This document shows positions 1 to 64,000 of a DNA stretch of 64,000 nucleotides, piece by piece. Source of the stretch: Octadecabacter algicola. GTDB lineage: Bacteria; Pseudomonadota; Alphaproteobacteria; Rhodobacterales; Rhodobacteraceae. The notes under the pieces are model-generated. The model was not told where the DNA came from and did no database searches. It saw only the letters and a program-made list of their open reading frames with translations. How positions within the stretch are numbered: position 1 is the first letter of the stretch; each line of letters starts with the position of its first letter. The stretch is taken from positions 930,001 through 994,000 of the forward strand of contig NZ_JAKGAR010000001.1 in assembly GCF_021532625.1 (NCBI RefSeq), in the 5' to 3' direction. The position numbers and the translations under genes were made by a program.

Positions 1-596
1 ACAGCGCGTGTCTTGGCGGCCCTAACCAACAGATCAGTCGTGTGTTCACGTTCGGCTGGCGTCATCCCAGCCGCAGGTTCGTCTACCAGCAACAGGCGCG
101 GATCCTGCGCAAGCAACATGCCAATTTCCAACCACTGTTTCTGACCGTGACTGAGCGAACCTGATTGTTGATCCAGCGCGTCGGTCAAACCGATTTCATC
201 ACTGATACCGCGAATGCGATCTTCGCGATTTTCGGTCTTGCGACGCAACAGAACATCGAACGGACCTCGTTTGTTTTTCAACGCCATGGCGATGTTTTCA
301 CGCACTGTCTGCGCTTCAAACACTGTGGGTTTTTGGAATTTGCGACCAATACCCGCCTGTGCGATCTGGCTTTCGCTCATGCCAAGAAGTGAATCTCCGC
401 GATCACCGAAGACCACACGGCCTTCGTCGGGTTTCGTTTTGCCCGTCACGATGTCCATAAACGTGGTCTTGCCTGCACCATTAGGGCCAATGACGGCCCG
501 CAGTTCAGGCTCGGCGATCTGGATGGACAGGTTGTTGATCGCGCGAAACCCGTCAAACGTGACCGAGACGCCGGAAACTTCAAGAAGCGTGCTCAT
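1..596 (-). CDS. urtD: Urea ABC transporter ATP-binding protein UrtD (partial)
   Basis: This is one of two ATPase subunits of the UrtABCDE urea importer, acting on the cytoplasmic face of the inner membrane. About 198 residues are visible; the C-terminus lies beyond the left edge. The Walker A motif GPNGAGKTT is near residue 40, an ABC signature LSHGQKQ follows, and the Walker B segment LLLVDEPAAGMTP contains the catalytic Glu. The AGIGRKFQKPTVFE stretch is typical of UrtD/LivG-type ATPases. The start codon overlaps the urtC stop in an ATGA tetranucleotide, so the genes are translationally coupled. The urtABC order upstream supports urea rather than amino-acid specificity. LivG is the only realistic alternative. 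Confidence 0.93.
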   Translation of the reverse strand, partial: MSTLLEVSGVSVTFDGFRAINNLSIQIAEPELRAVIGPNGAGKTTFMDIVTGKTKPDEGRVVFGDRGDSLLGMSESQIAQAGIGRKFQKPTVFEAQTVRENIAMALKNKRGPFDVLLRRKTENREDRIRGISDEIGLTDALDQQSGSLSHGQKQWLEIGMLLAQDPRLLLVDEPAAGMTPAEREHTTDLLVRAAKTRA

Positions 597-1825
597 GATG
601 GCTCCCCCTCTTCATTGCGCCACGCGCCTTTGTCGGGGCCAAAATCGCCTTCGCGATCTGGTGGTGTCTTTTTGGCCAAAGCGTCAAAGATACCGCCGAT
701 GCCTTTGGGAAAGAACAGCGTGACCAACACGAAGGACAAACCAAGCAGTACCAGCCACCAATCGGTCCATTTGATCACATAGAAGCCAAGGTTGATGTCA
801 GGTGCGGAACCACCTGTAAACCACGAAGACAAAAGCGATACCAAAGCCGCGCCAATCACCGCACCATAAAGTCGTCCACGCCCGCCAATAGCGACCCAAA
901 CCGCAAGGTAGATCGATGCAATTGGCGCGATTTCGGCAGGGTTAATAATGCCGGCTTGCGGGTAGTAAAGCGCGCCTGCCACGCCAGCAACCATAGCCGT
1001 CAGCGTGAAGACAAAAAGCTTATAATGTTCAACGTGGTAGCCAAGGAACCTAACGCGGGCTTCGTTGTCGCGGATGGCACGAATGACGGACCCGAATTTA
1101 CCAGACACCACATACGCAAACAGTACATAGCCAAGCGCCAATGCGATCGCAGAAGCCCAGAAGAACCAGAGCGAAACAACCGCTTGGCTTTGGTCTTCAA
1201 GACCAGGAATATTTTGCAAACCTGACAACCCGTTGTTGCCCCGCAAACCGGTGTCGTTTTGGAAGAAGTACAATGACAGTGCTAACGTCATCGCTTGGGT
1301 CAGGATGGACAAATAGACCCCTGTCACCCGGCTGCGAAACGCCAGCCAGCCAAACACCAATGCCAACAACCCGGGAACCAAGACTACGGCCAGCAGTTGC
1401 AGTGGCAGGCTGTGTGAGAACGCCCAAATCATCGGGAATTCCGAACTCCCTACAACACCGAAAATCTGACCACCAACAGCGTCTGTAATCTCGGTCACAG
1501 TCGGAGGAAGCGCGTTCGCCTCTAGCGAGGTCAGCACGATCCCTTCGGTGCGCGCATACATCAGCCACATGCCGATCGCGTAACCACCAATGCCGAAGAA
1601 AGCGAAGTGCCCAAGTGAGAGGATACCGCAGTACCCCCAGACCACGTCCATGGCAATCGCCACAAGACACAGGCACAGCGTCTTACCCAAGGTCTTGAGG
1701 AACGAGGTAGAGATTAGGCCTAGCCCCGTGGCTTCGCTCATGACGGTCACAAGGATCGTGAAAATCGCCAAACCAGCAAGGAACCACAGAACTGACGGAT
1801 TGCGCGCGATGAATGTATTTTTCAT
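593..1825 (-). CDS. urtC: Urea ABC transporter permease UrtC
   Basis: Second permease of the urea importer, a 410-residue polytopic inner-membrane protein of the LivM family. Hydrophobic segments run throughout, and the conserved family patch LSLGHFAFFGIGGYAIGMW lies near residues 70-90. The loop with GLRGNNGLSGLQ and the segment YLAVWVAIGGRGRLYGAVIG match UrtC/LivM permeases. A charged cytoplasmic tail ends the protein. The gene follows urtB by three bases and overlaps urtD by four, so it sits in the middle of a tight operon. It would pair with UrtB to form the transmembrane channel for urea delivered by UrtA. Confidence 0.94.
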   Translation of the reverse strand: MKNTFIARNPSVLWFLAGLAIFTILVTVMSEATGLGLISTSFLKTLGKTLCLCLVAIAMDVVWGYCGILSLGHFAFFGIGGYAIGMWLMYARTEGIVLTSLEANALPPTVTEITDAVGGQIFGVVGSSEFPMIWAFSHSLPLQLLAVVLVPGLLALVFGWLAFRSRVTGVYLSILTQAMTLALSLYFFQNDTGLRGNNGLSGLQNIPGLEDQSQAVVSLWFFWASAIALALGYVLFAYVVSGKFGSVIRAIRDNEARVRFLGYHVEHYKLFVFTLTAMVAGVAGALYYPQAGIINPAEIAPIASIYLAVWVAIGGRGRLYGAVIGAALVSLLSSWFTGGSAPDINLGFYVIKWTDWWLVLLGLSFVLVTLFFPKGIGGIFDALAKKTPPDREGDFGPDKGAWRNEEGEPS

Positions 1826-1828
1826 GAT

Positions 1829-3778
1829 CTAGTCCCCCGCCGCACGACCCTTGAGGGCAACAATACCCTTGGGTCTGAATTGGATGAACAGGATTACGAA
1901 CAGGATCATGTAGGTCTGTGCGGCCAGCGTATTCGACGGGTTGAAGAATTCGATCCCCTTCTGTGTGAACCCGATCAAAGATGCACCAGCCAGCGTGCCC
2001 CAGACATTACCAACACCGCCGACAACGACCGTCATGAAAGACTGAACGATGTAATCCGCCCCCATTTCAGATGTCACCTTGGCATAAAGCCCGATGGCAA
2101 CCCCAGCGATCCCAGCGATGCCGGACCCCAGCCCGAACGTCAGCATATTGATGCGGTCAGGGTTGATCCCCATGCTTGCGGCCATGCCGGGGTTTTGGGT
2201 CACAGCGCGGACTTCTAGCCCAAGCCGCGTGCGTTTCAGAATAAACAAGATCAGCCCCAAGAACAGCAGCGCCAGAACGAAAATCGCAATACGGATATAA
2301 CTGATCTGGATCACATCATTGACCACCCAAGCACCAGCCAACCAGTCTGGCGACGTAAGCGGGCGGGCTTGCGTGCCAAAGATGTTCTTGGCCAGTTGCT
2401 GCAAGACGATGGCGATCCCGAACGTGGCAAGCAACGTTTCCAGCGGGCGGTGATAAAGATGCCGGATCACCAACCGCTCCATCGCGACCCCAGCAGCAAA
2501 AGTTACCGCAAAGGCTACGGGCAACGCGATGATGATCGACAACGTGTAATTTGGCACAACCTGCTGCACGACGTAGCCTGTATAGGCCCCCATCATTATG
2601 AACTCTCCGTGGGCCATATTAATGACCCCCATGACACCAAACGTAATCGCTAGGCCAATCGCTGCTAGGAAATAGATCGATGCGAGTGACAAGGCATCCA
2701 TCGTGAGGTCGATCGTTTGCCCAGCCCCAAGATAACCCGCAATCGCGGATTGCGCTTCTTCAGCGGCCGCCGTGATATCGGCATTGTCTTCGGTATAGGC
2801 GAGGTAGAACGTATGGGCGCTGAGGGCCGCTGCGCGTTCATCTGGCAAAACAATCGCGGGTGCGTCACCACTGGCGACTAAGGTTTCATAGGCAGCAATC
2901 CGTGCGGCGTCAGTGTCGAGTGTGGAAACGTCCACACCAGCGACCTGCCCGTCGGAAATTTGCGCTGTAAGCGTAGCGACGACATCATCCAGCGAGACCG
3001 TCGCAGGCGCGAGGTCCGCTTCTACCAACTGTTGGTAGGCGTCATCCGCTGACAGGTCTTCACCGACTTCAAGGATCCGAGCGAGGTTTGTGCCCTCAGG
3101 AACGTCCACGGCCACGAATTGGCGTGTGGCCAGAACTTGGCTGATTACGCCGCGCACTTCGACGCTTACGTCACCAGACAGATCATTGATCGCTGCAATC
3201 CGCGCTGCAGGGTCTTCGTCAAATTGCGCCGTAAGCTGGCGTTCAAGTTGTTGTTTGCGCGCAAGGATGTCTGCATCTGGCTCACCCTCTAGGCTGGCCC
3301 GTAGTGGCGCAAGCTGGTCACCAGACGGGTCGCGGCCAATCGCATCAAGCGCGGACTGGCGGCGGGTGATGTCCGGGTCAGACAACAGGAACTGAACCAA
3401 GGCGCTGCTGATCACGCGGCGCACACCTGCATTGGGTTTGGATTGGGTGAACCCGTCATCATCGGCGACGGTCGTTACCTCGGCCGTGTCCAGATCGGTC
3501 AGGATCAACCCGTCACCGTCTTCTACCGCACGGAAAAACACCCCGTCAGCGTCGCGCTGCCAAATCTCTTTTTCACGCCACCCTTCTAGGAAATCAGGAA
3601 TGCCGGTAGCGGACGATGCCACCAAAGCGGCAATCACATCATCAACTGTACGGCGGGAGGGTTTGGCGACGGCCTCTACATTGTTTTGCAAAACGTCTTG
3701 GAGGGTTTGCGCTTGAGCGGGTTGGCCAAAGACCAGCACCATACAGAGCGACAGGCACGCGAGCAGGAGGCGCAGCAT
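1829..3778 (-). CDS. urtB: Urea ABC transporter permease UrtB with long periplasmic N-terminal domain
   Basis: LivH-type permease of the urea importer, 649 residues. I chose the ATG at 3778 because it is followed by a clean signal-peptide-like stretch (LLLACLSLCMVLVFG, cut near AQA) and preceded by a purine-rich AAGAAAGAA; a longer reading to 3838 adds a non-conserved charged leader. Residues about 25-345 form a soluble, repeat-like helical extension; the membrane part starts near IDLTMDALSLASIYFL and contains the family hallmark GVMGVINMAHGEF. UrtB proteins are known to carry an N-terminal extension compared with LivH, but this one is at the long end. It lies 68 bases after urtA, separated by a GC-rich hairpin. 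Confidence 0.93.
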   Translation of the reverse strand: MLRLLLACLSLCMVLVFGQPAQAQTLQDVLQNNVEAVAKPSRRTVDDVIAALVASSATGIPDFLEGWREKEIWQRDADGVFFRAVEDGDGLILTDLDTAEVTTVADDDGFTQSKPNAGVRRVISSALVQFLLSDPDITRRQSALDAIGRDPSGDQLAPLRASLEGEPDADILARKQQLERQLTAQFDEDPAARIAAINDLSGDVSVEVRGVISQVLATRQFVAVDVPEGTNLARILEVGEDLSADDAYQQLVEADLAPATVSLDDVVATLTAQISDGQVAGVDVSTLDTDAARIAAYETLVASGDAPAIVLPDERAAALSAHTFYLAYTEDNADITAAAEEAQSAIAGYLGAGQTIDLTMDALSLASIYFLAAIGLAITFGVMGVINMAHGEFIMMGAYTGYVVQQVVPNYTLSIIIALPVAFAVTFAAGVAMERLVIRHLYHRPLETLLATFGIAIVLQQLAKNIFGTQARPLTSPDWLAGAWVVNDVIQISYIRIAIFVLALLFLGLILFILKRTRLGLEVRAVTQNPGMAASMGINPDRINMLTFGLGSGIAGIAGVAIGLYAKVTSEMGADYIVQSFMTVVVGGVGNVWGTLAGASLIGFTQKGIEFFNPSNTLAAQTYMILFVILFIQFRPKGIVALKGRAAGD

Positions 3779-3809
3779 TAGGTATTCTTTCTTTGAAAAT
3801 AGTTGAGGT

Positions 3810-3831
3810 GGGCGAGGCACCTGCCCCGCCC
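3810..3831 (-). terminator. Intercistronic hairpin between urtA and urtB
   Basis: A GC-rich inverted repeat (GGGCGAGGCA opposite TGCCCCGCCC, one mismatch) lies between the urtA stop and the urtB start. On the minus strand it is not followed by a U-run, so it is more likely an attenuator or mRNA-stabilising stem than a full terminator. Such stems after the binding-protein gene are common in ABC importer operons, where the binding protein is needed in excess. Confidence 0.55.
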
Positions 3832-3846
3832 GCCCCAAAATGCATC

Positions 3847-5136
3847 TTAGTAGTTAGATGTCAGCTGAACGCATGTTTCAGTTTCTGTGTTGTACATGCC
3901 GCAACCGAGGTCTTTCCAATCGGAAACAAGTACCGCAGATTCCGGCAGATAGTCTGTCCATGCATCGCCAGGAACTTCTTCCGTTTGGCTGATGATGTCG
4001 AACTGACCGTCTGCTGTGATCTCACCAATTAGAACTGGCTTCGACAGGTGGTGGTTTGGCAACATAACAGCTGTGCCGCCTGTCAGGTTCGGAAATTCCT
4101 GACCATACATTGCTTCACGCACGGCATCGACTTCAACGGAACCGGCAGCTTCAGCAGCGTTCACCCACATGTTGAAACCGATATAGTGGGCTTCCATTGG
4201 GTCGTTTGTTACGCGTGTGTCGTCACCAGTGTAAGCTTGCCAATCAGCGATGAACTGCGTGTTGGCTTCTGTGTCAGCGGACATGAAGTAGTTCCATGCA
4301 GCCAAGTGGCCAACCAGCTCGGATGTGTCAAAGCCGGACAGCTCTTCTTCACCAACAGAGAACGCAACAACTGGGATGTCGTCAGCAGATACGCCAGCAG
4401 CAGCCAATTCTTTGTAGAAGCCTACGTTTGCATCACCGTTGATTGTGGAGATAACACCAACTTGGTTGCCGTCAGCACCCAGCGCAACAACGTCGCCAAC
4501 AATCGTCGCCCAGTCAGAATGACCGAATGGTGTGTAGTTCACGAAGATATTCTCGGGCGCGATACCTTTTTCGATCAGGTAGCTTTCGAGAATGTTGTTG
4601 GTGGTGCGAGGATAGACATAGTCTGTCCCCAAGAGCGCAAATTGCTCAACGCCCAGCTCTTCGAGGAAATAATCGACAGCCGGAATGGCCTGCTGGTTTG
4701 GTGCGGCACCGGTATAGAATACGTTCTTGGAAGACTCTTCGCCTTCGTACTGAACAGGGTAGAACAGAAGACCGTTCAGCTCTTCGATAACAGGCAATAC
4801 AGATTTACGGGACACAGATGTCCAGTTGCCGAAGATCACGTCGACTTCGTGCACAGTCAAAAGCTCGCGTGCTTTTTCAGCGAACAGTGGCCAGTCGGAT
4901 GCAGGGTCTACAACGACCGCTTCCAGTTCACAGCCCAGAACACCGCCTGCATCGTTTTGTGTGGCGACAAGCATTTGCATAGTGTCAGCCAAAGTTGTTT
5001 CGGAAATCGCCATCGTACCTGACAGCGAGTGCAAAACGCCGACTTTGATGGTGCAATCTTGCGCCATCGCGCTGCTACCCGCAGCAATCAAAGTCATTGT
5101 TGAAAGAGTAGAAAGAAGTTTTGTGGACGTCTTCAA
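3847..5136 (-). CDS. urtA: Urea ABC transporter substrate-binding protein UrtA
   Basis: Periplasmic urea-binding protein, 429 residues, first gene of the urt operon. I chose a TTG start at 5136: the strong Shine-Dalgarno GGGGGAACG lies just upstream and the product begins with a normal Sec signal peptide ending SSAMAQ. A longer in-frame reading to 5289 adds 51 residues with no family resemblance. The mature protein starts CTIKVGVLHSLSGTMAISE, the type-1 periplasmic-binding fold entry of UrtA/AmiC proteins, and contains YPVQYEGEESS and YVYPRTTN, blocks characteristic of the urea/amide-binding group. The uncommon start codon of a presumably abundant protein is notable but well supported by the ribosome site. 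Confidence 0.93.
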   Translation of the reverse strand: MKTSTKLLSTLSTMTLIAAGSSAMAQDCTIKVGVLHSLSGTMAISETTLADTMQMLVATQNDAGGVLGCELEAVVVDPASDWPLFAEKARELLTVHEVDVIFGNWTSVSRKSVLPVIEELNGLLFYPVQYEGEESSKNVFYTGAAPNQQAIPAVDYFLEELGVEQFALLGTDYVYPRTTNNILESYLIEKGIAPENIFVNYTPFGHSDWATIVGDVVALGADGNQVGVISTINGDANVGFYKELAAAGVSADDIPVVAFSVGEEELSGFDTSELVGHLAAWNYFMSADTEANTQFIADWQAYTGDDTRVTNDPMEAHYIGFNMWVNAAEAAGSVEVDAVREAMYGQEFPNLTGGTAVMLPNHHLSKPVLIGEITADGQFDIISQTEEVPGDAWTDYLPESAVLVSDWKDLGCGMYNTETETCVQLTSNY

Positions 5137-6014
5137 AGGATCGTTCCCCCATTTGAAATGCGACCGCGGTCTTGGCCCCATAGTTACGCCTTTTCGAAAG
5201 GCGAAAACCACGGTATCCCTATTGCCGCAGCTTATTGTTGCAGCCATGCGAGGGTTGTTATCTTCCAGGATCGCGCCCTCGCTTGGCACTCGTGCCTCTC
5301 ATGAAGAGGCAGGGCGACATTTGACAAAGCACGGAAGCAAGGCAACGTATCGGGACAGGAAACACGCCAACCCGATGTTGCTCGCCTAATTTTTAACCAG
5401 CAAACCGCAATTCGCCCAAAAATTAATCTCGAATCCATCGCATCTTGCGCTACTAGTATGTCGTAAGGCTTAAAAATCATTAAAGCGGTTACGTTTGAGA
5501 CGCTCGTGTGTCCCCGCTTTGGCCCATTTTTTTTCAATTCGATCTTTGGAAGAGCATAAAGACGCTGATCAAACTTGATGGCAGTGGCATAAACGAACCA
5601 TCACCATTTCAAATTACCCCTACCACACGCGCAAGCCACCCTTCTGTTGTCAGTTGCAGTTGACCCGCGACATAGACTTCATGCGTGCGGGAACCGTTAC
5701 GTTGGCTTTCGCACTTCGCTTCAATCTGGTTCTTGTTGCGCAAAAGCAGCGGGATCCGAGCGGTGATGGTGCGCTCTTTCAGTTATAAATCCGGCAAAGC
5801 GCATCATGGCGCCTGCCGGCTTTTATCATAGACCTTGCTCTTGGAACTGTGGAATTCGCGTAGCCCAGATATGATCGCGCGCGTGGTGTGAAAATACGTA
5901 AGCGTCGCATCAAGGCATTATGTCGACGACCCTGCACTGCTCTTAGCAGATGCAGGGCCTCCGAAGTATCCGGCTGCTAGTATTGGTTTGGTTAAGCTAA
6001 ACTCTTGTGATCGC
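5137..6014. other. Long gene-poor region upstream of urtA
   Basis: About 880 bases with no convincing gene. The part near 5137-5500 must hold the urt promoter, but I could not identify a clear sigma-54 or NtrC site; a short near-palindrome GGCACTCGTGCC lies at about 5284. On the minus strand, about 5785-5620 reads through some 55 codons (beginning LKERTITARIPLLLRN) without a start codon, which could be a relic of a gene or chance. Short open frames here have neither ribosome sites nor recognisable products. Confidence 0.6.
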
Positions 6015-7604
6015 TTAGAACCAGATGCAATCTACCAATTGATCGACATAGTTTTCACCAAGGTTTCGGTGATCTTCAACAAGGATAGATTGAGAGTTCG
6101 ACAATCGAATGGACACATCGCCGTTCTCTTGTTGAGTGATATTTTCGGAAATCCATCCCGTCAGATCAGGCACGGCCGCTTGAATATCAAAGGCGGTCAA
6201 ATCCAAGACATCCTGCCTAAGGCCAGTCGTTTGGAAATCTGTGACCCTGTCTGAAAAGAAGCTAGCGTCAGGCATGAAAACAAATGTGTCTGCGCTGTTG
6301 CCGCCCGTCAGCACGTTCAAACCGGACCCACCGTACAGAATGTCACTGCCGGAGCCACCTTGCAGGACGTCGTTGCCTGCTCCACCATCCAAAACGTCAT
6401 TACCCCAAGAGCCGTCCAAAACATCGGCTCCTGCATCACCAAACAGGTGATCGGCCCCGGCGTTACCATTCAGATTATCCCCACCGGTACCACCGCGCAG
6501 AGTATCAGATCCATTCCCACCGCGCAGATCATCCATACCTGCGCCGCCGTTCAACGTGTCATCGCCCTGCTGACCGATTAGTTCATCATTGCCGCTGCCT
6601 CCGTCCAACGTGTCTTGTCCACGGCCGCCGCTGAGGTAGTCCGCGCCGACATCACCCGAAAGAGCGTCATTGCCTTCGCCACCGAAGAGACGGTCGTTTC
6701 CCCCGCCCCCGGCCAAAAGATCGTTGTCAGCTCGGCCATACAGCGTGTCGGTACCAAGTCCTCCGTACAACGCATCATTGCCCGCAGCGCCGCCTAGAAC
6801 GTCATCGCCTGCGCCCCCACTGACAACGTCATCACCCGCACCAGCCCAGACGCGGTCTGCGCCTATGCCACCCTCAATGGTATCGTTGCCTGCACCGCCA
6901 TAAAGTCGATCGTTTCCACCATCACCATAAAGAAGGTCGTTCCCATCAGCCCCATGAAGCCGATCGTTGCCTTGCGATCCTGACAACATGTCGTCGTCGC
7001 TGCCGCCATGAAGCAAATCGGCGCCTGTGCCACCCGTGAGAGTGTCTGCACCCGCGGCACCGTACAAACGGTCCACTCCGGCGTTTCCAGCCAAGGCATC
7101 GTTACCCTGACCACCGAAAAGAACATCATTTGCACTACCTCCGGCCATGTCGTCGTTATCGCCTGCGCCAAAAAGTCGGTCTATGCCTGCGCCACCCAGC
7201 ATCGTATCTTGCCCGATGCCACCATAGAGCAGGTCGTTACCACCATCGCCCATCATAAGATCATTGCCCGTCCCACCCCACAGGCGGTCGTTGATACCGC
7301 CTCCGGAACCGGCGTAATTCCCACTACCGCTGGAATCGCCGCCCGACAGGACGTCGTCTCCACTGCCACCATAAAGCCGGTCTTGCCCTGCTTCACCCAT
7401 GACCACATCTTCACCTGCGCCGCCTCTTAACCGGTCGGCGCCGAACGCGCCGTAAATGGTGTCGTCACCACTTTGGCCAAAAACATTGTCAGCGCTATTG
7501 CCCGACAAAATTTGATCATCCCCAGCCTTCCCAAGGATGTGATCCCGCCCGGACCCGCCATCAAGTTGATCGGCTTCGAAGGTTCCATAAATACGTCTGA
7601 CCAT
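6015..7604 (-). CDS. RTX (haemolysin-type) calcium-binding repeat protein
   Basis: A 529-residue protein made almost entirely of GGxGxDxLx nonapeptide repeats from about residue 10 to 430, the signature of calcium-dependent parallel beta-rolls. No enzymatic domain is visible. The last ~95 residues (from NVLTGGNSADTFVFMPD, then VTDFQTTG and DVLDL) match the C-terminal module shared by serralysin-type proteases and other type I secretion substrates. There is no N-terminal signal peptide, as expected for such export. No T1SS gene is adjacent; the nearest is the system at 51-56 kb. The extracellular role (adhesin, S-layer-like matrix or other) cannot be told from repeats alone. Confidence 0.88.
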   Translation of the reverse strand: MVRRIYGTFEADQLDGGSGRDHILGKAGDDQILSGNSADNVFGQSGDDTIYGAFGADRLRGGAGEDVVMGEAGQDRLYGGSGDDVLSGGDSSGSGNYAGSGGGINDRLWGGTGNDLMMGDGGNDLLYGGIGQDTMLGGAGIDRLFGAGDNDDMAGGSANDVLFGGQGNDALAGNAGVDRLYGAAGADTLTGGTGADLLHGGSDDDMLSGSQGNDRLHGADGNDLLYGDGGNDRLYGGAGNDTIEGGIGADRVWAGAGDDVVSGGAGDDVLGGAAGNDALYGGLGTDTLYGRADNDLLAGGGGNDRLFGGEGNDALSGDVGADYLSGGRGQDTLDGGSGNDELIGQQGDDTLNGGAGMDDLRGGNGSDTLRGGTGGDNLNGNAGADHLFGDAGADVLDGSWGNDVLDGGAGNDVLQGGSGSDILYGGSGLNVLTGGNSADTFVFMPDASFFSDRVTDFQTTGLRQDVLDLTAFDIQAAVPDLTGWISENITQQENGDVSIRLSNSQSILVEDHRNLGENYVDQLVDCIWF

Positions 7605-8045
7605 TTTTTAATCGCTTTCACATAAGGTTGAATTTTGCACCCCGATGCAAAATCAATCTTCCTGAAGCGAGATGCACGACTGAATAAGCATAGTCTCGCG
7701 CACTTTCGGATAGGTCACATGCTCGAAAGGAAAGGCTGCGGCGATAAGCGTCCCATGCAAACAGTACACATGGTTTCGGACCATTTTCTGCGCTGCCTTT
7801 GCACTGCTCGCTTCGAATTAGTTGCAGCGTAGCGTGACGGGCATTTCCGCATAATGAGCGTCTGGTCGATTTCATCAATTTATCCGTAAGCTTCAACACC
7901 CGTTTCGCTTGGAGCGGTGCATTAGAATGTAGAATTCGGGGACGTATGCTCGTGTCATAAACGGCAATTTCTGACCATACTTTCAGCATGGTAATTGATC
8001 ATCTGAATAGATAGAAAAACACAAAAGGAAGTTAACGGATAAAAA
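7605..8045. other. Divergent intergenic region, RTX gene / surface lipoprotein gene
   Basis: About 440 relatively AT-rich bases between two divergently transcribed genes. It should carry both promoters. I see no gene, no RNA gene and no clear operator here. Confidence 0.5.
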
Positions 8046-8723
8046 ATGGTTATGTTTATGAATAACAATCGTATCTTTAAATTAATTGCTGCGGGTTCGG
8101 CACTCGCCATCACGGCAGGTTGTGTCAGTGGTGGTTTGGCCGACAGTAAGACTGCCAGCCGTACCGCGTCAGTTTCAAATGGGCAGGTCAATGCGAACCT
8201 CTCATCGGAATCAAACGGTTCCGTTAGTGATCCAGCCGTCGGATTGGTGGCTTATGCTACCGGTGTAGATCAAACCCGTGGACAAATCGTGGCTGTTGCT
8301 GGCATCGAAGACAACCCTACCGTCGGTGCGCCTGTGACGACGAATGGTGTCGTAACCTATTCAACCCGTTATAATTATCAGATCGCGGACAATGTGACGC
8401 GCAGCGATACGTTCATTAGCGGCGAGCGGGCAACGCGAGTTTTTGATGGTCAAACAACGCTCACCGCTGATTTCGGGACCGGCCAATTAACGGGCAACAC
8501 ATCGGATTTGGACGTTAACGGAACCATTAACGGTCAAAACGTAAGAGGTAATGTAGTTGTCAATTACAACGTACCTACAAATATATTTGGAACGAACACT
8601 CTGACCGGATCAGTCGACGCTGATCTGACCGGTAAGATTGGTAGTACGGGTGTTATCGGTGCATTTACGGGTTCGGACAGTAACACTGTGGTTGCCGGCG
8701 GAATAGTTGGAACTGCAAACTAA
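8046..8723 (+). CDS. Putative Slam-dependent surface lipoprotein
   Basis: A 225-residue lipoprotein. The N-terminus has a type II signal sequence with the modified cysteine at about position 26 (ALAITAGC). The mature part opens with a Ser/Asn-rich linker and then a glycine-rich, alternating beta-strand region (for example TTLTADFGTGQLTGN and the terminal GAFTGSDSNTVVAGGIVG). That pattern resembles the small C-terminal beta-barrel of TbpB/HpuA-type surface lipoproteins. The next gene, overlapping by one base, encodes a Slam-like translocon, which is the best evidence for surface display. Three ATGs lie close together at 8046, 8052 and 8058; the first is nearest the AAGGAAG ribosome site. The ligand (iron carrier, glycan or other) is unknown. 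Confidence 0.72.
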   Translation: MVMFMNNNRIFKLIAAGSALAITAGCVSGGLADSKTASRTASVSNGQVNANLSSESNGSVSDPAVGLVAYATGVDQTRGQIVAVAGIEDNPTVGAPVTTNGVVTYSTRYNYQIADNVTRSDTFISGERATRVFDGQTTLTADFGTGQLTGNTSDLDVNGTINGQNVRGNVVVNYNVPTNIFGTNTLTGSVDADLTGKIGSTGVIGAFTGSDSNTVVAGGIVGTAN

Positions 8724-9928
8724 TGTTTCGAAAAATACGCGGCGCCTTTCAGAAAATGATTGGCGGCGCGTTTCTTTCTGCAACGCTCTGGTCAGGTGTG
8801 CACGCGCAAGACATCGATTACCCGTCGAATTTTAGCCAAGCACAGATACTACGCGATGCGGGCAATTATGATGCCGCTATTCCAATGCTGCGGTCCCTAT
8901 TGCGGGACATACCCAACAATCTCTCAATTCGCGAGGAACTTGGGTATGCCCTGCTTTTGGATGGGCAGTTGGCAGCAGCGCAATATCAATTTGAAATACT
9001 GAAAGAACGCAGCGCAAATCCTGAAAAGCGCGCGCTCTATATGGCTGTTTTGCGCCGCATAACCGCCGAGAGGCCGATTGGCGTCAGTGTCATCCTCAGC
9101 TATGCGCCCACTTCCAACCTCAACCAAGGGACCGATAACACTACGTTTATTTCGAATGTTCTGGGAACTGGTATTATTGCGCCCGAAAGCCGCAGAATAT
9201 CCGGCTGGGAAAGCCGTGTCGGGCTGAATGGATATGTACGCGGAAATTTGGGGAGCAACGGACGCCTTGCTTTTGATTGGCGTGGTGAACGCCGCTTTTA
9301 CTCCACGCTTTATAGCCCCGAGACCGAAGTAGAAGTCGGCCTGACGGCTTCGCAAAGTTATCAATATGGTGATTTTGGCACGCGTGTATTTCGAATAGAT
9401 CGCGAACGCGAACGTGGAGATTATACGAGAACGGGTATCTCGTTGTTCTCATCCAGACAGATCACCCCTACTCAGCAAATTAACGGGTTCATACAGTTTT
9501 CGGATTTAAAGTCAGAGGGTTCGACCAGCAGCGACGGCCTGCTGACACAAGTTAACTTAGGCTATACCGTCACCCCAAACCCCGCACTGTCGGTTCGGTT
9601 CGGGCTTCTGAGTGAGCATACAAATACACAGCTGGTATCGCAAAGTTACGCAAGTCTCGCCACGACGCTTCAGGCAAGCACTGCATTTCAAGGTGGATAT
9701 GAACTGTCGGGCCAAGCCGTAGTGGGTAAACGCCAGTTTGACAGCGACCTCGGCTTTGCGCGCGAAGATAATTTCTCGAGCCTTTCGGTCACAGTATTCA
9801 ATAGTCAGTACAGTTTCAGCGGCCTTGTGCCAAAGCTGACCTGCACATTGGCTTCGACAAGATCAAACGTTGCTTTGTTTGACGCGCAAACCCAGACATG
9901 CGGCATCGCTTTATCGCGCAGGTTTTAA
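8723..9928 (+). CDS. Slam-family surface lipoprotein assembly modifier (type XI secretion)
   Basis: A 401-residue outer-membrane protein. A signal peptide ends near GVHAQ; residues about 35-115 form TPR-like helices (SQAQILRDAGNYDAAIPML and LREELGYALL-type repeats); from about residue 120 to the end there are amphipathic beta-strands, closing with a short strand ending in Phe (ALSRRF). TPR plus beta-barrel is the Slam architecture, in which the barrel moves lipoproteins to the outer leaflet. The C-terminal pattern with SNVALFD close to the end is typical of this family. The start codon overlaps the upstream lipoprotein stop in TAATG, so substrate and translocon are co-translated. A generic TPR-linked porin is the alternative. 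Confidence 0.75.
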   Translation: MFRKIRGAFQKMIGGAFLSATLWSGVHAQDIDYPSNFSQAQILRDAGNYDAAIPMLRSLLRDIPNNLSIREELGYALLLDGQLAAAQYQFEILKERSANPEKRALYMAVLRRITAERPIGVSVILSYAPTSNLNQGTDNTTFISNVLGTGIIAPESRRISGWESRVGLNGYVRGNLGSNGRLAFDWRGERRFYSTLYSPETEVEVGLTASQSYQYGDFGTRVFRIDRERERGDYTRTGISLFSSRQITPTQQINGFIQFSDLKSEGSTSSDGLLTQVNLGYTVTPNPALSVRFGLLSEHTNTQLVSQSYASLATTLQASTAFQGGYELSGQAVVGKRQFDSDLGFAREDNFSSLSVTVFNSQYSFSGLVPKLTCTLASTRSNVALFDAQTQTCGIALSRRF

Positions 9929-10152
9929 GTTACATCCCCCAATATCCTAGTCCGCCATCCCCGTTGGTCTTATTTGGGTAATTGCGCCGCAAGACGTTCA
10001 GCAATGGATGCCCGGTGTGCCGCTTTCATCAATCACCGATCACGTTTCTAAAAAAACTTGTGCGTCAGGACCGCACCGATGTGTCCGTGATTGTCTGTTG
10101 TGATAAAGCACGCTTGAAACTTCCGTCCCTACGCCGCTAGAAGGGCTTTAGC

Positions 10153-10229
10153 GGTCCGGTAGCTCAACTGGATAGAGCACCTGACTTCTAATCAGGATGT
10201 TGAGGGTTCGAGTCCTTCCCGGATCGCCA
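10153..10229 (+). tRNA. tRNA-Arg (anticodon TCT)
   Basis: A complete cloverleaf can be drawn: acceptor GGTCCGG pairs with CCGGATC (one G-U), followed by TA at positions 8-9, a D arm with GCTC/GAGC, an anticodon stem CCTGA/TCAGG around the loop CTTCTAA (anticodon TCT), and a T arm GAGGG/CCTTC with TTCGAGT. The CCA end is encoded. It reads AGA codons. Confidence 0.97.
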
Positions 10230-10268
10230 AATTGATATGTTGATGACGTTAGACAGCAAGCAAAACGC

Positions 10269-11606
10269 TTAACGTCTGGTACTGAGGCTTGGCACCATTA
10301 CCAATGCCGAAACGCCACGCTCTGGTTTGTTGACGACGTCAAGTTCACCGCCGTGGGCTACAATGATGTCGCGCGCAATTGAAAGACCTAGCCCAGCCCC
10401 TCCGGTTACTCTGCTGCGGCTCGCCTCGCCGCGGACAAATGGATCAAAGATCGTTGAAAGCAGCCCAAGTTCAATGCCGGGGCCGTCGTCTTCAACTTTG
10501 ATGATTGCTTTGCCCCCCTGCACAGAAAGCACGACCTCGGCCTGACCGGCATAGGCGAGCGCATTCTCTACCAAGTTTCGGATCGCGCGGCTAAAGCTCA
10601 CCGGACCTGCCGTGATGACGGGATCGCCCGTGGCATGAAACGGGACATCCAACTCCTCGCACAGCTTCGCTAGAAGCTCTTTCAACGACACGCTTTGCGT
10701 CAGGTTTTCGGACTGCCCTGTGCGCGCATAGGACACCAACCCGTCCGCCATGGCGGCGACCTCGTCGAGCGTTTCAATCATTGGTTCGCGCAACTCCCCT
10801 TCGATCATTTCGGCCCGAATACGGAGGCTTGTGAGGGGCGTGCGCAAATCATGGCCGACTGCAGCTATCGTGCGGGTTCGCTCCGCGTCAAATTGCGAAA
10901 TGCGTTCCTGCATGGTGTTAAAGGCTTTCGCCGCTTGTTGAAATTCAAATGGGCCTGCCTCACGAACGCGAGCAGAACGATCGCCTTTTGCCGATCTTTG
11001 GGCGGCAATCGCCAGCTCTTGGATGGGGGAAATTGTCTGGCGCAGGAAAATCCAGACCGCACCCAAAACAATGATCAAGGAGCAGGCATAAATGGACAGC
11101 AAGTATCCAAGTTGCCCGTTAGTGTGCCAGCTCAGTGGCTCTCGCGCCGAAAAGTTCAGCCAGCGATTGTTATCCAACTGTAAGGACACCAAAACCACTT
11201 CACGATTGAGCCCGAAGTTGCGTGAATCCTCTGGCAGGCTAGGCTCTGCTCTGGACAGGATCGACACGCGCACATCGTTTTGCCCAAGGTCCTGTGCAAT
11301 GCGCGCGGCCAGCAAGATGGAACGATCATCCGCGGAGGTGTTTAAGACGGCGGGATCGGCCGCGATTTTGATTGTCGTCACTCTGTTGGAGGCATCGGCC
11401 GCGAATTCGGCCTGATTTTCCGGCGCAAGGGCGCTTAGCGTCAGAACCAGCTCTTCGATGCGGTTGGTGACAAGCGTATCGCGCGCGTTTTCATCATTGG
11501 CACGCTGAGCAAGGACTGTGACAGCCAATGCCCCGACAAAGGCAATGCTCATAGCGAGGCTCAACAAGACCAAAAGCTGTGTCGCAAGCGGGAGACGTTT
11601 CAACAC
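10269..11606 (-). CDS. EnvZ-like sensor histidine kinase
   Basis: Inner-membrane histidine kinase, 445 residues. Transmembrane helices lie at about 10-32 and 166-188 with a ~130-residue periplasmic sensor between them. A HAMP domain follows (to about 240), then the H-box AAVGHDLRTPLTSLR with the phospho-accepting His at 252. The N-box (AIRNLVENALAYAG), the VEDDGPGIE segment and GAGLGLSIARDI are all present, so it should be active. It overlaps the upstream response regulator by seven bases and is the second gene of that pair. The stimulus is unknown; the neighbouring divergent exported-protein genes suggest an envelope or metal signal, which is inference only. Confidence 0.92.
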   Translation of the reverse strand: MLKRLPLATQLLVLLSLAMSIAFVGALAVTVLAQRANDENARDTLVTNRIEELVLTLSALAPENQAEFAADASNRVTTIKIAADPAVLNTSADDRSILLAARIAQDLGQNDVRVSILSRAEPSLPEDSRNFGLNREVVLVSLQLDNNRWLNFSAREPLSWHTNGQLGYLLSIYACSLIIVLGAVWIFLRQTISPIQELAIAAQRSAKGDRSARVREAGPFEFQQAAKAFNTMQERISQFDAERTRTIAAVGHDLRTPLTSLRIRAEMIEGELREPMIETLDEVAAMADGLVSYARTGQSENLTQSVSLKELLAKLCEELDVPFHATGDPVITAGPVSFSRAIRNLVENALAYAGQAEVVLSVQGGKAIIKVEDDGPGIELGLLSTIFDPFVRGEASRSRVTGGAGLGLSIARDIIVAHGGELDVVNKPERGVSALVMVPSLSTRR

Positions 11607-12310
11607 GGAACCACCGTTTCGACGGCCAGAACGTAGCCACCGCCGCGCTCGGTGATCAGCAGCTTGGGCGCTTTGGGATCATCTTCGATTTTCTTACGCA
11701 GCCGCCCGATTTGATTGTCGATTGTGCGATCAAAGGCCTTCTCTTCCCGCCCCGCTGTTATATCCAGCAAGCGCGCCCGACTGAGAACGGTATTCGGGTT
11801 CTGCAAGAAAACCGCGAGTAATCGGTTCTCACTCGTCGTCAATGAAACCTCACGCCCATCGACATGGTTGAGCCATTTGCGAGCTCCTTGATGGGTCCAG
11901 CCAGCGAAACTATTGTTATCGGACTGATATTGACGTTCGGGCATCCTGCGCAAAACAGCCTTAATCCGCGCCAATAATTCACGTGGGTTGAAGGGTTTGA
12001 CAACGTAGTCATCCGCGCCCAGCTCTAGCCCAACAATGCGGTCTGTTTCGTCAGCCATGGCCGTCAGCATGATCACAGGAATGTTGGTGTTGGCCACCAT
12101 CCAACGGCACAGGCTTAGCCCGTCTTCGCCTGGCATCATGATATCCAAAATTGCCAAATCAATTCCGGCCTGTTCGATCAACTGTCGCGCTTCAATGGCA
12201 TTTTCTGCCAAAGATGTGCGAAACCCTTGCTTGCGCAGATATTGCCCGAGCGGCTCACGTATGCCGCGCGCATCATCAACGATCAGGATATGGTGGGATT
12301 TCTGGGTCAT
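11600..12310 (-). CDS. OmpR-family response regulator
   Basis: A 236-residue two-component regulator. The receiver domain has the acidic pair VDD at residues 11-13, the phosphorylated Asp56 (LAILDIMMPGEDG), Thr in MLTA and Lys in VVKPF. The C-terminal winged-helix domain contains the OmpR/PhoB hallmarks LTTSENRLLAVFL, AFDRTIDNQIGRLRKKIE and ITERGGGYVL. It is the first gene of a regulator-kinase pair overlapping by seven bases. A 14-bp inverted repeat about 140 bases upstream is a plausible binding site for auto-regulation and for control of the divergent gene cluster. Confidence 0.94.
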   Translation of the reverse strand: MTQKSHHILIVDDARGIREPLGQYLRKQGFRTSLAENAIEARQLIEQAGIDLAILDIMMPGEDGLSLCRWMVANTNIPVIMLTAMADETDRIVGLELGADDYVVKPFNPRELLARIKAVLRRMPERQYQSDNNSFAGWTHQGARKWLNHVDGREVSLTTSENRLLAVFLQNPNTVLSRARLLDITAGREEKAFDRTIDNQIGRLRKKIEDDPKAPKLLITERGGGYVLAVETVVPC

Positions 12311-12447
12311 GGGGGCGGCGACTTCGGTTGATCACTTCGAGAATGAATGGCGCGTTGAGGCCGCCATCCTCGTTGATACCGCTCCTTCTCGCAAGGTGGC
12401 TAGGATCTCGTTCTAACCTGTGTGCCCGCGTCTTGGTTGGGTTTTCG

Positions 12448-12493
12448 TGTCGCAAAATGTATCAAAACGCGACAGCGGTTACATTCTGCGACA
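12448..12493. promoter_or_regulatory. Candidate operator: 14-bp inverted repeat between the two-component system and lectin-like gene
   Basis: TGTCGCAAAATGTA (12448-12461) and TACATTCTGCGACA (12480-12493) form an inverted repeat with one mismatch in 14 pairs, centres 32 bases apart (three helical turns). A further GCGACAG at 12469 repeats the outer half at 12488. The element lies in the 475-base divergent region upstream of both the OmpR-type regulator and the lectin/oxidase cluster, so it could be the regulator's own binding site. Confidence 0.5.
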
Positions 12494-12603
12494 GGCTTCC
12501 CTTTGGGTTTGGCGGTGCAACGGGCCAGAGTACGGCCCGTGATTGAGGGTGAAATTTACCTTGCGTGGGGACGCCAAAATGCCGCTGAGCCGATGCTATA
12601 GGA

Positions 12604-12789
12604 ATGGAACGTGCCGCATTACTGGCGTGCCGGACAATGGATAGCCGCGCGCTTCCCGTTGCCTTCTTGGCCATGGCGGCTCTCACGGCTTGTTTGGTTA
12701 TCGCGACGTCCGAAACGCTCTGGGTAAAGCGCCAGCAGGCCGACCTGAGTAAGTCCCAAATCTTAGTGTTTAAAGAGAGGTCCAAATGA
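12604..12789 (+). CDS. Possible small membrane peptide
   Basis: An open frame of 61 codons with one hydrophobic segment (VAFLAMAALTACLVIA) at about residues 19-35 and a basic tail. It ends four bases into the next gene, giving possible translational coupling. The ribosome site is weak (TATAGGA) and I know no family for it. It could be a real single-pass peptide or a chance frame inside the leader of the downstream gene; the rest of 12311-12785 shows only the operator-like repeat. Confidence 0.28.
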   Translation: MERAALLACRTMDSRALPVAFLAMAALTACLVIATSETLWVKRQQADLSKSQILVFKERSK

Positions 12790-13310
12790 TGCGATTTATA
12801 TTGCCGACATTGGCTTTGCCGCTGTTTCTCATGGCTCAGGTCGCCCACTCCGAAGCGCCGGTAATGCAGACACCGGCCCCTGTGATCTACCTTGCGGATA
12901 ACCTCGACGAGGCGGACAGCCTCGGTTGGTGCATCGACACCTTGGGCCGCGGTTTTGCTGAGGAGTTGCAGGCGCATTCCTGCAATCCACAGGGCGGCGA
13001 CGTGCAGTTCACCCTTTTGGAAGACAGCGGTCTGATCCGCTCTGTTGAGTATCCTGATTACTGCGCAGAGGTCCTCCAAGGTCGCGAGGCTCAATTTGGA
13101 TTGACGATCTGCGATGCTGAAAACCCGTCTCAGCAGTTCCGCTATGACCGCGAAACTCTGGCCCTTTCACCCGCCAATGACGAGACGCTGTGCATGTCCG
13201 TTGGGTCGGCCAGCCGATCCGCTGGGCCGTTCATGTCGCGCGATTTGCTGCTGGAAGGATGCGCTGACATCGATCCGGATCTGCGCGCCTGGATCATTGT
13301 GAACGAATGA
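12786..13310 (+). CDS. Exported beta-trefoil (ricin-type lectin-like) protein
   Basis: A 174-residue secreted protein: signal peptide to about residue 22 (MAQVAHS), then three similar cysteine-containing lobes. The lobe pattern is a Cys near LGWCIDT, a Cys in AHSC, then YCAEV and ICDAENPSQQF, then LCMSVG and LEGCADI, ending RAWIIV. A threefold Cys/Asp...Gln/Trp repeat of this length is what a ricin-B beta-trefoil would give, and the cysteines probably form disulphides in the periplasm or outside. The ATG has a good GAGG ribosome site. It is a distant paralogue of the protein at 14952, on the other side of the oxidase gene. No catalytic residues are recognised. Confidence 0.65.
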   Translation: MMRFILPTLALPLFLMAQVAHSEAPVMQTPAPVIYLADNLDEADSLGWCIDTLGRGFAEELQAHSCNPQGGDVQFTLLEDSGLIRSVEYPDYCAEVLQGREAQFGLTICDAENPSQQFRYDRETLALSPANDETLCMSVGSASRSAGPFMSRDLLLEGCADIDPDLRAWIIVNE

Positions 13311-13319
13311 AACGATATC

Positions 13320-13339
13320 GCGACCGCATGACAGGTCGC
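13320..13339 (+). terminator. Small hairpin after the first lectin-like gene
   Basis: GCGACC and GGTCGC pair perfectly around an eight-base loop ten bases after the stop codon. There is no T-run. It may partly separate expression of the lectin-like gene from the oxidase gene that starts at 13360. Confidence 0.35.
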
Positions 13340-13359
13340 CAGAACTGGGAGGACTTCCT

Positions 13360-14827
13360 ATGAAACGGGGCACTAAATCTATGGTACCAAAAGGATTTTC
13401 GCGGCGTAGCGTGTTGCAAGGCAGCGCGGCAATCGGGGTTGCATCGGTGATTGGTGGTACTTTGGGCTTGGCCAAAAACGCGCGCGCGCAGCCCGCGAAC
13501 GTGCATTATGAATTGGCGATTGATTTCCTTGACGATGCGCGGGTCTACAACGGCAATTTGCTCGGCCCGACGATGCGTATTCGCCCGGGCGACACATTAG
13601 ATGTGGATCTCATCAACAATTTGCCTGCCTTGCATGACGATTGCACCGACAATCACAACCAAGAGCACGGGCTGAATACGACCAACTTCCACACACACGG
13701 GCTGCATGTTTCCCCAAGCACAGACAGCACCGGTGAGTTCGACGCGGACAATGTCTTCGTCAGCCTTGTTCCAGAAGATCAGATCGTAGCCTGCGAAGAG
13801 GTCTGCGGTGTCGATGTGAAAACGATGTTCCGCTACGGGAGCAATAGGTTCCGTTTTGAGCTTCCGGACGATCACATCACCGGAACGTTTTGGTATCACG
13901 CCCACAAACATGGCTCTACCGCAGTGCAGGTCGGTGATGGGCTGGCTGGACCGTTGATCGTCGAGGACGAGCCCGGGGTCATGCCCGACTACATTGAGCA
14001 GGCCGTTGAGCGGATTTTCTTTGTCACCAATCGCGGCATGATGCTGGTTGATGAACAGGGCGGCGGTGAGATGAACCCGGAGATCACCATGCGTCCGGGT
14101 GAAGTACAGCGCTGGCGCGTGATCAACGGGACAGGCAATGGCACAGATTTCGCCTTTATGCGCCCGAACATCGCAAACCTAGAGATGCATCTGATTGCGT
14201 TTGATGGGGTCACGCAGGATCGTCGCATCCCCGTTGACTATGAGGCCCTTGATGAGCCTTGGTTTAACCCGTCCGCGCTTGCGTCTGGCAACCGCGCGGA
14301 TTTTATCGTGCGGGCACCTTCTGTAGCGGAGCCGCGTGATACGCTGAGGAGCACCAACCTTTCGCGGGTGGTCGACATGCCCATCAAGATCGAAGGGGCA
14401 CCAGTCGATGCGCTTTGGTCCAACGAGGACACGCTCCCCGGGCGCGGGGCTTATCCCGTTCGACGATACTGAACTGCCCAAGCGCGAAATCGACTTCACC
14501 CGCAACCAGACCATTAACCGCGAAGCCTTTGACGGTGAGCTGAAGCAAACGATGACCCTCGGAACCGCCGAAGCATGGACGGTGGGCAACAACACTCAGG
14601 TGATGCATGTCTACCATATCCATGTGAACCCGTTCTTCATCACACATATCAACGGCGAGGCATTGCCCGAAGGCAGCCCATTGGCCCGTTGGCAGGATAC
14701 CCTTGGTGGGGACGTTGGATTCAAGACGCGCTTTGAGAAGTTCACCGGCTCGTTCGTCATCCACTGTCACGTGCTGCCCCATGAAGACAACGGAATGATG
14801 CAAATCGTCGAAGTTGTGGAGGCATAA
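13360..14827 (+). pseudogene. Multicopper oxidase, interrupted by one frameshift
   Basis: A periplasmic laccase-like oxidase of about 489 residues split between two reading frames. The first frame (13360-14472) has a strong ribosome site GGGAGG, a Tat signal (FSRRSVLQG), and copper ligands NFHTHG (His111, His113) and FWYHAHKHG (His180, His182). Near 14434-14449, in a C4/G-rich stretch, the frame is lost; the second frame then carries on to 14827 with the remaining ligands HVYHIHVNPF and FVIHCHVLPHEDNGM. All copper-binding motifs are intact, so the break is recent, a sequencing error, or a programmed shift. Flanking lectin-like genes suggest a joint extracellular role. As read, translation ends at 14472 and gives an inactive product without the T1 site. 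Confidence 0.85.
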
Positions 14828-14842
14828 CCGCGCCTCGATACT

Positions 14843-14869
14843 ACGTGCGGTTCTGGACGCGCCGCACGT
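14843..14869 (+). terminator. Hairpin after the multicopper oxidase gene
   Basis: ACGTGCGG and CCGCACGT form a perfect 8-bp stem around an 11-base loop, 16 bases after the oxidase stop codon. No clear T-run follows, so termination would be partial. Confidence 0.45.
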
Positions 14870-14951
14870 TTGAAAATCTCACCCATAAATCGCCGAAAAT
14901 CTTGCGGCGGAACGTACCACCCTTGAACGATCGTTTTGTAGAGGACTGAAG

Positions 14952-15479
14952 ATGAAACTCACCGCCGCCGTAACCGTCGCTTTCACGGCACTCGCCAGCA
15001 CCGCAACAGCAGAGTCTGTCGAAGTCATGTTGTCCGACCGTCTTGATGGAAACCTTGATTTTTATTGCCTCGACATCTCTGGCAGTAAAGAAAATGCAAA
15101 CGTTGAACGGGGCCTTCAGACCCATACCTGCTATGGCTATCAGGGTGAGGCTGGTATTGATCAGGTGTTTGACGTGGCAAGCGTCGAGGAGGGCAAGCTT
15201 TACATGCCCGAATGGGACGTTTGCGCGACTGTTTCTGACCTTGCTGCTGGCGCAGGCATCGAATTGGCGGCTTGCGACGGTGGTGAGACGCAAAACATCA
15301 CGCTGACCGAAGACGGACATTTGTCTCCGGTCTCTGCAATGGAATTGTGTTTCACCGCCGGAGAAGAAACAACGCGCGGTCGCGGCGGAACCTCCGACCA
15401 CCAGATCAAATCGCTGACGCTTCAAGCCTGTGGCGACGACCTTGCCCAATACCAAGCATGGGAACTGCGCGCCGAATAA
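14952..15479 (+). CDS. Exported beta-trefoil (ricin-type lectin-like) protein, second copy
   Basis: A 175-residue secreted protein with a signal peptide to about residue 20 (ASTATAE) and a GAGG ribosome site. It repeats the threefold pattern of the protein at 12786: FYCLDI with LQTHTC, then WDVCATV with LAACDGG, then LCFTAG with LQACGDD and a final QAWELR. The Q-A-W ending of the third lobe is a QxW-type ricin-B signature. Overall identity to its neighbour is low, so the duplication is old. It follows the frameshifted oxidase and precedes a good terminator. Carbohydrate binding is inferred from the fold pattern only. Confidence 0.65.
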   Translation: MKLTAAVTVAFTALASTATAESVEVMLSDRLDGNLDFYCLDISGSKENANVERGLQTHTCYGYQGEAGIDQVFDVASVEEGKLYMPEWDVCATVSDLAAGAGIELAACDGGETQNITLTEDGHLSPVSAMELCFTAGEETTRGRGGTSDHQIKSLTLQACGDDLAQYQAWELRAE

Positions 15480-15499
15480 CGGCGACGGCTCCCTTTCAA

Positions 15500-15524
15500 A
15501 GCTCGCTCAGCGGAGCGGGCTTTC
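15500..15524 (+). terminator. Rho-independent-like terminator after second lectin-like gene
   Basis: AGCTCGCT pairs with AGCGGGCT (one G-U) around the loop CAGCGG and is followed by a short pyrimidine run TTCCC. It lies 21 bases after the stop codon and closes the lectin/oxidase group. Confidence 0.55.
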
Positions 15525-15598
15525 CCTCAAGCGTGAGCATGCATGTCTCGACAGCTGGGCTCGCAGATTAGCAAATCACAGTCACTCGGACGTTCATT

Positions 15599-16546
15599 AT
15601 GAAATCAGTTACGTATAAATCCCTTACCCTCAGCGCTCTGTTTGCATCGGGTGTTTTCCTGCCGACATTTGCGAGCAGCGAAGACCTGAGCATCGACACC
15701 TCGCGTACTTTTTCCTCCGGCGCCTCCCATTTATGTGTCTTGGATGAGGATCAACAGGCCGTCTGTTGGGGGTCCAGCGGCAGCGTTGGCACGCCTGATG
15801 ACCCGTTTGTCAAAGTGGCCGGTGGCGGCCGCCAAAGCATCGGCCTGAACGCGGCTGGCACCCCGAGCTGTTGGGGCAACTACAAAGAGCTTTGCCCAAG
15901 CGATCAGACCTTTATCGATGTCGACGCCGGTTACTACCACGCCTGCGGAATTGACACCGCGGGGGCATTAGTCTGTTGGGGTGATACCGGAAACGAAAAC
16001 GCGGTCGCCGAGCTATTCAACCCTCCGCAAGGCGAGTACGTCTATGTGACGAATGGCTGGTTCCACGCCTGCGCTTTGACGGCTCAAGGCGGAGTGGACT
16101 GCTGGGGGGAAGACACCCGCAGCAAGCTCGACGTGCCTGAGGGCGTGGTCTTTACCCAAATCTCCGCAGGCCGTGAATTTACCTGTGGCTTGGACACCGA
16201 TCAAGCGATGCACTGCTGGGGTGAGCCGCGTAATGATCGGGGACAAGCGCAAGCTTTGGAGGGGCGTTTTCAACAGATCTCCGCAGGCTATTTTCACTAC
16301 TGCGCTCTAACGCTTGATAATCAGGTCCTGTGTCGGGGCCGTGTATTTGATGAACCATCCGGCCCCCTCCAATCGCCTGCCGATCCCACCGCTGCCCCTG
16401 AAGGGGCCTTTTCAGCCTTGCCCGCAAAGCTCGGCTACGCCCACAGCTGCGCCATTGAAACCGACACGAACGATGTTGTCTGCTGGGGCGCTGACTATGG
16501 TGGCCAACAAAGTGATCTCCCAGAGGTCAATGCGCAGTATCCATAG
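15599..16546 (+). CDS. Exported RCC1/BLIP-II-like repeat protein
   Basis: A 315-residue secreted protein. A signal peptide ends near PTFASSE. The mature part consists of about seven repeats built around C-W-G triplets: a block like HLCVLDEDQQAVCWG or HACGIDTAGALVCWG recurs every 40-50 residues, with the spacer F..I.AG.....C.L. This is the pattern of RCC1-type seven-bladed beta-propellers of the BLIP-II subgroup, here with two cysteines per blade that may form disulphides. Such propellers bind proteins or glycans; no enzymatic motif is seen. The ribosome site is weak. It follows the lectin-like genes in the same direction and may belong to the same extracellular set. Confidence 0.75.
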   Translation: MKSVTYKSLTLSALFASGVFLPTFASSEDLSIDTSRTFSSGASHLCVLDEDQQAVCWGSSGSVGTPDDPFVKVAGGGRQSIGLNAAGTPSCWGNYKELCPSDQTFIDVDAGYYHACGIDTAGALVCWGDTGNENAVAELFNPPQGEYVYVTNGWFHACALTAQGGVDCWGEDTRSKLDVPEGVVFTQISAGREFTCGLDTDQAMHCWGEPRNDRGQAQALEGRFQQISAGYFHYCALTLDNQVLCRGRVFDEPSGPLQSPADPTAAPEGAFSALPAKLGYAHSCAIETDTNDVVCWGADYGGQQSDLPEVNAQYP

Positions 16547-16579
16547 CGAGCCAGTATCGCGAAAGGATTACAGAACTAA

Positions 16580-16951
16580 ACAGTCGCGCAGAAAAACGCA
16601 TACCCTGTGCAGGGCACCGAATGGTGGCGCTGCGTGGACGGCGCTAATTGGCGCGCTATCAATGGCCTTGAAACACCAGATGGTCTGTTCTTGCCAGATC
16701 ACCCAGTCCTCCATGTCTTTTGGGACGATGCTACAGCCTTTTCCGCGTGGGCCGGCGGGCGATTACCTTCGGAAGTAGAATGGGAACACGCCGCCCACCT
16801 TCAAGGTGCTCAAAGGGGGGCATTTCTTTGCCACTGCAGCTATTGCTACCGCTATCGCATCGCCACACGCACTGGCAACGCGCCCGATAGCACGACAACG
16901 CATCAAGTTTTTCGCGTTGTCTGGAATGAACCTTCACAAGAAGGTCGGTAA
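16580..16951 (+). pseudogene. Relic of a formylglycine-generating enzyme (FGE/SUMF1 family)
   Basis: Two conserved FGE blocks are joined with the middle missing. The first, reading VQGTEWWR, then [17 protein letters not shown] and [14 protein letters not shown], matches the central substrate-binding block. The second, [12 protein letters not shown], then RTGNAPDS and the terminal FRVVWNEP, matches the C-terminal block and keeps the two active-site cysteines of the family. Between them roughly 100 residues are gone; the words KVLKGG remain at the junction in another frame, so a deletion and a shift in a G6 tract have occurred. The N-terminal part and a start with ribosome site are also absent (a stop lies at 16577). 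A live enzyme is unlikely. FGE activates sulphatases or other enzymes by oxidising a cysteine. Confidence 0.75.
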
Positions 16952-17251
16952 CTTTCGAACCGCAAAGTCAATTGGTTTGTGTTGTCGTCGTGACGTGTTC
17001 AAATTAGGAAAACTGCCGGTAAGTGTTACCGGAAGCTTCAGGGTATTTCGTGCTTATCACAGTATTCGAACACTTTTCTTTTGATCTAGGTTTGCAGGCT
17101 TTCCTTAAAAACTGGAAAAGCCCAATCTGCGATGATGCCGTGCAGTTGGACAAAACTTTACTTTCGACGCACCGCAGACACTATTGGGCGTCGCAGCATT
17201 GCGAATGGCGCGGTGGTTCCTCGTCAGTCTGCTTCCAAACCTACTTCAGAT
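16952..17251. other. Gap between FGE relic and unknown protein gene
   Basis: About 300 AT-richer bases separating two convergent units. No gene, RNA or clear terminator is seen; it may be further decayed sequence. Confidence 0.45.
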
Positions 17252-19411
17252 TCATCGACCAACCAAAGTCGCTCGACACTCCTTATCCCAAGCCGTGTTT
17301 TTGAGTTGGTCCAGTAAGTCTTGTTTGGCATTTGCCGCTGCTTCTGCATGAGTACCAAAGGCGGCGAATTCATCGGGCTGCAGCTCAAAATCGTCCAACT
17401 CTTGGCGCACATACAGGGCAAAATCCTCAGGCGGCAAAGTCTGTCGCGCTTTCTCCAGAAGGCCCGTGTGCACCCAGTTGGAAACCTGTTGGCCCTCACT
17501 CACGACACTCCGCCCATCACGTCCAAACAGCAAAGCATACAGAATTCCCAGCCGCCAAAGCTCAGGCCCCGAGAACCCCGTACGATCTAGGAAAGATCTG
17601 AGCACAGTATCACGCGAATAGCTTTCGTGCTCCCCGTCGCGCAACAGGCAATAATTCCGAAGCTGTTCCGAGCAGTTACTATCGCGCTCGGCAAGGTACT
17701 CTAGGAAATAGCTTAGCGGGCCCGCGCCTTCTGAGTTTCCCGAAAACAAAAGGCTGTGTTGACGCAGTGTCGCATTCCAGCCGTCAATAACATCTTTGAC
17801 TTCTTTTGTTACGTCGATGCCTTTGTTTGACAGCTTCTCGATGAATTCTCTCTCGGAAAGAAAACTGGAACGCAACTGAAAGACGAGGCTAATACCGTTG
17901 GCCTTGAGGCTGAAAATATCATTGCGAAGCGTGTCTGCCAGTCTCTTCAAGCCAGCGGCAACATCATCTTGCCCCCAAGACTTAATCTTGACCAAGCCTG
18001 GTATTTTGTCAGCGACGTCTTTCGCCGCAAGTTTTGGAATACGAGCAACGGAGATCATATCATCCATCAAAAGCGTCACCGGTACATCAGACATAGCAAC
18101 GTTTTTGGGGAAACGAATGACTTCACCGTAAAAGCTGATCTCGACGTCGTTGACGGTAGTCTTTATGGCCTTAATTATCGGCATTTGCACTGCGGGATAG
18201 ACTTCGCCCACTCCAATATCTGTGCCCGCAGGTCGCTTATCCAAAATCGCGCGGTGCTCATCATTTAGAAACCGATCGAAAATCAACAAGGGCCCCCGCA
18301 CTCCGTCTATTGTTATTCGGCGCAAGCTGTATCTTGAAACAACCCAAAAGGCAGAACTGTCTTCTTCCCAAAATACCCTTAATCGGTTGTGTTCTTGCAG
18401 GTTGTGTAAGTCGCGCAGTGCGTCATGGCCCGCGTTTAGTTTCGCGGTGCCAGGCGGCATGCGAAACGGCATCCTAAACCGGTCTTTGCCCTTTTGGCTC
18501 CACGCAGCCAAGCCCCGCAATTGGTTTTCTACATCGCGGCCCTGACGTCCAATATACTTGAATGCCGGGATGTCTGACACATGCAGCCTGCTTTCAGGTT
18601 TTTGGTCAGACAAGGACCAAAGGTCCAAGTTCTTACGGTTGATCAACCAAACATACTTCGACGAGTCATGGCCGGCATCATATGCAGGCCCGAGGTCCCA
18701 TTGAGGAGATTCCCTTACGATCAAGCGCCCATTAGGGCTTATTGCCAACGAATTCGGAGCTCCCCAAGGCGAGAACTCGATAGGGTGATATGACGGCTTC
18801 TGCGCATCGACATCGAACGATATGACACCGACGCTGTTGCCTAGAATCTCGTCCTTCAATCGGTCTCCCCATTCTGATGACGAGAGGCCCCAAATCTGTC
18901 CTCCTTCATCTTCAAACACGCGGCTCCCAACATACACACGTCCGGGTGGGTAAGGAAAAGTATCGAGCGGAACTTCGCGATACCTTTGCGCAATAGCCCC
19001 CCAACCAAACAGCCACTTCTTCTTCAGCTGGGGTGCAAAAAGGGGATTGGTTTGCCAAAGCACCTCAAGCGTTTTCGCATTCAAAAAAGAAATAAAGCGA
19101 TTGGATTGTTGAACAGCGAGCATGCCGTTTTTGGGCAGATGCGTGATCGTATTCGCACGAAATGGAAGAAGGCTCCGGCGTATCTCTTCGCCGGTTGAAC
19201 TGTCAAAAACTGCCAATTGCGTTGAATCTGTTTCTTGCGCGCGATCACGCAGTGATGAAGCAAGGCAAAACAGGTTTCCTTCGGCTTCGACAACATCGCT
19301 AACATGAGTGTCTTGAAACGGGCGCAACACAAACCTACGGGACATGTCATCATTCATGACGTCCACGAATTCCATGCTGTGTTGACCAAAATCTCGAATA
19401 TAAATGTGCAT
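17252..19411 (-). CDS. Large protein of unknown function
   Basis: A 719-residue open frame with an AAGG ribosome site just upstream. I do not recognise the family. There is no signal peptide or transmembrane helix, so it should be cytoplasmic. The N-terminal ~300 residues contain short beta-propeller-like pieces (LAVFDSSTGEEIRR, IWGLSSSEWG, NSLAISPNGRLIV), suggesting a WD40-like or quinoprotein-like fold. Residues about 400-560 are mixed, and the last ~150 are helical and acidic (ELDDFELQPDEFAAFG). Codon use is more AT-rich than in the neighbouring operons and the gene stands alone between two gaps, which fits acquisition by transfer. No nucleotide-binding, nuclease or protease motif is visible, so assignment to a defence or toxin system would be a guess. 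Confidence 0.75.
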   Translation of the reverse strand: MHIYIRDFGQHSMEFVDVMNDDMSRRFVLRPFQDTHVSDVVEAEGNLFCLASSLRDRAQETDSTQLAVFDSSTGEEIRRSLLPFRANTITHLPKNGMLAVQQSNRFISFLNAKTLEVLWQTNPLFAPQLKKKWLFGWGAIAQRYREVPLDTFPYPPGRVYVGSRVFEDEGGQIWGLSSSEWGDRLKDEILGNSVGVISFDVDAQKPSYHPIEFSPWGAPNSLAISPNGRLIVRESPQWDLGPAYDAGHDSSKYVWLINRKNLDLWSLSDQKPESRLHVSDIPAFKYIGRQGRDVENQLRGLAAWSQKGKDRFRMPFRMPPGTAKLNAGHDALRDLHNLQEHNRLRVFWEEDSSAFWVVSRYSLRRITIDGVRGPLLIFDRFLNDEHRAILDKRPAGTDIGVGEVYPAVQMPIIKAIKTTVNDVEISFYGEVIRFPKNVAMSDVPVTLLMDDMISVARIPKLAAKDVADKIPGLVKIKSWGQDDVAAGLKRLADTLRNDIFSLKANGISLVFQLRSSFLSEREFIEKLSNKGIDVTKEVKDVIDGWNATLRQHSLLFSGNSEGAGPLSYFLEYLAERDSNCSEQLRNYCLLRDGEHESYSRDTVLRSFLDRTGFSGPELWRLGILYALLFGRDGRSVVSEGQQVSNWVHTGLLEKARQTLPPEDFALYVRQELDDFELQPDEFAAFGTHAEAAANAKQDLLDQLKNTAWDKECRATLVGR

Positions 19412-19850
19412 CTCTAACCTTGGTCACTGACGTATGTTCATTCTGATGTCATCTTAACAGCTTCCCAAATGCAAGTTTGATCTGCCGCCATCCTAGGCCC
19501 TCGTTGGCGCAGCTCATCCAAAGCCGACATCTGCGCATGACCACGCATTGATCAAAGTGGGCTCTATGCCGCCGTTAGATCGAACGCAGCCTATTGCTCA
19601 ACAAACCCGTCCAAACGAGCTATTAAAGGCCCAAGCCGGGTTTTCACCAAAGGGTCAATATGCTGCGATAAAAGCCCCAATAGCGGGCCTTCATCACATG
19701 TGCGGGAATTGAAGAAGTCCTTACAATAACATCACAGCGTTTGTAACCGTTTGGACGGTCGCAAAGCCGGCACGAACGGACATTCGCGGCAAGTGCAAGT
19801 TCTAGGCTTAGTCAAATACGCTACGCGAAGTTACAAAGTTAGGTGAAGAG
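19412..19850. other. Gap with no recognisable gene
   Basis: About 440 bases between the unknown protein gene and the end of the aldehyde dehydrogenase gene. A GACGGTCGCAAAGCC stretch followed by GAACGGACATTCGCGG is of the kind of degenerate intergenic sequence often seen near decayed genes in this order. No open frame with a ribosome site is present. Confidence 0.45.
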
Positions 19851-21320
19851 CTATCGCATGACAAATGGGTTGCTCATGGGCTGATCAGAGGTATTGATCC
19901 ACACGGTCTGCGTTCGCGTGTAATCTTCGATGGCCCCTACCCCTGCTTCGCGCCCGTAACCGGACTGGTTATATCCACCAAAGGGCGCGATAGGTGAAAC
20001 TGCCCGGTAGGTATTCACCCAGCAGATACCCGACTTAATCTTTGCAGAGACGCGATGCGCCCGTGCAATGTTTTGCGTGAACAGGCCTGATCCGAGGCCG
20101 AAGGGGGTGTCATTCGCAAGTGCAATCGCTTCTTCCTCTGTGTCAAAAGCCAGTAACGACATGACAGGCCCGAACATTTCCACTTTCAGTGTTTCTGTGT
20201 CAGGCTGGAAACATTCCACAAGCGTTGGCGACATGAAGTTGCCGGGTCGGTCCAGTGGAGCGCCACCGAACCTAATGTGTGCCCCTTGGGCTTTCGCCGT
20301 GGCTAGCGTTTTTTCGATCGTCTCAATCTGCGCCTTTGTGCAAAGCGGGCCGATGTGGGTCGTCGCCGCGAGCGGGTCACCGATCTGCACCGCTTTCATC
20401 TTGGCCTCGATCCGCGTGGCAAGATCATCAAGGATTGAGCGATGTACAATTCCACGCGTCCCCGCCACGCAACTTTGCCCCGACGCGCCAAAATTACCTG
20501 CGATGAGCCCGTTGGCGGCACCATCTAGATCAGCGTCGTCGAAGACGATGATTGGGGACTTACCACCAAGCTCTAACGTGGTGACCGCAAAGTTCTCTGC
20601 CGAGTTTCTGACCACATGGCGGGCGGTCTCAGGTCCCCCGGTAAATGCGATGCGATCAACATCAGGATGCCGCGTCAGCGGTATCGCACAGTTTTCCGCA
20701 TCGCCTGTCACAACGGATACAACACCAGGTGGAAAACCCGCTTCTTCGATCAGCTTTGCAAATTCTAACATCGGTGCGGGGGCCATTTCCGACGCCTTCA
20801 GAACCACCGTGCATCCCGCAGCCAAAGCTGGACCAAGCTTTGTCGCCGTTAGGAACATCTGTGCGTTCCAAGGTACGATGGCCGCAACAACACCAATCGG
20901 TTCGCGCCGTGTAAAGACGTGCATATCAGGCTTATCGATGGGCAAAACGGCACCTTCGATCTTATCAGCAAGCCCAGCATAGTAACGGTAGTAGTCACCG
21001 ACATAAGCCGTTTGACTTGCGGTTTCAGCAAGCAATTTACCGCTATCTGTCGTCTCGATCGCACCGATCGCCTGCGCGTTTTCTTCCACAAGGTCAGCGA
21101 GGCGGCTCAGCATTTTTCCCCGCGCCGTCTGCGTGATGTCACACCATGCGGGATCGCCCAAAGCACGTCTGGCGGCGTGGATCGCACGCTCAATATCTTG
21201 CGGCGCTGCACAGGCGAAAGTCGCCCATGGCTCACCCGTTGCTGGGTTCTCGGTGGTCATGACTTGACCTGTTGCGCCTTCGGTCCAAGCACCGTCGATG
21301 AAGAGCTGAAAGTGTTTCAT
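19851..21320 (-). CDS. Aldehyde dehydrogenase (NAD(P)-dependent)
   Basis: A 489-residue member of the ALDH superfamily that oxidises an aldehyde to the acid. The catalytic Glu250 lies in TTLELGGKSP and the nucleophile Cys284 in FGASGQSCVAGTRG; the Rossmann segment IVPWNAQMF and the coenzyme-proximal FTGG are intact. It is the last gene of a five-gene operon, 12 bases after the luciferase-like monooxygenase. In ring-cleavage pathways such an enzyme oxidises the semialdehyde formed by the monooxygenase. The exact substrate cannot be read from the sequence; betaine-aldehyde or 5-carboxymethyl-2-hydroxymuconate semialdehyde dehydrogenases are related. Confidence 0.9.
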   Translation of the reverse strand: MKHFQLFIDGAWTEGATGQVMTTENPATGEPWATFACAAPQDIERAIHAARRALGDPAWCDITQTARGKMLSRLADLVEENAQAIGAIETTDSGKLLAETASQTAYVGDYYRYYAGLADKIEGAVLPIDKPDMHVFTRREPIGVVAAIVPWNAQMFLTATKLGPALAAGCTVVLKASEMAPAPMLEFAKLIEEAGFPPGVVSVVTGDAENCAIPLTRHPDVDRIAFTGGPETARHVVRNSAENFAVTTLELGGKSPIIVFDDADLDGAANGLIAGNFGASGQSCVAGTRGIVHRSILDDLATRIEAKMKAVQIGDPLAATTHIGPLCTKAQIETIEKTLATAKAQGAHIRFGGAPLDRPGNFMSPTLVECFQPDTETLKVEMFGPVMSLLAFDTEEEAIALANDTPFGLGSGLFTQNIARAHRVSAKIKSGICWVNTYRAVSPIAPFGGYNQSGYGREAGVGAIEDYTRTQTVWINTSDQPMSNPFVMR

Positions 21321-21332
21321 GTGCGGCCTTTC

Positions 21333-22367
21333 TCAATGAAACTTCGGCATGACGTCGTCGATGAACCGTGCAAGCGAAGCCTTTTTCCGTTCAAAAGACA
21401 TGCCACTGTCGATCCAGAATGAAAATTCGTCATAACCCAAGTCTTCGATCGACTTGAGACGATCCGTCACTTGTTCGGCTGTTCCTATCGTCAAATCACG
21501 AGCGAGGTTTTCGGGAGACATCATTTTGTTCGCCGCGATTTCTGCGTCACTAAGTTCTTTGATCAGGCCCTGTGTCACGGGGCGCTTGTTCTGAAACCAT
21601 GCCCCGAAATAGTTATAAAATCGGGACAGCTCTTGCGCCGCTTGCCTAGCATCGTCGCTATTGGAGGCGACGTAAGTGTGATGAAGCAGCATGATCTTTG
21701 GGCGCGGGCCATCGTAGGTATCGCATGCGTCGTTGAACCGCCCAATGAGTGTTTCGATTTCCTCCATGCCCTGCCAAAGCGGCGTACATTGAATGTTAAA
21801 GCCATTGTGGACGCCAAATTCGTGACTGTTAGGATCGCGCGCGGCAATCCAAATTGGCGGGCCGCCGACTTGCGCCGGTTTCGGCGCAGAGGTGGTCGCG
21901 GGAAACTGAAAGAAATCCCCTTCATGCGCACAATCGCCTTCCCATAATTTTGGTAAAAGTGGCGTAACCTCCCGCATCCTTTGACCCGCTTCCCAAGCAT
22001 CCATGCCCGGCACAAGACGTTCGTATTCGTAAGAATAGGCACCGCGCGCCACGCCAAGTTCGATCCGCCCGCCGGTCATCAAATCCGCAGATGCGGCCTC
22101 GCCGGCCAATTTGATCGGATGCCAGAACGGCGCAATGACTGTTCCCGTTCCAAGGCGCACGTTCCTAGTGTGGTGTGACAGGTTCACAAGCGACATCAAT
22201 GGATTTGGGGCGATGGTGAAATCCATACCATGATGTTCACCTGTCCAAACTGCGCGCATTCCCGCATCATCAGCCATCTGGCAAAGTACGATGAACTCCT
22301 CCTGCAGTTTTTCTTGAGAGGCCTCCGCGCTTTGGCGTTCCATATGGGCGAAAAGGGAAAACTCCAT
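21333..22367 (-). CDS. Luciferase-like flavin-dependent monooxygenase (LLM class)
   Basis: A 344-residue TIM-barrel monooxygenase of the bacterial luciferase family, the oxygenase part of a two-component system using reduced flavin. Features are the N-terminal MEFSLFAHMERQ, WTGEHHGMDF, the strand RLGTGTVIAPFWHPIKLAGE and the GGRIELGVARG flavin-phosphate segment. The AAAGGAG ribosome site is strong. It lies 15 bases after the flavin reductase gene, which would supply FMNH2. Within the operon it is the best candidate for the ring-opening or dealkylating oxygenase, as in pyridine and trigonelline degradation. Confidence 0.9.
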   Translation of the reverse strand: MEFSLFAHMERQSAEASQEKLQEEFIVLCQMADDAGMRAVWTGEHHGMDFTIAPNPLMSLVNLSHHTRNVRLGTGTVIAPFWHPIKLAGEAASADLMTGGRIELGVARGAYSYEYERLVPGMDAWEAGQRMREVTPLLPKLWEGDCAHEGDFFQFPATTSAPKPAQVGGPPIWIAARDPNSHEFGVHNGFNIQCTPLWQGMEEIETLIGRFNDACDTYDGPRPKIMLLHHTYVASNSDDARQAAQELSRFYNYFGAWFQNKRPVTQGLIKELSDAEIAANKMMSPENLARDLTIGTAEQVTDRLKSIEDLGYDEFSFWIDSGMSFERKKASLARFIDDVMPKFH

Positions 22368-22382
22368 AATGTGCTCCTTTGG

Positions 22383-22877
22383 TCAGGCTGAAATTGGATC
22401 GTCGTTAAGGTTGAAATACTGACCGCCTGCATAACCAAGCCCCGTGCCATCAGCGTGCGCATAGGCTTTCACACGTCCGATCAAGACAAGGTGATCGCCC
22501 GCTTCCACGCGTTGCTCCGCGGCGCAAGAAAACTGCGCCAGCGCATCCGTAATAAGAGGCAGGTCAAGTGCATTCGTATCGTGGGCGACTTTGGCAAACC
22601 GCTCTTCATGATCGCCAGCGAAGATTTCAGAGATATTTTTTTGACGTGCCTCCAGCACGTTAACTGCAAAGTGACTGCAGCTGGCAAAGGTGTCATAGCT
22701 GGATAAGCTTTTGCTCGGACACACCAGCAGAAGTGGCGGATCAAGTGACACCGAAGTGAAAGAATTCGCAGTAAAGCCGACCGGAATACCAGCATCGGTA
22801 CGAGCGGTAACCACTGTGACGCCGGTTATAAAACTGCCAAAGGCATTTCGAAGGGCACTACGGTCATGCAGGCTCAT
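22383..22877 (-). CDS. Flavin reductase family protein
   Basis: A 164-residue FMN/FAD reductase of the HpaC/split-barrel family. The N-terminal RNAFGSFITGVTVVTAR and the block GFTANSFTSVSLDPPLLLVCPSKSL are family hallmarks, and the C-terminal GDHLVLIGRV with a buried His is present. It supplies reduced flavin to the adjacent luciferase-like oxygenase. The start codon overlaps the preceding hydrolase gene stop by four bases (ATGA), indicating co-translation. Confidence 0.92.
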   Translation of the reverse strand: MSLHDRSALRNAFGSFITGVTVVTARTDAGIPVGFTANSFTSVSLDPPLLLVCPSKSLSSYDTFASCSHFAVNVLEARQKNISEIFAGDHEERFAKVAHDTNALDLPLITDALAQFSCAAEQRVEAGDHLVLIGRVKAYAHADGTGLGYAGGQYFNLNDDPISA

Positions 22878-23653
22878 GACGACACCTCGGAAATTAGGGA
22901 AACTAGGGCGGCGTTAACTTCATTGGGATGTGTCATTGGCATCATATGCGCCGCACCATCGACAATGATTGATCGCCCCTTAGGCGCCAACGCAGCCATT
23001 GCTTTGGACATCGCAGGTGTAGAGTTGGGTTCCTCAGAACCAGTGATAAATAATGCGGGGCAAGTTACCTGTGAAAGGCCTTTACGATCCGGACTCTGGC
23101 TGGTTGCAAAGGCGGTGTAGGCGCATTTGTAAGCGGCCGGGTTAACATCGCTAAGCCAACTGGCACAGGCCTCACGCGCGTCGGAGGCGGCGGTACCGAA
23201 CCACCGCTCCAAAGTCGGTGTCTGATCTGTTATCGATTTTCCGTCCAGCTGTGCAGCGCGTCCTTGCACAAACTTTTGCGCTGGCTGGCTACGTTCAAAA
23301 ATAGCGTTCAAAGCGGCAACCCCTTTCACCAAGTCAGGGGCGCGGCTGGCCAACTCTAAGGCAAGCATTGCGCCCATTGAATGCCCAACCACAATGGCAG
23401 GCGCATCCAGATCCTTAAGCAAGTCCAGCGCAGCGAGTGCATAGTCCTCTAGCGACATTTTATCGCCGCTCCATGGGCTTTCCCCATGACCGGCCATATC
23501 CGGTGCAACGATCCGTGCTGGTAGATCTAACTGTGCACCCCAAGCTTCGGCCCGCAGACCAACACCGTGCAATAACAGCAGTGTTGGTCCTGCGCCGCGG
23601 GTCACCGCGGCAAGTCCGCTTAGGTTAGACCGAGGCTGGGTTGTCCAGGTCAT
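22874..23653 (-). CDS. Alpha/beta-fold hydrolase
   Basis: A 259-residue hydrolase. The oxyanion segment LLLHGVGLRAEAWG, nucleophile Ser92 in VVGHSMGAM, the acid loop ITGSEEPNS and the catalytic His in DGAAHMMPM make a complete triad. It overlaps the upstream AA_synth-family gene by 29 bases and the flavin reductase gene by four. Relatives (MhpC, RutD, 3-oxoadipate enol-lactonase) cleave C-C, lactone or carbamate-type bonds in catabolic pathways; here it likely hydrolyses the product of oxygenation and aldehyde oxidation. Confidence 0.88.
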   Translation of the reverse strand: MTWTTQPRSNLSGLAAVTRGAGPTLLLLHGVGLRAEAWGAQLDLPARIVAPDMAGHGESPWSGDKMSLEDYALAALDLLKDLDAPAIVVGHSMGAMLALELASRAPDLVKGVAALNAIFERSQPAQKFVQGRAAQLDGKSITDQTPTLERWFGTAASDAREACASWLSDVNPAAYKCAYTAFATSQSPDRKGLSQVTCPALFITGSEEPNSTPAMSKAMAALAPKGRSIIVDGAAHMMPMTHPNEVNAALVSLISEVSS

Positions 23654-24224
23654 GGCCTAGATCCTTTAGATCCTGATAGCGGTCGCCAATACGATGATGT
23701 GGACGACCATTCATCGCGGCACCCAGAACCACGGCGATTTCATCGTCTCGCGGTGCGTCTGGAATGGCGAATTGGATAGTAAGATAGTGAGACCGACGCC
23801 CTGCATCATTCTTATCCATGAGCGGCACCATAATCGGTGCATTTGGTCCGCCACGGGTATTTGTGAATGCCAGGTACGATTTCGCACCAACCGCTTCGCG
23901 GTAGAAGTTCCCAAACCGCAGTGTGTGGATCAGGCCAGAGGCATGTTCTATTTCGCCATTAACGCCAACCACAGCCGCCTTGCCATAAGCTTCGATTGCC
24001 TCGCCTGATCCGGCAAGAGCGATCATGCGTTTGGTCATCATTTCACCCAGAATGGGACCAAAGGCGTGAATTTCAGGTTTTAGATCTTCGACGAAACGGC
24101 CCGCCCAGGGATTCTTGACGATGGCTGCCACTGCAAACATCCGCCATGGGGTATCTGCGGGCTTAAAGCCTTCGATTAAGACCTCTTCGTCATAGGTTAC
24201 AATCTTACGAATTTCCGGCTGCAT
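23625..24224 (-). CDS. AA_synth (DUF1185) family protein
   Basis: A 199-residue protein of the family named amino-acid synthesis (Pfam AA_synth). The start EIRKIVTYDEEVLIEG, the central GEMMTKRMIALAGSGEAIEAYGKAAVVG (read in two parts) and the C-terminal RIGDRYQDL fit the family. Members are found with luciferase-like oxygenases and flavin reductases in catabolic operons; their reaction is not firmly known to me, and the family name is probably misleading. It is the first gene of the operon, 108 bases from the divergent LysR regulator gene. Confidence 0.82.
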   Translation of the reverse strand: MQPEIRKIVTYDEEVLIEGFKPADTPWRMFAVAAIVKNPWAGRFVEDLKPEIHAFGPILGEMMTKRMIALAGSGEAIEAYGKAAVVGVNGEIEHASGLIHTLRFGNFYREAVGAKSYLAFTNTRGGPNAPIMVPLMDKNDAGRRSHYLTIQFAIPDAPRDDEIAVVLGAAMNGRPHHRIGDRYQDLKDLGHDLDNPASV

Positions 24225-24302
24225 TTCTTTATCCTTGCGTTGTGATTTGAGCCTACGGAATGCAATTGGTTTTTGACAAACGAAGGATTCATCGGCTTAG
24301 TC

Positions 24303-24317
24303 ATTAGAAAGACTAAT
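24303..24317. promoter_or_regulatory. LysR-type operator ATTAG-N5-CTAAT
   Basis: ATTAG, AAAGA, CTAAT form a perfect inverted repeat with the T-N11-A arrangement of LysR-family boxes, extended by an overlapping TTAGTC-N8-GACTAA repeat (24297-24316). The CTAAT half-site is the known target of GcvA-like regulators. It lies 16 bases from the LysR start and 80 from the catabolic operon start, ideal for auto-repression and divergent activation. Confidence 0.7.
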
Positions 24318-24332
24318 AGGTAGCTTGCCCAC

Positions 24333-25187
24333 ATGCGACGAAGCACTCCCCCTCTCACTTGGTTCCGCTCTTTCGAAGCCGCTGCGCGAAATCTCAGCTT
24401 CACGGCTGCGGCAGATGAAATCGGCCTAACCCAATCTGCCGTGAGTCAGCAGGTAAAGTCCCTAGAATCGCGCCTTGGCGTTCCTTTGTTTCTGCGAAAA
24501 CCAAGAAGCCTCGCGCTGACTGACGAAGGTCGCAAACTGCTCCCTCAGGTGGCCACGGCCCTTGGATCGCTTGCCGCAGCAACCGAAACCTTTGACAGAG
24601 GTATCGATACAAAGGTGCTAACCGTGACAACCTCGGTCAGTGTTGCCCAATGGTGTATTTCTCCCCGCTTGAGTGATTTTACTCAGAAACACCCGAACAT
24701 CAGTGTGCGCCTTCTGAGCGCTGTGTGGCCAGATGATTTCCAAACGAGCCAAGCTGATGTTGAAATACGATTTGGAACAGCTGCCCAGGCTGGCGAGGAT
24801 GCCACATCTCTCGGTCCCAATCGCTTGGTTGCAGTTAAGTCACCGCGCTTAGAAGGCGGACTGAAAGACTTGCCACTCATTGAAGTAGTCGGGACCTCGA
24901 CGGGATGGAATGCTTGGCAAAAACAATTTAGCACACTTAGAAAACCCGTCATTTTCGCTGACACTTATGGGTTGGCCCTTCAATTGGCTGAAGACGGCAA
25001 CGGTGTCACTCTTACTAGTGAATTCCTAGCTGCCACAGCTTTGAGTACTGGCGCATTGGAACAGATCGGCGACGGCTTCATTGAAGCCAAAGAAGGGTAT
25101 TTTCTGTCGTTCAATACGAAAGCTGATGGTGCTAGTACTTTTGCCGATTGGATCAAGGAAAGTATGGCAGATCTAGCGTGTTCGTAG
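24333..25187 (+). CDS. LysR-family transcriptional regulator, GcvA-like
   Basis: A 284-residue regulator. The N-terminal winged helix reads LTWFRSFEAAARNLSFTAA then LTQSAVSQQVKSLE and LGVPLFLR, a GcvA/AmpR-type arrangement; the PBP-like effector domain follows from about residue 90 with the GcvA-group pattern DVEIRFG. It is transcribed divergently from the five-gene catabolic operon, and a perfect ATTAG-N5-CTAAT operator sits between them. It most likely senses the pathway substrate or an intermediate and activates the operon. Confidence 0.93.
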   Translation: MRRSTPPLTWFRSFEAAARNLSFTAAADEIGLTQSAVSQQVKSLESRLGVPLFLRKPRSLALTDEGRKLLPQVATALGSLAAATETFDRGIDTKVLTVTTSVSVAQWCISPRLSDFTQKHPNISVRLLSAVWPDDFQTSQADVEIRFGTAAQAGEDATSLGPNRLVAVKSPRLEGGLKDLPLIEVVGTSTGWNAWQKQFSTLRKPVIFADTYGLALQLAEDGNGVTLTSEFLAATALSTGALEQIGDGFIEAKEGYFLSFNTKADGASTFADWIKESMADLACS

Positions 25188-25469
25188 CCACCAACAAAGA
25201 AATTTACTCGAAACGCATTTTGTCCTTCTGATCATCTTAAGGTTCTCGCCCCTCGTCAATAAATGATGAAATCAGAAAGCAATTTCGGACTACAAAACTG
25301 AGATTCAAAAGCTTCGATCTCAACATCTGCCTTGTGATCTTGGGCACTCCAATTTTCATTTGCAGAGAAGGTCCGGTTTCCGCTCTCACCTACAACCCTG
25401 AACTCGGCTTTCGGGACGAACCTCAACTGTCGAAACCTCATCCAAGAATCCGGCCCACCAATCCGCCAC

Positions 25470-25544
25470 CCCCTCAAAGTCGCTGACTTTATTTACCTTA
25501 TCACCGGATTTGAGGTTTCGAATCTTAGTGTCGCTAAGGGGCAC
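25470..25544 (-). pseudogene. Integrase N-terminal relic (Arm-DNA-binding domain)
   Basis: Beginning with a GTG at 25544, about 25 codons read VPLSDTKIRNLKSGDK then VSDFEG. This matches the first residues of tyrosine integrases with a DUF4102 Arm-binding domain. After that the match ends and a stop follows at about 25418. It lies 110 bases from the 3' end of tRNA-Thr and points away from it, the usual position of the integrase of an element inserted in a tRNA gene. The rest of 25188-25654 has no recognisable gene; a 73-codon frame at 25256-25477 on the same strand has no known relative. The integrase is dead, and the far attachment site was not found in the window. Confidence 0.65.
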
Positions 25545-25654
25545 GGTGGGGTACGCTGCTGGACGTCACAAAACAGCGCTGGACAAACAATCTCGACATT
25601 CACCCTATAAACAAGGCTCAATCGGATGTTCTCGGATCAATCTGGATGGTAAAG

Positions 25655-25730
25655 TGGTGCCCCCACACGGACTCGAACCGCGGACCTACTGATTACAAAT
25701 CAGTTGCTCTACCAGCTGAGCTATAGGGGC
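25655..25730 (-). tRNA. tRNA-Thr (anticodon TGT)
   Basis: On the minus strand the acceptor GCCCCTA pairs with TGGGGGC (one G-U), followed by TA, a D arm GCTC/GAGC, anticodon stem ACTGA/TCAGT around TTTGTAA (anticodon TGT), and a T arm CGCGG/CCGTG with TTCGAGT. The CCA end is encoded. An integrase relic lies just beyond its 3' end. Confidence 0.97.
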
Positions 25731-25874
25731 ACTGGGCGGTCGTTTAAGGGAGAGTTTCGGGACACGCAAGAGGGTCTTTGAGGATTTTCTCACATCATCG
25801 CAGGTTCCACTGCTGCCAATTCCCCCCTATGCTCGTTTTCAACAGTAAACAGTTCCAAAGACAGGCCCAATTTT

Positions 25875-26750
25875 ATGCAAATCGTCTATCATATCGGCGC
25901 CAATTGCACGGATCAGGATCGTTTGTTGAAATCTGTTCTCAAGAACGCCGAGACCCTTGCAAATCAAGGTGCGAAGGTCCCTGGACCCGGCAAGTACAGA
26001 CGCCTTATTCGCGAAACAATTCAAGCACTTGATGGAAAACCACCCGCAGAAGATACACGCGAAATCTTACTAGATGCGATTCTTGATGACGAGCAATGCA
26101 ACCGACTTGTGATGAGCCATGCGCAGTTTATGTGTGTGCATCGGCGTGTCTTTGAGGAAGGAATCTTTTACACTTTGGCGGAAGATAAGCTCACGGGCTT
26201 GGCCAACCTCTTTCCCGAAGATGATATCGAAATTTTTCTTGGGATTCGGAACCCAGCAACATTTATTCCCGCTGTTTTCAACGACTCGAATGTCGATGAT
26301 CTTGAGTCGTTCCTGAACGGCTTTGATCCGATGCAATTGCGATGGTCTGATTTGATCGCCCGCATCCGAAAAATCCTGCCTAATGCGTCGGTAACGGTGT
26401 GGTGTAATGAGGATACCCCGATGATTTGGGCGCAACTGATCCGAGAACTCGGCGGTATTGATCCATTGGTGAAAATCACAGGTGGTTTCGATTTGCTAAG
26501 CGCGATCATGAGCCCTGACGGAATGAAGAAATTTGTGACCTATCTGCGCGCGAACCCGCCACAAACGGAATCACAGAAGCGGCGGATCATCGCAGCCTTC
26601 TTAGAAAAGTACGCGCTTGAAGACGAAGTCGAAGATGAAATCGACCTCCCCGGATGGACTGAGGACACCGTGGCCACATTAACCGCCAGTTACGATGATG
26701 ACGTCTATCGTATCGAACGGATGGACGGGGTGACTTTCATTGCCCCTTAA
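25875..26750 (+). CDS. Conserved protein of unknown function, P-loop-less sulfotransferase-like context unclear
   Basis: A 291-residue protein beginning MQIVYHIGANCTDQDRLLKS, without a signal peptide or membrane helix. I have the impression that proteins of this kind occur widely in Rhodobacterales, but I cannot name a family. The opening HIGANCTDQDRLLKSVLKN and later IFLGIRNPATFIPAVF resemble the layout of sulfotransferase-like proteins (start strand with small residues, later R-N-P-..F.S), although no PAPS-binding loop is clear. The C-terminal quarter is acidic (LEDEVEDEIDLPGW). It overlaps the PhzF-like gene by 11 bases, so both are probably made from one transcript. The function is open. 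Confidence 0.75.
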   Translation: MQIVYHIGANCTDQDRLLKSVLKNAETLANQGAKVPGPGKYRRLIRETIQALDGKPPAEDTREILLDAILDDEQCNRLVMSHAQFMCVHRRVFEEGIFYTLAEDKLTGLANLFPEDDIEIFLGIRNPATFIPAVFNDSNVDDLESFLNGFDPMQLRWSDLIARIRKILPNASVTVWCNEDTPMIWAQLIRELGGIDPLVKITGGFDLLSAIMSPDGMKKFVTYLRANPPQTESQKRRIIAAFLEKYALEDEVEDEIDLPGWTEDTVATLTASYDDDVYRIERMDGVTFIAP

Positions 26751-27591
26751 TCCACGCACTTTCATGCAATGCGATGTGTTCAGCACAACGCCGAAGGGCG
26801 GCAACGGGCTGGCCGTTGTACTTGATGGTGACGGTTTGGACGATGAGGCCATGCAGGGGTTTGCACGCTGGACGAACCTCGCGGAGACGACGTTCGTTCG
26901 GCCACCCAGTCATCCTGATGCAGACTACGACATTCGTATTTTCACGGCCCAACGTGAATTGCCGTTCGCAGGTCACCCGACCTTAGGAACAGCGACCTGT
27001 TGGCTTGAGGCCGGTAACACCCCAAAGGCGGACGGTGTGATACGTCAGAACTGCGGTGTGGGGATTGTGGACATTGACTTAACCGGTGATCAGCCTGCGT
27101 TTGTGGCGCCCCCGACGGCGATTTCAATCTTACCTGATCGTATCATGGATTCTTTGGTTGATGCCTTCGGCTTTGATGCAACGCGCGTGCTTGGTGGCGC
27201 GGTCTTGGACAACGGCCCAGTTTGGCACGTTCTGGAATTGACCGATGCCAATGATCTGTTGGATTTGGATGCGAGCAAAATCTCGGCAGACGACAGCTTG
27301 AACGGGTTCGCCGTTGGCTTGATCGCCCCCCATGCCAAAGGCGATGTGGCGTTTGAAGTTCGGATGTTTGATCTTAAGCGCGGCGCCCATGAGGACCCGA
27401 TCACTGGATCATTGAATGCCGCACTGGCCCATTGGCTGCAATCACAGGGCCGCGTGCAGCAGCCCTATGTCGTGGCGCAAGGAAGTTGTATTCACCGCAC
27501 TGGCCGCGTTCATGTGATCCCGAACGATGCGGGGGAAATCCGCATCGGTGGGCATACCAATATACTGATAAAAGGCACTGTGACGCTCTGA
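26740..27591 (+). CDS. PhzF-family isomerase/epimerase-like protein
   Basis: A 283-residue member of the PhzF/diaminopimelate-epimerase-like fold. Diagnostic parts are the entry CDVFSTTPKGGNGLAVV, NLAETTFV with the conserved catalytic Glu, RIFTAQRELPFAGHPTLGTA, and the second-domain EDPITGSLNAALA. I kept the TTG at 26740, which has a GGGG ribosome site and overlaps the preceding gene by 11 bases; an ATG at 26764 is an alternative that loses eight residues. PhzF homologues outside phenazine pathways have mostly unassigned substrates. Confidence 0.9.
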   Translation: MPLNPRTFMQCDVFSTTPKGGNGLAVVLDGDGLDDEAMQGFARWTNLAETTFVRPPSHPDADYDIRIFTAQRELPFAGHPTLGTATCWLEAGNTPKADGVIRQNCGVGIVDIDLTGDQPAFVAPPTAISILPDRIMDSLVDAFGFDATRVLGGAVLDNGPVWHVLELTDANDLLDLDASKISADDSLNGFAVGLIAPHAKGDVAFEVRMFDLKRGAHEDPITGSLNAALAHWLQSQGRVQQPYVVAQGSCIHRTGRVHVIPNDAGEIRIGGHTNILIKGTVTL

Positions 27592-27612
27592 ACGAGATCA
27601 CAGCAATGCGCC

Positions 27613-27870
27613 TTACATGCCGAGCGCTTCTTTATACATTTCCAACACCGCTTCTTCTTCTGCGATGTCGTTTTGATCGCGCTTACGCAGTGCAATCACC
27701 TTACGCATGACTTTGGTGTCGTAGCCGCGGCCTTTCGCTTCTGCCATGACCTCTTTTTGCTGCTCAGCAAGGTCTTTCTTTTCAGCATCCAGACGTTCGA
27801 TCCGTTCGATGAACTGACGCAATTCGTCGGCTGTTACGCGGTAGCTGGTATCGGAAGACATATCGGACAT
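27613..27870 (-). CDS. gapR: GapR-family DNA-binding protein (DUF2312)
   Basis: A nucleoid-associated protein of 85 residues of the alphaproteobacterial GapR/DUF2312 family, which binds overtwisted AT-rich DNA during replication and transcription. The family pattern is complete: ELRQFIERIERLDAEKKDL, then EVMAEAKGRGYDTKVMRKVI, then ALRKRDQ and a helical tail. I chose the ATG at 27870 because GAGG lies six bases upstream; a reading from 27894 adds eight residues without a ribosome site. It is convergent with the PhzF-like gene. Confidence 0.93.
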   Translation of the reverse strand: MSDMSSDTSYRVTADELRQFIERIERLDAEKKDLAEQQKEVMAEAKGRGYDTKVMRKVIALRKRDQNDIAEEEAVLEMYKEALGM

Positions 27871-27996
27871 ATCGGGCCTCATCTGGGGGTACATGAATAG
27901 GGTCGGCCCCTTCCCTAACCGCCCCCGCCCAACTCGGCAAGCGGTTGCGTGCGTGATGCTGACACGATACGCAGCGCCATCACTGCGGAGGCGAAG

Positions 27997-28212
27997 ATGG
28001 AACTACTTGTTGGAATTGGCGCACTACTGTCCTTGGTCGGGATCATCGGCATCATCTGGAGTGTCGTAAAAGTTCGGCGCGCCAAGGCAAACAGTGCAAC
28101 AGACGAAGAATTGCGTGCTAAAATTCAAGCCGTTCTTCCGCTGAACCTTGGCGCGTTCTTGCTGTCTGTGCTTGGTTTGATGTGCGTCGTGGTCGGCGTC
28201 ATTCTAGGCTAA
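27997..28212 (+). CDS. Small membrane protein with two transmembrane helices
   Basis: A 71-residue protein starting at an ATG with a good GGAGG ribosome site five bases upstream; the in-frame codons back to 27949 have none. Helices span about residues 3-24 (GIGALLSLVGIIGIIWSVV) and 49-70 (LNLGAFLLSVLGLMCVVVG), with a basic-acidic cytoplasmic loop between them. No known function. It ends convergently, overlapping the multifunctional fatty-acid enzyme gene by nine bases. Confidence 0.75.
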   Translation: MELLVGIGALLSLVGIIGIIWSVVKVRRAKANSATDEELRAKIQAVLPLNLGAFLLSVLGLMCVVVGVILG

Positions 28213-29532
28213 CGCGTCAAACCCCTTGGCGTCCTTGATCACAACATCGAGAAGCTCTGGTGGGGCCCAGATTTCGGCGTCTTGCGCCCAGTCCCGCAAA
28301 TTACTGCGGACCCCGATAAGCCCCATCGTTTGTGCCGCCCGCAATGGGCCACCGTTGCGACGCGGGAACCCAATCCCATGAACTGCCAAAACATCAATGT
28401 CCGACGGGCGCTGCACTGCTTGTTCTTCGACGCAATGCGATCCTTCGACGACAAGAGCCCCAACCAAGCGGCGCGCGATTTCATCATTTTGCGCACTGGC
28501 GTCGCGCCCACCGAACGGCCCCTTGCGAAAGCCATATGCGACCATCGCCGCGTCAATATCAGCTTCGGAGTACCCTTGCTCCAAAAGGGCTTCGGCGGCG
28601 GTGCGCATTGCCTTACGAAGACGTAAAACGACGGCCTTTCCCATCGGCACGACAGGCTTAAAGGCGGCTCCGTCGCGTTCTATCAATGCATCGTCAACTT
28701 TTCGTTCCGCCATAAATACATGACGAAGGGCCAAGGATTGCGGATGCGCCAGACAGCGTTCAAATGCATCGCTTTCTAACGTCATGGCCGTCTCGAATGG
28801 CAACAAGGCTGCGGCTTCGACACAATCGACAACCCGATCTGGCGCGTGAAGAGGATTAGACGCCAAAGCCGTGCGTGCCTTTGTGATGGCTGCTTGATAG
28901 GCGCGACCATCGCGCATGTGGGCTCGGTTGGCGCGTGTCGGACGGGGGCCTTTACCGTTTTCGATCAGACCCTGCGCAAACGCGATCGCTCCAGATCCCA
29001 AATCACCTTGAACGATACCGTCAATCAAACCGACCCGCTGTGCGGAACCCGCATCGATTGAATTGGTCGAAATCATCATCTGCAGGGCGCGTTCGGGTCC
29101 GATAAGGCGTGGCAGTCTTTGGGTGCCGCCTGCCCCTGGAACAAGGCCCAGCGCGACTTCTGGCAGACCAATCCGTGCGTCTGGCGTTGCCAGCCTGTAA
29201 TGCGCCGCCAAAACCAGTTCCGCTCCGCCGCCCAACGCTTGGCCTTGAATGGCCGCGACGACAGGTTTCGCGCAATTTTCGATATGATCGCAAAGCTGTC
29301 GCAATGATGGTTCCCGCACCGAGCCGCCAAATTCCCGAATATCCGCCCCAGCTGAAAACAAACGGCCCGAAGCCATCAAAACCCCAGCCTTGATGTCTTC
29401 ATTGCTGTTGATACGGTTGAAGACGTCCCAAAGGCCCGCTCGCATGGCACCAGACAGGGCGTTTACAGGCGGCGCGTCCAGCGTCACGACGGCGACACCG
29501 TCCAAGACCCGAAACCTAACCAACTTTGCCAT
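28204..29532 (-). CDS. Enoyl-CoA hydratase / 3-hydroxyacyl-CoA dehydrogenase-like protein lacking the NAD-binding domain
   Basis: A 442-residue protein. Residues 1-190 are a complete crotonase domain: the SGRLFSAGADIREFGG and QGQALGGGAELVLAAHYR segments form the oxyanion hole, and the acidic residue in GLPEVALGLVPGAGGTQRL is catalytic. In FadB/FadJ/PimF-type enzymes a Rossmann domain with GxGxxG follows; here it is absent. Instead, after LALRHVFMAERK, the chain passes into a shortened version of the C-terminal dehydrogenase domains (DIDAAMVAYGFRKGPFGG and RPSDIDVLAVHGIGFPR). Full-length relatives have about 700 residues. Hydratase or isomerase activity is likely; dehydrogenase activity is not. 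The ATG at 29532 has AAGGTAGG upstream; a longer frame to 29649 is not conserved. Confidence 0.88.
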   Translation of the reverse strand: MAKLVRFRVLDGVAVVTLDAPPVNALSGAMRAGLWDVFNRINSNEDIKAGVLMASGRLFSAGADIREFGGSVREPSLRQLCDHIENCAKPVVAAIQGQALGGGAELVLAAHYRLATPDARIGLPEVALGLVPGAGGTQRLPRLIGPERALQMMISTNSIDAGSAQRVGLIDGIVQGDLGSGAIAFAQGLIENGKGPRPTRANRAHMRDGRAYQAAITKARTALASNPLHAPDRVVDCVEAAALLPFETAMTLESDAFERCLAHPQSLALRHVFMAERKVDDALIERDGAAFKPVVPMGKAVVLRLRKAMRTAAEALLEQGYSEADIDAAMVAYGFRKGPFGGRDASAQNDEIARRLVGALVVEGSHCVEEQAVQRPSDIDVLAVHGIGFPRRNGGPLRAAQTMGLIGVRSNLRDWAQDAEIWAPPELLDVVIKDAKGFDALA

Positions 29533-29684
29533 GTACCTACCTTCGTGCAGTCGACTCTGCGCGATCCGTCGCACAGGTTTGCCCCAGAATGCAGGTCCTT
29601 TTGCGAAAGGGAAAGCCCCAGTTTTCAGACCACATCCAAATGTGACCACTGGACGCCGCAGGCAGCGCCGCCTAAAAAGCCACT

Positions 29685-30113
29685 ATGGATATTCGCCCGC
29701 TTACCCCCGCCTACGCCGTGTCGCCACAAATCAACCCCGAAGACCTGCCTGCTATCGCTGCAGCTGGGTATACAACGGTGATTAACAATCGGCCTGACGA
29801 AGAGAACCCGCCGTCCCATCAAAATGAGGCTATGAAAAAAGCCGCCAAAGATGCAGGCATCACGCTGGTGACCCTTCCGGTTTCGCATGCGACACTAACG
29901 CTCGAAACGGTTGCAGCCCAAAAAGAGGCCATTGCCGCATCCACTGGACCGGTCCTTGCTTATTGTGCTTCTGGTAACCGCTGCACGATTGTTTGGGCCT
30001 TGGGTCAAGCTGGCCAAATCGAAACTGACGAGATTGTACAGATCGCCGCAAACAACGGTTACAACCTAAACCAACTTCGCGGCCAGTTGGACATGCTTGC
30101 ACAACAAGGGTGA
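29685..30113 (+). CDS. TIGR01244-family sulfur transferase/phosphatase-like protein (DUF442)
   Basis: A 142-residue protein of the beta-lactamase-hydrolase-like family (DUF442). The start DIRPLTPAYAVSPQINPEDLP and FINNRPDEE-type segment (TVINNRPDEENP) are characteristic, and the active-site loop CASGNRC has the C-X5-R form of dual-specificity phosphatases and rhodanese-like sulphur transferases. In other bacteria the domain is fused to persulphide dioxygenases and acts in sulphide handling; here it stands alone. Confidence 0.85.
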   Translation: MDIRPLTPAYAVSPQINPEDLPAIAAAGYTTVINNRPDEENPPSHQNEAMKKAAKDAGITLVTLPVSHATLTLETVAAQKEAIAASTGPVLAYCASGNRCTIVWALGQAGQIETDEIVQIAANNGYNLNQLRGQLDMLAQQG

Positions 30114-30128
30114 TCTTAGGATCGTCTA

Positions 30129-31106
30129 TCATTCGACCATATCAGTCGCCAAATCACCCTTGATCGACGCCGGTTGCCCTTTCGCAAGGTTTTGAACCTG
30201 AGCGGGTTTTGGGATGTCGTCCTGCAATTGCATATCTATGATTTCGGTTCGCACAGCGCGTTTTCCGGCCACTTGTCCCAACCGCGCAGAGGCAACGGAC
30301 TCACCGGCGGGACCTGTTAATGTCACAGATCCGACGGTTGCCCCAGCGAGGGTCATCACCTGCCCGACCTCAAAGCGTTCAATCTTACTGATCGGCAAGG
30401 AAAACTTCGTCAAAACTGCGTCTAGATCAACGGACGCTTCTTCGAGAGCAACGCGGAGCTTTGTTGTCCATTCGATCCCTTCATTCTTGGCAGCTGGAGC
30501 TTTTTCCACTTTAGGACGTATCGCGATCAACACTTCACCTTGGTGTTCGCCCCCTGCGATATGGACCGTCACGCGCCACACGCGATAACTCCCCTGAATC
30601 ATCATTAAGCCAGCCGTGCGCAAATCTTCCATTGGGCCGATATCATAGGCTGCCGGATCAATATCATCTTGCCCAAAACCCGTGTCCGCCAGTTCTTTAA
30701 GGAGTTTGTCTGCAAACGGGACCGACATTACTGCATCTGTTCTGGTGACTTTGCGTTGTTCTTTCGCTGGTGGCAGCAGATGCCCCATCGTTTGCATTTC
30801 GACCAAGGCAGACCGCAACGGCGGGTCTATTAAGAATACGCCCGAGAGCCCAGCGCTACCAACATCCCGAAGCCCTAGAACGATCCAGTCCTCTGGCCCG
30901 TCCTCAATCAGGTTTTCGGCTTCGCTGTCCTCAACGGCGACACTGCTGACAGAGGCGGACAGGCCGACCGTTTCATCCAAAGCCCGTGGCAAAGCCCGCC
31001 GCATCTGCCGGACTGGGGAACTTGGCTTTGTTTCTTCGGGTTTGGATGCCGCGTCAGGCGGCGCAAGACCCATTTTTCGGGAGAGAATTGGGTTTATCCC
31101 ATCCAT
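30129..31106 (-). CDS. FliM/FliN C-terminal (SpoA) domain protein
   Basis: A 325-residue protein. The C-terminal region from about residue 235 (DLDAVLTKFSLPISKIERF then VGQVMTLAG and SVTLTGPAGESVASARLGQVAGKRAV, read in pieces) is a SpoA/FliN domain as in flagellar motor-switch proteins. The N-terminal ~220 residues correspond loosely to a FliM-like middle domain (EDWIVLGLRDVGSAGLSG, VEMQTMGHLLP) preceded by a disordered leader. No other flagellar gene is nearby, so it is either a displaced motor-switch paralogue or part of a second switch. The gene follows the kinase operon in the same direction after a 98-base spacer. Confidence 0.8.
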   Translation of the reverse strand: MDGINPILSRKMGLAPPDAASKPEETKPSSPVRQMRRALPRALDETVGLSASVSSVAVEDSEAENLIEDGPEDWIVLGLRDVGSAGLSGVFLIDPPLRSALVEMQTMGHLLPPAKEQRKVTRTDAVMSVPFADKLLKELADTGFGQDDIDPAAYDIGPMEDLRTAGLMMIQGSYRVWRVTVHIAGGEHQGEVLIAIRPKVEKAPAAKNEGIEWTTKLRVALEEASVDLDAVLTKFSLPISKIERFEVGQVMTLAGATVGSVTLTGPAGESVASARLGQVAGKRAVRTEIIDMQLQDDIPKPAQVQNLAKGQPASIKGDLATDMVE

Positions 31107-31204
31107 GGTGACGTCCTACTTGGCGTTGCATAGCCCGTCATAACTCAATCAAGGTTACCAACCTGCTAATATTCCACAAGATTTAGTCGATTGCGGATAC
31201 AGCG

Positions 31205-33871
31205 TTAGTCTGTCGGGATCGTAACCCGGAAAGCTGCGCCGCCTTGCCCCGGAAGGTATGCGATCCCACCGCCAATTGCCGTCATAATCTGACGACAAAT
31301 CGCGAGACCAAGCCCCGCACCGCCAGCTTTGCCTTCATCCTCTAAACGTGAGAATTTCTCAAAGATTACCGACTGGCTTTCTTGTGGAACGCCCGTGCCG
31401 TTGTCGCAGAAATCGACTGCCAGTTGGCCGTCCATCGGGCGCACGATGATCCGCAATTCCGGTTCATCCGCATCACAATACTTGGCCACATTGCTGATAA
31501 GGTTGATAAACACCTGTGACAAACGATCCATATCGGTCGACAGCGTTACCGCCTCAGCATTCGCACGCCGAGAGATCGAAACCTTCGTTTCATCAATCCC
31601 CGACGCCAAGACCGCGCGATCAATAACATCCGCCAATGTGCCCTCTCCGATATTGAGCTGCACCTGCCCGCTTTCCAAAACACCCAAATCCAGCAGGTCA
31701 TCAAGCAAGCGCGTTAGGCGATTGGTCTCATCGTGGATGATCCCCGCAAACCGCCGACGTGCATCTCCATCGACTTCGCCATCACGCAGAATATCCGAGA
31801 ATGACCGGATCGAGGTCATAGGGGTTCGCAATTCATGGCTGATCTGACTAAGGAACGCGTCCTTCTGGATCGACAGTGCCGTCAACTTGTCATTGGCTTC
31901 TCGCAAAGCGCGGGCGGTGCGTTCTTGTTCGGCGCTCTTGGCTTCGAGCTGGTTGGAATATTCAACGATTTGCGCGGTTTCATCGGCCACCGCCATAAGG
32001 TCATCAACGGAAACTGTGGCGCCTTCCGTCAGCTGACCGATCATCGCATGCGCCGCCGCCGCCCCAATAGAGCCAGACATTTCGCGTTCCAACTTACCAA
32101 TAAAATCTGGCGTCACGTCCGGCAGAAAACCTGACTTACCCTGCATCTGTGCTTCGGCACGGAAAACCGTCTGAGCTTCGGCGCTCCCCAAGATCCGCTG
32201 GGTCATGACCAGTAAATCTTCGGCTTGGGCTGCAGATTGGGACCAAGCGCGCGCATCGCTCGAGTAGTCGTAGACATTGACAAATTGTGCACCTTGCAGG
32301 CGCTCAAGCGGGTTCGGGAACGTCAAGACGGACACCAGAACCACTGCACCAGAATTCAACAACATCGACCAGAACGCGACATGCACCAACGGATCAATTC
32401 CTTCGATCCCGAATAACGCATGGGGGCGCAGCCAATTGATCCCGAAGGGACCGTTGTCGAACACCGCCTGAGAGATCACCCCATCAATCCCGAAACTCGG
32501 CAGGAACTGCGTCCACGCCCAAACCGCGAACCCAATTGCGATCCCTGCCCCAGCGCCCCAGCGGTTTGCACCCCGCCAAAAGACGCCGCCGATCATTGCC
32601 GGAAGAACTTGCATGATGCCCGTAAAGGACACCAAGCCGATCGCGGCGAGTGCAGTGCCACCACCAGACAAGCGGAAGTATATATATCCCAAGGTCATAA
32701 TGACCCCAATCGCGATGCGTCGCGATGCGACCACCACGCCACGGACGTCACCGCTTACGGCGGCACCCGTCGTGCGGGACGTCAACCAGCTTGGGGCGAC
32801 AATGTGGTTACTGACCATTGTCGCCAACGCCAATGTCGCGACGATCACCATGGAAGTCGCCGAAGAAAAGCCCCCCAAAAACGCGAGGATCGCCAGCCCT
32901 TCTCGTCCCTCGCTAAGGGGCAAAGTGACCACGAAAAGATCGGGGTTTGATCCTTCCGGCATCAGGTCCAACCCAACAACAGCAATGGGAACCACGAAAA
33001 GGCTCATGAGCATCAAATAGGTCGGAAACGCCCAACTTGCTGTTCCCAAGGCCCGCTCGTCTGAGTTCTCAACGACAAGAACCTGAAACATCCGCGGTAA
33101 ACACAGGAATGCAGCACCGGATACAAAGATGAGGCCAATCCAACGGCTTGGGCTTGGAGCCCATTGTGATTGCGCCGACGCGTCGATGAGATCCATCGTC
33201 GCGCCAACACCGCCGGCAACGCCCCAAACCACAAAGATACCGACCGCGATAAGAGCAAAGAGTTTCACCACTGCTTCGACAGCGATGGCCAAAACGATCC
33301 CGTCATGACGTTCATGCGCGTCCAAATTTCGGGTGCCAAACACCACCGTGAAGACGGCCAGACCAATCGCGACCCACATCGCCGCCCCATCCAAATCCCG
33401 CTGGGCCCAAACTTCGCCACTGCCTGCCGCAAATACCGCGATGGATTGAGTAACCGACTGAAGTTGCAACGCAATATAAGGTGTGATGCCGATAATCGCC
33501 AAGACTGTAACCATAACACCCAGCCCAGTTGATTTGCCAAACCGCGATGAGATCAAATCCGCAATAGATGTTAGGCGTTGCGCCCGACCAATCCGCACAA
33601 GTTTACGAACCAACCACCACCAACCGATCATGACCAATGTTGGCCCAAGATAGATTGTCAGGAACTCCAGCCCTGATCTGGCAGCGTAGCCCACAGCACC
33701 GTAAAACGTCCAAGCCGTGCAATAGATGCTGAGTGAAAGTGTATAAATGGCCGACGAACGCAGCCATCCCGTTTTCCCCAATGCCGCCCGCCGTTCAGCC
33801 ACAAAGGCCACAATGAACAGAAACGCAACATAGAGCAGCGAAACGAGGACCAGCAGGTTAAACGAAATCAT
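31205..33871 (-). CDS. Sodium:solute symporter-histidine kinase fusion (CrbS/CbrA-like)
   Basis: An 888-residue membrane sensor. Residues about 1-500 form a SLC5/PutP-like transporter unit of 12-13 helices (start SFNLLVLVSLLYVAFLFI; GFSSATSMVIVATLALATMVSNH is the conserved SSS block). After a linker and a coiled-coil (~625-660) comes a standard kinase: H-box DAFLSQISHELRTPMTSIR, N-box VFINLISNVAKYC, then GAGLGLAICRQI. In CrbS/CbrA sensors the transporter part is thought to monitor a solute flux; CrbS controls acetyl-CoA synthetase genes in Vibrio and Pseudomonas. Unlike those, no PAS or receiver domain is attached; the receiver is a separate protein at 34202. The start overlaps the small membrane-protein gene by four bases. 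Confidence 0.92.
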   Translation of the reverse strand: MISFNLLVLVSLLYVAFLFIVAFVAERRAALGKTGWLRSSAIYTLSLSIYCTAWTFYGAVGYAARSGLEFLTIYLGPTLVMIGWWWLVRKLVRIGRAQRLTSIADLISSRFGKSTGLGVMVTVLAIIGITPYIALQLQSVTQSIAVFAAGSGEVWAQRDLDGAAMWVAIGLAVFTVVFGTRNLDAHERHDGIVLAIAVEAVVKLFALIAVGIFVVWGVAGGVGATMDLIDASAQSQWAPSPSRWIGLIFVSGAAFLCLPRMFQVLVVENSDERALGTASWAFPTYLMLMSLFVVPIAVVGLDLMPEGSNPDLFVVTLPLSEGREGLAILAFLGGFSSATSMVIVATLALATMVSNHIVAPSWLTSRTTGAAVSGDVRGVVVASRRIAIGVIMTLGYIYFRLSGGGTALAAIGLVSFTGIMQVLPAMIGGVFWRGANRWGAGAGIAIGFAVWAWTQFLPSFGIDGVISQAVFDNGPFGINWLRPHALFGIEGIDPLVHVAFWSMLLNSGAVVLVSVLTFPNPLERLQGAQFVNVYDYSSDARAWSQSAAQAEDLLVMTQRILGSAEAQTVFRAEAQMQGKSGFLPDVTPDFIGKLEREMSGSIGAAAAHAMIGQLTEGATVSVDDLMAVADETAQIVEYSNQLEAKSAEQERTARALREANDKLTALSIQKDAFLSQISHELRTPMTSIRSFSDILRDGEVDGDARRRFAGIIHDETNRLTRLLDDLLDLGVLESGQVQLNIGEGTLADVIDRAVLASGIDETKVSISRRANAEAVTLSTDMDRLSQVFINLISNVAKYCDADEPELRIIVRPMDGQLAVDFCDNGTGVPQESQSVIFEKFSRLEDEGKAGGAGLGLAICRQIMTAIGGGIAYLPGQGGAAFRVTIPTD

Positions 33872-34194
33872 TCGCTACCTCTTTCATCGGTGCCTTCATC
33901 CCCGTCAATGGAATCCGAAACCCGCAGGACAAGGTTCAGCACAAACGCCAAGACCGCAAGAATAACCCAAAGCGCAAAGAGATAGATCATGCTGGAACTG
34001 GTCAGGCTTTGATCCAAAGTCTCGCGGGGCCACATCAATGGAAAAACCATAAAGACCGCACCGAACAGCGGCAGCCAACGGGCCGCATCTCGAAATCGGC
34101 GTTGCCGGTAGTTGCTTCGCTCCAGAAACTTGGTCCGCGGTCCCGTTTTGATCGGTGACTTGGGCGGGCTGTCATTGGGCGGAGCTTGCGTCAT
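33868..34194 (-). CDS. Small two-helix membrane protein of the kinase operon
   Basis: A 108-residue protein with a basic N-terminal tail (RTKFLERSNYRQRRFRDA), two membrane helices (about residues 40-56, LPLFGAVFMVFPLMW, and 69-91, IYLFALWVILAVLAFVLNLVL) and an acidic C-terminus. It ends in a four-base overlap with the symporter-kinase gene. Its topology is like that of the small companion subunits (DUF485/DUF4212-type) encoded next to SLC5 acetate or organic-acid symporters, so it may be an accessory subunit of the sensor's transporter domain. That is inference from position and topology. Confidence 0.75.
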   Translation of the reverse strand: MTQAPPNDSPPKSPIKTGPRTKFLERSNYRQRRFRDAARWLPLFGAVFMVFPLMWPRETLDQSLTSSSMIYLFALWVILAVLAFVLNLVLRVSDSIDGDEGTDERGSE

Positions 34195-34201
34195 GATGTG
34201 C

Positions 34202-34570
34202 TTAGGAGCCTGCCAACGCGCGAACGCTTTCTAACACTTCGGCATTTGAAAACGGTTTGGTCATGAATTGCGTCGCCCCAAGGCCAATCGCAAGTTCGCG
34301 ATCCTTGGCCTGCCCCCGTGCGGTCAACATCATAACCGGAGTGTCCTTGGTTTCCGCAGCTGCGCGCAAATCACGCAAGATATCGTAACCGGAGCGGCCT
34401 GGCAGCATGACGTCCAAAATGATCAAGTCAGGGACACCCTGCATAACCTTCTCGATAGCAGTTTCCCCGTCCGAATGGGTATGAACGGTCCAACCATCAC
34501 GGCTCAGAATATAGCTGACGGCCTCAATTATATTTGGCTCGTCTTCAATTAGCAGGACACGTTGCCCCAT
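34202..34570 (-). CDS. Single-domain response regulator (receiver only)
   Basis: A 122-residue receiver protein without an output domain. The acidic pair is in LLIEDEPN, the phospho-acceptor Asp in LIILDVMLPGRSG, Thr in MLTARG and Lys in FMTKPFSN. The ATG at 34570 has a strong GGGGGAGGAAG ribosome site; ten extra in-frame codons upstream do not. It is encoded with the symporter-kinase and is the obvious phosphorylation partner. Without a DNA-binding domain it must act through protein contacts, for instance on the ScfR regulator encoded just upstream or through a phosphorelay. Confidence 0.92.
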   Translation of the reverse strand: MGQRVLLIEDEPNIIEAVSYILSRDGWTVHTHSDGETAIEKVMQGVPDLIILDVMLPGRSGYDILRDLRAAAETKDTPVMMLTARGQAKDRELAIGLGATQFMTKPFSNAEVLESVRALAGS

Positions 34571-34663
34571 ATAGCTTCCTCCCCCAAAAGCGACGAACAC
34601 CTCCCCAGTGTTCGCATATAACTATCGCGGGTTGAGGCCATAGTGTCAAAGGCAGGATGCCGT

Positions 34664-35944
34664 TTATCCCTTAGGTTGCACCACACTAGGCTGCCGGCGA
34701 CTGGTACAGCCCTCAACGGTGCAAATTCTACAGCCAGGGCCTACAGGGTTTGGCGCCTCATCGCTCTGGGCGGGGCGAACCAACATTGTCGCCTCAATCC
34801 GCGGAGGCACCCCGAAAGCGACCGGCCCCACGGGGGCTGCAATCGAGAAACATTCAAAGGTCGTTCGCGCGGCTCCACTCATACGAGCTACACTTCGCAA
34901 TGCGTGACCCGGTTGAGAGAGCGCTTGGAACAGCGGCCACAAAGGACATGCCGACCCCGCACGTGGCAACCGGAAATCCAGAATGGGTTTTTGGAACGTA
35001 ATGACCCCTGCGCTATCACACCTGACCAACCCCATAGGAGGAACCGCTGCCGACGCCGGAAGCTGCGCCAATCTCCGCAAGATTAACTCAACAGGCACAT
35101 CAAACCGCGCCGCCAATCGCGCAGGGTCAAAGGCCATTTGCTCTGCAGCAGGGCTAAACTGTGCAAGCGGCAATCTAGCGGCGTCAGCGATGTAATCCCG
35201 TGCCCAGCCCGAAGCAATTTCACCTGCGACGCCATCGACACCGTCCGGCCAATCGGGTTCATCTCCGTTTTCACACTCGGGAAAATGAAACCCACGCGCA
35301 GCAAAAAGGGCTTCTGCCTGCTCGACGACGGTCGAGACGTCCGATGGGTCACCGCCGGTTTCGATATCCAGTAACCCCAGCAATGCCTGCGAACTTTCGG
35401 CCAATCGGGCACTGTCGGTGTCAATGTTGGTGTGGAACCTGCCTTGCCATTCTGAATCTAGATCAGGGGTTTCAACCAAGATTGATGCGGTTGATCGAAT
35501 AGCCGTCGCCGTGGAGATGACCTCGTGCAGGGACGTCGCGATTTTGGTGTCATGGGCCAGACGGTTTGCCAAAGCGTCGACTTTGGCCGTGAGCCGCTCG
35601 ATATGGGCCTGTTGCGAATTGATGACCCCTGCCCACCCCGGAAATCGCGATGCAAACTCTTCTGCACTTTCGGCCCCGACGGCCAGACTAGGAAACTCTA
35701 CCGCCGCTACCTTTAGGGGCGTGATCACGGATGCGGATGTCTCGTCTTCGAGCTGTGCCTGATCAATTTCAAGGACCCGAGCAAGCCCCCCCAAAAGCTT
35801 ACCGCCGATTCTGCGGCGATTGTGTTCAATAAGGTTTAAGTAGGATCCAGAAATCCCAACTCGCTCGGCAACTGCGGATTGTCGAAGCCCCAAATCCAGT
35901 CTGCGATTTCGAACACGAGTGCCTGTAAGTATGCGATCCGCCAT
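34664..35944 (-). CDS. ScfR/RamB-type short-chain fatty acyl-CoA-responsive regulator
   Basis: A 426-residue regulator. The N-terminal XRE helix-turn-helix reads RRLDLGLRQSAVAERVGIS then YLNLIEHNRRRIG; the long C-terminal part is the DUF2083-type domain ending in a Cys-rich motif, GPGCRICTVEGCTSRRQP. This is the family of RamB, PccR and MccR, which sense short-chain acyl-CoA esters and control acetate and propionate assimilation. It heads the minus-strand regulator operon and faces the ABC importer/acs operon. Two TTTACAAA boxes in the 215-base divergent region resemble the TTTGCAAA target described for the family. Confidence 0.9.
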   Translation of the reverse strand: MADRILTGTRVRNRRLDLGLRQSAVAERVGISGSYLNLIEHNRRRIGGKLLGGLARVLEIDQAQLEDETSASVITPLKVAAVEFPSLAVGAESAEEFASRFPGWAGVINSQQAHIERLTAKVDALANRLAHDTKIATSLHEVISTATAIRSTASILVETPDLDSEWQGRFHTNIDTDSARLAESSQALLGLLDIETGGDPSDVSTVVEQAEALFAARGFHFPECENGDEPDWPDGVDGVAGEIASGWARDYIADAARLPLAQFSPAAEQMAFDPARLAARFDVPVELILRRLAQLPASAAVPPMGLVRCDSAGVITFQKPILDFRLPRAGSACPLWPLFQALSQPGHALRSVARMSGAARTTFECFSIAAPVGPVAFGVPPRIEATMLVRPAQSDEAPNPVGPGCRICTVEGCTSRRQPSVVQPKG

Positions 35945-35995
35945 TAAGAATCCTTTAGTGTTTTCATCAGCATGCTGCAGCGCATTGACAAGATA

Positions 35996-36035
35996 TTTAC
36001 AAAATACCGCAATGCAGCGTCGAAGTCTTTACAAA
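35996..36035. promoter_or_regulatory. Paired TTTACAAA boxes, candidate ScfR operator
   Basis: TTTACAAA occurs at 35996-36003 and again at 36028-36035, 32 bases apart (three helical turns), between the ScfR-type regulator gene and the importer operon. It differs by one base from the TTTGCAAA half-site known for RamB/PccR-type regulators. The spacing would put two dimers on the same DNA face. Confidence 0.5.
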
Positions 36036-36159
36036 AATAACCTTTCTCGTAGAGGCCTTGTTGTGAAATTTTCTAATCCCCCCTCTAATGATCACGCTAC
36101 TAAAAGCACGTGCGGATCTAGCTGGGAGGCTTTCCGCATTTCTCTAGGGAGGATACTAT

Positions 36160-37509
36160 ATGTCCAAATCAAACTTCACACGTCGTGGTGTGCTTAAGAC
36201 TGGTGCCGTTGCTGGCGCTGGCATGGCGCTTCCACAATACTTGCGCGCTCAAGAGTCCGGCTTCACGAACGCGCCTGGCGCAAGCGAAGTCACATTCGGC
36301 TTCAACGTTCCACAAACTGGTCCATACGCGGACGAGGGTGCGGACGAACTTCGCGCATACGAACTTGCTGTTGAGCACATCAACGGCGGTGGCGACGGCG
36401 GCATGCTGAACACGTTCAGCTCCAAGGCGCTCGACGGCACAGGCATTTTGGGCCGTGAGCTCAAGTATGTAACTGGCGACACACAGACCAAATCCGACGC
36501 GGCGCGCGCATCTGCACGTTCCATGATCGAAAAAGACGGCGCAATCATGATTACTGGCGGGTCTTCCTCCGGTGTGGCTGTTGCTGTTCAGGCTCTGTGT
36601 CAAGAAGCTGGCGTCATCTTCATGGCTGGCCTTACACACTCCAACGACACAACTGGTAAAGACCGTAAAGCGAACGGTTTCCGCCACTTCTTCAACTCCT
36701 ACATGACCGGCGCTGCTCTCGCGCCAGTTCTTGCAGCTCAGTATGGCACAGACCGTAAGGCCTATCACCTGACAGCTGACTACAACTGGGGTTACACAAC
36801 AGAAGAAGCCATCCGCGCATCTACAGAAGCTGTTGGTTGGGAAACTGTAAACTCTGTCAAAACACCACTGACACAGACAGACTTCTCCTCCTACATCGCA
36901 CCTGTTCTGAACTCAGGTGCTGACGTTCTGGTTCTGAACCACTACGGCGGGAACATGGTCAACTCTTTGACTTCTGCTGTTCAGTTCGGTCTTCGTGAAG
37001 CTCAGGCCAATGGCCAAAACTTCGAAATCGTTGTTCCACTGTTCTCTCGTTTGATGGCACGTGGTGCCGGTGAAAACATCAAGGGTATCCTTGGTTCCAC
37101 TGGCTGGCACTGGTCCCTGCAGGATGAAGGTTCCCAAGCGTTCGTTCGTTCCTTCGGTACTAAGTACGGCTTCCCACCATCCCAGGCTGCACACACATGC
37201 TACGTACAGACACTTCTGTATGCAGATGCTGTTACACGTGCTGGCTCTTTCGCACCTTGTGCGGTTGCTGAAGCTCTCGAAGACTTTGAATTCGACGGCA
37301 TGGGCAACGGTAAGACACTTTACCGTGGCGCAGACCACCAGTGCTTCAAAGACGTGCTCGTTGTGAAGGGTAAAGAGAACCCAGAGTCCGAGTTCGACCT
37401 TCTTGAGATCGTCGAAGTCACACCTGTTGATCAGGTTATGTACGAGCCAGATCACCCACAGATGGGCGGCGCTGAAGCCACCCTCGGTGAGTGTAACAAC
37501 GGCGCGTAA
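36160..37509 (+). CDS. HAAT-family ABC importer substrate-binding protein (Tat-exported)
   Basis: A 449-residue periplasmic binding protein of the LivJ/UrtA/AmiC class. It has a twin-arginine signal (NFTRRGVLKTGAVAG), unusual for this class, cleaved near LRAQE. The fold entry VTFGFNVPQTGPYADEG and ITGGSSSGVAVAVQALC, followed by HLTADYNWGY, are of the type-1 PBP kind. It shares more with amide/urea binders than with LivJ. Codon use is strongly biased to a few codons, which suggests very high expression. It is the first gene of an importer operon and is followed by a strong hairpin. Context (ScfR, acs) suggests a short-chain carboxylate or a precursor as ligand. Confidence 0.88.
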   Translation: MSKSNFTRRGVLKTGAVAGAGMALPQYLRAQESGFTNAPGASEVTFGFNVPQTGPYADEGADELRAYELAVEHINGGGDGGMLNTFSSKALDGTGILGRELKYVTGDTQTKSDAARASARSMIEKDGAIMITGGSSSGVAVAVQALCQEAGVIFMAGLTHSNDTTGKDRKANGFRHFFNSYMTGAALAPVLAAQYGTDRKAYHLTADYNWGYTTEEAIRASTEAVGWETVNSVKTPLTQTDFSSYIAPVLNSGADVLVLNHYGGNMVNSLTSAVQFGLREAQANGQNFEIVVPLFSRLMARGAGENIKGILGSTGWHWSLQDEGSQAFVRSFGTKYGFPPSQAAHTCYVQTLLYADAVTRAGSFAPCAVAEALEDFEFDGMGNGKTLYRGADHQCFKDVLVVKGKENPESEFDLLEIVEVTPVDQVMYEPDHPQMGGAEATLGECNNGA

Positions 37510-37531
37510 GCGACTGTTCTCAAAACACTTC

Positions 37532-37557
37532 GGATGCGCGGCTTTGGTCGCGCATCC
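37532..37557 (+). terminator. Strong intercistronic hairpin after the binding-protein gene
   Basis: GGATGCGCG and CGCGCATCC form a perfect 9-bp stem around an eight-base loop, 22 bases after the stop codon. There is no T-run, so read-through to the permease genes is expected while the upstream message is stabilised. Confidence 0.6.
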
Positions 37558-37611
37558 ACACCAAAACGTTGCACCCCCCTTTCCTATTTCTCCTGAACCG
37601 AGGCGCCGTCC

Positions 37612-38643
37612 ATGGACCAGATCATCGTTCAAATTCTCAACGGTCTAGACAAGGGCTCCGCTTATGCGCTGATTGCTCTTGGTCTGACCCTCATTTTCGG
37701 CACGCTCGGTGTTGTGAACTTTGCGCACGGCGCGTTGTTCATGCTGGGCTCTTTCTGTGCCGTTATCCTGTCACGTCTTTTGTCATCGTCGCACGAAGTT
37801 GCCGATCCTGACCGCCTGGACTTTCTGGGCAATCCCGCGATGAACAAAGTGTTCTACGTCCAAGACATTTTTGGTGAAGCCGCCGGCGCCGCCATTATGG
37901 ACTGGGCTGTGCCTTTGGCGATCCTGTTCTCTATTCCGGTTATGATCGGTGTCGGGTTCATCATGGAACGCGGCTTGATCAAGCACTTCTACAAGCGCCC
38001 ACACGCGGATCAGATCCTTGTGACCTTCGGCCTTGCCATCGTTTTGCAGGAAATCATCAAGTACTTCTTCGGAGCAAACCCGATCCAGACCCCTGCCCCT
38101 GAGGCGTTCAAAGGCTCTTTGGATTTCGGTGTGTTCCTTGGCTACGAAGCCAACGCGATCATGTATCCGTACTGGCGCTTGGTCTACTTCTTCTTCTCCG
38201 CTGTTATCATCGCCGCTGTGTTCGCTTTCTTGCAGTTCACCACCTTCGGGATGGTTGTGCGTGCCGGTATGGCTGACCGTGAGACAGTTGGCCTTCTGGG
38301 CATCGACATCGACAAACGCTTTACATTCATGTTCGGCCTTGCAGCCGCGGTCGCAGGTGTTGCCGGTGTTATGTACGCGCCTATTGTTGCTCCAAACTAC
38401 CATATGGGCATGGACTTCTTGGTTCTCAGCTTTGTTGTGGTGGTTGTGGGCGGCATGGGCTCGCTGCCTGGTGCTGTTGCTGCAGGCTTCCTGCTCGGCA
38501 TTCTGGAAAGCTTTGCCTCGATGCCCGTCGTCGTCGATATCCTTCCAGGTATCAACCAAATCATCATCTACCTTGTCGCAATCGTTATCTTGTTGACCCG
38601 CCCTCGTGGCCTGATGGGTCGCAAAGGCGTGATGGAGGACTAA
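37612..38643 (+). CDS. ABC importer permease, LivH family
   Basis: A 343-residue inner-membrane permease. The opening [20 protein letters not shown] then [14 protein letters not shown] is the LivH hallmark, and the EAA-like region [24 protein letters not shown] (in two halves) is conserved. An insertion of about 40 residues between helices two and three ([16 protein letters not shown]) is longer than in E. coli LivH. Second gene of the operon, four bases before the LivM-type permease. Confidence 0.92.
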
Positions 38644-38647
38644 ACCC

Positions 38648-39841
38648 ATGCTCGGACTAACTAAACAAGACAGCAAACTTATGCTGATCGTCATCGGGCT
38701 TGTCGTTTTCGCGCCCTTTATTCTCAACCCCTTCCCTGAAGGTTCTGCTATGGCGCAGTTCAACGCGGGTTACCCCGACTTGATGCAGCGTTTCGTGATC
38801 TTCGGTATCTTTGCGATTGGGTTTAACCTGCTGTTCGGCCTCACTGGCTACCTCAGCTTTGGACACGCCGCTTTTCTGGGTGTCGGTTCCTACGCAGCGA
38901 TCTGGTCGCTGAAGCTGATTACCCTGAACGTTCTTCCAGGGATCGTCTTTGCGATCATCGTTGCAGGTGCCTTTAGCTTTGTGGTCGGCTATGTGTCACT
39001 GCGCCGCTCGGGTATCTACTTCTCGATCCTGACATTGGCTTTTGCGCAGATGTCTTATGCCCTCGCCTACTCCGTTCTGACGCCTATCACCGGTGGTGAA
39101 ACAGGCCTTCAGATCAAGAACACCGACAATCCTTTGATTGGTGGACCTACAGATGGCAGCATCGGCCGCGCGAACCTTTTCGGGGCTGAGATGGGCAATT
39201 CGTTTGAGCTCAACATCGGCAGCTGGTTGTTCACATTCAACCTTGGTTACTACATCGCCGCTGCCTTTATGCTGGTCGCGTTCTACCTGAGTATCCGTAT
39301 CTTCCGCTCCCCTTTCGGGATCATGCTGCGGGCTGTTAAGTCCAACCAGCAACGGATGAACTACACGGGTCTGACGCCAAAGCGCTACACGCTCTCCGCG
39401 TTTGTCATCTCCGGCATGTTTGCTGGTTTGGCGGGTGGCCTGATGGTTGCGATGGATACCCAAGTTGGCCCAGAACGCATGTTCTGGACAGCCTCCGGTG
39501 AGGTCGTGATCATGACCATCCTTGGCGGTGCTGGTACTCTGCTAGGTCCAGTTCTCGGCGCGGGTTTCATCAAGTACATGGAAAACATCGTGTCCAAGAT
39601 CAACAAAGACATCCTGCACGAATGGTTCGCCTTCATGCCTGATGGTCTTGAAGATGCGATGGTTGCCTTTGTCTATCCGTTCATCGGTAAAGGCTGGCAC
39701 CTGACACTTGGCATCATGTTCATGTTGGTCGTGATCTTCCTTCCTGGTGGTCTCGTAGAAGGTGGTCAACGTATCGCCGCTAAGTTCCGCCGCACCAAAA
39801 ACGCTGAAACGCCTGACGGCGCCAGCAAGCCCGCAGAATAA
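38648..39841 (+). CDS. ABC importer permease, LivM family
   Basis: A 397-residue inner-membrane permease paired with the LivH-type protein. The family patch [39 protein letters not shown] and [18 protein letters not shown] are all present, with about ten hydrophobic helices. The tail is charged and extends beyond LivM ([16 protein letters not shown]). Twelve bases separate it from the first ATPase gene. Confidence 0.92.
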
Positions 39842-39853
39842 GGAGCCGAAACA

Positions 39854-40612
39854 ATGGCACTACTTTCAGTAAAAGGCGTGAACAAACGCTTCGGTGGTCT
39901 GCAAGCCCTTGGTGATGTGAACCTTGATGTTGCAGAAAACACCTGCCACGCAATTATCGGCCCGAATGGGGCCGGTAAATCCACCCTCCTCAACGTGTTG
40001 GTTGGTAAATTGATCCCAGATTCCGGTTCGGTCGTGTTTGACGGGCAGTCGGTTCTGGGGCGCAAGCCGCACGAAATCAACCAGATGGGCATCAGCCGCG
40101 TTTTCCAAACACCTGAGATCTTCGCGGACCTCAGCGTTATGGAAAACATGTTGATCCCGTGCTTTGCGAAACGTGATGGTGCATTCCGTATGCATGCCAT
40201 CGAAAGCGTTCGTCACGAATCCGACATGATCGAAAAAGCCGAAGCCATGTTGGACGAAGTGAAAATGCTCGATAAGCGCGAGATGACCGCATCGTCCATG
40301 TCCCGTGGTGACAAACGTCGCCTCGAGATGGCCATGTGTCTGGTGCAGGAACCTCGCCTACTGTTGCTCGATGAACCAACAGCCGGCATGGCCCGTGCAG
40401 ATACGGAAAACACGATTGAGTTGCTGAAAACGATCCGTAAGGAACGTGGTGTGACAATGGCGATCATCGAACACGACATGAACGTTGTGTTCTCTTTGGC
40501 GGAGCGGATCACTGTTCTTGCCCAAGGTACGCCACTGGTCGAAGACACGCCAGACAACATCAAAGGTCACCCAAAAGTCCGCGAAGCCTACCTTGGCGAA
40601 GCGCAGGTCTAA
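39854..40612 (+). CDS. ABC importer ATP-binding protein, LivG family
   Basis: A 252-residue ATPase. Walker A GPNGAGKSTLLN, signature MSRGDKRRLEMAM and Walker B LLLLDEPTAGMARADT, with the switch His in MAIIEHDMN, are intact. The signature begins S-R-G-D rather than the usual S-G-G/Y-G, a small departure. It shares the operon with a second ATPase (LivF type), forming the heterodimer expected for HAAT importers. Confidence 0.92.
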   Translation: MALLSVKGVNKRFGGLQALGDVNLDVAENTCHAIIGPNGAGKSTLLNVLVGKLIPDSGSVVFDGQSVLGRKPHEINQMGISRVFQTPEIFADLSVMENMLIPCFAKRDGAFRMHAIESVRHESDMIEKAEAMLDEVKMLDKREMTASSMSRGDKRRLEMAMCLVQEPRLLLLDEPTAGMARADTENTIELLKTIRKERGVTMAIIEHDMNVVFSLAERITVLAQGTPLVEDTPDNIKGHPKVREAYLGEAQV

Positions 40613-40621
40613 GGAATTATT

Positions 40622-41395
40622 ATGACACACGTTGAACATCTGGACGCCGAAGGCTCCTTTAACAAAAACCGGAATATGGCTGCGACTGCTCCTAAATTCC
40701 TTAGCGTTTGGGACATCGAAGCTTACTACGGCGAAAGCTACATCGTTCAGGGCGTTAGCTTTGATATCCACGAAGGCGAAATTCTCGCCCTACTGGGCCG
40801 CAACGGTGCGGGCAAAACATCCACTTTGCGCACAATCGCACGAATGGATGATCCCCAACTGAAGCACGGTGAGATCTGGCTGGACCACAAACCACTTCAC
40901 GAGATGCGGTCACACGAAGCATCGCAGGCTGGTATTCAGCTGGTGCCGGAAGATCGTAACATTATTCCCGGTCTGACCGTGGAAGAGAACCTCAAGCTGG
41001 CGCAAATCGCACCACCTAAGGGTTGGTCTTTGGACCGCGTTTACGACCTGTTCCCGCGCCTTAAAGAACGCCGCAGTCAAGAAGGCGTGACGCTTTCTGG
41101 TGGTGAACAACAGATGCTTGCCATCGCTCGGGCCCTATGCCGGGACATCAAAGTTCTGCTTCTGGATGAACCATACGAGGGCCTCGCCCCTGTTATCGTT
41201 CAGGAAATTGCCAAAACACTGGAACTGATCCGCGACCAAGGTATCACAACAGTGATCGTTGAGCAGAACGCCGTTGCCGCGCTTAAGCTGGCTGACCGCG
41301 CTGTGATCCTCGACATTGGTAAGGTCGTCTATGACGGCTCTGCAAAAGAAGTGCTCGAAGACGAAGCTCTTCGCTCCAAGTACCTCGCTATCTGA
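40622..41395 (+). CDS. ABC importer ATP-binding protein, LivF family
   Basis: A 257-residue ATPase, last of the five importer genes. A 25-residue leader not seen in LivF precedes the domain, which starts FLSVWDIEAYYGESYIVQG. Walker A GRNGAGKTSTLR, signature LSGGEQQMLAIARAL and Walker B VLLLDEPYEGLAP are canonical; the E-G-L-A-P ending is LivF-specific. The ATG at 40622 has a GGAATTATT spacer; a start at the second Met (residue 19) would remove the leader. Confidence 0.92.
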   Translation: MTHVEHLDAEGSFNKNRNMAATAPKFLSVWDIEAYYGESYIVQGVSFDIHEGEILALLGRNGAGKTSTLRTIARMDDPQLKHGEIWLDHKPLHEMRSHEASQAGIQLVPEDRNIIPGLTVEENLKLAQIAPPKGWSLDRVYDLFPRLKERRSQEGVTLSGGEQQMLAIARALCRDIKVLLLDEPYEGLAPVIVQEIAKTLELIRDQGITTVIVEQNAVAALKLADRAVILDIGKVVYDGSAKEVLEDEALRSKYLAI

Positions 41396-41399
41396 TCAT

Positions 41400-41426
41400 A
41401 TTGCGGGGTCACCTTGGCCCCGCAAT
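41400..41426 (+). terminator. Hairpin closing the importer operon
   Basis: ATTGCGGGG and CCCCGCAAT form a perfect 9-bp stem around TCACCTTGG a few bases after the LivF-type stop codon. No T-run follows, so transcription may partly continue into acs; phased repeats begin three bases later. Confidence 0.55.
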
Positions 41427-41428
41427 TA

Positions 41429-41472
41429 CCATACCGTACCCATATGGTTTCCATATGCATTCCATACGGGTT
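41429..41472. promoter_or_regulatory. Four phased 11-bp direct repeats upstream of acs
   Basis: Four consecutive 11-base units each start with CCATA: CCATACCGTAC, CCATATGGTTT, CCATATGCATT and CCATACGGGTT, at 41429, 41440, 41451 and 41462; a weaker fifth unit (CCCTATTGCTC) follows. The spacing is about one helical turn, so the units face the same side of the DNA. Units two and three also form the palindrome CATATGG-TTT-CCATATG. The array lies 32 bases before the acs start codon and is a strong candidate for cooperative regulator binding. Confidence 0.6.
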
Positions 41473-41503
41473 CCCTATTGCTCTTTCGACCTAAGGAACG
41501 CCC

Positions 41504-43453
41504 ATGTCAAAGACCTACCCCCCCACCGCAGAAGTTGCCAAACGCGCCCATATCGACGCTGCTGGCTATGCTGAAATGTATGCTAAGTCAGTGTCCGACC
41601 CAGAAGGGTTCTGGGGTGAGCACGGCAAGCGTATTGACTGGATCAAGCCCTACACCAAGGTAAAGAATACGTCCTTTGAGCCGGGCAATATCGATATCAA
41701 ATGGTTTGAAGACGGCACGCTGAACGTCAGCGCCAACTGCGTGGACCGCCACGTTGCGACTCGTGGTGATCAGACGGCGATCATCTGGGAACCGGATGAT
41801 CCAAACACAACAGAATCCATGCACATCACATATGCTGAACTTCAAGTTCACGTTTGTAAGATGGCAAATATCCTTCAGGAATTGGGCGTAGGCAAAGGCG
41901 ACCGTGTTGTCCTTTATCTCCCGATGATCCCAGAAGCCGCCTACGCCATGTTGGCCTGTGCGCGGATCGGTGCGATCCACTCAATCGTTTTCGCTGGCTT
42001 TTCGGCAGACGCGCTTGGCGCACGGATCAACGGATCTGACGCCAAAGTTGTCATTACGGCTGACCACGCGCCACGTGGTGGTCGCTCTACCCCATTGAAA
42101 TCTAACTGTGATACGGCACTGCTGCATTGCAAAGAGAGCGTCAAATGTCTTGTTGTGAAACGCACCGGTGAGCAGACCACATGGACCGATCGTGACTATA
42201 GCTACAATGACATGTTGCTTGAGGCTGACGACTACCAAAAACCAGAAGAGATGAACGCAGAAGACCCGCTGTTCATTCTATATACGTCTGGTTCTACAGG
42301 TCAGCCAAAGGGTGTTGTTCACACGACGGGTGGATACCTCGTTTATGCGGCGATGACGCAGCAATACACGTTTGATTATCACGACGGCGACATTTTCTGG
42401 TGTACCGCTGACGTTGGTTGGGTCACCGGACACAGCTACATCGTGTACGGTCCACTGGCGAACGGTGCGACAACGATCATGTTTGAAGGTGTTCCAACTT
42501 ACCCTGACGCGGGTCGTTTCTGGGAAGTTTGTGCCAAGCATAAGGTCAACCAGTTTTACACGGCGCCGACAGCTATTCGCGCCCTGATGGGCGCTGGTAA
42601 CGACTGGGTTGAAAAGCATGACTTGTCCGACCTGCGCATTCTTGGGTCCGTGGGTGAACCGATCAACCCTGAAGCTTGGAACTGGTACAACGAAGTGGTT
42701 GGCAAAGGAAACTGCCCGATTGTGGATACCTTCTGGCAAACAGAAACAGGCGGTCACATGCTGACCCCCCTCCCCGGAGCAACAACATTGAAGCCGGGTG
42801 CCGCACAGCAACCATTCTTCGGAGTTCAGCCCGTGGTTCTGGACCCACAATCTGGCGTCGAAATCGAAGGCAACGGCGTCGAAGGCGTTCTTTGCATCAA
42901 AGACAGCTGGCCGGGCCAAATGCGGACCGTCTACGGCGACCATGAACGCTTTGAGAAAACGTACTTCGGCGATTACGCTGGCTACTACTTCTCTGGGGAC
43001 GGCTGCAAACGTGACGAAGATGGCGATTACTGGGTCACGGGCCGCGTGGATGACGTGATCAACGTATCCGGTCACCGCATGGGCACCGCAGAAGTCGAAT
43101 CTGCTCTTGTGGCGCACGTCAAAGTCGCCGAAGCCGCCGTTGTTGGCTATCCGCACGACATCAAAGGCCAAGGCATCTACGCTTACGTCACTTTGATGAA
43201 CGGCGAAGAACCAACTCCAGAACTGCGCAAGGAGCTCGAGGTTTGGGTTCGTTCCGAGATTGGCCCAATCGCAAAACCAGACCTGATCCAATGGGCCCCC
43301 GGATTGCCAAAGACCCGTTCAGGCAAAATCATGCGCCGAATCTTGCGCAAGATTGCAGAAGACGACTTTGGTGCCTTGGGGGATACATCCACATTGGCGG
43401 ATCCGTCGGTTGTGGATGATCTGATCGAAAACCGGATGAATAAATCCGACTAA
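41504..43453 (+). CDS. acs: AMP-forming acetyl-CoA synthetase
   Basis: A 649-residue enzyme converting acetate, ATP and CoA to acetyl-CoA, in the cytosol. Length and motifs are those of Acs: the P-loop [26 protein letters not shown], the [12 protein letters not shown] acetyl-pocket segment including the conserved Trp, the hinge region [15 protein letters not shown], and the C-terminal [11 protein letters not shown] with the catalytic, acetylation-prone Lys. The Trp in the W-Q-T-E-T-G segment favours acetate over longer acids. It has its own AAGGA ribosome site and follows the importer operon after a hairpin and a set of phased repeats; a good terminator ends it. Confidence 0.96.
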
Positions 43454-43476
43454 GACCACCGCTTTGGTAACAAAAA

Positions 43477-43507
43477 AGTCGCGCAGCATGTGCCTGCGCG
43501 GCTTTTT
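43477..43507 (+). terminator. Rho-independent terminator of acs
   Basis: AGTCGCGCAG and CTGCGCGGCT pair over ten bases (one G-U) around CATGTGC, preceded by A6 and followed by T5. It is 24 bases after the stop codon. Confidence 0.9.
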
Positions 43508-43591
43508 CTACGTCTGCTTCATACTTTCTTAAGGCCTCGCACCCCATATTTTCATTGGTGGGGGCTCCTTTTGAGTATTGGAGCTTAAGAA

Positions 43592-43918
43592 ATGGAACTT
43601 CCAAACACAGTGGCTCAACTCGCCACCGCGCCGACAGCAACGCAAACGGTCCCTCCCCCTGTTGAACAAGATGGTCGTGCCTCGGCGGACGTTGCGGCTA
43701 TCGCAAATGACCCAAGCCCAGAAGTGGCGTTTCCGATGCCAGCAAACCAATCGCAGACCGGGTTGGTCAGCAAAGCGTTGATTTCCGATAAAGAAGTTGC
43801 GCCAAAACTGGACACATCGGGCGTTTCATCTGCCGAACGGGTCCTAAAGCCATATGGCATTACTATGTTGCCCGAAAAACAGGATGCCACAGAGCAATCC
43901 ACCCCCAAAGAAAGTTGA
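43592..43918 (+). CDS. Small hypothetical protein, disordered, Pro/Ala/Thr-rich
   Basis: A 108-residue frame starting MELPNTVAQLATAPTATQTV with a GGAG ribosome site at a rather wide spacing. The sequence is of low complexity, with no signal peptide or membrane helix; a short more ordered part, SSAERVLKPYGITMLP, lies near the C-terminus. It stands between the acs terminator and accB. I do not recognise it. A longer frame on the opposite strand (43844-44650) conflicts with accB and is not favoured. Confidence 0.55.
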   Translation: MELPNTVAQLATAPTATQTVPPPVEQDGRASADVAAIANDPSPEVAFPMPANQSQTGLVSKALISDKEVAPKLDTSGVSSAERVLKPYGITMLPEKQDATEQSTPKES

Positions 43919-44050
43919 CTGCGTTAACGCCACGTAATTTTCCCCGTTTGCCGCGCTTCCCCCTCTCGCCACCTTGGTGTAGGTGTTTGGCATTGATTGC
44001 GATAACAGCACCGCAATCGCACCAACGATAGGCAAAGAGCTGGGAAAAAA

Positions 44051-44551
44051 ATGACAAAAAAGACGCCTCAAGACACCGACGTTAGCTTTATCCAAGCGCT
44101 GGCTGAATTGCTTCGCGAAAACGACCTGACAGAACTTCAGGTCAAACGCGAGTACGGCGAAAGCGATAGTTTGAACGTGCGGGTTAGCCGCCATCAGGCG
44201 ACCCAAGTGGTCAGCCAGATTGCCGCCGCCCCTGTTGCTGCGGCTCCGGTCCCAACGGCAGCACCAGCAGCCCCCGCCGCCGCTGCCCCCGAGGCAAGCG
44301 CGGATCCTGCAAGCCTGCCAGGTGCAGTGACATCTCCGATGGTCGGCACCGTCTATATGGCACCCGAACCAGACGCGCCTGCCTTTGTAAAAGTTGGCGA
44401 CACTGTCAACGAAGGCGACACGCTTTTGATTATCGAAGCCATGAAAACCATGAACCACATTCCCGCGCCGACCTCTGGCACGGTTAAGCGCATCGTCGTC
44501 GCCGACGGATCCGCTGTGGAATTCGGTGCCCCCTTGATGATCGTCGAATAG
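44051..44551 (+). CDS. accB: Biotin carboxyl carrier protein of acetyl-CoA carboxylase
   Basis: AccB, 166 residues, carries the biotin that shuttles carboxylate from AccC to the carboxyltransferase in malonyl-CoA formation. The N-terminal helix region ([20 protein letters not shown]) is followed by an Ala/Pro linker (about 58-90) and the biotinyl domain, with the modified Lys132 in EAMKTMN and the thumb-containing loop [16 protein letters not shown] typical of AccB. It is 16 bases upstream of accC. Confidence 0.96.
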
Positions 44552-44567
44552 GGGCCACGGGAATAAC

Positions 44568-45920
44568 ATGGCCATGTTTGATAAAATCCTCATCGCGAAC
44601 CGTGGCGAAATCGCCCTGCGTGTCATTCGTGCCTGTCGCGAAATGGGCATCGGGTCGGTCGCAGTTCATTCCACTGCAGACGCCGACGCCATGCATGTGC
44701 GCATGGCAGACGAAAGTGTATGCATCGGACCACCCGCGTCCCCACAAAGCTACCTAAGCTTTCCTGCCTTGATCTCCGCTTGTGAGATCACGGGAGCACA
44801 GGCCATTCACCCGGGTTACGGGTTCTTGTCCGAGAACGCTCAGTTCGTACAAATCGTTGAAGATCATGGACTTACGTTCATTGGTCCGACAGCAGAACAC
44901 ATCCGTACGATGGGTGACAAGATTACAGCCAAGGACACCATGAAGGCCCTTGGCGTGCCCTGTGTTCCTGGGTCAGAAGGCGGTGTCGACACCGTTGAAG
45001 ACGCTTTGAAAATTGGCGAAGAGTTCGGATATCCGGTCATCATCAAAGCCACCGCTGGTGGCGGTGGCAAAGGGATGAAAGTCGCCAATTCTGCTGAAGA
45101 AATGAAATCGGCATTCCAGACGGCACGTGCCGAGGGCAAGTCGAACTTCGGCAACCCTGATGTCTACATCGAAAAATATCTGACCACACCGCGCCACATC
45201 GAAATTCAGGTGTTTGGCGATGGCAAAGGCAACGCCGTTCACCTTGGCGAACGCGACTGTTCCTTGCAGCGCCGCCACCAAAAGGTGTTCGAGGAGGCCC
45301 CCGGCCCCTGCATTACACCTGAAGAACGTGCAGCGATTGGTAAGGTTTGCGCGGACGCTTGTGCACGCATCAACTACATCGGCGCTGGCACGATCGAGTT
45401 CCTTTACGAAAAGGGCGAGTTCTATTTCATTGAGATGAACACGCGTTTGCAGGTGGAACACCCTGTAACGGAAGCGATTTTTGACCAAGACCTCGTGCGC
45501 GAACAAATCCGCGTCGCGGCTGGGTTGCCAATGTCGTTCACGCAGGATGATCTGAAAATCCGTGGCCACGCCATTGAGGTTCGCATCAACGCTGAAAAAC
45601 TTCCAAACTTCTCGCCTTGCCCAGGTAAAATCACGCAGTTCCACGCACCCGGCGGGCTGGGCGTTCGCATGGATTCGGCGCTGTATGATGGCTACTCAAT
45701 CCCGCCCTACTACGACAGCTTGATTGGCAAGCTGATCGTACATGGCCGCGACCGCCCCGAAGCGTTGGCGCGTCTGGCACGGGCCTTGGGTGAATTGATC
45801 GTAGATGGCGTGGATACGACCGTGCCGTTGTTTCACGCTCTTTTGCAAGAAGGCGCCGTGTTAACAGGGGATTACAACATCCACTGGCTGGAACACTGGT
45901 TGGAAGAAAACCTCGCTTAA
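44568..45920 (+). CDS. accC: Biotin carboxylase of acetyl-CoA carboxylase
   Basis: AccC, 450 residues, carboxylates biotin on AccB with ATP and bicarbonate. The start [17 protein letters not shown], the ATP-grasp glycine loop [11 protein letters not shown], the HIEIQVFGD segment and [15 protein letters not shown] with catalytic Glu and Arg are intact. The stop codon overlaps that of the convergent methyltransferase gene in the palindrome TTAA, with no space for a terminator between them. Confidence 0.97.
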
Positions 45921-46627
45921 GACGTCATAGGACGCAGTGCACAAGTGCCGCGCCGCATGTCTTTCTCGCGATAATAATCAGAGACCCCGCGCCGATCATT
46001 TTTGGCGCGGGCGTCCCAATCCACCCACTCCGTTTTGTATCCTAAGGCTTCGGCGATGTGATCCATCGCCTTGAAACTTGGTACAGCCTTGATGGCCCGT
46101 TCTTGCCCTTCAAACTGCGGAATGGCGTTCAACACATTGGATGTGCGTTCAGTTTTCAGCATCATCATCGGCGCGGGTCGCATCATAAATTCGCTGTCCA
46201 CGATCACCAGTTTCGGCTGCAATTTCCGTACCAATTGGAACAAGCGGAAATGGTCCATCACATGATATAGAATGCCGAATACTCCAACGACATCATAGGT
46301 TTCACCGTTTTTGATCGCGGCTTCCATGCCTTCAAACAGATCACCGACACGCAACTCGATCTTGTCGCGTAGGTCTGCATCCGGGAAGTCAGGGAATTTA
46401 TCCACCATCTCTTGGCGCCCTTCGATCCCGACAACAGACACAGCCCCCGCCCCTGCAAAGGCATAGCACCAACGTCCATCGTGAGACGCGAGATCAAGCA
46501 CCCGTGCACCGTCAATTTCATCCGCAAAGGGCGCTATCAACGCCTCATATCGCTTGTTCATCCGCGGAACCGGTGCTGTGTGATCCTGATAATGCGGCAG
46601 ATCAGCGATGAAATCGAAAAAACCCAA
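45917..46627 (-). CDS. Class I SAM-dependent methyltransferase
   Basis: A 236-residue methyltransferase with a CmoB-like layout. The SAM-binding motif I reads [20 protein letters not shown] and the acidic residue of motif II is in [10 protein letters not shown]; later [17 protein letters not shown] and [11 protein letters not shown] correspond to motifs IV-VI. The [10 protein letters not shown] and ILYH words are shared with the CmoB group, but the long CmoB N-terminal domain is missing. The substrate is unknown. Confidence 0.85.
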
Positions 46628-46710
46628 TGACTTAACCCTTTGTATGTTCGCGAGAATTATTTACGAAGCCCGCCAATCATGCAACAACCGTGGCGTGAAA
46701 TAGGGCCATT

Positions 46711-47352
46711 ATGACCACGACGTTAACACCGGAACTTTTACTGTCTGCCTATGCCAACGGGGTGTTCCCGATGGCAGAACACCGCGATGATGATGATGTT
46801 TTCTGGGTGGACCCCCGTCATAGGGGCATTTTGCCTTTGGACGCTTTTCATATCTCTCGATCTTTGCGCAAAACGATCCGCTCAAACCGGTTTCGAGTCA
46901 CCTTTGACCAAGATTTCGACGGCGTTGTTACTGGCTGTGCGACCCGTGACGAGACATGGATCAATGATATGCTCACCGATCTCTATGGTCAGCTCCACCG
47001 CGGCGGCGTGGCTCACTCGGTCGAGGTTTGGGATGGGGAAACATTGGTCGGTGGCGTCTTTGGAATTGCTTTGGGTGGTGCGTTTTTTGGGGAAAGCATG
47101 TTCAGCACACGAACCGATGCGTCCAAACTGGCGCTGGCCTATTTGGTGGATCGTTTGCGCGTTGGCGGATTCACCCTGTTTGATACGCAGTTCATCACAC
47201 CACATTTGGCGAGTTTGGGGGGGCTCGAAATCTCTCGCGCTGCCTATCGCGCAAGTCTAAGCGCCGCTCTAAAAGAAGATGCTGCGTTTGATCGCCAAGG
47301 CAGTGTAACGGACCCTTATTCGCTGCTGCAGCGCAACGCCCAAACGTCATAG
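46711..47352 (+). CDS. aat: Leucyl/phenylalanyl-tRNA--protein transferase
   Basis: Aat, 213 residues, attaches Leu or Phe from tRNA to proteins with N-terminal Arg or Lys and so marks them for ClpS/ClpAP. Family blocks are LLSAYANGVFPMAE, FWVDPRHRGILPLD, HSVEVWDGETLVGGVFG, GGAFFGESMFS and FDTQFITPHLASLGG. It ends convergently with a 37-base overlap into the DUF2155 gene. Confidence 0.96.
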   Translation: MTTTLTPELLLSAYANGVFPMAEHRDDDDVFWVDPRHRGILPLDAFHISRSLRKTIRSNRFRVTFDQDFDGVVTGCATRDETWINDMLTDLYGQLHRGGVAHSVEVWDGETLVGGVFGIALGGAFFGESMFSTRTDASKLALAYLVDRLRVGGFTLFDTQFITPHLASLGGLEISRAAYRASLSAALKEDAAFDRQGSVTDPYSLLQRNAQTS

Positions 47353-47678
47353 CGTGGGTGGTCCAACGCATTCAGTGCGGGGGCCGAAGCGATCATCCAA
47401 CCGCGAAAAACGGGATCGGCAGCATTGCTATAGACAACTGTGAGAAGCGCATAGGCGTCCCCCGAGCGGTTTCCACTCGGGTAGCGGCATTCGCTCATCG
47501 TGATCGCGAGCAGGCCCACGACCTGTGTCTGACCATTGCGAAAGTCCATGTCTATCGTGCGGCCCGTGATCTTATCCAGCACACGCAGTGTACCACCTGG
47601 TGCCGAAGTGGCCTGTTGCGCAGATGCAGGAGCAGCCACGGCCACGAGAAACGCCAATGCTGTCAGAACCGCTTTCAC
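47316..47678 (-). CDS. DUF2155 domain periplasmic protein
   Basis: A 120-residue exported protein. The signal peptide ends near APASAQ; the mature part has the DUF2155 pattern LRVLDKITGRTIDMD, MSECRYPSGNRSGDAYA and FRGWMIASAPALNALDHPRYDVW, with cysteines in the S-E-C-R and A-L-R-C-S words that could pair. DUF2155 is nearly confined to alphaproteobacteria and its function is unknown. It is co-transcribed with the MlaD-like and NDUFA12 genes (four-base overlap), a constant neighbourhood in this order. Confidence 0.9.
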   Translation of the reverse strand: MKAVLTALAFLVAVAAPASAQQATSAPGGTLRVLDKITGRTIDMDFRNGQTQVVGLLAITMSECRYPSGNRSGDAYALLTVVYSNAADPVFRGWMIASAPALNALDHPRYDVWALRCSSE

Positions 47679-48121
47679 GCCTCGTCTCCGCTGACGAATT
47701 TCATCAGTAATTGGATCAGGCTCACTGCGCCTTGCGTGTCTTCGATCAACGCGCCGTCTGTAAACATTTCAAACGAACCACCGGGGACGATTTCAACAAA
47801 TGTGCCGCCCAATAGGCCTTCGGATGCGACGACAGCCGCGCTATCGTCTGGAATCACGATGCCTTCGTTAATCGCGAATGAAGCTTCTGCACGGTAAGTC
47901 TCGATGTTGAGGTCCAGCCCATCGACAGTGCCAATGGAAACACCAGCAAGACGAACGTCTGTGCCAACGCTCAACCCTTCTGCGGATCGAAAATTGGCCT
48001 GTAGCGTCATGCCCGGCGTGCCACTGCTTAACCCTGTGGCGCTGAGGAGAAACCACAAAAAACCAATGGCGGTTGCAAGAACGGCAGCGCCGACGACAAC
48101 TTCTGTGGTGTTTTCACGCAT
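47675..48121 (-). CDS. mlaD: MlaD-family outer-membrane lipid transport protein
   Basis: A 148-residue inner-membrane-anchored periplasmic protein with one N-terminal helix (VVVGAAVLATAIGFLWFLL) and a single MCE domain. The block SAEGLSVGTDVRLAGVSIG and VVASEGLLGGTFVEIVPGG are characteristic. In the Mla pathway a hexamer of this protein passes phospholipids between membranes with MlaFEB; no other mla gene is near. Gene symbol assigned by family; separate mce proteins cannot be wholly excluded. Confidence 0.88.
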   Translation of the reverse strand: MRENTTEVVVGAAVLATAIGFLWFLLSATGLSSGTPGMTLQANFRSAEGLSVGTDVRLAGVSIGTVDGLDLNIETYRAEASFAINEGIVIPDDSAAVVASEGLLGGTFVEIVPGGSFEMFTDGALIEDTQGAVSLIQLLMKFVSGDEA

Positions 48122-48124
48122 GGA

Positions 48125-48502
48125 TTACTCCGGCGTCCACGCTTCGTAATCGCTGCGTGGTGCTGGGTCTTTGCGACGCAAGGAGCCGGCCGGCGCGTAG
48201 GCCGCAGCCGTACCAGTCAGGTTTTCGACATGGGGCTTTTCCCATGACTTATGCGTCAACTGATCCGGTGTCTCGTCGAACGTGTGATGCAGCCAACCGT
48301 GCCAGTCAGGGCTCACGCGGGACCCTTCAACTTCACCGTTGTAGATCACCCAGCGACGATCGCCTTTGGCGTTGGTGTAATAGATATTGCCGGCCTCATC
48401 TTCGCCGACCTTTTTACCATTGCGCCAAGTCCACAGCTGGGTGCCAAGGGTCTGCCCGTCCCACCAAGTGAAAATGCGTTTGATAAAGTTAAGGGCGCCC
48501 AT
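48125..48502 (-). CDS. NADH:ubiquinone oxidoreductase subunit NDUFA12
   Basis: A 125-residue accessory subunit of complex I, the bacterial NDUFA12/B17.2 homologue found in alphaproteobacteria. Diagnostic parts are [52 protein letters not shown] and the C-terminal [10 protein letters not shown] chose the ATG at 48502; a longer reading to 48583 adds 27 non-conserved residues and abuts the RidA stop. It sits at the edge of the peripheral arm near the quinone site in known structures. Confidence 0.95.
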
Positions 48503-48582
48503 GGCTATCGCTCCGAATTGCTTAGTGTGGTGATGCCCGATAAAGCCGCCAAGGTCCAGAGGGCCTGTGCTGCCTATCGGCA

Positions 48583-48942
48583 CTATCCCGCGAGTGCGGT
48601 CACTTCGATTTCGATCCGGTACTTTGGGTCAATCAAACCGCACTCGATCATTGTCGCGGCGGGTGGGTTTTCACCAAATGCCGCGCTTAAAAGCGGCCAG
48701 CAGGGTTCGAATTCTGCGGCGTCGGGAAGGTAGTAGTTAACCCGCACAGCGTTTTCGAGGCTTGTGCCCGCCTCGGCAAGTGCAGCCTTGATGACATCGA
48801 GCGCCGACGCGCACTGAGTGACCACGTCATCGCCCTGCCCCACAGTTCCAGCAACATGGACGAATCCACCAGCGACAACCGCACGGCAATAGCCGATCTT
48901 GCCTTCGAACTCTCCGCCGGAGTGGATTCGTTTGATGCGCAT
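48583..48942 (-). CDS. RidA-family deaminase
   Basis: A 119-residue member of the RidA/YjgF family, which hydrolyses reactive enamine/imine intermediates. The block [34 protein letters not shown] with the substrate-binding Arg, and the C-terminal IEIEVTALA with the conserved Glu fit the family. It starts in a one-base TAATG overlap with the clpX stop. Confidence 0.9.
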
Positions 48943-50210
48943 TAGCCGGCTGACGCTGGTTCGGCTTCTTTTTTGCTGTCGTCGTGGATCATCAGCGGTG
49001 ACGCATCTGGGCCAACGGCTTCTTCGTTCACGACAACTTCGGTCACTGTGTCCATGCCAGGAAGGTCAAACATCGTATCAAGCAAGATGTCTTCCATGAT
49101 GGAGCGCAGGCCACGTGCACCTGTCTTGCGTTCGATCGCGCGTTTGGCAATCGCAGTCAGCGCGTCGTCGGTGAACGTCAGCGTGACGTCCTCGAGTTCG
49201 AACAAGCGTTGGTACTGTTTGACCAACGCGTTCTTTGGCTGGCTCAAGATCGTGACAAGCGCGTCCTCATCGAGGTCTTCAAGCGTCGCGATAACAGGCA
49301 AACGACCAACAAATTCAGGGATCAGGCCGAACTTCAGCAAATCTTCTGGTTCGAGGTCTGTGAAAATTTCGCCAACACCGCGATCATCAGGGCCGCGTAC
49401 TTCGGCACCAAAGCCCATGCCAGCACCTTTGCCGCGCTGAGCGATAATCTTGTCGAGGCCCGCAAATGCGCCACCGCAAACAAACAGGATATTTGTTGTG
49501 TCGACTTGCAAGAATTCCTGCTGCGGGTGCTTACGCCCCCCCTGTGGAGGAACGGAGGCTACGGTGCCTTCCATAATTTTCAGGAGGGCTTGCTGCACGC
49601 CTTCACCGGATACATCACGGGTGATGGACGGGTTGTCAGATTTACGAGTAATCTTATCGACTTCGTCGATGTAGACGATGCCGCGCTGTGCGCGTTCGAC
49701 GTTGTACTCAGACGCCTGAAGTAATTTCAGGATGATGTTTTCAACGTCTTCGCCCACATAACCGGCTTCGGTCAGGGTCGTCGCGTCGGCCATTGTGAAC
49801 GGCACATCCAGAATGCGCGCCAATGTTTGGGCCAGCAATGTCTTACCGCAACCCGTCGGGCCGATCAGCATGATGTTGGATTTCGCCAATTCGATGTCGG
49901 ATTTGTCGGCGTGGTTCAAACGCTTATAGTGGTTGTGAACCGCAACGGACAACACGCGTTTGGCGTGGGCCTGACCGATGACGTAATCGTCGAGCACCTG
50001 ACTGATTTCGAGGGGCGTTGGGACCCCTTCGCTGGACTTCAAGCTGGAGGATTTGGTTTCCTCGCGAATAATGTCCATGCAGAGTTCTACACATTCATCG
50101 CAAATAAAGACCGTTGGGCCTGCGATCAGCTTGCGCACCTCATGCTGGCTCTTACCGCAAAAGCTGCAGTAGAGGGTATTCTTGCTGTCACCGCCAGACG
50201 TGGTCGTCAT
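48942..50210 (-). CDS. clpX: ATP-dependent Clp protease ATP-binding subunit ClpX
   Basis: ClpX, 422 residues, unfolds substrates and feeds them to ClpP. The N-terminal zinc-binding domain has four cysteines (YCSFCGKSQ and [10 protein letters not shown]). Walker A is [12 protein letters not shown], the pore loop AGYVGEDVE, Walker [11 protein letters not shown]; the ClpP-docking I-G-F/L-type loop lies in the [13 protein letters not shown] region. Length is normal. It follows clpP by 120 bases with a large hairpin between them. Confidence 0.98.
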
Positions 50211-50259
50211 GTCAATATCCCTTGGCCAAATCCCTCATGCGGGTGGGCGCTAAATGTGT

Positions 50260-50297
50260 TTCGGGCTGCTTTGGAAGTCATCCTAAGGCAGCCCGAA
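50260..50297 (-). terminator. Hairpin between clpP and clpX
   Basis: TTCGGGCTGC and GCAGCCCGAA form a perfect 10-bp stem that extends inward by a few weaker pairs. It lies in the 120-base clpP-clpX spacer, shortly after the clpP stop. Lack of a U-run on the minus strand suggests partial termination or RNA stabilisation. Confidence 0.55.
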
Positions 50298-50330
50298 TTG
50301 GTCCACAATGTCAAAAAGACGCCAAGTGGC

Positions 50331-50957
50331 TTATGAATCGTCGTCCATTTTGCCACGGCTTTCGACGATCTCGTCGATATGGCCCCAGTCTTTGGCTTCT
50401 TCGGGTGTCATCCAGCTGTCGCGATCCAATGCTTCACGGATCACTTTCGCGGATTGGCCAGTATGTTTGTTGTAAAGTTTGTACATCCGTTCACGTGTCT
50501 GTTCGATGTGACGCGCTGAAATCAGAATGTCAGAGGCTTTACCTTGCGCCCCGCCAGACGGCTGGTGCACCATGATTTCGGAGTTTGGCAGCGAGAACCG
50601 CATGCCTTTTTCGCCACCAACAGCAATTACGGACCCCATTGAGGCCGCCATACCGCAGATCAGCGTGCTAACCTTGGGGCGGATATACTGCATGGTGTCA
50701 TAGATGCTCATGCCGGCATGCACAGCGCCACCGGGGCTGTTGATGTACATGGAGATTTCTTTTTTCGGATTCTCTGCTTCGAGGTGCAGAAGCTGTGCCA
50801 CGATAAGCTGGCTCATGCCGTCGTGGACGGGGCCATTTACAAAGATAATCCGTTCTTTCAGCAGGCGGCTGAAAATATCATAGGCACGTTCGCCACGGCT
50901 GGTCTGTTCGACCACCATCGGCACGAGGTTCATGTAGGTTTCGACAGGATCATGCAT
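50331..50957 (-). CDS. clpP: ATP-dependent Clp protease proteolytic subunit ClpP
   Basis: ClpP, 208 residues from the ATG at 50957 ([19 protein letters not shown]). The catalytic Ser lies in GMAASMGS, His in MVHQPSGG and Asp in LDRDSWM. A longer frame to 51017 begins at TTG with no ribosome site and is not conserved. Residues around the Ser ([17 protein letters not shown]) differ slightly from the usual L-V-I-G-Q-A-A-S-M-G-S. ClpP forms the 14-subunit chamber used with ClpX encoded downstream. Confidence 0.96.
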
Positions 50958-51134
50958 AGCTTCGGCCTTTAGAATTGGGGCGACTTCGCGCCCGTGTATG
51001 GGATATTCGTTACGCAAACCTTAGTGGTGCATTTCGGGGGCTACAAGGGGGCCACACGGGGTTTGAGCAGGTGCTAGATAAAAGCATCCGACAGACTGAA
51101 TTCAACCAGTTGCAAATTAAATGGTGCGGTTCGC

Positions 51135-52304
51135 CTATGGCTCGCGCAGCGCCTCCTGAGAGCGGTACAGCGGCTTGGTCAGATATTGCAGAACGGTCTT
51201 GGAACCGGTGTGCAATTCCACGTTTGCCTGCATGCCCGGACGGACTTCGATCTGTGATTCACGTGGCCCCAGATCTGTTGTGTCCACACGCAACGTTACG
51301 CGGTAGTGCGGCGGTGCGTTGGGGTCGCGTTCATCTTCAAACGTATCCGCAGAAATCAGGTAAACCTCAGCCGACAGAGTGCCATAAATCGTGTAGTCAT
51401 AAGCGCTTAGCTTAATCGTTGCCGCCTGCCCCGGGATAACATTGGCAATATTAGATGGGGACACTTCGGCTTCTACGAACAGCTCGTCATCCAGCGGGAT
51501 GATCTGGAAAATCTCTTCGCCGGGTCGAATAACACCACCGATTGTTGTCACGCCAAGGTTGTTGACGATCCCACGCATTGGGCTTGTGATGATCGTGCGA
51601 TCCAATCGGTCTTCTGCAACACGCAGGTCTTGGCGCAGCGTCGCAAGGACAGACAGCACTTCGGAATGTTCAGACGCGCGATCGAGTTCCGCACGGGTGA
51701 CGATTTCGTTATAAGTGTTAAGGGCGTCAGAGTTCGCCTTGCGGGCGCGGGTGACCTCGATCAGGGCTGCGATGTCACGGTTGTACAAATCTTCCATCAC
51801 GCCGAGTTCGCGGCGGGTTTCAGTGACAATCGCTTGCGCGCCTTCTGTGCGGCTAACGTAGTCGGACTGACGGGCGTTCAACAGCGCACGTTCACTGGCC
51901 ACCATATCGGGGCTAAAGGATGCGATGGCCTCAGGCACTTCAAAATCAAACATGCCGCTGATTTCTGCATCAAGACGCAGGCGGCGAATTTCGGCTGCTA
52001 TCACTTGTTCGCGCAGATCTGTCACCGAAGTCTCAAACTGTGTGCCACGCAGACGCGCCAGCACATCGCCCGGCTCAACGGAGTCGCCCTCGGCAACCAG
52101 AAGTTCAGCCAAGATACCGCCTTCGAGGTTTTGAATGATCTGCGGGCGGGAGGCAGAAACAATCGACCCATTGGCCCGAACGATTTCATCGATGGATGCA
52201 AATTTTGCCCAAAGGATAAACACCAGAACGGTTACACCGATCAGCCAGATCAGCAGGCTAGGACCACGTGCACGGCTTTCGAATTCGTCGGTAAAGGTAA
52301 CCAT
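51135..52304 (-). CDS. Type I secretion membrane-fusion protein (HlyD/LapC-like)
   Basis: A 389-residue periplasmic adaptor that links the inner-membrane ABC exporter to the outer-membrane TolC channel. One N-terminal helix (LLIWLIGVTVLVFILWA) is followed by a lipoyl/barrel-sandwich half (IIQNLEGGILAELLVAEGD), a long helical hairpin (~90-240) and the C-terminal half with MRGIVNNLGVTTIGGVIRPG. It is the last gene of a four-gene operon and overlaps the ABC gene stop by one base (TGATG). Confidence 0.93.
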   Translation of the reverse strand: MVTFTDEFESRARGPSLLIWLIGVTVLVFILWAKFASIDEIVRANGSIVSASRPQIIQNLEGGILAELLVAEGDSVEPGDVLARLRGTQFETSVTDLREQVIAAEIRRLRLDAEISGMFDFEVPEAIASFSPDMVASERALLNARQSDYVSRTEGAQAIVTETRRELGVMEDLYNRDIAALIEVTRARKANSDALNTYNEIVTRAELDRASEHSEVLSVLATLRQDLRVAEDRLDRTIITSPMRGIVNNLGVTTIGGVIRPGEEIFQIIPLDDELFVEAEVSPSNIANVIPGQAATIKLSAYDYTIYGTLSAEVYLISADTFEDERDPNAPPHYRVTLRVDTTDLGPRESQIEVRPGMQANVELHTGSKTVLQYLTKPLYRSQEALREP

Positions 52305-54598
52305 CAGGCGCTCGCTTTCTTATTGTTTTTCTGCAAGTGCGCCAGCACTTCTTGACGGGGGCCATCCACAGCCAAACGGCCGTTCTGCAGGATGACAGTA
52401 CGCTGTGTAAGTTCGAGGATCGGAACACGGTGTGTCGCGATGATCGCGGTGCGCCCTTTCAGCCATGTTTCAAGACGGCTAACCAAGGTCGCCTCAAGCG
52501 TTTGGTCCAGAGCCGCTGTTGGTTCGTCCAACAGGCATACTTTTGGGTCCTGCAACCAAAGCCGCGCCCAACCGATGGATTGACGCTGACCAATGGAAAG
52601 ACCTTCGCCGCCATCAGAAATCTCAAGGTCCAGCCCTTTGGGGTGGTTGCGAACAAACTGACCAAGGCCCGCAAAATCAAGCGCCGCCAACAGGCGGTCA
52701 TCATCGCGTTCCAGCAAAGTCAGGTTCAGGTTTTCGCGCAGCGTGCCAGAGAACAGGCGCACTTCTTGGCTAAGGTAGCCAATCGAACGGCGCAGATCGC
52801 GCGGCATCACCTGCCCCATATCAACGCCATCAATCAGAACACGACCTTTGGTCGGACGGTAAATACCAGACAACAATTTCAACATCGTTGACTTGCCGGA
52901 CCCGTTGGACCCAAGCACAGCAATATGCTGACCCGGTTCGATCTTGAGGCCCGGAATATCCAGTGTCTGGCCGCTGTCTTCGTTGTAACAAAACGCGATG
53001 TCGCGCAGCTCAAAGCCGCCCTTCATGGTTTCACGACGTAGATATGTGCGGTCTTCTTCTTGGTCTTGTTCAGCGTCGGCGATTTCGCCCAATGCTTCGA
53101 GCGCGGCTTTGACGTTGGACCAACGCGCCAATGTCGCGGCCAGTTGGGTCAATGGACCAAGGGTACGGCTGGTCAATATGCCGACGGCGATGATCGTACC
53201 GACGGTGAACTCACCTGTGAACACCATGAACGTCCCAGCAACTACCGCGGCAACATAGGTCGCCTGCTGAACGCCTTGCGCCCAAAATGTCAGTGTGCTG
53301 GCCAGTTTACGTTGCTCGGACGTCGCAAGAGAGGACACAGCGGATAGTTCCGTCCAAAGACGGCGGAACCGATCTTCGCCGCGTTGTGCTTTGATCGTGT
53401 CGGCTTCGTAAATGACTTCGTGAAGCAGTTTGTTGGATTTGGCACTTGCCCCTTGGGTCTGGTGAGTCAGCGCGATCATCTTCTTTTGCAAGAAGAAGCT
53501 CGGCAGAACCATCAGCGTTCCGCCGATAAACAGAACCCAGACAACATTGCCGCCAATGGACGCCACAAGTGCCAAGAACAGAACAATAAAGGGCAAATCT
53601 GTTAGTGTGCCGATGGTGGACGCGGTAAAGAATTCCCGCACGGAACCGAATTCGCGCACAGCGGAAAACAGACCGGACGGCGTTTGGCCCTCTTTGCCGC
53701 GACGCATCCCCAAAAGGCGGTCCATCAACAGGCTTTGCACCTGCAATTCAATCTTGCGCCCTGCCCCGTCCATCAGACGGGCACGGGCAATCCGCAGACC
53801 CGCTTCAAGCAACATCGCAAGGCCAGCACCAATCGCCAGCACCCAAAGGGTGGCGGTGGACTGGTGTGGAATAACGCGGTCATAGACCTGCAAGGAAAAT
53901 AGCGCGACGGCGACAGCCAAAAGGTTTGCCACGAACGATCCCAGAGCGATCTCGAGAAGGTGGCGGCGGAACTGGAGCATCTCGCCCCAAAACCAATGCG
54001 CTTTGTTGCCTTTGCGGGCGTGTTTCGCGGCCAAGTCTTTAACGGCCATGTCGGCACGCAGGATCAAGCCGCTGAAATGTGGCATGAATTCTGTCAGGCT
54101 GACTTCGGCGCGGTTGTCTTTGCATGTGGTGTCGAACACGATGAACGTGTCGTCTGTTTGATCCAAGATCAACAAGATCTGACCGCTGGTCATCTCTACC
54201 AAAGCGGGCCACTGATCCGGTGTTGGTTTGGCGTCCAACGCCACGGACGTCACCATGCCAGCCTCTTTGAGGGCCTTGGCGATGGCGCGCGGTGTAATGT
54301 CGTCACCGTCTTCGGTGGTCATCACCTCAAGAAGGTCAGAACGCACGATATCCACGCCCAAAAGTCCAGCGTAGGTCGCGGCTAGATCGGCACGTGACTT
54401 GGCTTTGTCGCTGTAGCGGTCATCGCCAGTTGACGTTGGGGCTGCAATAGCCCGTTCGACTTGTTCTACTTCGGCTCGGATCGGTAATTCGACGTTAGAG
54501 GCAGGTGCCGCATCGGTCTCTGCTTCTGGCTTGGCGACGCGGGTCAACTTGCCGCCACGGGTGGCGTTAATATCGAATGCAAGGACCGGACCGCTCAT
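52304..54598 (-). CDS. Type I secretion ABC exporter with degenerate C39 domain (LapB-like)
   Basis: A 764-residue exporter. The N-terminal ~200 residues correspond to a peptidase-C39-like domain without the catalytic Cys (the region DRYSDKAKSRADLAATYAG lacks it), so it would bind rather than cleave the substrate, as in RTX and adhesin exporters. Five to six helices follow (~215-480), then the ATPase domain: Walker A GSNGSGKSTMLK, signature GLSIGQRQS, Walker B VCLLDEPTAALDQ and the switch His in IATHR. It sits between TolC- and HlyD-type genes and the upstream giant-repeat adhesin, its likely cargo. Confidence 0.93.
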   Translation of the reverse strand: MSGPVLAFDINATRGGKLTRVAKPEAETDAAPASNVELPIRAEVEQVERAIAAPTSTGDDRYSDKAKSRADLAATYAGLLGVDIVRSDLLEVMTTEDGDDITPRAIAKALKEAGMVTSVALDAKPTPDQWPALVEMTSGQILLILDQTDDTFIVFDTTCKDNRAEVSLTEFMPHFSGLILRADMAVKDLAAKHARKGNKAHWFWGEMLQFRRHLLEIALGSFVANLLAVAVALFSLQVYDRVIPHQSTATLWVLAIGAGLAMLLEAGLRIARARLMDGAGRKIELQVQSLLMDRLLGMRRGKEGQTPSGLFSAVREFGSVREFFTASTIGTLTDLPFIVLFLALVASIGGNVVWVLFIGGTLMVLPSFFLQKKMIALTHQTQGASAKSNKLLHEVIYEADTIKAQRGEDRFRRLWTELSAVSSLATSEQRKLASTLTFWAQGVQQATYVAAVVAGTFMVFTGEFTVGTIIAVGILTSRTLGPLTQLAATLARWSNVKAALEALGEIADAEQDQEEDRTYLRRETMKGGFELRDIAFCYNEDSGQTLDIPGLKIEPGQHIAVLGSNGSGKSTMLKLLSGIYRPTKGRVLIDGVDMGQVMPRDLRRSIGYLSQEVRLFSGTLRENLNLTLLERDDDRLLAALDFAGLGQFVRNHPKGLDLEISDGGEGLSIGQRQSIGWARLWLQDPKVCLLDEPTAALDQTLEATLVSRLETWLKGRTAIIATHRVPILELTQRTVILQNGRLAVDGPRQEVLAHLQKNNKKASA

Positions 54599-55935
54599 AT
54601 GTCATCTCCATCGACCAAAGTGCCGTAAATGCGTGCCAAGATCAGTTCTTGGCGGGCAAGGTCATACCGCAACGCAACCGCTTCGCGTTCTGCATCCAGC
54701 TTTGTGCGGAAAACGCCGACGACTTCTGGAACAGTCCGCTGGCCTGCACGCAGCTGTTCTTCGAACAATGTGTAGTTGTCTTGCGCCTGCGAAATGATTG
54801 TCTGGATATTGCCCTGCTGGCGGCGCAAGGACGTGATCTGCCCTTGAACTGCGGCCACTTCACGGGCGCTGTCTTCGCGTTGCTCGGCGATCTGCAATTC
54901 TGCGGCTTCGCCCATTGCGTCAATAGCAGCCATGTCAGCACCACGACCAAAACCGAGGCCGTTTGGTATGCCAACATTGATCCCAGCACTGTCACTAACG
55001 CCCACGGTACCTGACGCGGAAATATTTGGCATGTAACCAGCCTGAAGCGCGCGCGCTTCGGCAAGACCACGGGTGCCTTCTGCTTGGGTCTTCATCACGT
55101 CAAGCGGTTGAGCGGTGCCAACAACATCACCCAAAGAAGAAATGCCGGAGACACCATCAAGCGGGGTCGCTGACATCGCGGCCAGTTCGGCGCGGGCGGA
55201 GTTTGCGTTTTCGCGGTCTTCTAGAAGGTCCGAGCGCATCTGTGTCAGCTTTTGCTGCACCAGTTGCAAATCAGCGCGGTCATTGATGCCTGCGTTCACA
55301 CGCTCTGACATTACGTATTCAAACCGTTCCATCCGCGCCATGCCACCTTCGTTAACGGCGGCGCGGGCTTCGGAGGCTTGTGCGGTCAAGTAAAGATCTA
55401 GCGCCTGATAGACGCGATCATTTGTATCTTGAGCAAGAGCGACAGCGGCGACTTCGACGTCGGCGCGGGCGAATTCACGTTCGGCGCGTTTCGCGCCACC
55501 GTCAAACAAAGTTTGATCGATCAAAAGACCTGCAACAACAGATCCCAAAGAACTCAACGAAATAGACGGGCCAACGGACGGGAGCCAGTTCAGTTCTCGG
55601 GCTTCTGCACGCAGCATCGCGGCGCGCAAGTCGGCCTCTGCTGCGCGTGAGTTTGCCTCTAGAACGCTTTGTGCCACCTGAGCATAGGGGCCAGATGGCA
55701 AGACAGATTGGCGAATAAGAAGAGCGTCGATCAAGGCGGACCGTTCGCCGTTGGACAGCTCTCCATCCAAGGCAGCAGCATCATCTGACGGGGCAGCAAC
55801 TGCGTTATCATTTCCTAGAATGCCGCCTGCGCGTGAAACGATGTCTCCACCAAAATTCTCAGCCATGCAGCCGCTCAAAACTCCGCAGCATACAAGCGCT
55901 GCAAATGATGTTTTGATTTTAAAAGCCTGTCCCAC
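54595..55935 (-). CDS. TolC-family outer-membrane channel of type I secretion system
   Basis: A 446-residue outer-membrane efflux protein. The N-terminus has a lipoprotein-type signal (FAALVCCGVLSGCMAE), so it is probably lipidated. Two long helical repeats with ARADVEVAAVALAQDTNDRVYQALDLYL-type heptads and the strand motif ISLSSLGSVVAGLLIDQTLFDGG (quoted in parts) match TolC/LapE. It overlaps the ABC exporter gene by four bases (ATGA) and follows the adhesin gene after a strong hairpin. Confidence 0.9.
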   Translation of the reverse strand: MGQAFKIKTSFAALVCCGVLSGCMAENFGGDIVSRAGGILGNDNAVAAPSDDAAALDGELSNGERSALIDALLIRQSVLPSGPYAQVAQSVLEANSRAAEADLRAAMLRAEARELNWLPSVGPSISLSSLGSVVAGLLIDQTLFDGGAKRAEREFARADVEVAAVALAQDTNDRVYQALDLYLTAQASEARAAVNEGGMARMERFEYVMSERVNAGINDRADLQLVQQKLTQMRSDLLEDRENANSARAELAAMSATPLDGVSGISSLGDVVGTAQPLDVMKTQAEGTRGLAEARALQAGYMPNISASGTVGVSDSAGINVGIPNGLGFGRGADMAAIDAMGEAAELQIAEQREDSAREVAAVQGQITSLRRQQGNIQTIISQAQDNYTLFEEQLRAGQRTVPEVVGVFRTKLDAEREAVALRYDLARQELILARIYGTLVDGDDI

Positions 55936-55959
55936 TCAATACCCCAGTTCGCTTATATT

Positions 55960-55996
55960 TTGCGGAGCGGGGGCCGGTTGGTCCGGCCCTCCGCAA
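55960..55996 (-). terminator. Strong hairpin between adhesin gene and secretion genes
   Basis: TTGCGGA pairs with TCCGCAA and an inner GGGCCGG with CCGGCCC, around a short loop; a few unpaired bases lie on one side. It falls midway between the adhesin stop and the TolC-type start. No U-run follows on the minus strand. It would favour the adhesin message over the secretion genes. Confidence 0.6.
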
Positions 55997-56036
55997 GTGT
56001 CGTGCGCCCTCCCCTACCGCGAGGAGAGCGTGGGTC

Positions 56037-59000
56037 TTAGATGGTCACGTTGACGCCGTCTTCGATGAAGATCTGAGCATCGTCACCCATTGTGTAGACA
56101 TCGTAGGACTTGCCATCGATCGTTGTTGTCTGGCCGCTGTTAGATGCGCCAGCCAGAGTGACGGAGTCGTCGTCGCCACCGTGGATCACAAGGTTGTTGT
56201 CCACATCAGACAGACCTTCGAGCGTAGAAACATCCAACGTCAGTTCGCTGTCCTTAGCAAAGCTCAGGTCAATCGCACCGATGTCGAAATCGCCCAGACC
56301 GCCCGTATCAACAACATCCGTTCCGGTTTCTTCCATCACAACATACGTTGCGTTTGAGTTGGAGGAGCCGTCAGTTTCGTTGACCACAAGGTGTGTGCCA
56401 TCTGACAAAGCAGGGTCGAAGTTGAACAGTGTTTCACCCCATGGGAGCGTCGCGCCGTCGTCTTGATCCGCAAGCTGGTTCACAGAACCAGAAGCTGTGA
56501 CTTCGCTGACCGTAACGTCGTTGTCCGTTGTATCGATACCGAGGTATTCGACACCGTCAGCCGTCAGCGTAACACTTTCAACACCGGGTGCGTCTGGCGC
56601 AACCGTGTCGACCTCAAAGGTATCCGTGATCTCGGAGTAGTTGCCGTTGGCGTCCGTAGCACCGATTGTGATGCTGGCTGTGTATTCGCCTGCTGGGAAC
56701 TCATCCGCGTCGTATGTGACAGACCAGTTGCCAGAGCTATCGACAGTCGCTTCACGTGTGATGGAACCGGAACCGTAGTTGTAAACGACACTCACCGTAG
56801 AGCCCGCTTCAACAGTCCCGTTCAGTGTTACACCATCCGCAGCTTCAGCGTTGTTAACAACGTTGTCGCCTTCAACCGGATCAGTCGTTGTAAGCTCGTT
56901 AACCCACGTATCGACTTCAACTGTGCTTGTGATGACCGACACGTTCCCTGCTGGGTCCGTTGCCGTCGCTGTCATGTTAGCTGTGCCCTCGTAGTTCGCT
57001 TGAACCGAAGAGGAAGAGAAGTTCGCACTCCATGCGCCACTTGCGCCGGAAATCACAGTCACTGTCTCACCGCCGAATTCGACAACAACAGAGGAACCAG
57101 GCTCAGTTGTGCCAGACAATGTCACACCGTTCGCAGCTTCGGCCGCGTTGATGATATTGTCACCTTCGATAGGCGCCGCAGACCATTCGTGTGGTTGAAC
57201 GATTGTATCGATTTCGACAGTGTCGCTGACTTCTTTGTAGTTGCCCGCAGCATCCGTGATGGAGGCCGTGATCGGCGCCGAGGCCGTGTCAGCAGGAACT
57301 TGTGAAGCTGGGAAGTTCGCGGACCATGTGCCGTCAGCTTGCGCCAAGACATCCATCGTCGCATCACCAAAGCCAACCGTTACAGTCAGACCTGGTGTTG
57401 CTGTGCCGTTGATCACAACGCCATCGCTTGCTTCGTCGAAGTTCACAACATCGTCCAACTCGATTGGCTGTGTGGACAATGCAAGATCGCCAGCAACCGT
57501 ATCAACATTGACCGCTTCGGAGATAGACGAGCTATTACCCGCTGCATCCGTCGCCGTCACAGTGACGGATGTTTCGTATTCGCCACCCTCAAGAGTGCCG
57601 CCTGGGTATGTCACAGACCAATTTCCGTCCGCATCAACCGCGGCCGCCATAACGACGCCATGCAGGTTTACGCTTACGGTGGAACCGGGCTCTACGGTAC
57701 CAGTCATGGTGATGGCCTCACCGGATTCGTTGAAGTTAACAACGCTATCGGAACCACCAGAAGAGTTGGAAGTCATTTCCAGTTCGTTGACATAAGTATC
57801 AACAACAACCGTGCCGGAAGAAGATGCGGTGTTGCCCGCAGCATCTGTTGCCACAACAGTTACGTCATGTGTTGTTTCGCCAGTGCCAACCTGCGCTGCG
57901 GTATAATCCGCAGACCATGTGCCGTCGCTCGTTGCTGTAACGGTTTGGGAATAACCGCCCATTGTCACAACAACAGATGCACCTGGCTGCGCTGTCCCCG
58001 TCAGGGTTACACCGCCCGGCTGCTCAGAACCGTTTACAACATTGTCGGAACCGCCAACTGCGGATGTATCCAAGGTGACGCTTGTGACGGTATCAACGAC
58101 AACCGTCGCAGATGAGGAAGAAGAGTTCCCCGCCGCATCAGTTGCTGTGATTGTGATCTCTTGGGTGTATTCACCCTCGCCCATTACGTCACTACCAACA
58201 TCGAGCGTCCACGTGCCGTCTGTAACCGTGGCATTGTAATCAACACCATCGATTGTCACGACAACAGTTTCGCCGCCAGTCACAGTACCCGTCAGCGTAA
58301 CGCCACCATCATATTCAGCAGCATTGATGACCCCATCAGCGCCACCAGTGGCTTCGACATCCACACCAATAACCGTGTCTACGATCAAGGTATCAGTAAC
58401 TGTCGTAGACCCACCGTCATTAGTGATCGTGACCTCAACAGGCGTCTCATACTCACCAGTCGCAACATCTTCAGGATCAAAAGTGACCGTCCACTCACCA
58501 TCCTCAGAAACAGTCGTTGTTTCAGTTACGCCATCGATCACGACCTCAACAGTCGCACCCGGAGTACCCGAACCACTAATATCAACGCCATCAGCGTGAT
58601 CTTCTTCGTTCACAACATGCTCTGCAGCTTCCGTGCCGGCCGTAACCGAAACAACCGGAGCAGCAACGCCATCATCATCACCGCCGCCAGAAACCAGCAC
58701 CGCTGCACCAGCAGCCGCAGCCGCCGCAGCACCACCCCAACCAAAGAGAGGAGCCATCGCACCAAGCATGCCGACCCCATCATCCTGAGGAACATATGAG
58801 TCCGCCAGCATCACCTCAGCATCACGCATGAAGTACAAATCGTCGTTTGTGGCGAACTTACCAATCGCCGCATCACCACCTGTGTAGGTGGCATAATAGT
58901 CAGACCCAGCACCAGCATTCAGCTCTACTTCGGTCAAGAAGCCATTGGCGGACAGGAACAATTCGTTCTCGCTTACGCCATCCATTGTGAAGAAACCTTC

Positions 59001-59204
59001 AATCACAATCGTACGCCCGTCGACCAACGTGATCTCTAGCGCCTGACCCTGACGGGTATAAGAAAGGATCTGACCTTGGCTCAGGTTCAGCGACACATCG
59101 GCCCCCGCCCCAACAATCAAAGAAGAAGGAACACCTTCTCCGGCCACAGATCCTCTGGAAATATTGCCCGCAACATCACGGACAACGAAATTAATCGCTG
59201 ACAT
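56037..59204 (-). CDS. Large type I-secreted adhesin with BapA-like N-terminus and seven Ig-like repeats
   Basis: A 1055-residue surface protein. I chose the ATG at 59204, with GGCGGAG eight bases upstream, over the GTG at 59213. Residues 1-170 match the BapA/LapA prefix region (INFVVRDVAGNI, LSLNLSQGQIL-type strand, a Gly/Ala-rich turn). Then follow seven Ig-like repeats of about 95-100 residues, each ending VVDTV or similar and containing GVTLTGT..PG..V and TDAAGN. The last ~180 residues are a unique C-terminal domain with DFDIGAIDLSF and the tail FIEDGVNVTI, presumably the secretion signal. It heads the operon with TolC, ABC and HlyD genes. A role in biofilm or surface attachment is inferred. 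Confidence 0.9.
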   Translation of the reverse strand: MSAINFVVRDVAGNISRGSVAGEGVPSSLIVGAGADVSLNLSQGQILSYTRQGQALEITLVDGRTIVIEGFFTMDGVSENELFLSANGFLTEVELNAGAGSDYYATYTGGDAAIGKFATNDDLYFMRDAEVMLADSYVPQDDGVGMLGAMAPLFGWGGAAAAAAAGAAVLVSGGGDDDGVAAPVVSVTAGTEAAEHVVNEEDHADGVDISGSGTPGATVEVVIDGVTETTTVSEDGEWTVTFDPEDVATGEYETPVEVTITNDGGSTTVTDTLIVDTVIGVDVEATGGADGVINAAEYDGGVTLTGTVTGGETVVVTIDGVDYNATVTDGTWTLDVGSDVMGEGEYTQEITITATDAAGNSSSSSATVVVDTVTSVTLDTSAVGGSDNVVNGSEQPGGVTLTGTAQPGASVVVTMGGYSQTVTATSDGTWSADYTAAQVGTGETTHDVTVVATDAAGNTASSSGTVVVDTYVNELEMTSNSSGGSDSVVNFNESGEAITMTGTVEPGSTVSVNLHGVVMAAAVDADGNWSVTYPGGTLEGGEYETSVTVTATDAAGNSSSISEAVNVDTVAGDLALSTQPIELDDVVNFDEASDGVVINGTATPGLTVTVGFGDATMDVLAQADGTWSANFPASQVPADTASAPITASITDAAGNYKEVSDTVEIDTIVQPHEWSAAPIEGDNIINAAEAANGVTLSGTTEPGSSVVVEFGGETVTVISGASGAWSANFSSSSVQANYEGTANMTATATDPAGNVSVITSTVEVDTWVNELTTTDPVEGDNVVNNAEAADGVTLNGTVEAGSTVSVVYNYGSGSITREATVDSSGNWSVTYDADEFPAGEYTASITIGATDANGNYSEITDTFEVDTVAPDAPGVESVTLTADGVEYLGIDTTDNDVTVSEVTASGSVNQLADQDDGATLPWGETLFNFDPALSDGTHLVVNETDGSSNSNATYVVMEETGTDVVDTGGLGDFDIGAIDLSFAKDSELTLDVSTLEGLSDVDNNLVIHGGDDDSVTLAGASNSGQTTTIDGKSYDVYTMGDDAQIFIEDGVNVTI

Positions 59205-59293
59205 GGTACTCACTCCGCCTCATGTTCACGGCTTTTTTGCCGCGTTATATACATTGCAGATACCATATGTTGATTTCTTAACTATTTCTAGGG

Positions 59294-59303
59294 GGAAATT
59301 TCC
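59294..59303. promoter_or_regulatory. 10-bp palindrome upstream of the adhesin operon
   Basis: GGAAATTTCC is a perfect palindrome 90 bases upstream of the adhesin start, in the AT-rich region between it and the BrkB-family gene. It may be a regulator site; nothing else supports this. Confidence 0.25.
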
Positions 59304-59344
59304 ATTACGCGAATCATTTGTAAATCAAAGTATTTCAGTATGTT

Positions 59345-60169
59345 TCAAAGGGGTTTGCGGCGATCCAACGTCACATTCAGGGCCCCGCCTAACAAGATCA
59401 GATACGCGCTTAGGTAGAACCACATCAACAAAGCGATAACCGCACCGATCGAACCATAGACTTCGTTATAAGTTCCGAAATTGGTGACGTAGGCTGTAAA
59501 CGCAAGCGACATCGCGATCCATAGAACCACCACCAAAACAGCCCCGGGCGTCACCCACCCCAGCCGCGACAATCGTCGATTTGGCCCATAGCGGTACAGA
59601 ACCCCCAACCCCATCAACAACACCAAAATCGCGACCAACCAGCGAACGCCCTCTAAAAGAAGCGCACTATCCGTTTCGAACGGGATAACTGCCAACAAAA
59701 TAGGCGCAACCACGACCATCAACAGCGCAATAATTGAAATCCCGACAAGGCAAATGGTCATAAAGAGCGCCACAAAAAGATGTCTGATGCTGCCGCGGTT
59801 AGGTCGATCAAAAATAGCATTCAACCCACGGATAAGCGCCGCGACACCTGTCCGCGCAGACCAAAGCGCCACACCAATCGATATCAATGTCGTGACACCG
59901 AGCGTCGCCCCGCCCGCACTCAGCAACCCATCTATCTGAGCCTCAAACAAACGGAACACGCCCGGCGGCATAAGTCCGGACATCAAATCAAGCTGGCTGT
60001 CGACCACGACGGGGTCAGCAAACAGGCCAAACAACGAAATAGTTGCTGCGATGCCTGGGAAAATCGCAAAAAGCCCGTAAAACGCCACACCCGCTGAAAT
60101 AAGCCCCGCATTCTTTTCCCCTAAGTCATCAATGACTTGTCGGGAAACGGCATAGGCGGACCGCAACAT
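59345..60169 (-). CDS. YihY/BrkB-family inner-membrane protein
   Basis: A 274-residue polytopic membrane protein of the UPF0761 family. The opening ENAGLISAGVAFYGLFAIFP and the block WSARTGVAALIRGLNAIF are signatures; six helices are predictable. The family was once called ribonuclease BN in error and is of unknown function. It lies 14 bases after the lipoprotein gene upstream on the same strand. Confidence 0.92.
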   Translation of the reverse strand: MLRSAYAVSRQVIDDLGEKNAGLISAGVAFYGLFAIFPGIAATISLFGLFADPVVVDSQLDLMSGLMPPGVFRLFEAQIDGLLSAGGATLGVTTLISIGVALWSARTGVAALIRGLNAIFDRPNRGSIRHLFVALFMTICLVGISIIALLMVVVAPILLAVIPFETDSALLLEGVRWLVAILVLLMGLGVLYRYGPNRRLSRLGWVTPGAVLVVVLWIAMSLAFTAYVTNFGTYNEVYGSIGAVIALLMWFYLSAYLILLGGALNVTLDRRKPL

Positions 60170-60182
60170 TCAGCTAGGCTCA

Positions 60183-60737
60183 TTAGTTGGCATAGACCGT
60201 CACTTCCGGCAGCCCCGTTAGGGGCGCTTCGATCAATCGCATCGCAGCCAAGGAAATCTGACTGCCTGAACCAACAACGCCGCCAGAGGGGCGCAGCTCA
60301 ACCGCGACGGAATTACCGTTATAGACCACGCGACCTTGGGTCACCTCGCCCACCAAAGGTGTTTTGAACCAAATCCCGGGATCAGTGGGGCTGCCAAGGC
60401 TGGCAATAGTCGTGCCCAAACGTCGCTCACCACTGCTGACGGGTGTCGCAATGGCGGCGGCACGATCTTCGGCGGTTGTTGTGTCAAACTGCTCAACGGT
60501 GCGCGCCGTCGCGGATGGCGGCGGCGGAAAATCGGGGCGCGTCTGGGTTCTGTCCAAGGTCGGACGAACAGGAGGCGCAAAGGCCTCCCCCAATGACGGC
60601 GACAAATCAGGCGTCACAGCGGCGACGGCAACAGGTGCGACGACCGCGGGATCAGCATTCTGAAACGGAGAGTTAAAGGACCCATTCGCACAAGCGGAAA
60701 GCCCAACAAGGGCCGAGATTGTAAACAACTTATTCAT
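60183..60737 (-). CDS. Conserved outer-membrane lipoprotein
   Basis: A 184-residue lipoprotein starting MNKLFTISALVGLSACANG, with the lipobox LSAC. A Pro-rich linker (~30-80) leads to a C-terminal domain containing GSPTDPGIWFKTPLV and AMRLIEAPLTGLPEVTVYAN. I have the impression of a Rhodobacterales-specific family sometimes labelled D-galactarate dehydratase, a label this sequence gives no reason to accept. An eight-residue longer frame to 60761 lacks a ribosome site. Confidence 0.8.
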   Translation of the reverse strand: MNKLFTISALVGLSACANGSFNSPFQNADPAVVAPVAVAAVTPDLSPSLGEAFAPPVRPTLDRTQTRPDFPPPPSATARTVEQFDTTTAEDRAAAIATPVSSGERRLGTTIASLGSPTDPGIWFKTPLVGEVTQGRVVYNGNSVAVELRPSGGVVGSGSQISLAAMRLIEAPLTGLPEVTVYAN

Positions 60738-60832
60738 ACGCCAGAACCTACGTTTGCCCAAAGTCGCTGTCGAGGGGGAATTGAGGGCGCAATTCCCTTG
60801 CGCGGGCTGTTGCCCGTCCGTACGGTCACGTT

Positions 60833-61849
60833 ATGACAACGCCACTTATAGATCCCTTTGCACGCGCGATTACATATCTGCGGGTTTCGGTCACAGACCG
60901 ATGCGATTTCCGCTGTGTTTACTGCATGTCTGAAAATATGACGTTCTTGCCCAAAAAGGACCTTCTTACGCTCGAAGAACTCGACAGACTTTGCTCGAAC
61001 TTCATCCGTTTAGGCGTTGAAAAACTTAGAATAACAGGCGGCGAACCTTTGGTTCGACGCGGCATCATGACCTTCTTTGATGCGATGACACGCCATCTGG
61101 AAACTGGCGCCCTCAAAGAGCTGACACTGACCACCAACGGGTCCCAGCTGGAGAAATATGCCGCCGACCTTTATGCAGCGGGCGTGCGCCGGATCAACGT
61201 CTCGCTCGACACACTTGATGACGACAAGTTCGCTGAAATCACCCGCTGGGGTCGCCTTCCGCAGGTGATGCGCGGCATTGACGCAGCCCAGAAGGCGGGA
61301 CTGCGCGTTAAGATCAACACGGTCGCTTTGGCTGGTTTTAACGAAAGCGAGTTGTTTACCCTGCAGGCGTGGTGCGCCGAACGGGATATGGACCTGACGT
61401 TCATCGAAGTCATGCCAATGGGTGACATCGGAAACGAAGACCGCATCACCCAATATTGGTCGCTAAAGGACCTGCGCACGCGTTTAGAAGAACGCTTTAC
61501 AGTCAGTGACTTGGCTGAACGCACTGGCGGACCTGCCCGCTACATCCGGATCGAAGAAACTGGCCAGAAAATCGGCCTCATCACCCCGATGAGCCATAAC
61601 TTCTGCGAAAGCTGCAACCGTGTGCGCGTCACTTGCACGGGCGAAATCTACACCTGCCTTGGGCAAGAAGGTCATTCAGACCTGCGCGCACCGCTGCGCG
61701 CCAGTGCTGCAAACGGTGGTGATGACGCGGTGCTAGAAGAAGTCATTCGCGCAGCAATCGGCCTGAAACCAAAAGGCCATGATTTCGACTATTCCCGTCA
61801 AACCGTCGACGGCCAAGTCTCCCGCCATATGAGCCATACTGGGGGCTAA
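60833..61849 (+). CDS. moaA: GTP 3',8-cyclase MoaA
   Basis: MoaA, 338 residues, a radical-SAM enzyme that starts molybdenum-cofactor synthesis from GTP. The N-terminal cluster motif is CDFRCVYC, the SAM-binding ITGGEPLVR follows, and the second cluster has CESCNRVR with a later Cys in IYTCLGQEG. The essential twin-Gly tail (SHTGG) is present. It is followed after four bases by a small membrane-protein gene. Confidence 0.97.
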
Positions 61850-61853
61850 CGAC

Positions 61854-62309
61854 ATGGCCAAGATCCTGCGCAACGCAGTTCTTCTTGCGTTGATCACAGC
61901 ACTCTGGTGCTGGATCATGAGCGCGCTTCACGGGATTTGGTCTTTCGGCATCATACGCGACTATTTGGATGGCGGTAAGATTCCACTTCACCCTTCATTG
62001 CCAGTAACTTACATAACGTTCTTTATGTATACGACGGGAGCTTTCGTGGTTGCTTTCCTGACCGTCTTTTCGCTGTGCATCCTAGTCCCGCCCAAATTCA
62101 GAATGGCAATCGTTCTGGTCGCGTGGCTTATGGGTGCGTGGATGGGGGCTGCGAATATTTCGTTCCTGTTCCAGATGGATTTCGGCACCACTTGGCGCAC
62201 ATGGGAAGCGATCCTTGGTCTTTACGTTCACGGGCTTTTCACACCAGTCTGGCTTTTCATTGGGCTTTGGGGGACAGAAGCTCTCACCCGTCCTTTGCGC
62301 AAGGCGTAA
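61854..62309 (+). CDS. Conserved membrane protein, about four helices
   Basis: A 151-residue membrane protein with helices at about 8-24, 55-75, 82-100 and 125-145 (for example VVAFLTVFSLCILVPP and IVLVAWLMGAWMGAANISF). It starts four bases after moaA and probably shares its transcript, but I see no link to molybdenum cofactor. No family is recognised with confidence. Confidence 0.8.
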   Translation: MAKILRNAVLLALITALWCWIMSALHGIWSFGIIRDYLDGGKIPLHPSLPVTYITFFMYTTGAFVVAFLTVFSLCILVPPKFRMAIVLVAWLMGAWMGAANISFLFQMDFGTTWRTWEAILGLYVHGLFTPVWLFIGLWGTEALTRPLRKA

Positions 62310-62342
62310 GGCGCCCGACCTTGCAACACATCAGGTCTGTCC

Positions 62343-62364
62343 GCCAAAATTCTTGAATTTTGGC
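62343..62364. terminator. Bidirectional hairpin between convergent genes
   Basis: GCCAAAATTC and GAATTTTGGC are perfect inverted repeats with two bases between them, 34 bases after the small membrane-protein stop and 46 from the DUF3422 stop on the other strand. The A/T runs in the stem allow termination both ways. Confidence 0.6.
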
Positions 62365-62409
62365 CCCCGCCCGCCGCAGGTGCCGACCGAAGGTCGTCCT
62401 AACCGATAT

Positions 62410-63690
62410 TCAATGTAAGGCGTTTCTTATTCGTCGCACCATCAACCAAACCAAGCCGATGACGATTGGGGTTAGAACAGCCTTTAGCCCTTTGTCGCCA
62501 AGGCCCAGTTCATAAGCAAACGGGGCTGTCACGTTCGCCGCAAGGTTCACCCCGTAGTAAGATATCGCTACGATCGACAGCCCTTCGACGGTTTCTTGCA
62601 GGCGCAGTTGAATATCTGCCCGCCGGTCCATGCTTTCCAACAGCGCTTTGTTTTCGGCTGAGCGTTCTACATCTACCCGTGTTCGCAGCAGATCCGACGC
62701 ACGGATGGCGCGGCTCGACATGGCGTCCAGCCTCTCTTTGGTGCTGGCCACTGTGCGCATTGCGGGATCGAACCGGCGCATCATGAACTCACCAAATGTT
62801 TGCCGACCCTCAAATCGAGATTCCCGCAAAACCTCAATCCGTTGATTTACGATCTTCTCATAAGCCGCTGTGGCACCAAACCGGAACGTTGAATGCGCGG
62901 TCAGTGACTCGAGTTCACCTGAAACCTGTAGCAAGGCATCCAAAGTTTCTTCTGTTTTCTCGGGTGCGCCGCTCAATGCCTCAGTAAGGCCATTCAGGCG
63001 CCCATCAAGTGCGCCCATGTCCCGGCCCAGGTCGCGACAGCGTGAAAAGCCGAGCATCGCCATAGCCTTATATGTCTCAACCTCACACAAGCGTTGCACG
63101 ATCCGCCCCACCCGTCTCTCTCCGGTTTCGGGGCGGGCAAACACCGCAAATCGCATATGGCCGCCTTGATCGATCCTGTAGTCCCCAGCAATCACGGCAT
63201 CGTCGTCCAAGACACGGCTCACAGCGACGCTTTCGGGAACGAACCACTCGGCAACTTTGTCGCCGATGCCCGCGTCACCACTTTGCTGTTCCACACGGAT
63301 CAATGCTGACGTCACCCGTGTACCGGGCGCGCGGGCCAACCATTCATCTGGAAACATCCCAAAGGTCGCTGCATCAAAGGGGGTCTTTGCGACACCCTCG
63401 TCGAACACTGTATAAGTCACGAATTCTGTATGGCTTTCCCACTTCAGCAAATGGCGACCAACCTGCCCAAAATAATGCGTCGCCCCCTCTTCGGGGTGTG
63501 GGGCCGCGTAATGATCGAGCAATGCCTTTAGGTGTTCCATATCCGCCGCGCGGTCGCGCCCAGCAGCATTTTGCGCGGGCTTTATCGCTAGGTAGGCTGC
63601 ACGACACGGCGCATCCAATGTTGGAAACGGTCGGGCGTGTAATTCATTGGCCAACGCATGGCGCAACGGATGATCGGCGATCGGGCTCAT
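62410..63690 (-). CDS. DUF3422 family membrane protein
   Basis: A 426-residue protein of the DUF3422 family. It begins HPLRHALANELHARPFP and contains YFGQVGRHLLKWESHTEF and RRFDPAMRTVASTKERLDAMSSRA-type helices; the last ~70 residues hold two membrane helices (LSIVAISYYGVNLAANV and IVIGLVWLMV). The ordering of a soluble helical body with two C-terminal helices resembles CorA-like proteins, but the GMN signature of CorA is absent. Function unknown. Confidence 0.9.
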   Translation of the reverse strand: MSPIADHPLRHALANELHARPFPTLDAPCRAAYLAIKPAQNAAGRDRAADMEHLKALLDHYAAPHPEEGATHYFGQVGRHLLKWESHTEFVTYTVFDEGVAKTPFDAATFGMFPDEWLARAPGTRVTSALIRVEQQSGDAGIGDKVAEWFVPESVAVSRVLDDDAVIAGDYRIDQGGHMRFAVFARPETGERRVGRIVQRLCEVETYKAMAMLGFSRCRDLGRDMGALDGRLNGLTEALSGAPEKTEETLDALLQVSGELESLTAHSTFRFGATAAYEKIVNQRIEVLRESRFEGRQTFGEFMMRRFDPAMRTVASTKERLDAMSSRAIRASDLLRTRVDVERSAENKALLESMDRRADIQLRLQETVEGLSIVAISYYGVNLAANVTAPFAYELGLGDKGLKAVLTPIVIGLVWLMVRRIRNALH

Positions 63691-63856
63691 ATCAGTCTTT
63701 CCGAAAAGCGTTTCGAAGCAATCTAAGCTAAACTACATCAGAGTAAAGAAAAACGTTTAAATTCATGCAATTAGCGGAATACCATCGCATACAATCACCG
63801 CAACACGACGTATATCTTTGCTTTCCTTCCGCATTTGACAGGTCTACGAAACCCAA

Positions 63857-64000
63857 ATGACCACGATCTTGTTCAACAAACCCTTCGGTGTTCTAAGCCA
63901 GTTCACGGACGTAAAGTCACCGACCGAACGTCCAACCTTATCGGGATTTGATCTACCCAAGGGCGTCTATGCCGCTGGCCGATTAGACCGCGACAGCGAA
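63857..64000 (+). CDS. RluE/RsuA-family pseudouridine synthase (partial)
   Basis: The first 48 residues of a small-subunit-type pseudouridine synthase; the rest lies beyond the right edge. The start [13 protein letters not shown] and the catalytic block [11 protein letters not shown], with the essential Asp, are diagnostic of the RsuA/RluB/E/F group without an S4 domain, which favours RluE (23S rRNA). Confidence 0.88.

Follow-up and report, generated by a model that had tools for sequence, protein, structure and literature searches.

Gene content and organization of the locus

The window, the whole stretch of 64,000 nucleotides from Octadecabacter algicola analysed here, contains four regulatory genes facing a five-gene HAAT importer and an acetyl-CoA synthetase gene, acs (Table 1), typed with Pfam and NCBIfam models. 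This ten-gene layout had been described in an earlier note on the same DNA, and it stands, since each of the ten open reading frames was recovered where that note had placed it and the families match. The lone receiver may alternatively start at the ATG at position 34570. A separate urea-type binding protein (Peripla_BP_5, 511 bits) with two permeases lies elsewhere in the window, at 593-5289.

Table 1. Coordinates of the genes and features of the locus within the window
Feature	Position	Strand	Remarks
SLC5/STAC-type sensor histidine kinase, 888 aa	31205..33871	-	HisKA + HATPase_c; phospho-acceptor H679
Two-helix protein	33868..34194	-	Two hydrophobic stretches, the first or second of which is weaker; no Pfam/NCBIfam family
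Lone receiver (single-domain response regulator without output domain)	34202..34600	-	Response_reg, 94.9 bits
ScfR-type transcription regulator with embedded DHp domain, 426 aa	34664..35944	-	HTH_3 + ScfRs (PF09856)
Coiled coil and DHp-type helical hairpin, regulator residues 102-195, H140	35360..35641	-	hhalign
Two-box operator TTTACA-N26-TTTACAAA	35996..36035	+	5' of binding-protein gene; 32-bp spacing in relatives
HAAT periplasmic binding protein, Tat-type signal	36160..37509	+	Peripla_BP_6, 231.8 bits
HAAT permease 1	37612..38643	+	BPD_transp_2
HAAT permease 2	38648..39841	+	BPD_transp_2
HAAT ATPase 1	39854..40612	+	ABC_tran + BCA_ABC_TP_C
HAAT ATPase 2	40622..41395	+	ABC_tran
Acetyl-CoA synthetase Acs	41504..43453	+	TIGR02188, 1008 bits (cut-off 724.95)

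Conservation of the block

Gene order was compared in an even sample of 121 Rhodobacterales genomes. Genes were called by a codon-scored caller, longest-ORF calls yielding many spurious frames; some genes, including the window regulator, were split. The binding protein occurs in 83 of these genomes, and because the regulator is its divergent neighbour in 74 of them, the neighbourhood is not due to chance: the block is conserved together, as the reading of the earlier note implied. It is complete in 74 of the best 80 loci, the six incomplete ones either lying at contig ends (L039, L065, L071) or carrying an importer without the regulator (L034, L038, L055); L215, L216 and L218 are likewise importers without a nearby regulator. 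The block is common to many other alphaproteobacteria. Outside Rhodobacterales, regulator and importer are divergent in 15 of 18 regulator loci, and two genomes (G152 and G259, loci L230 and L241) carry importer, acs, receiver and kinase in a single run.

The neighbours of importers relocated away from the regulator (L106, L108, L110, L112, L114, L116, L118) were also examined as a clue to the substrate, and no common theme was recognised by eye in eleven neighbour sequences from L106, L108, L110, L112 and L118.

The acs gene lies directly 3' of the importer in only 29 of the 83 binding-protein genomes, a restriction that the earlier note had not mentioned. The encoded protein is 64% identical to E. 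coli Acs, and the only other match in its own genome at E<=1e-60 is 40% identical.

Sensor kinase, two-helix protein and lone receiver

Residues 3-612 of the kinase match 10ed_A at 9e-88 in a profile search against solved structures, by which its SLC5 part was seen, Pfam giving no report for it; 10ED is the SLC5-STAC structure of CbrXA (PMC13022988, available part). The HATPase_c domain ends at residue 887 of 888, leaving no C-terminal receiver, and the receiver is encoded by a separate gene, in which D20, D63 and K115 are kept in 84 of 84 relatives. Hydropathy of the two-helix protein peaks near residue 37 (1.45) and near residue 69 (2.52). Kinship with YjcH was considered and dropped, hhalign finding no similarity to the E. 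coli protein; a role as partner of the SLC5 domain of the kinase is possible.

The ScfR-type regulator and its CoA pocket

The regulator combines an XRE-type HTH, a ScfRs domain above its cut-off (PF09856, 53.2 bits vs 24) and a CX2CX4C motif at residues 405-413, which together assign it to the ScfR proteins; C405, C408 and C413 are each found in 74 of 75 Rhodobacterales sequences and in 19 of 19 others. Its C-terminal half matches PrpR (6cyj) at 6.6e-29, and the AF2 model has a pLDDT of 85.7. The earlier note had taken regulators of this type as sensors of short-chain acyl-CoA, which does not carry over easily to this lineage. The positions equivalent to H319, R338 and K347 of PrpR are R290, R308 and F317 in the window regulator, one of the three being retained, and R308 is itself rare within the Rhodobacterales lineage, whereas the PrpR-equivalent H, R and K are kept in 16, 18 and 17 of 19 regulators outside it. 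The IrrE-like segment measures 92-105 residues in Rhodobacterales vs 126-180 in the others. Because the residues of the CoA pocket are mostly gone, acyl-CoA sensing by the Rhodobacterales regulator appears doubtful from these alignments.

A DHp domain inside the regulator

When 94 regulators were aligned with 87 kinases by hhalign, a region of the regulator matched the DHp (HisKA) domain with a probability of 98.7 (4e-16), other regulator regions being negative; Rhodobacterales regulators alone gave 67% (5e-5). With a limit of E<=0.1, Pfam found HisKA in 10 of the 20 regulators of one set (A4; best 1e-9) and in just 2 of 49 Rhodobacterales regulators (A1; best 0.098). The phospho-acceptor histidine of the kinases aligns with H140, kept in 75 of 75 Rhodobacterales and 16 of 19 other sequences (91 of 94 overall) and replaced by F, F and Q in the remaining three relatives, two of them from the loci where acs forms part of a single run. 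In the model, helices 133-158 and 164-195 form a helical hairpin. A fold search of the regulator, in which a catalytic kinase domain is missing, returned PrpR and HTH proteins, with no kinase among the 50 matches listed. On profile similarity with an aligned phospho-acceptor and on the hairpin, we identify a histidine-kinase-type DHp domain within the regulator. It is likely to be the output for the lone receiver, and we consider it reasonably probable that it serves as a signal input of the regulator. The earlier note had not described this domain.

The HAAT importer and its binding protein

A Tat signal had been proposed for the binding protein and is borne out across its relatives, 104 of 107 binding proteins having a twin arginine among their first 15 residues, the TAT_signal match of the window protein itself falling just under the cut-off (21.6 vs 22.7 bits). 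By family models the importer subunits are nearest UrtBCDE/LivHMGF, with none of the five proteins reaching an NCBIfam urea (Urt) or Liv cut-off; the binding protein scores 55.7 bits against the UrtA model (cut-off 492.75). Its nearest solved structures are 4maa, 3n0w and 3i09, and HAAT-type structures with named ligands are, by title, those with amino acids, urea, amides or aromatic acids. The position sought in the pocket was that of LIVBP Glu226. No clear counterpart was found in the binding protein, the alignment there being uncertain, and the pocket reading against LivJ was set aside since the loop carrying this residue aligns unreliably. The model of the binding protein is of fair quality (pLDDT 72.8).

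A two-box operator common to importer and acs

Two TTTACA boxes about 32 bp apart precede both the importer and acs. An exact search of the 121 genomes returned 92 matches, vs 10 for the reversed pattern, of which 56 lie upstream of the importer, 32 upstream of acs and 4 elsewhere; a looser hexamer pair was not enriched in the O. algicola genome (27 matches vs 40 for the reversed control). Of 75 intergenes, 74 served to train a box profile, on which one of the training sites scores -12.5. Stand-alone acs genes were represented by 40 of 97 copies, chosen by going down the first 60 entries of the list and skipping any second copy from a genome. Of these 40 promoters, 31 exceeded the maximum of 120 shuffles, 28 of the 31 in the direction of the gene; in the control, 8 of 400 regions upstream of other genes passed. 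Among genomes devoid of the importer, all eight stand-alone acs promoters scored pass, six in the direction of the gene. For acs genes standing behind the importer none of 31 pass over an identical 661-bp span, and where acs is divergent from the regulator, L111 and L124 (the two scored out of three) are weak, at -15.6 and -14.1, under the -7.9 mark.

Seven of the nine importers found apart from the regulator were scored, and all seven beat each of 21 shuffles, three of them scoring just -2.4 to 1.1. Outside Rhodobacterales, boxes in the regulator-importer intergene exceed the maximum of 160 shuffles in 11 of 16 cases. In the box-profile scan, no boxes were seen at three importers without a nearby regulator. 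These data make co-regulation of importer and acs highly probable. The common operator was absent from the earlier note.

Acetate carriers in Rhodobacterales

In the sea, acetate is a carbon source that is shared widely. A survey of two carrier types, ActP-type and SatP, found an ActP-type symporter in 3 of the 121 genomes, all three among the 38 without the importer, and the SatP family in 2, both of which also have the importer; in one genome (G115) the ActP-type symporter lies 1.2 kb behind a box-bearing acs. Because both types are rare, a HAAT importer would fill a gap in acetate carriage. In R. pomeroyi, acetate was listed in 2024 among the transporters with confirmed substrates, the gene not being named in the available part of the report (PMC11374999), and acetate is absent from Table 1 of the screen which it cites (PMC10130141, available part); this transporter could be an importer of the type described here or another carrier.

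Proposed function and alternative explanations

Since these genes go together and one operator is common to importer and acs, acetate or a close short carboxylate is the best guess for the ligand. The claim of the earlier note that the importer carries such an acid thus holds for the linkage, now joined by the operator, and the identity of the ligand keeps the standing of a best guess. We regard acetate itself as a rather probable ligand on these genomic grounds, and the locus as probably a high-affinity acetate module reaching from sensor to Acs. In such a module, the kinase would, by analogy with its family, sense acetate outside the cell or as it enters, the two-helix protein perhaps acting as a subunit, and would phosphorylate the lone receiver, whose residues are intact. 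The receiver would then signal to the regulator, either docking on the DHp domain or phosphorylating H140; the regulator would bind the two TTTACA boxes and activate both acs and the HAAT operon divergent from it. The importer would use ATP to take in acetate, or a short carboxylate very close to it, and Acs, whose family is established, would turn this into acetyl-CoA. Several observations weigh against the module: acs adjoins the importer in a minority of genomes (29 of 83), scores are weak at L111 and L124 and low at three of the relocated importers, H140 is replaced in three relatives, Pfam HisKA matches are sparse in Rhodobacterales and the fold search listed no kinase, some importers have no regulator nearby, the looser hexamer pair was not enriched, both genomes with a SatP-family protein also have the importer, and the named ligands of HAAT-type structures are of other kinds.

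The importer might instead carry another compound yielding acetate or acetyl-CoA, such as pyruvate, propionate, acetoacetate or an acetyl compound, acs being co-regulated for the acetate released. The ligands of HAAT-type binding proteins are diverse, as the structure titles indicate. A pyruvate symporter is under the control of RpuS/R, whose kinase is of the type found here (PMC9100948, available part), and MxtR/ErdR affects pyruvate use too (PMC9927547, available part). We nevertheless consider this rather unlikely, as 88 of the 92 exact operator matches precede importer or acs, 4 preceding neither, and acs promoters keep the boxes in importer-less genomes (8 of 8). Far less probable still is that a common importer of urea, amides or branched-chain amino acids lies near acs by accident in a passive neighbourhood: its subunits do come nearest the UrtBCDE/LivHMGF models, below cut-off, but the window holds a separate urea-type binding protein and permeases, and the operator is retained at relocated importers (7 of 7 scored) and common to unlinked acs genes.

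Alternatively, the boxes could be the target of a different factor in acetate metabolism, and the regulator block would then control something else. The genome encodes a second ScfR protein (C8:795739), the regulator profile has a second, partial match in most of the 121 genomes, and regulator-upstream regions pass in only 3 of 29 loci without the importer. Against this, the boxes are arranged like those of an ScfR-family site (PMC10370305, available part), they occupy the regulator-importer intergene also outside Rhodobacterales (11 of 16), and they are absent at the three importers without a nearby regulator, so that we hold this explanation to be improbable.

Returning to the acetate module, in its fullest version an ATP-driven HAAT importer would bring acetate into roseobacters and into many other alphaproteobacteria, and would be switched on with acs by a new relay from kinase through receiver to ScfR-DHp regulator; acyl-CoA and phosphorelay inputs would meet in one chain outside Rhodobacterales, the CoA input having been lost and the relay kept within. 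We judge this entire scenario evenly balanced between holding and failing. Should the importer carry acetate, it would serve to trace acetate uptake in sea-water transcriptomes, in which genes of this type tend to bear branched-chain amino-acid transporter labels. Furthermore, a DHp domain within a transcription factor suggests a new coupling of an orphan receiver to DNA. In the literature searched, which consists mostly of papers outside subscription and was available in part, neither a HAAT importer for acetate nor an ScfR regulator with a DHp domain came to light.

Comparison with known systems

The five-gene make-up and families of the importer are those of LivJHMGF/UrtABCDE, from which it differs in scoring under the Urt/Liv cut-offs and in having an operator in common with acs. 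With PrpR, RamB and PccR the regulator has in common the XRE-type HTH, the C-terminal ScfRs domain, the CX2CX4C motif and a two-box operator with a 32-bp period; it differs in the DHp domain between HTH and sensor core and, in Rhodobacterales, in a shorter IrrE-like segment and mostly missing CoA-contact residues. The RamB site of Paracoccus comprises two boxes with an 18-bp spacer, flanked by 17 bp on either side in an 80-bp fragment (PMC10370305, available part), a geometry equal to that of the present operator, the 32-bp period being calculated from this published layout. Pden_1785, a member of the ScfR network in the same report, is clustered with two-component genes and lies outside the three members followed up there, as far as its available part extends.

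The SLC5-STAC fold of the kinase (10ED) recalls the CbrX-CbrA transceptor, in which a small two-helix peptide, its gene adjoining that of the kinase, binds the kinase (PMC13022988, available part). CbrA, however, is histidine-responsive and works with CbrB, and CbrX and the two-helix protein are likened by description rather than by homology. The CrbS/CrbR (MxtR/ErdR) switch, which controls acs for acetate use according to the available parts of three reports (PMC5715377, PMC9100948, PMC9927547), likewise has an SLC5/STAC sensor kinase. In that switch a hybrid kinase, CrbS, is paired with a LuxR-type regulator, CrbR, whereas the kinase described here lacks a receiver, the receiver being free-standing, and the DNA-binding protein is of the XRE/ScfR type with a DHp domain; the proposed second target, ActP in the CrbS/CrbR system, would at this locus be an ABC importer.

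Gene block and its conservation

All ten genes named in the earlier note, with their coordinates and family assignments, were recovered. The window belongs to contig C7 of a 3.45-Mb Rhodobacterales assembly, where Acs has one other match (40% identical; E<=1e-60), and the binding protein is 97% identical to that of a near relative, Octadecabacter sp. B2R22. An SLC5-STAC module makes up the N-terminal part of the kinase (profile positions 3-612 against the CbrXA SLC5-STAC structure 10ED, 9e-88). The adjoining FliMN_C-type protein has relatives in 73 of 121 loci (first clustering) and no evident tie to acetate.

Positions and strands of features in the window
Feature	Position	Strand	Content
Urea-type HAAT system	593-5289	-	Peripla_BP_5 binding protein (511 bits), two BPD_transp_2 permeases
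FliMN_C-type protein	30129-31106	-	Adjoins kinase
Studied block	31205-43453	-/+	Kinase to regulator (-); importer and acs (+)
Large repeat protein	51135-59213	-	BapA_N, Big_13, Big_6 domains; lies beside genes for HlyD, an ABC exporter and outer-membrane efflux; resembles a cluster for a type I secreted adhesin

Of the 80 best binding-protein loci, chosen by similarity from 505, 74 combined kinase, receiver, regulator, binding protein and the two permeases, the regulator being divergent from the importer. Among 121 evenly sampled Rhodobacterales genomes, each at least 90% complete, a full-length regulator was present in 117, counting one whose gene gave two separate matches (G005:C6:175599-176979), and the binding protein in 83. 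The claimed grouping of regulator with importer was borne out by gene order, the two being divergent neighbours in 74 of these 83 genomes and separate in nine; 34 genomes had the regulator without the importer. The 129 acs copies (E<=1e-230) were distributed over 109 genomes, 20 of them with two copies, and lay directly behind the importer (29), divergent from the regulator (3) or elsewhere (97). Class-wide, the regulator profile (threshold 1e-30) matched in 21 of 144 genomes, 18 outside the window's own family. All 18 of these loci were fetched: the importer was divergent to the regulator in 15, 13 of which had an SLC5-type kinase within the fetched stretch, while the other three (L227, L231, L232) held kinase, receiver and regulator without importer. 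In two out-of-family genomes (G152, G259), acs, receiver and kinase followed the importer in a single run.

At many importer-less regulator loci (such as L086, L087, L089, L090, L092, L107, L109) the neighbours were those found behind acs in the window, including relatives of the biotin carboxyl carrier protein and of biotin carboxylase (protein clusters c13 and c12), a pattern suggestive of insertion of importer and acs at this place or of their loss from it. Further such loci carried an ABC operon (clusters c26-c20-c20) in the importer's place. The contig stopped no more than 360 bp past the final gene of the importer in 16 of the 80 best loci (L007, L012, L013, L015, L019, L021, L023, L024, L025, L027, L029, L042, L048, L058, L059, L067), in several within acs, as would be expected if these genomes held acs as a near-identical repeat.

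A common operator of importer and acs

The stretch between regulator and importer carries two TTTACA-type boxes 32 bp apart; across 75 such intergenes this spacing was counted 97 times and the next best, 42, 15 times. A profile trained on 74 intergenes was then applied to other genes. Among 40 stand-alone acs promoters, 31 exceeded the maximum of 120 shuffles (-7.9), 28 of them in the gene's direction, and 20 scored above 0; of 400 control upstream regions of other genes, which are more GC-rich (0.60 vs 0.54), eight exceeded -7.9 and none 0. Exact box pairs at stand-alone acs were spaced 31-33 bp in 18 of the counted pairs, values that do not appear among the most frequent spacings in the 400 controls. 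All seven relocated importers fetched (of nine) outscored all 21 shuffles, three scoring only -2.4 to 1.1. Over the same span, none of 31 acs genes behind the importer passed the -7.9 mark; nor did 26 of 29 regulator upstream regions at importer-less loci (3/29 passing), and weak scores (-15.6 and -14.1) were obtained for the two acs genes examined that diverge from the regulator. Outside the family, 11 of 16 regulator-importer intergenes exceeded the maximum of 160 shuffles, and three importers without a nearby regulator scored below it.

The exact pattern TTTACA-N25..27-TTTACARA, searched in the 121 genomes, gave 92 matches in 73 genomes; the reversed pattern, as a control, gave 10. Within 400 bp upstream lay 56 matches before the importer, ending 115-163 bp before the binding-protein gene, and 24 before acs genes of the first search; 79 of these 80 were gene-directed, in spans totalling ~85 kb of ~484 Mb. 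Eight of the 12 others precede acs genes absent from that search, the majority being truncated at the end of a contig. The acs promoters fetched from importer-less genomes all passed the mark (8/8, six in the gene's direction). The operator thus ties importer to acs independently of gene order: 88 of the 92 exact matches mark one or the other, the remaining four including one in the window's own genome.

Probable inputs of the regulator

When 94 regulators were compared with 87 kinases, the stretch between the regulator's HTH and C-terminal half aligned with the DHp domain of the kinases (probability 98.7, 4e-16); HTH, C-terminal half and kinase catalytic part had no match in the same alignment. 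Rhodobacterales regulators alone gave 67% and 5e-5, and HisKA (E<=0.1) matched 10 of 20 regulators in set A4 (best 1e-9) and only two of 49 in the Rhodobacterales set A1. In the out-of-family L232 regulator, residues 132-196 match histidine-kinase structures (1.3e-5) and 207-518 match PrpR (7e-75). In the regulator model, residues 102-131 form a coiled coil and 133-158/164-195 a hairpin; a fold search returned PrpR and HTH proteins, and no kinase, among the matches listed. The acceptor histidine is kept in 75/75 Rhodobacterales regulators and 16/19 other relatives. Because the regulator lacks a catalytic kinase domain, the likely partner of its DHp domain would be the lone receiver. The receiver's D63 and K115 are kept in 84/84 relatives.

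Acyl-CoA sensing, formerly attributed to this ScfR regulator, fared less well. Equivalents of the PrpR CoA contacts H319, R338 and K347 (PMC6765138), mapped by our own alignment, are kept in 16/19, 18/19 and 17/19 non-Rhodobacterales relatives and mostly lost in Rhodobacterales, where the IrrE-like segment measures 92-105 residues instead of 126-180. With the histidine kept and pocket residues and segment length lost, the Rhodobacterales regulator seems to have retained its relay input and lost its CoA input.

Importer ligand and comparison with known systems

Since importer and acs are near-exclusive operator targets, they point to the substrate of Acs as the probable importer ligand. The binding protein is closest to structures 4maa, 3n0w and 3i09, none of which has a ligand in its title, and shows a more remote resemblance to urea-, aromatic-acid-, amide- and amino-acid-binding proteins; the urea-type system provides an in-window contrast. 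Members of two established families of acetate carriers are seldom present in the 121 genomes: ActP-type carriers occur in three at 1e-50, none above the curated cut-off and all without the importer (chance ~0.03), and the SatP family in two, both with it. In one genome (G115), the ActP-type gene begins 1.2 kb behind a box-bearing acs.

The locus is best read as a conserved acetate module. RamB of Paracoccus is reported to bind a pair of near-identical boxes separated by an 18-bp spacer (PMC10370305), on an 80-bp fragment with 17 bp flanking each side; by our arithmetic this gives 14-bp boxes and a 32-bp period, as in the importer operator. The parts are of known kinds, namely an SLC5/STAC acetate switch, a ScfR regulator, a HAAT importer and Acs; what would be new, as far as the literature searched shows, is a putative DHp-bearing ScfR output and a predicted ABC importer as acetate carrier.
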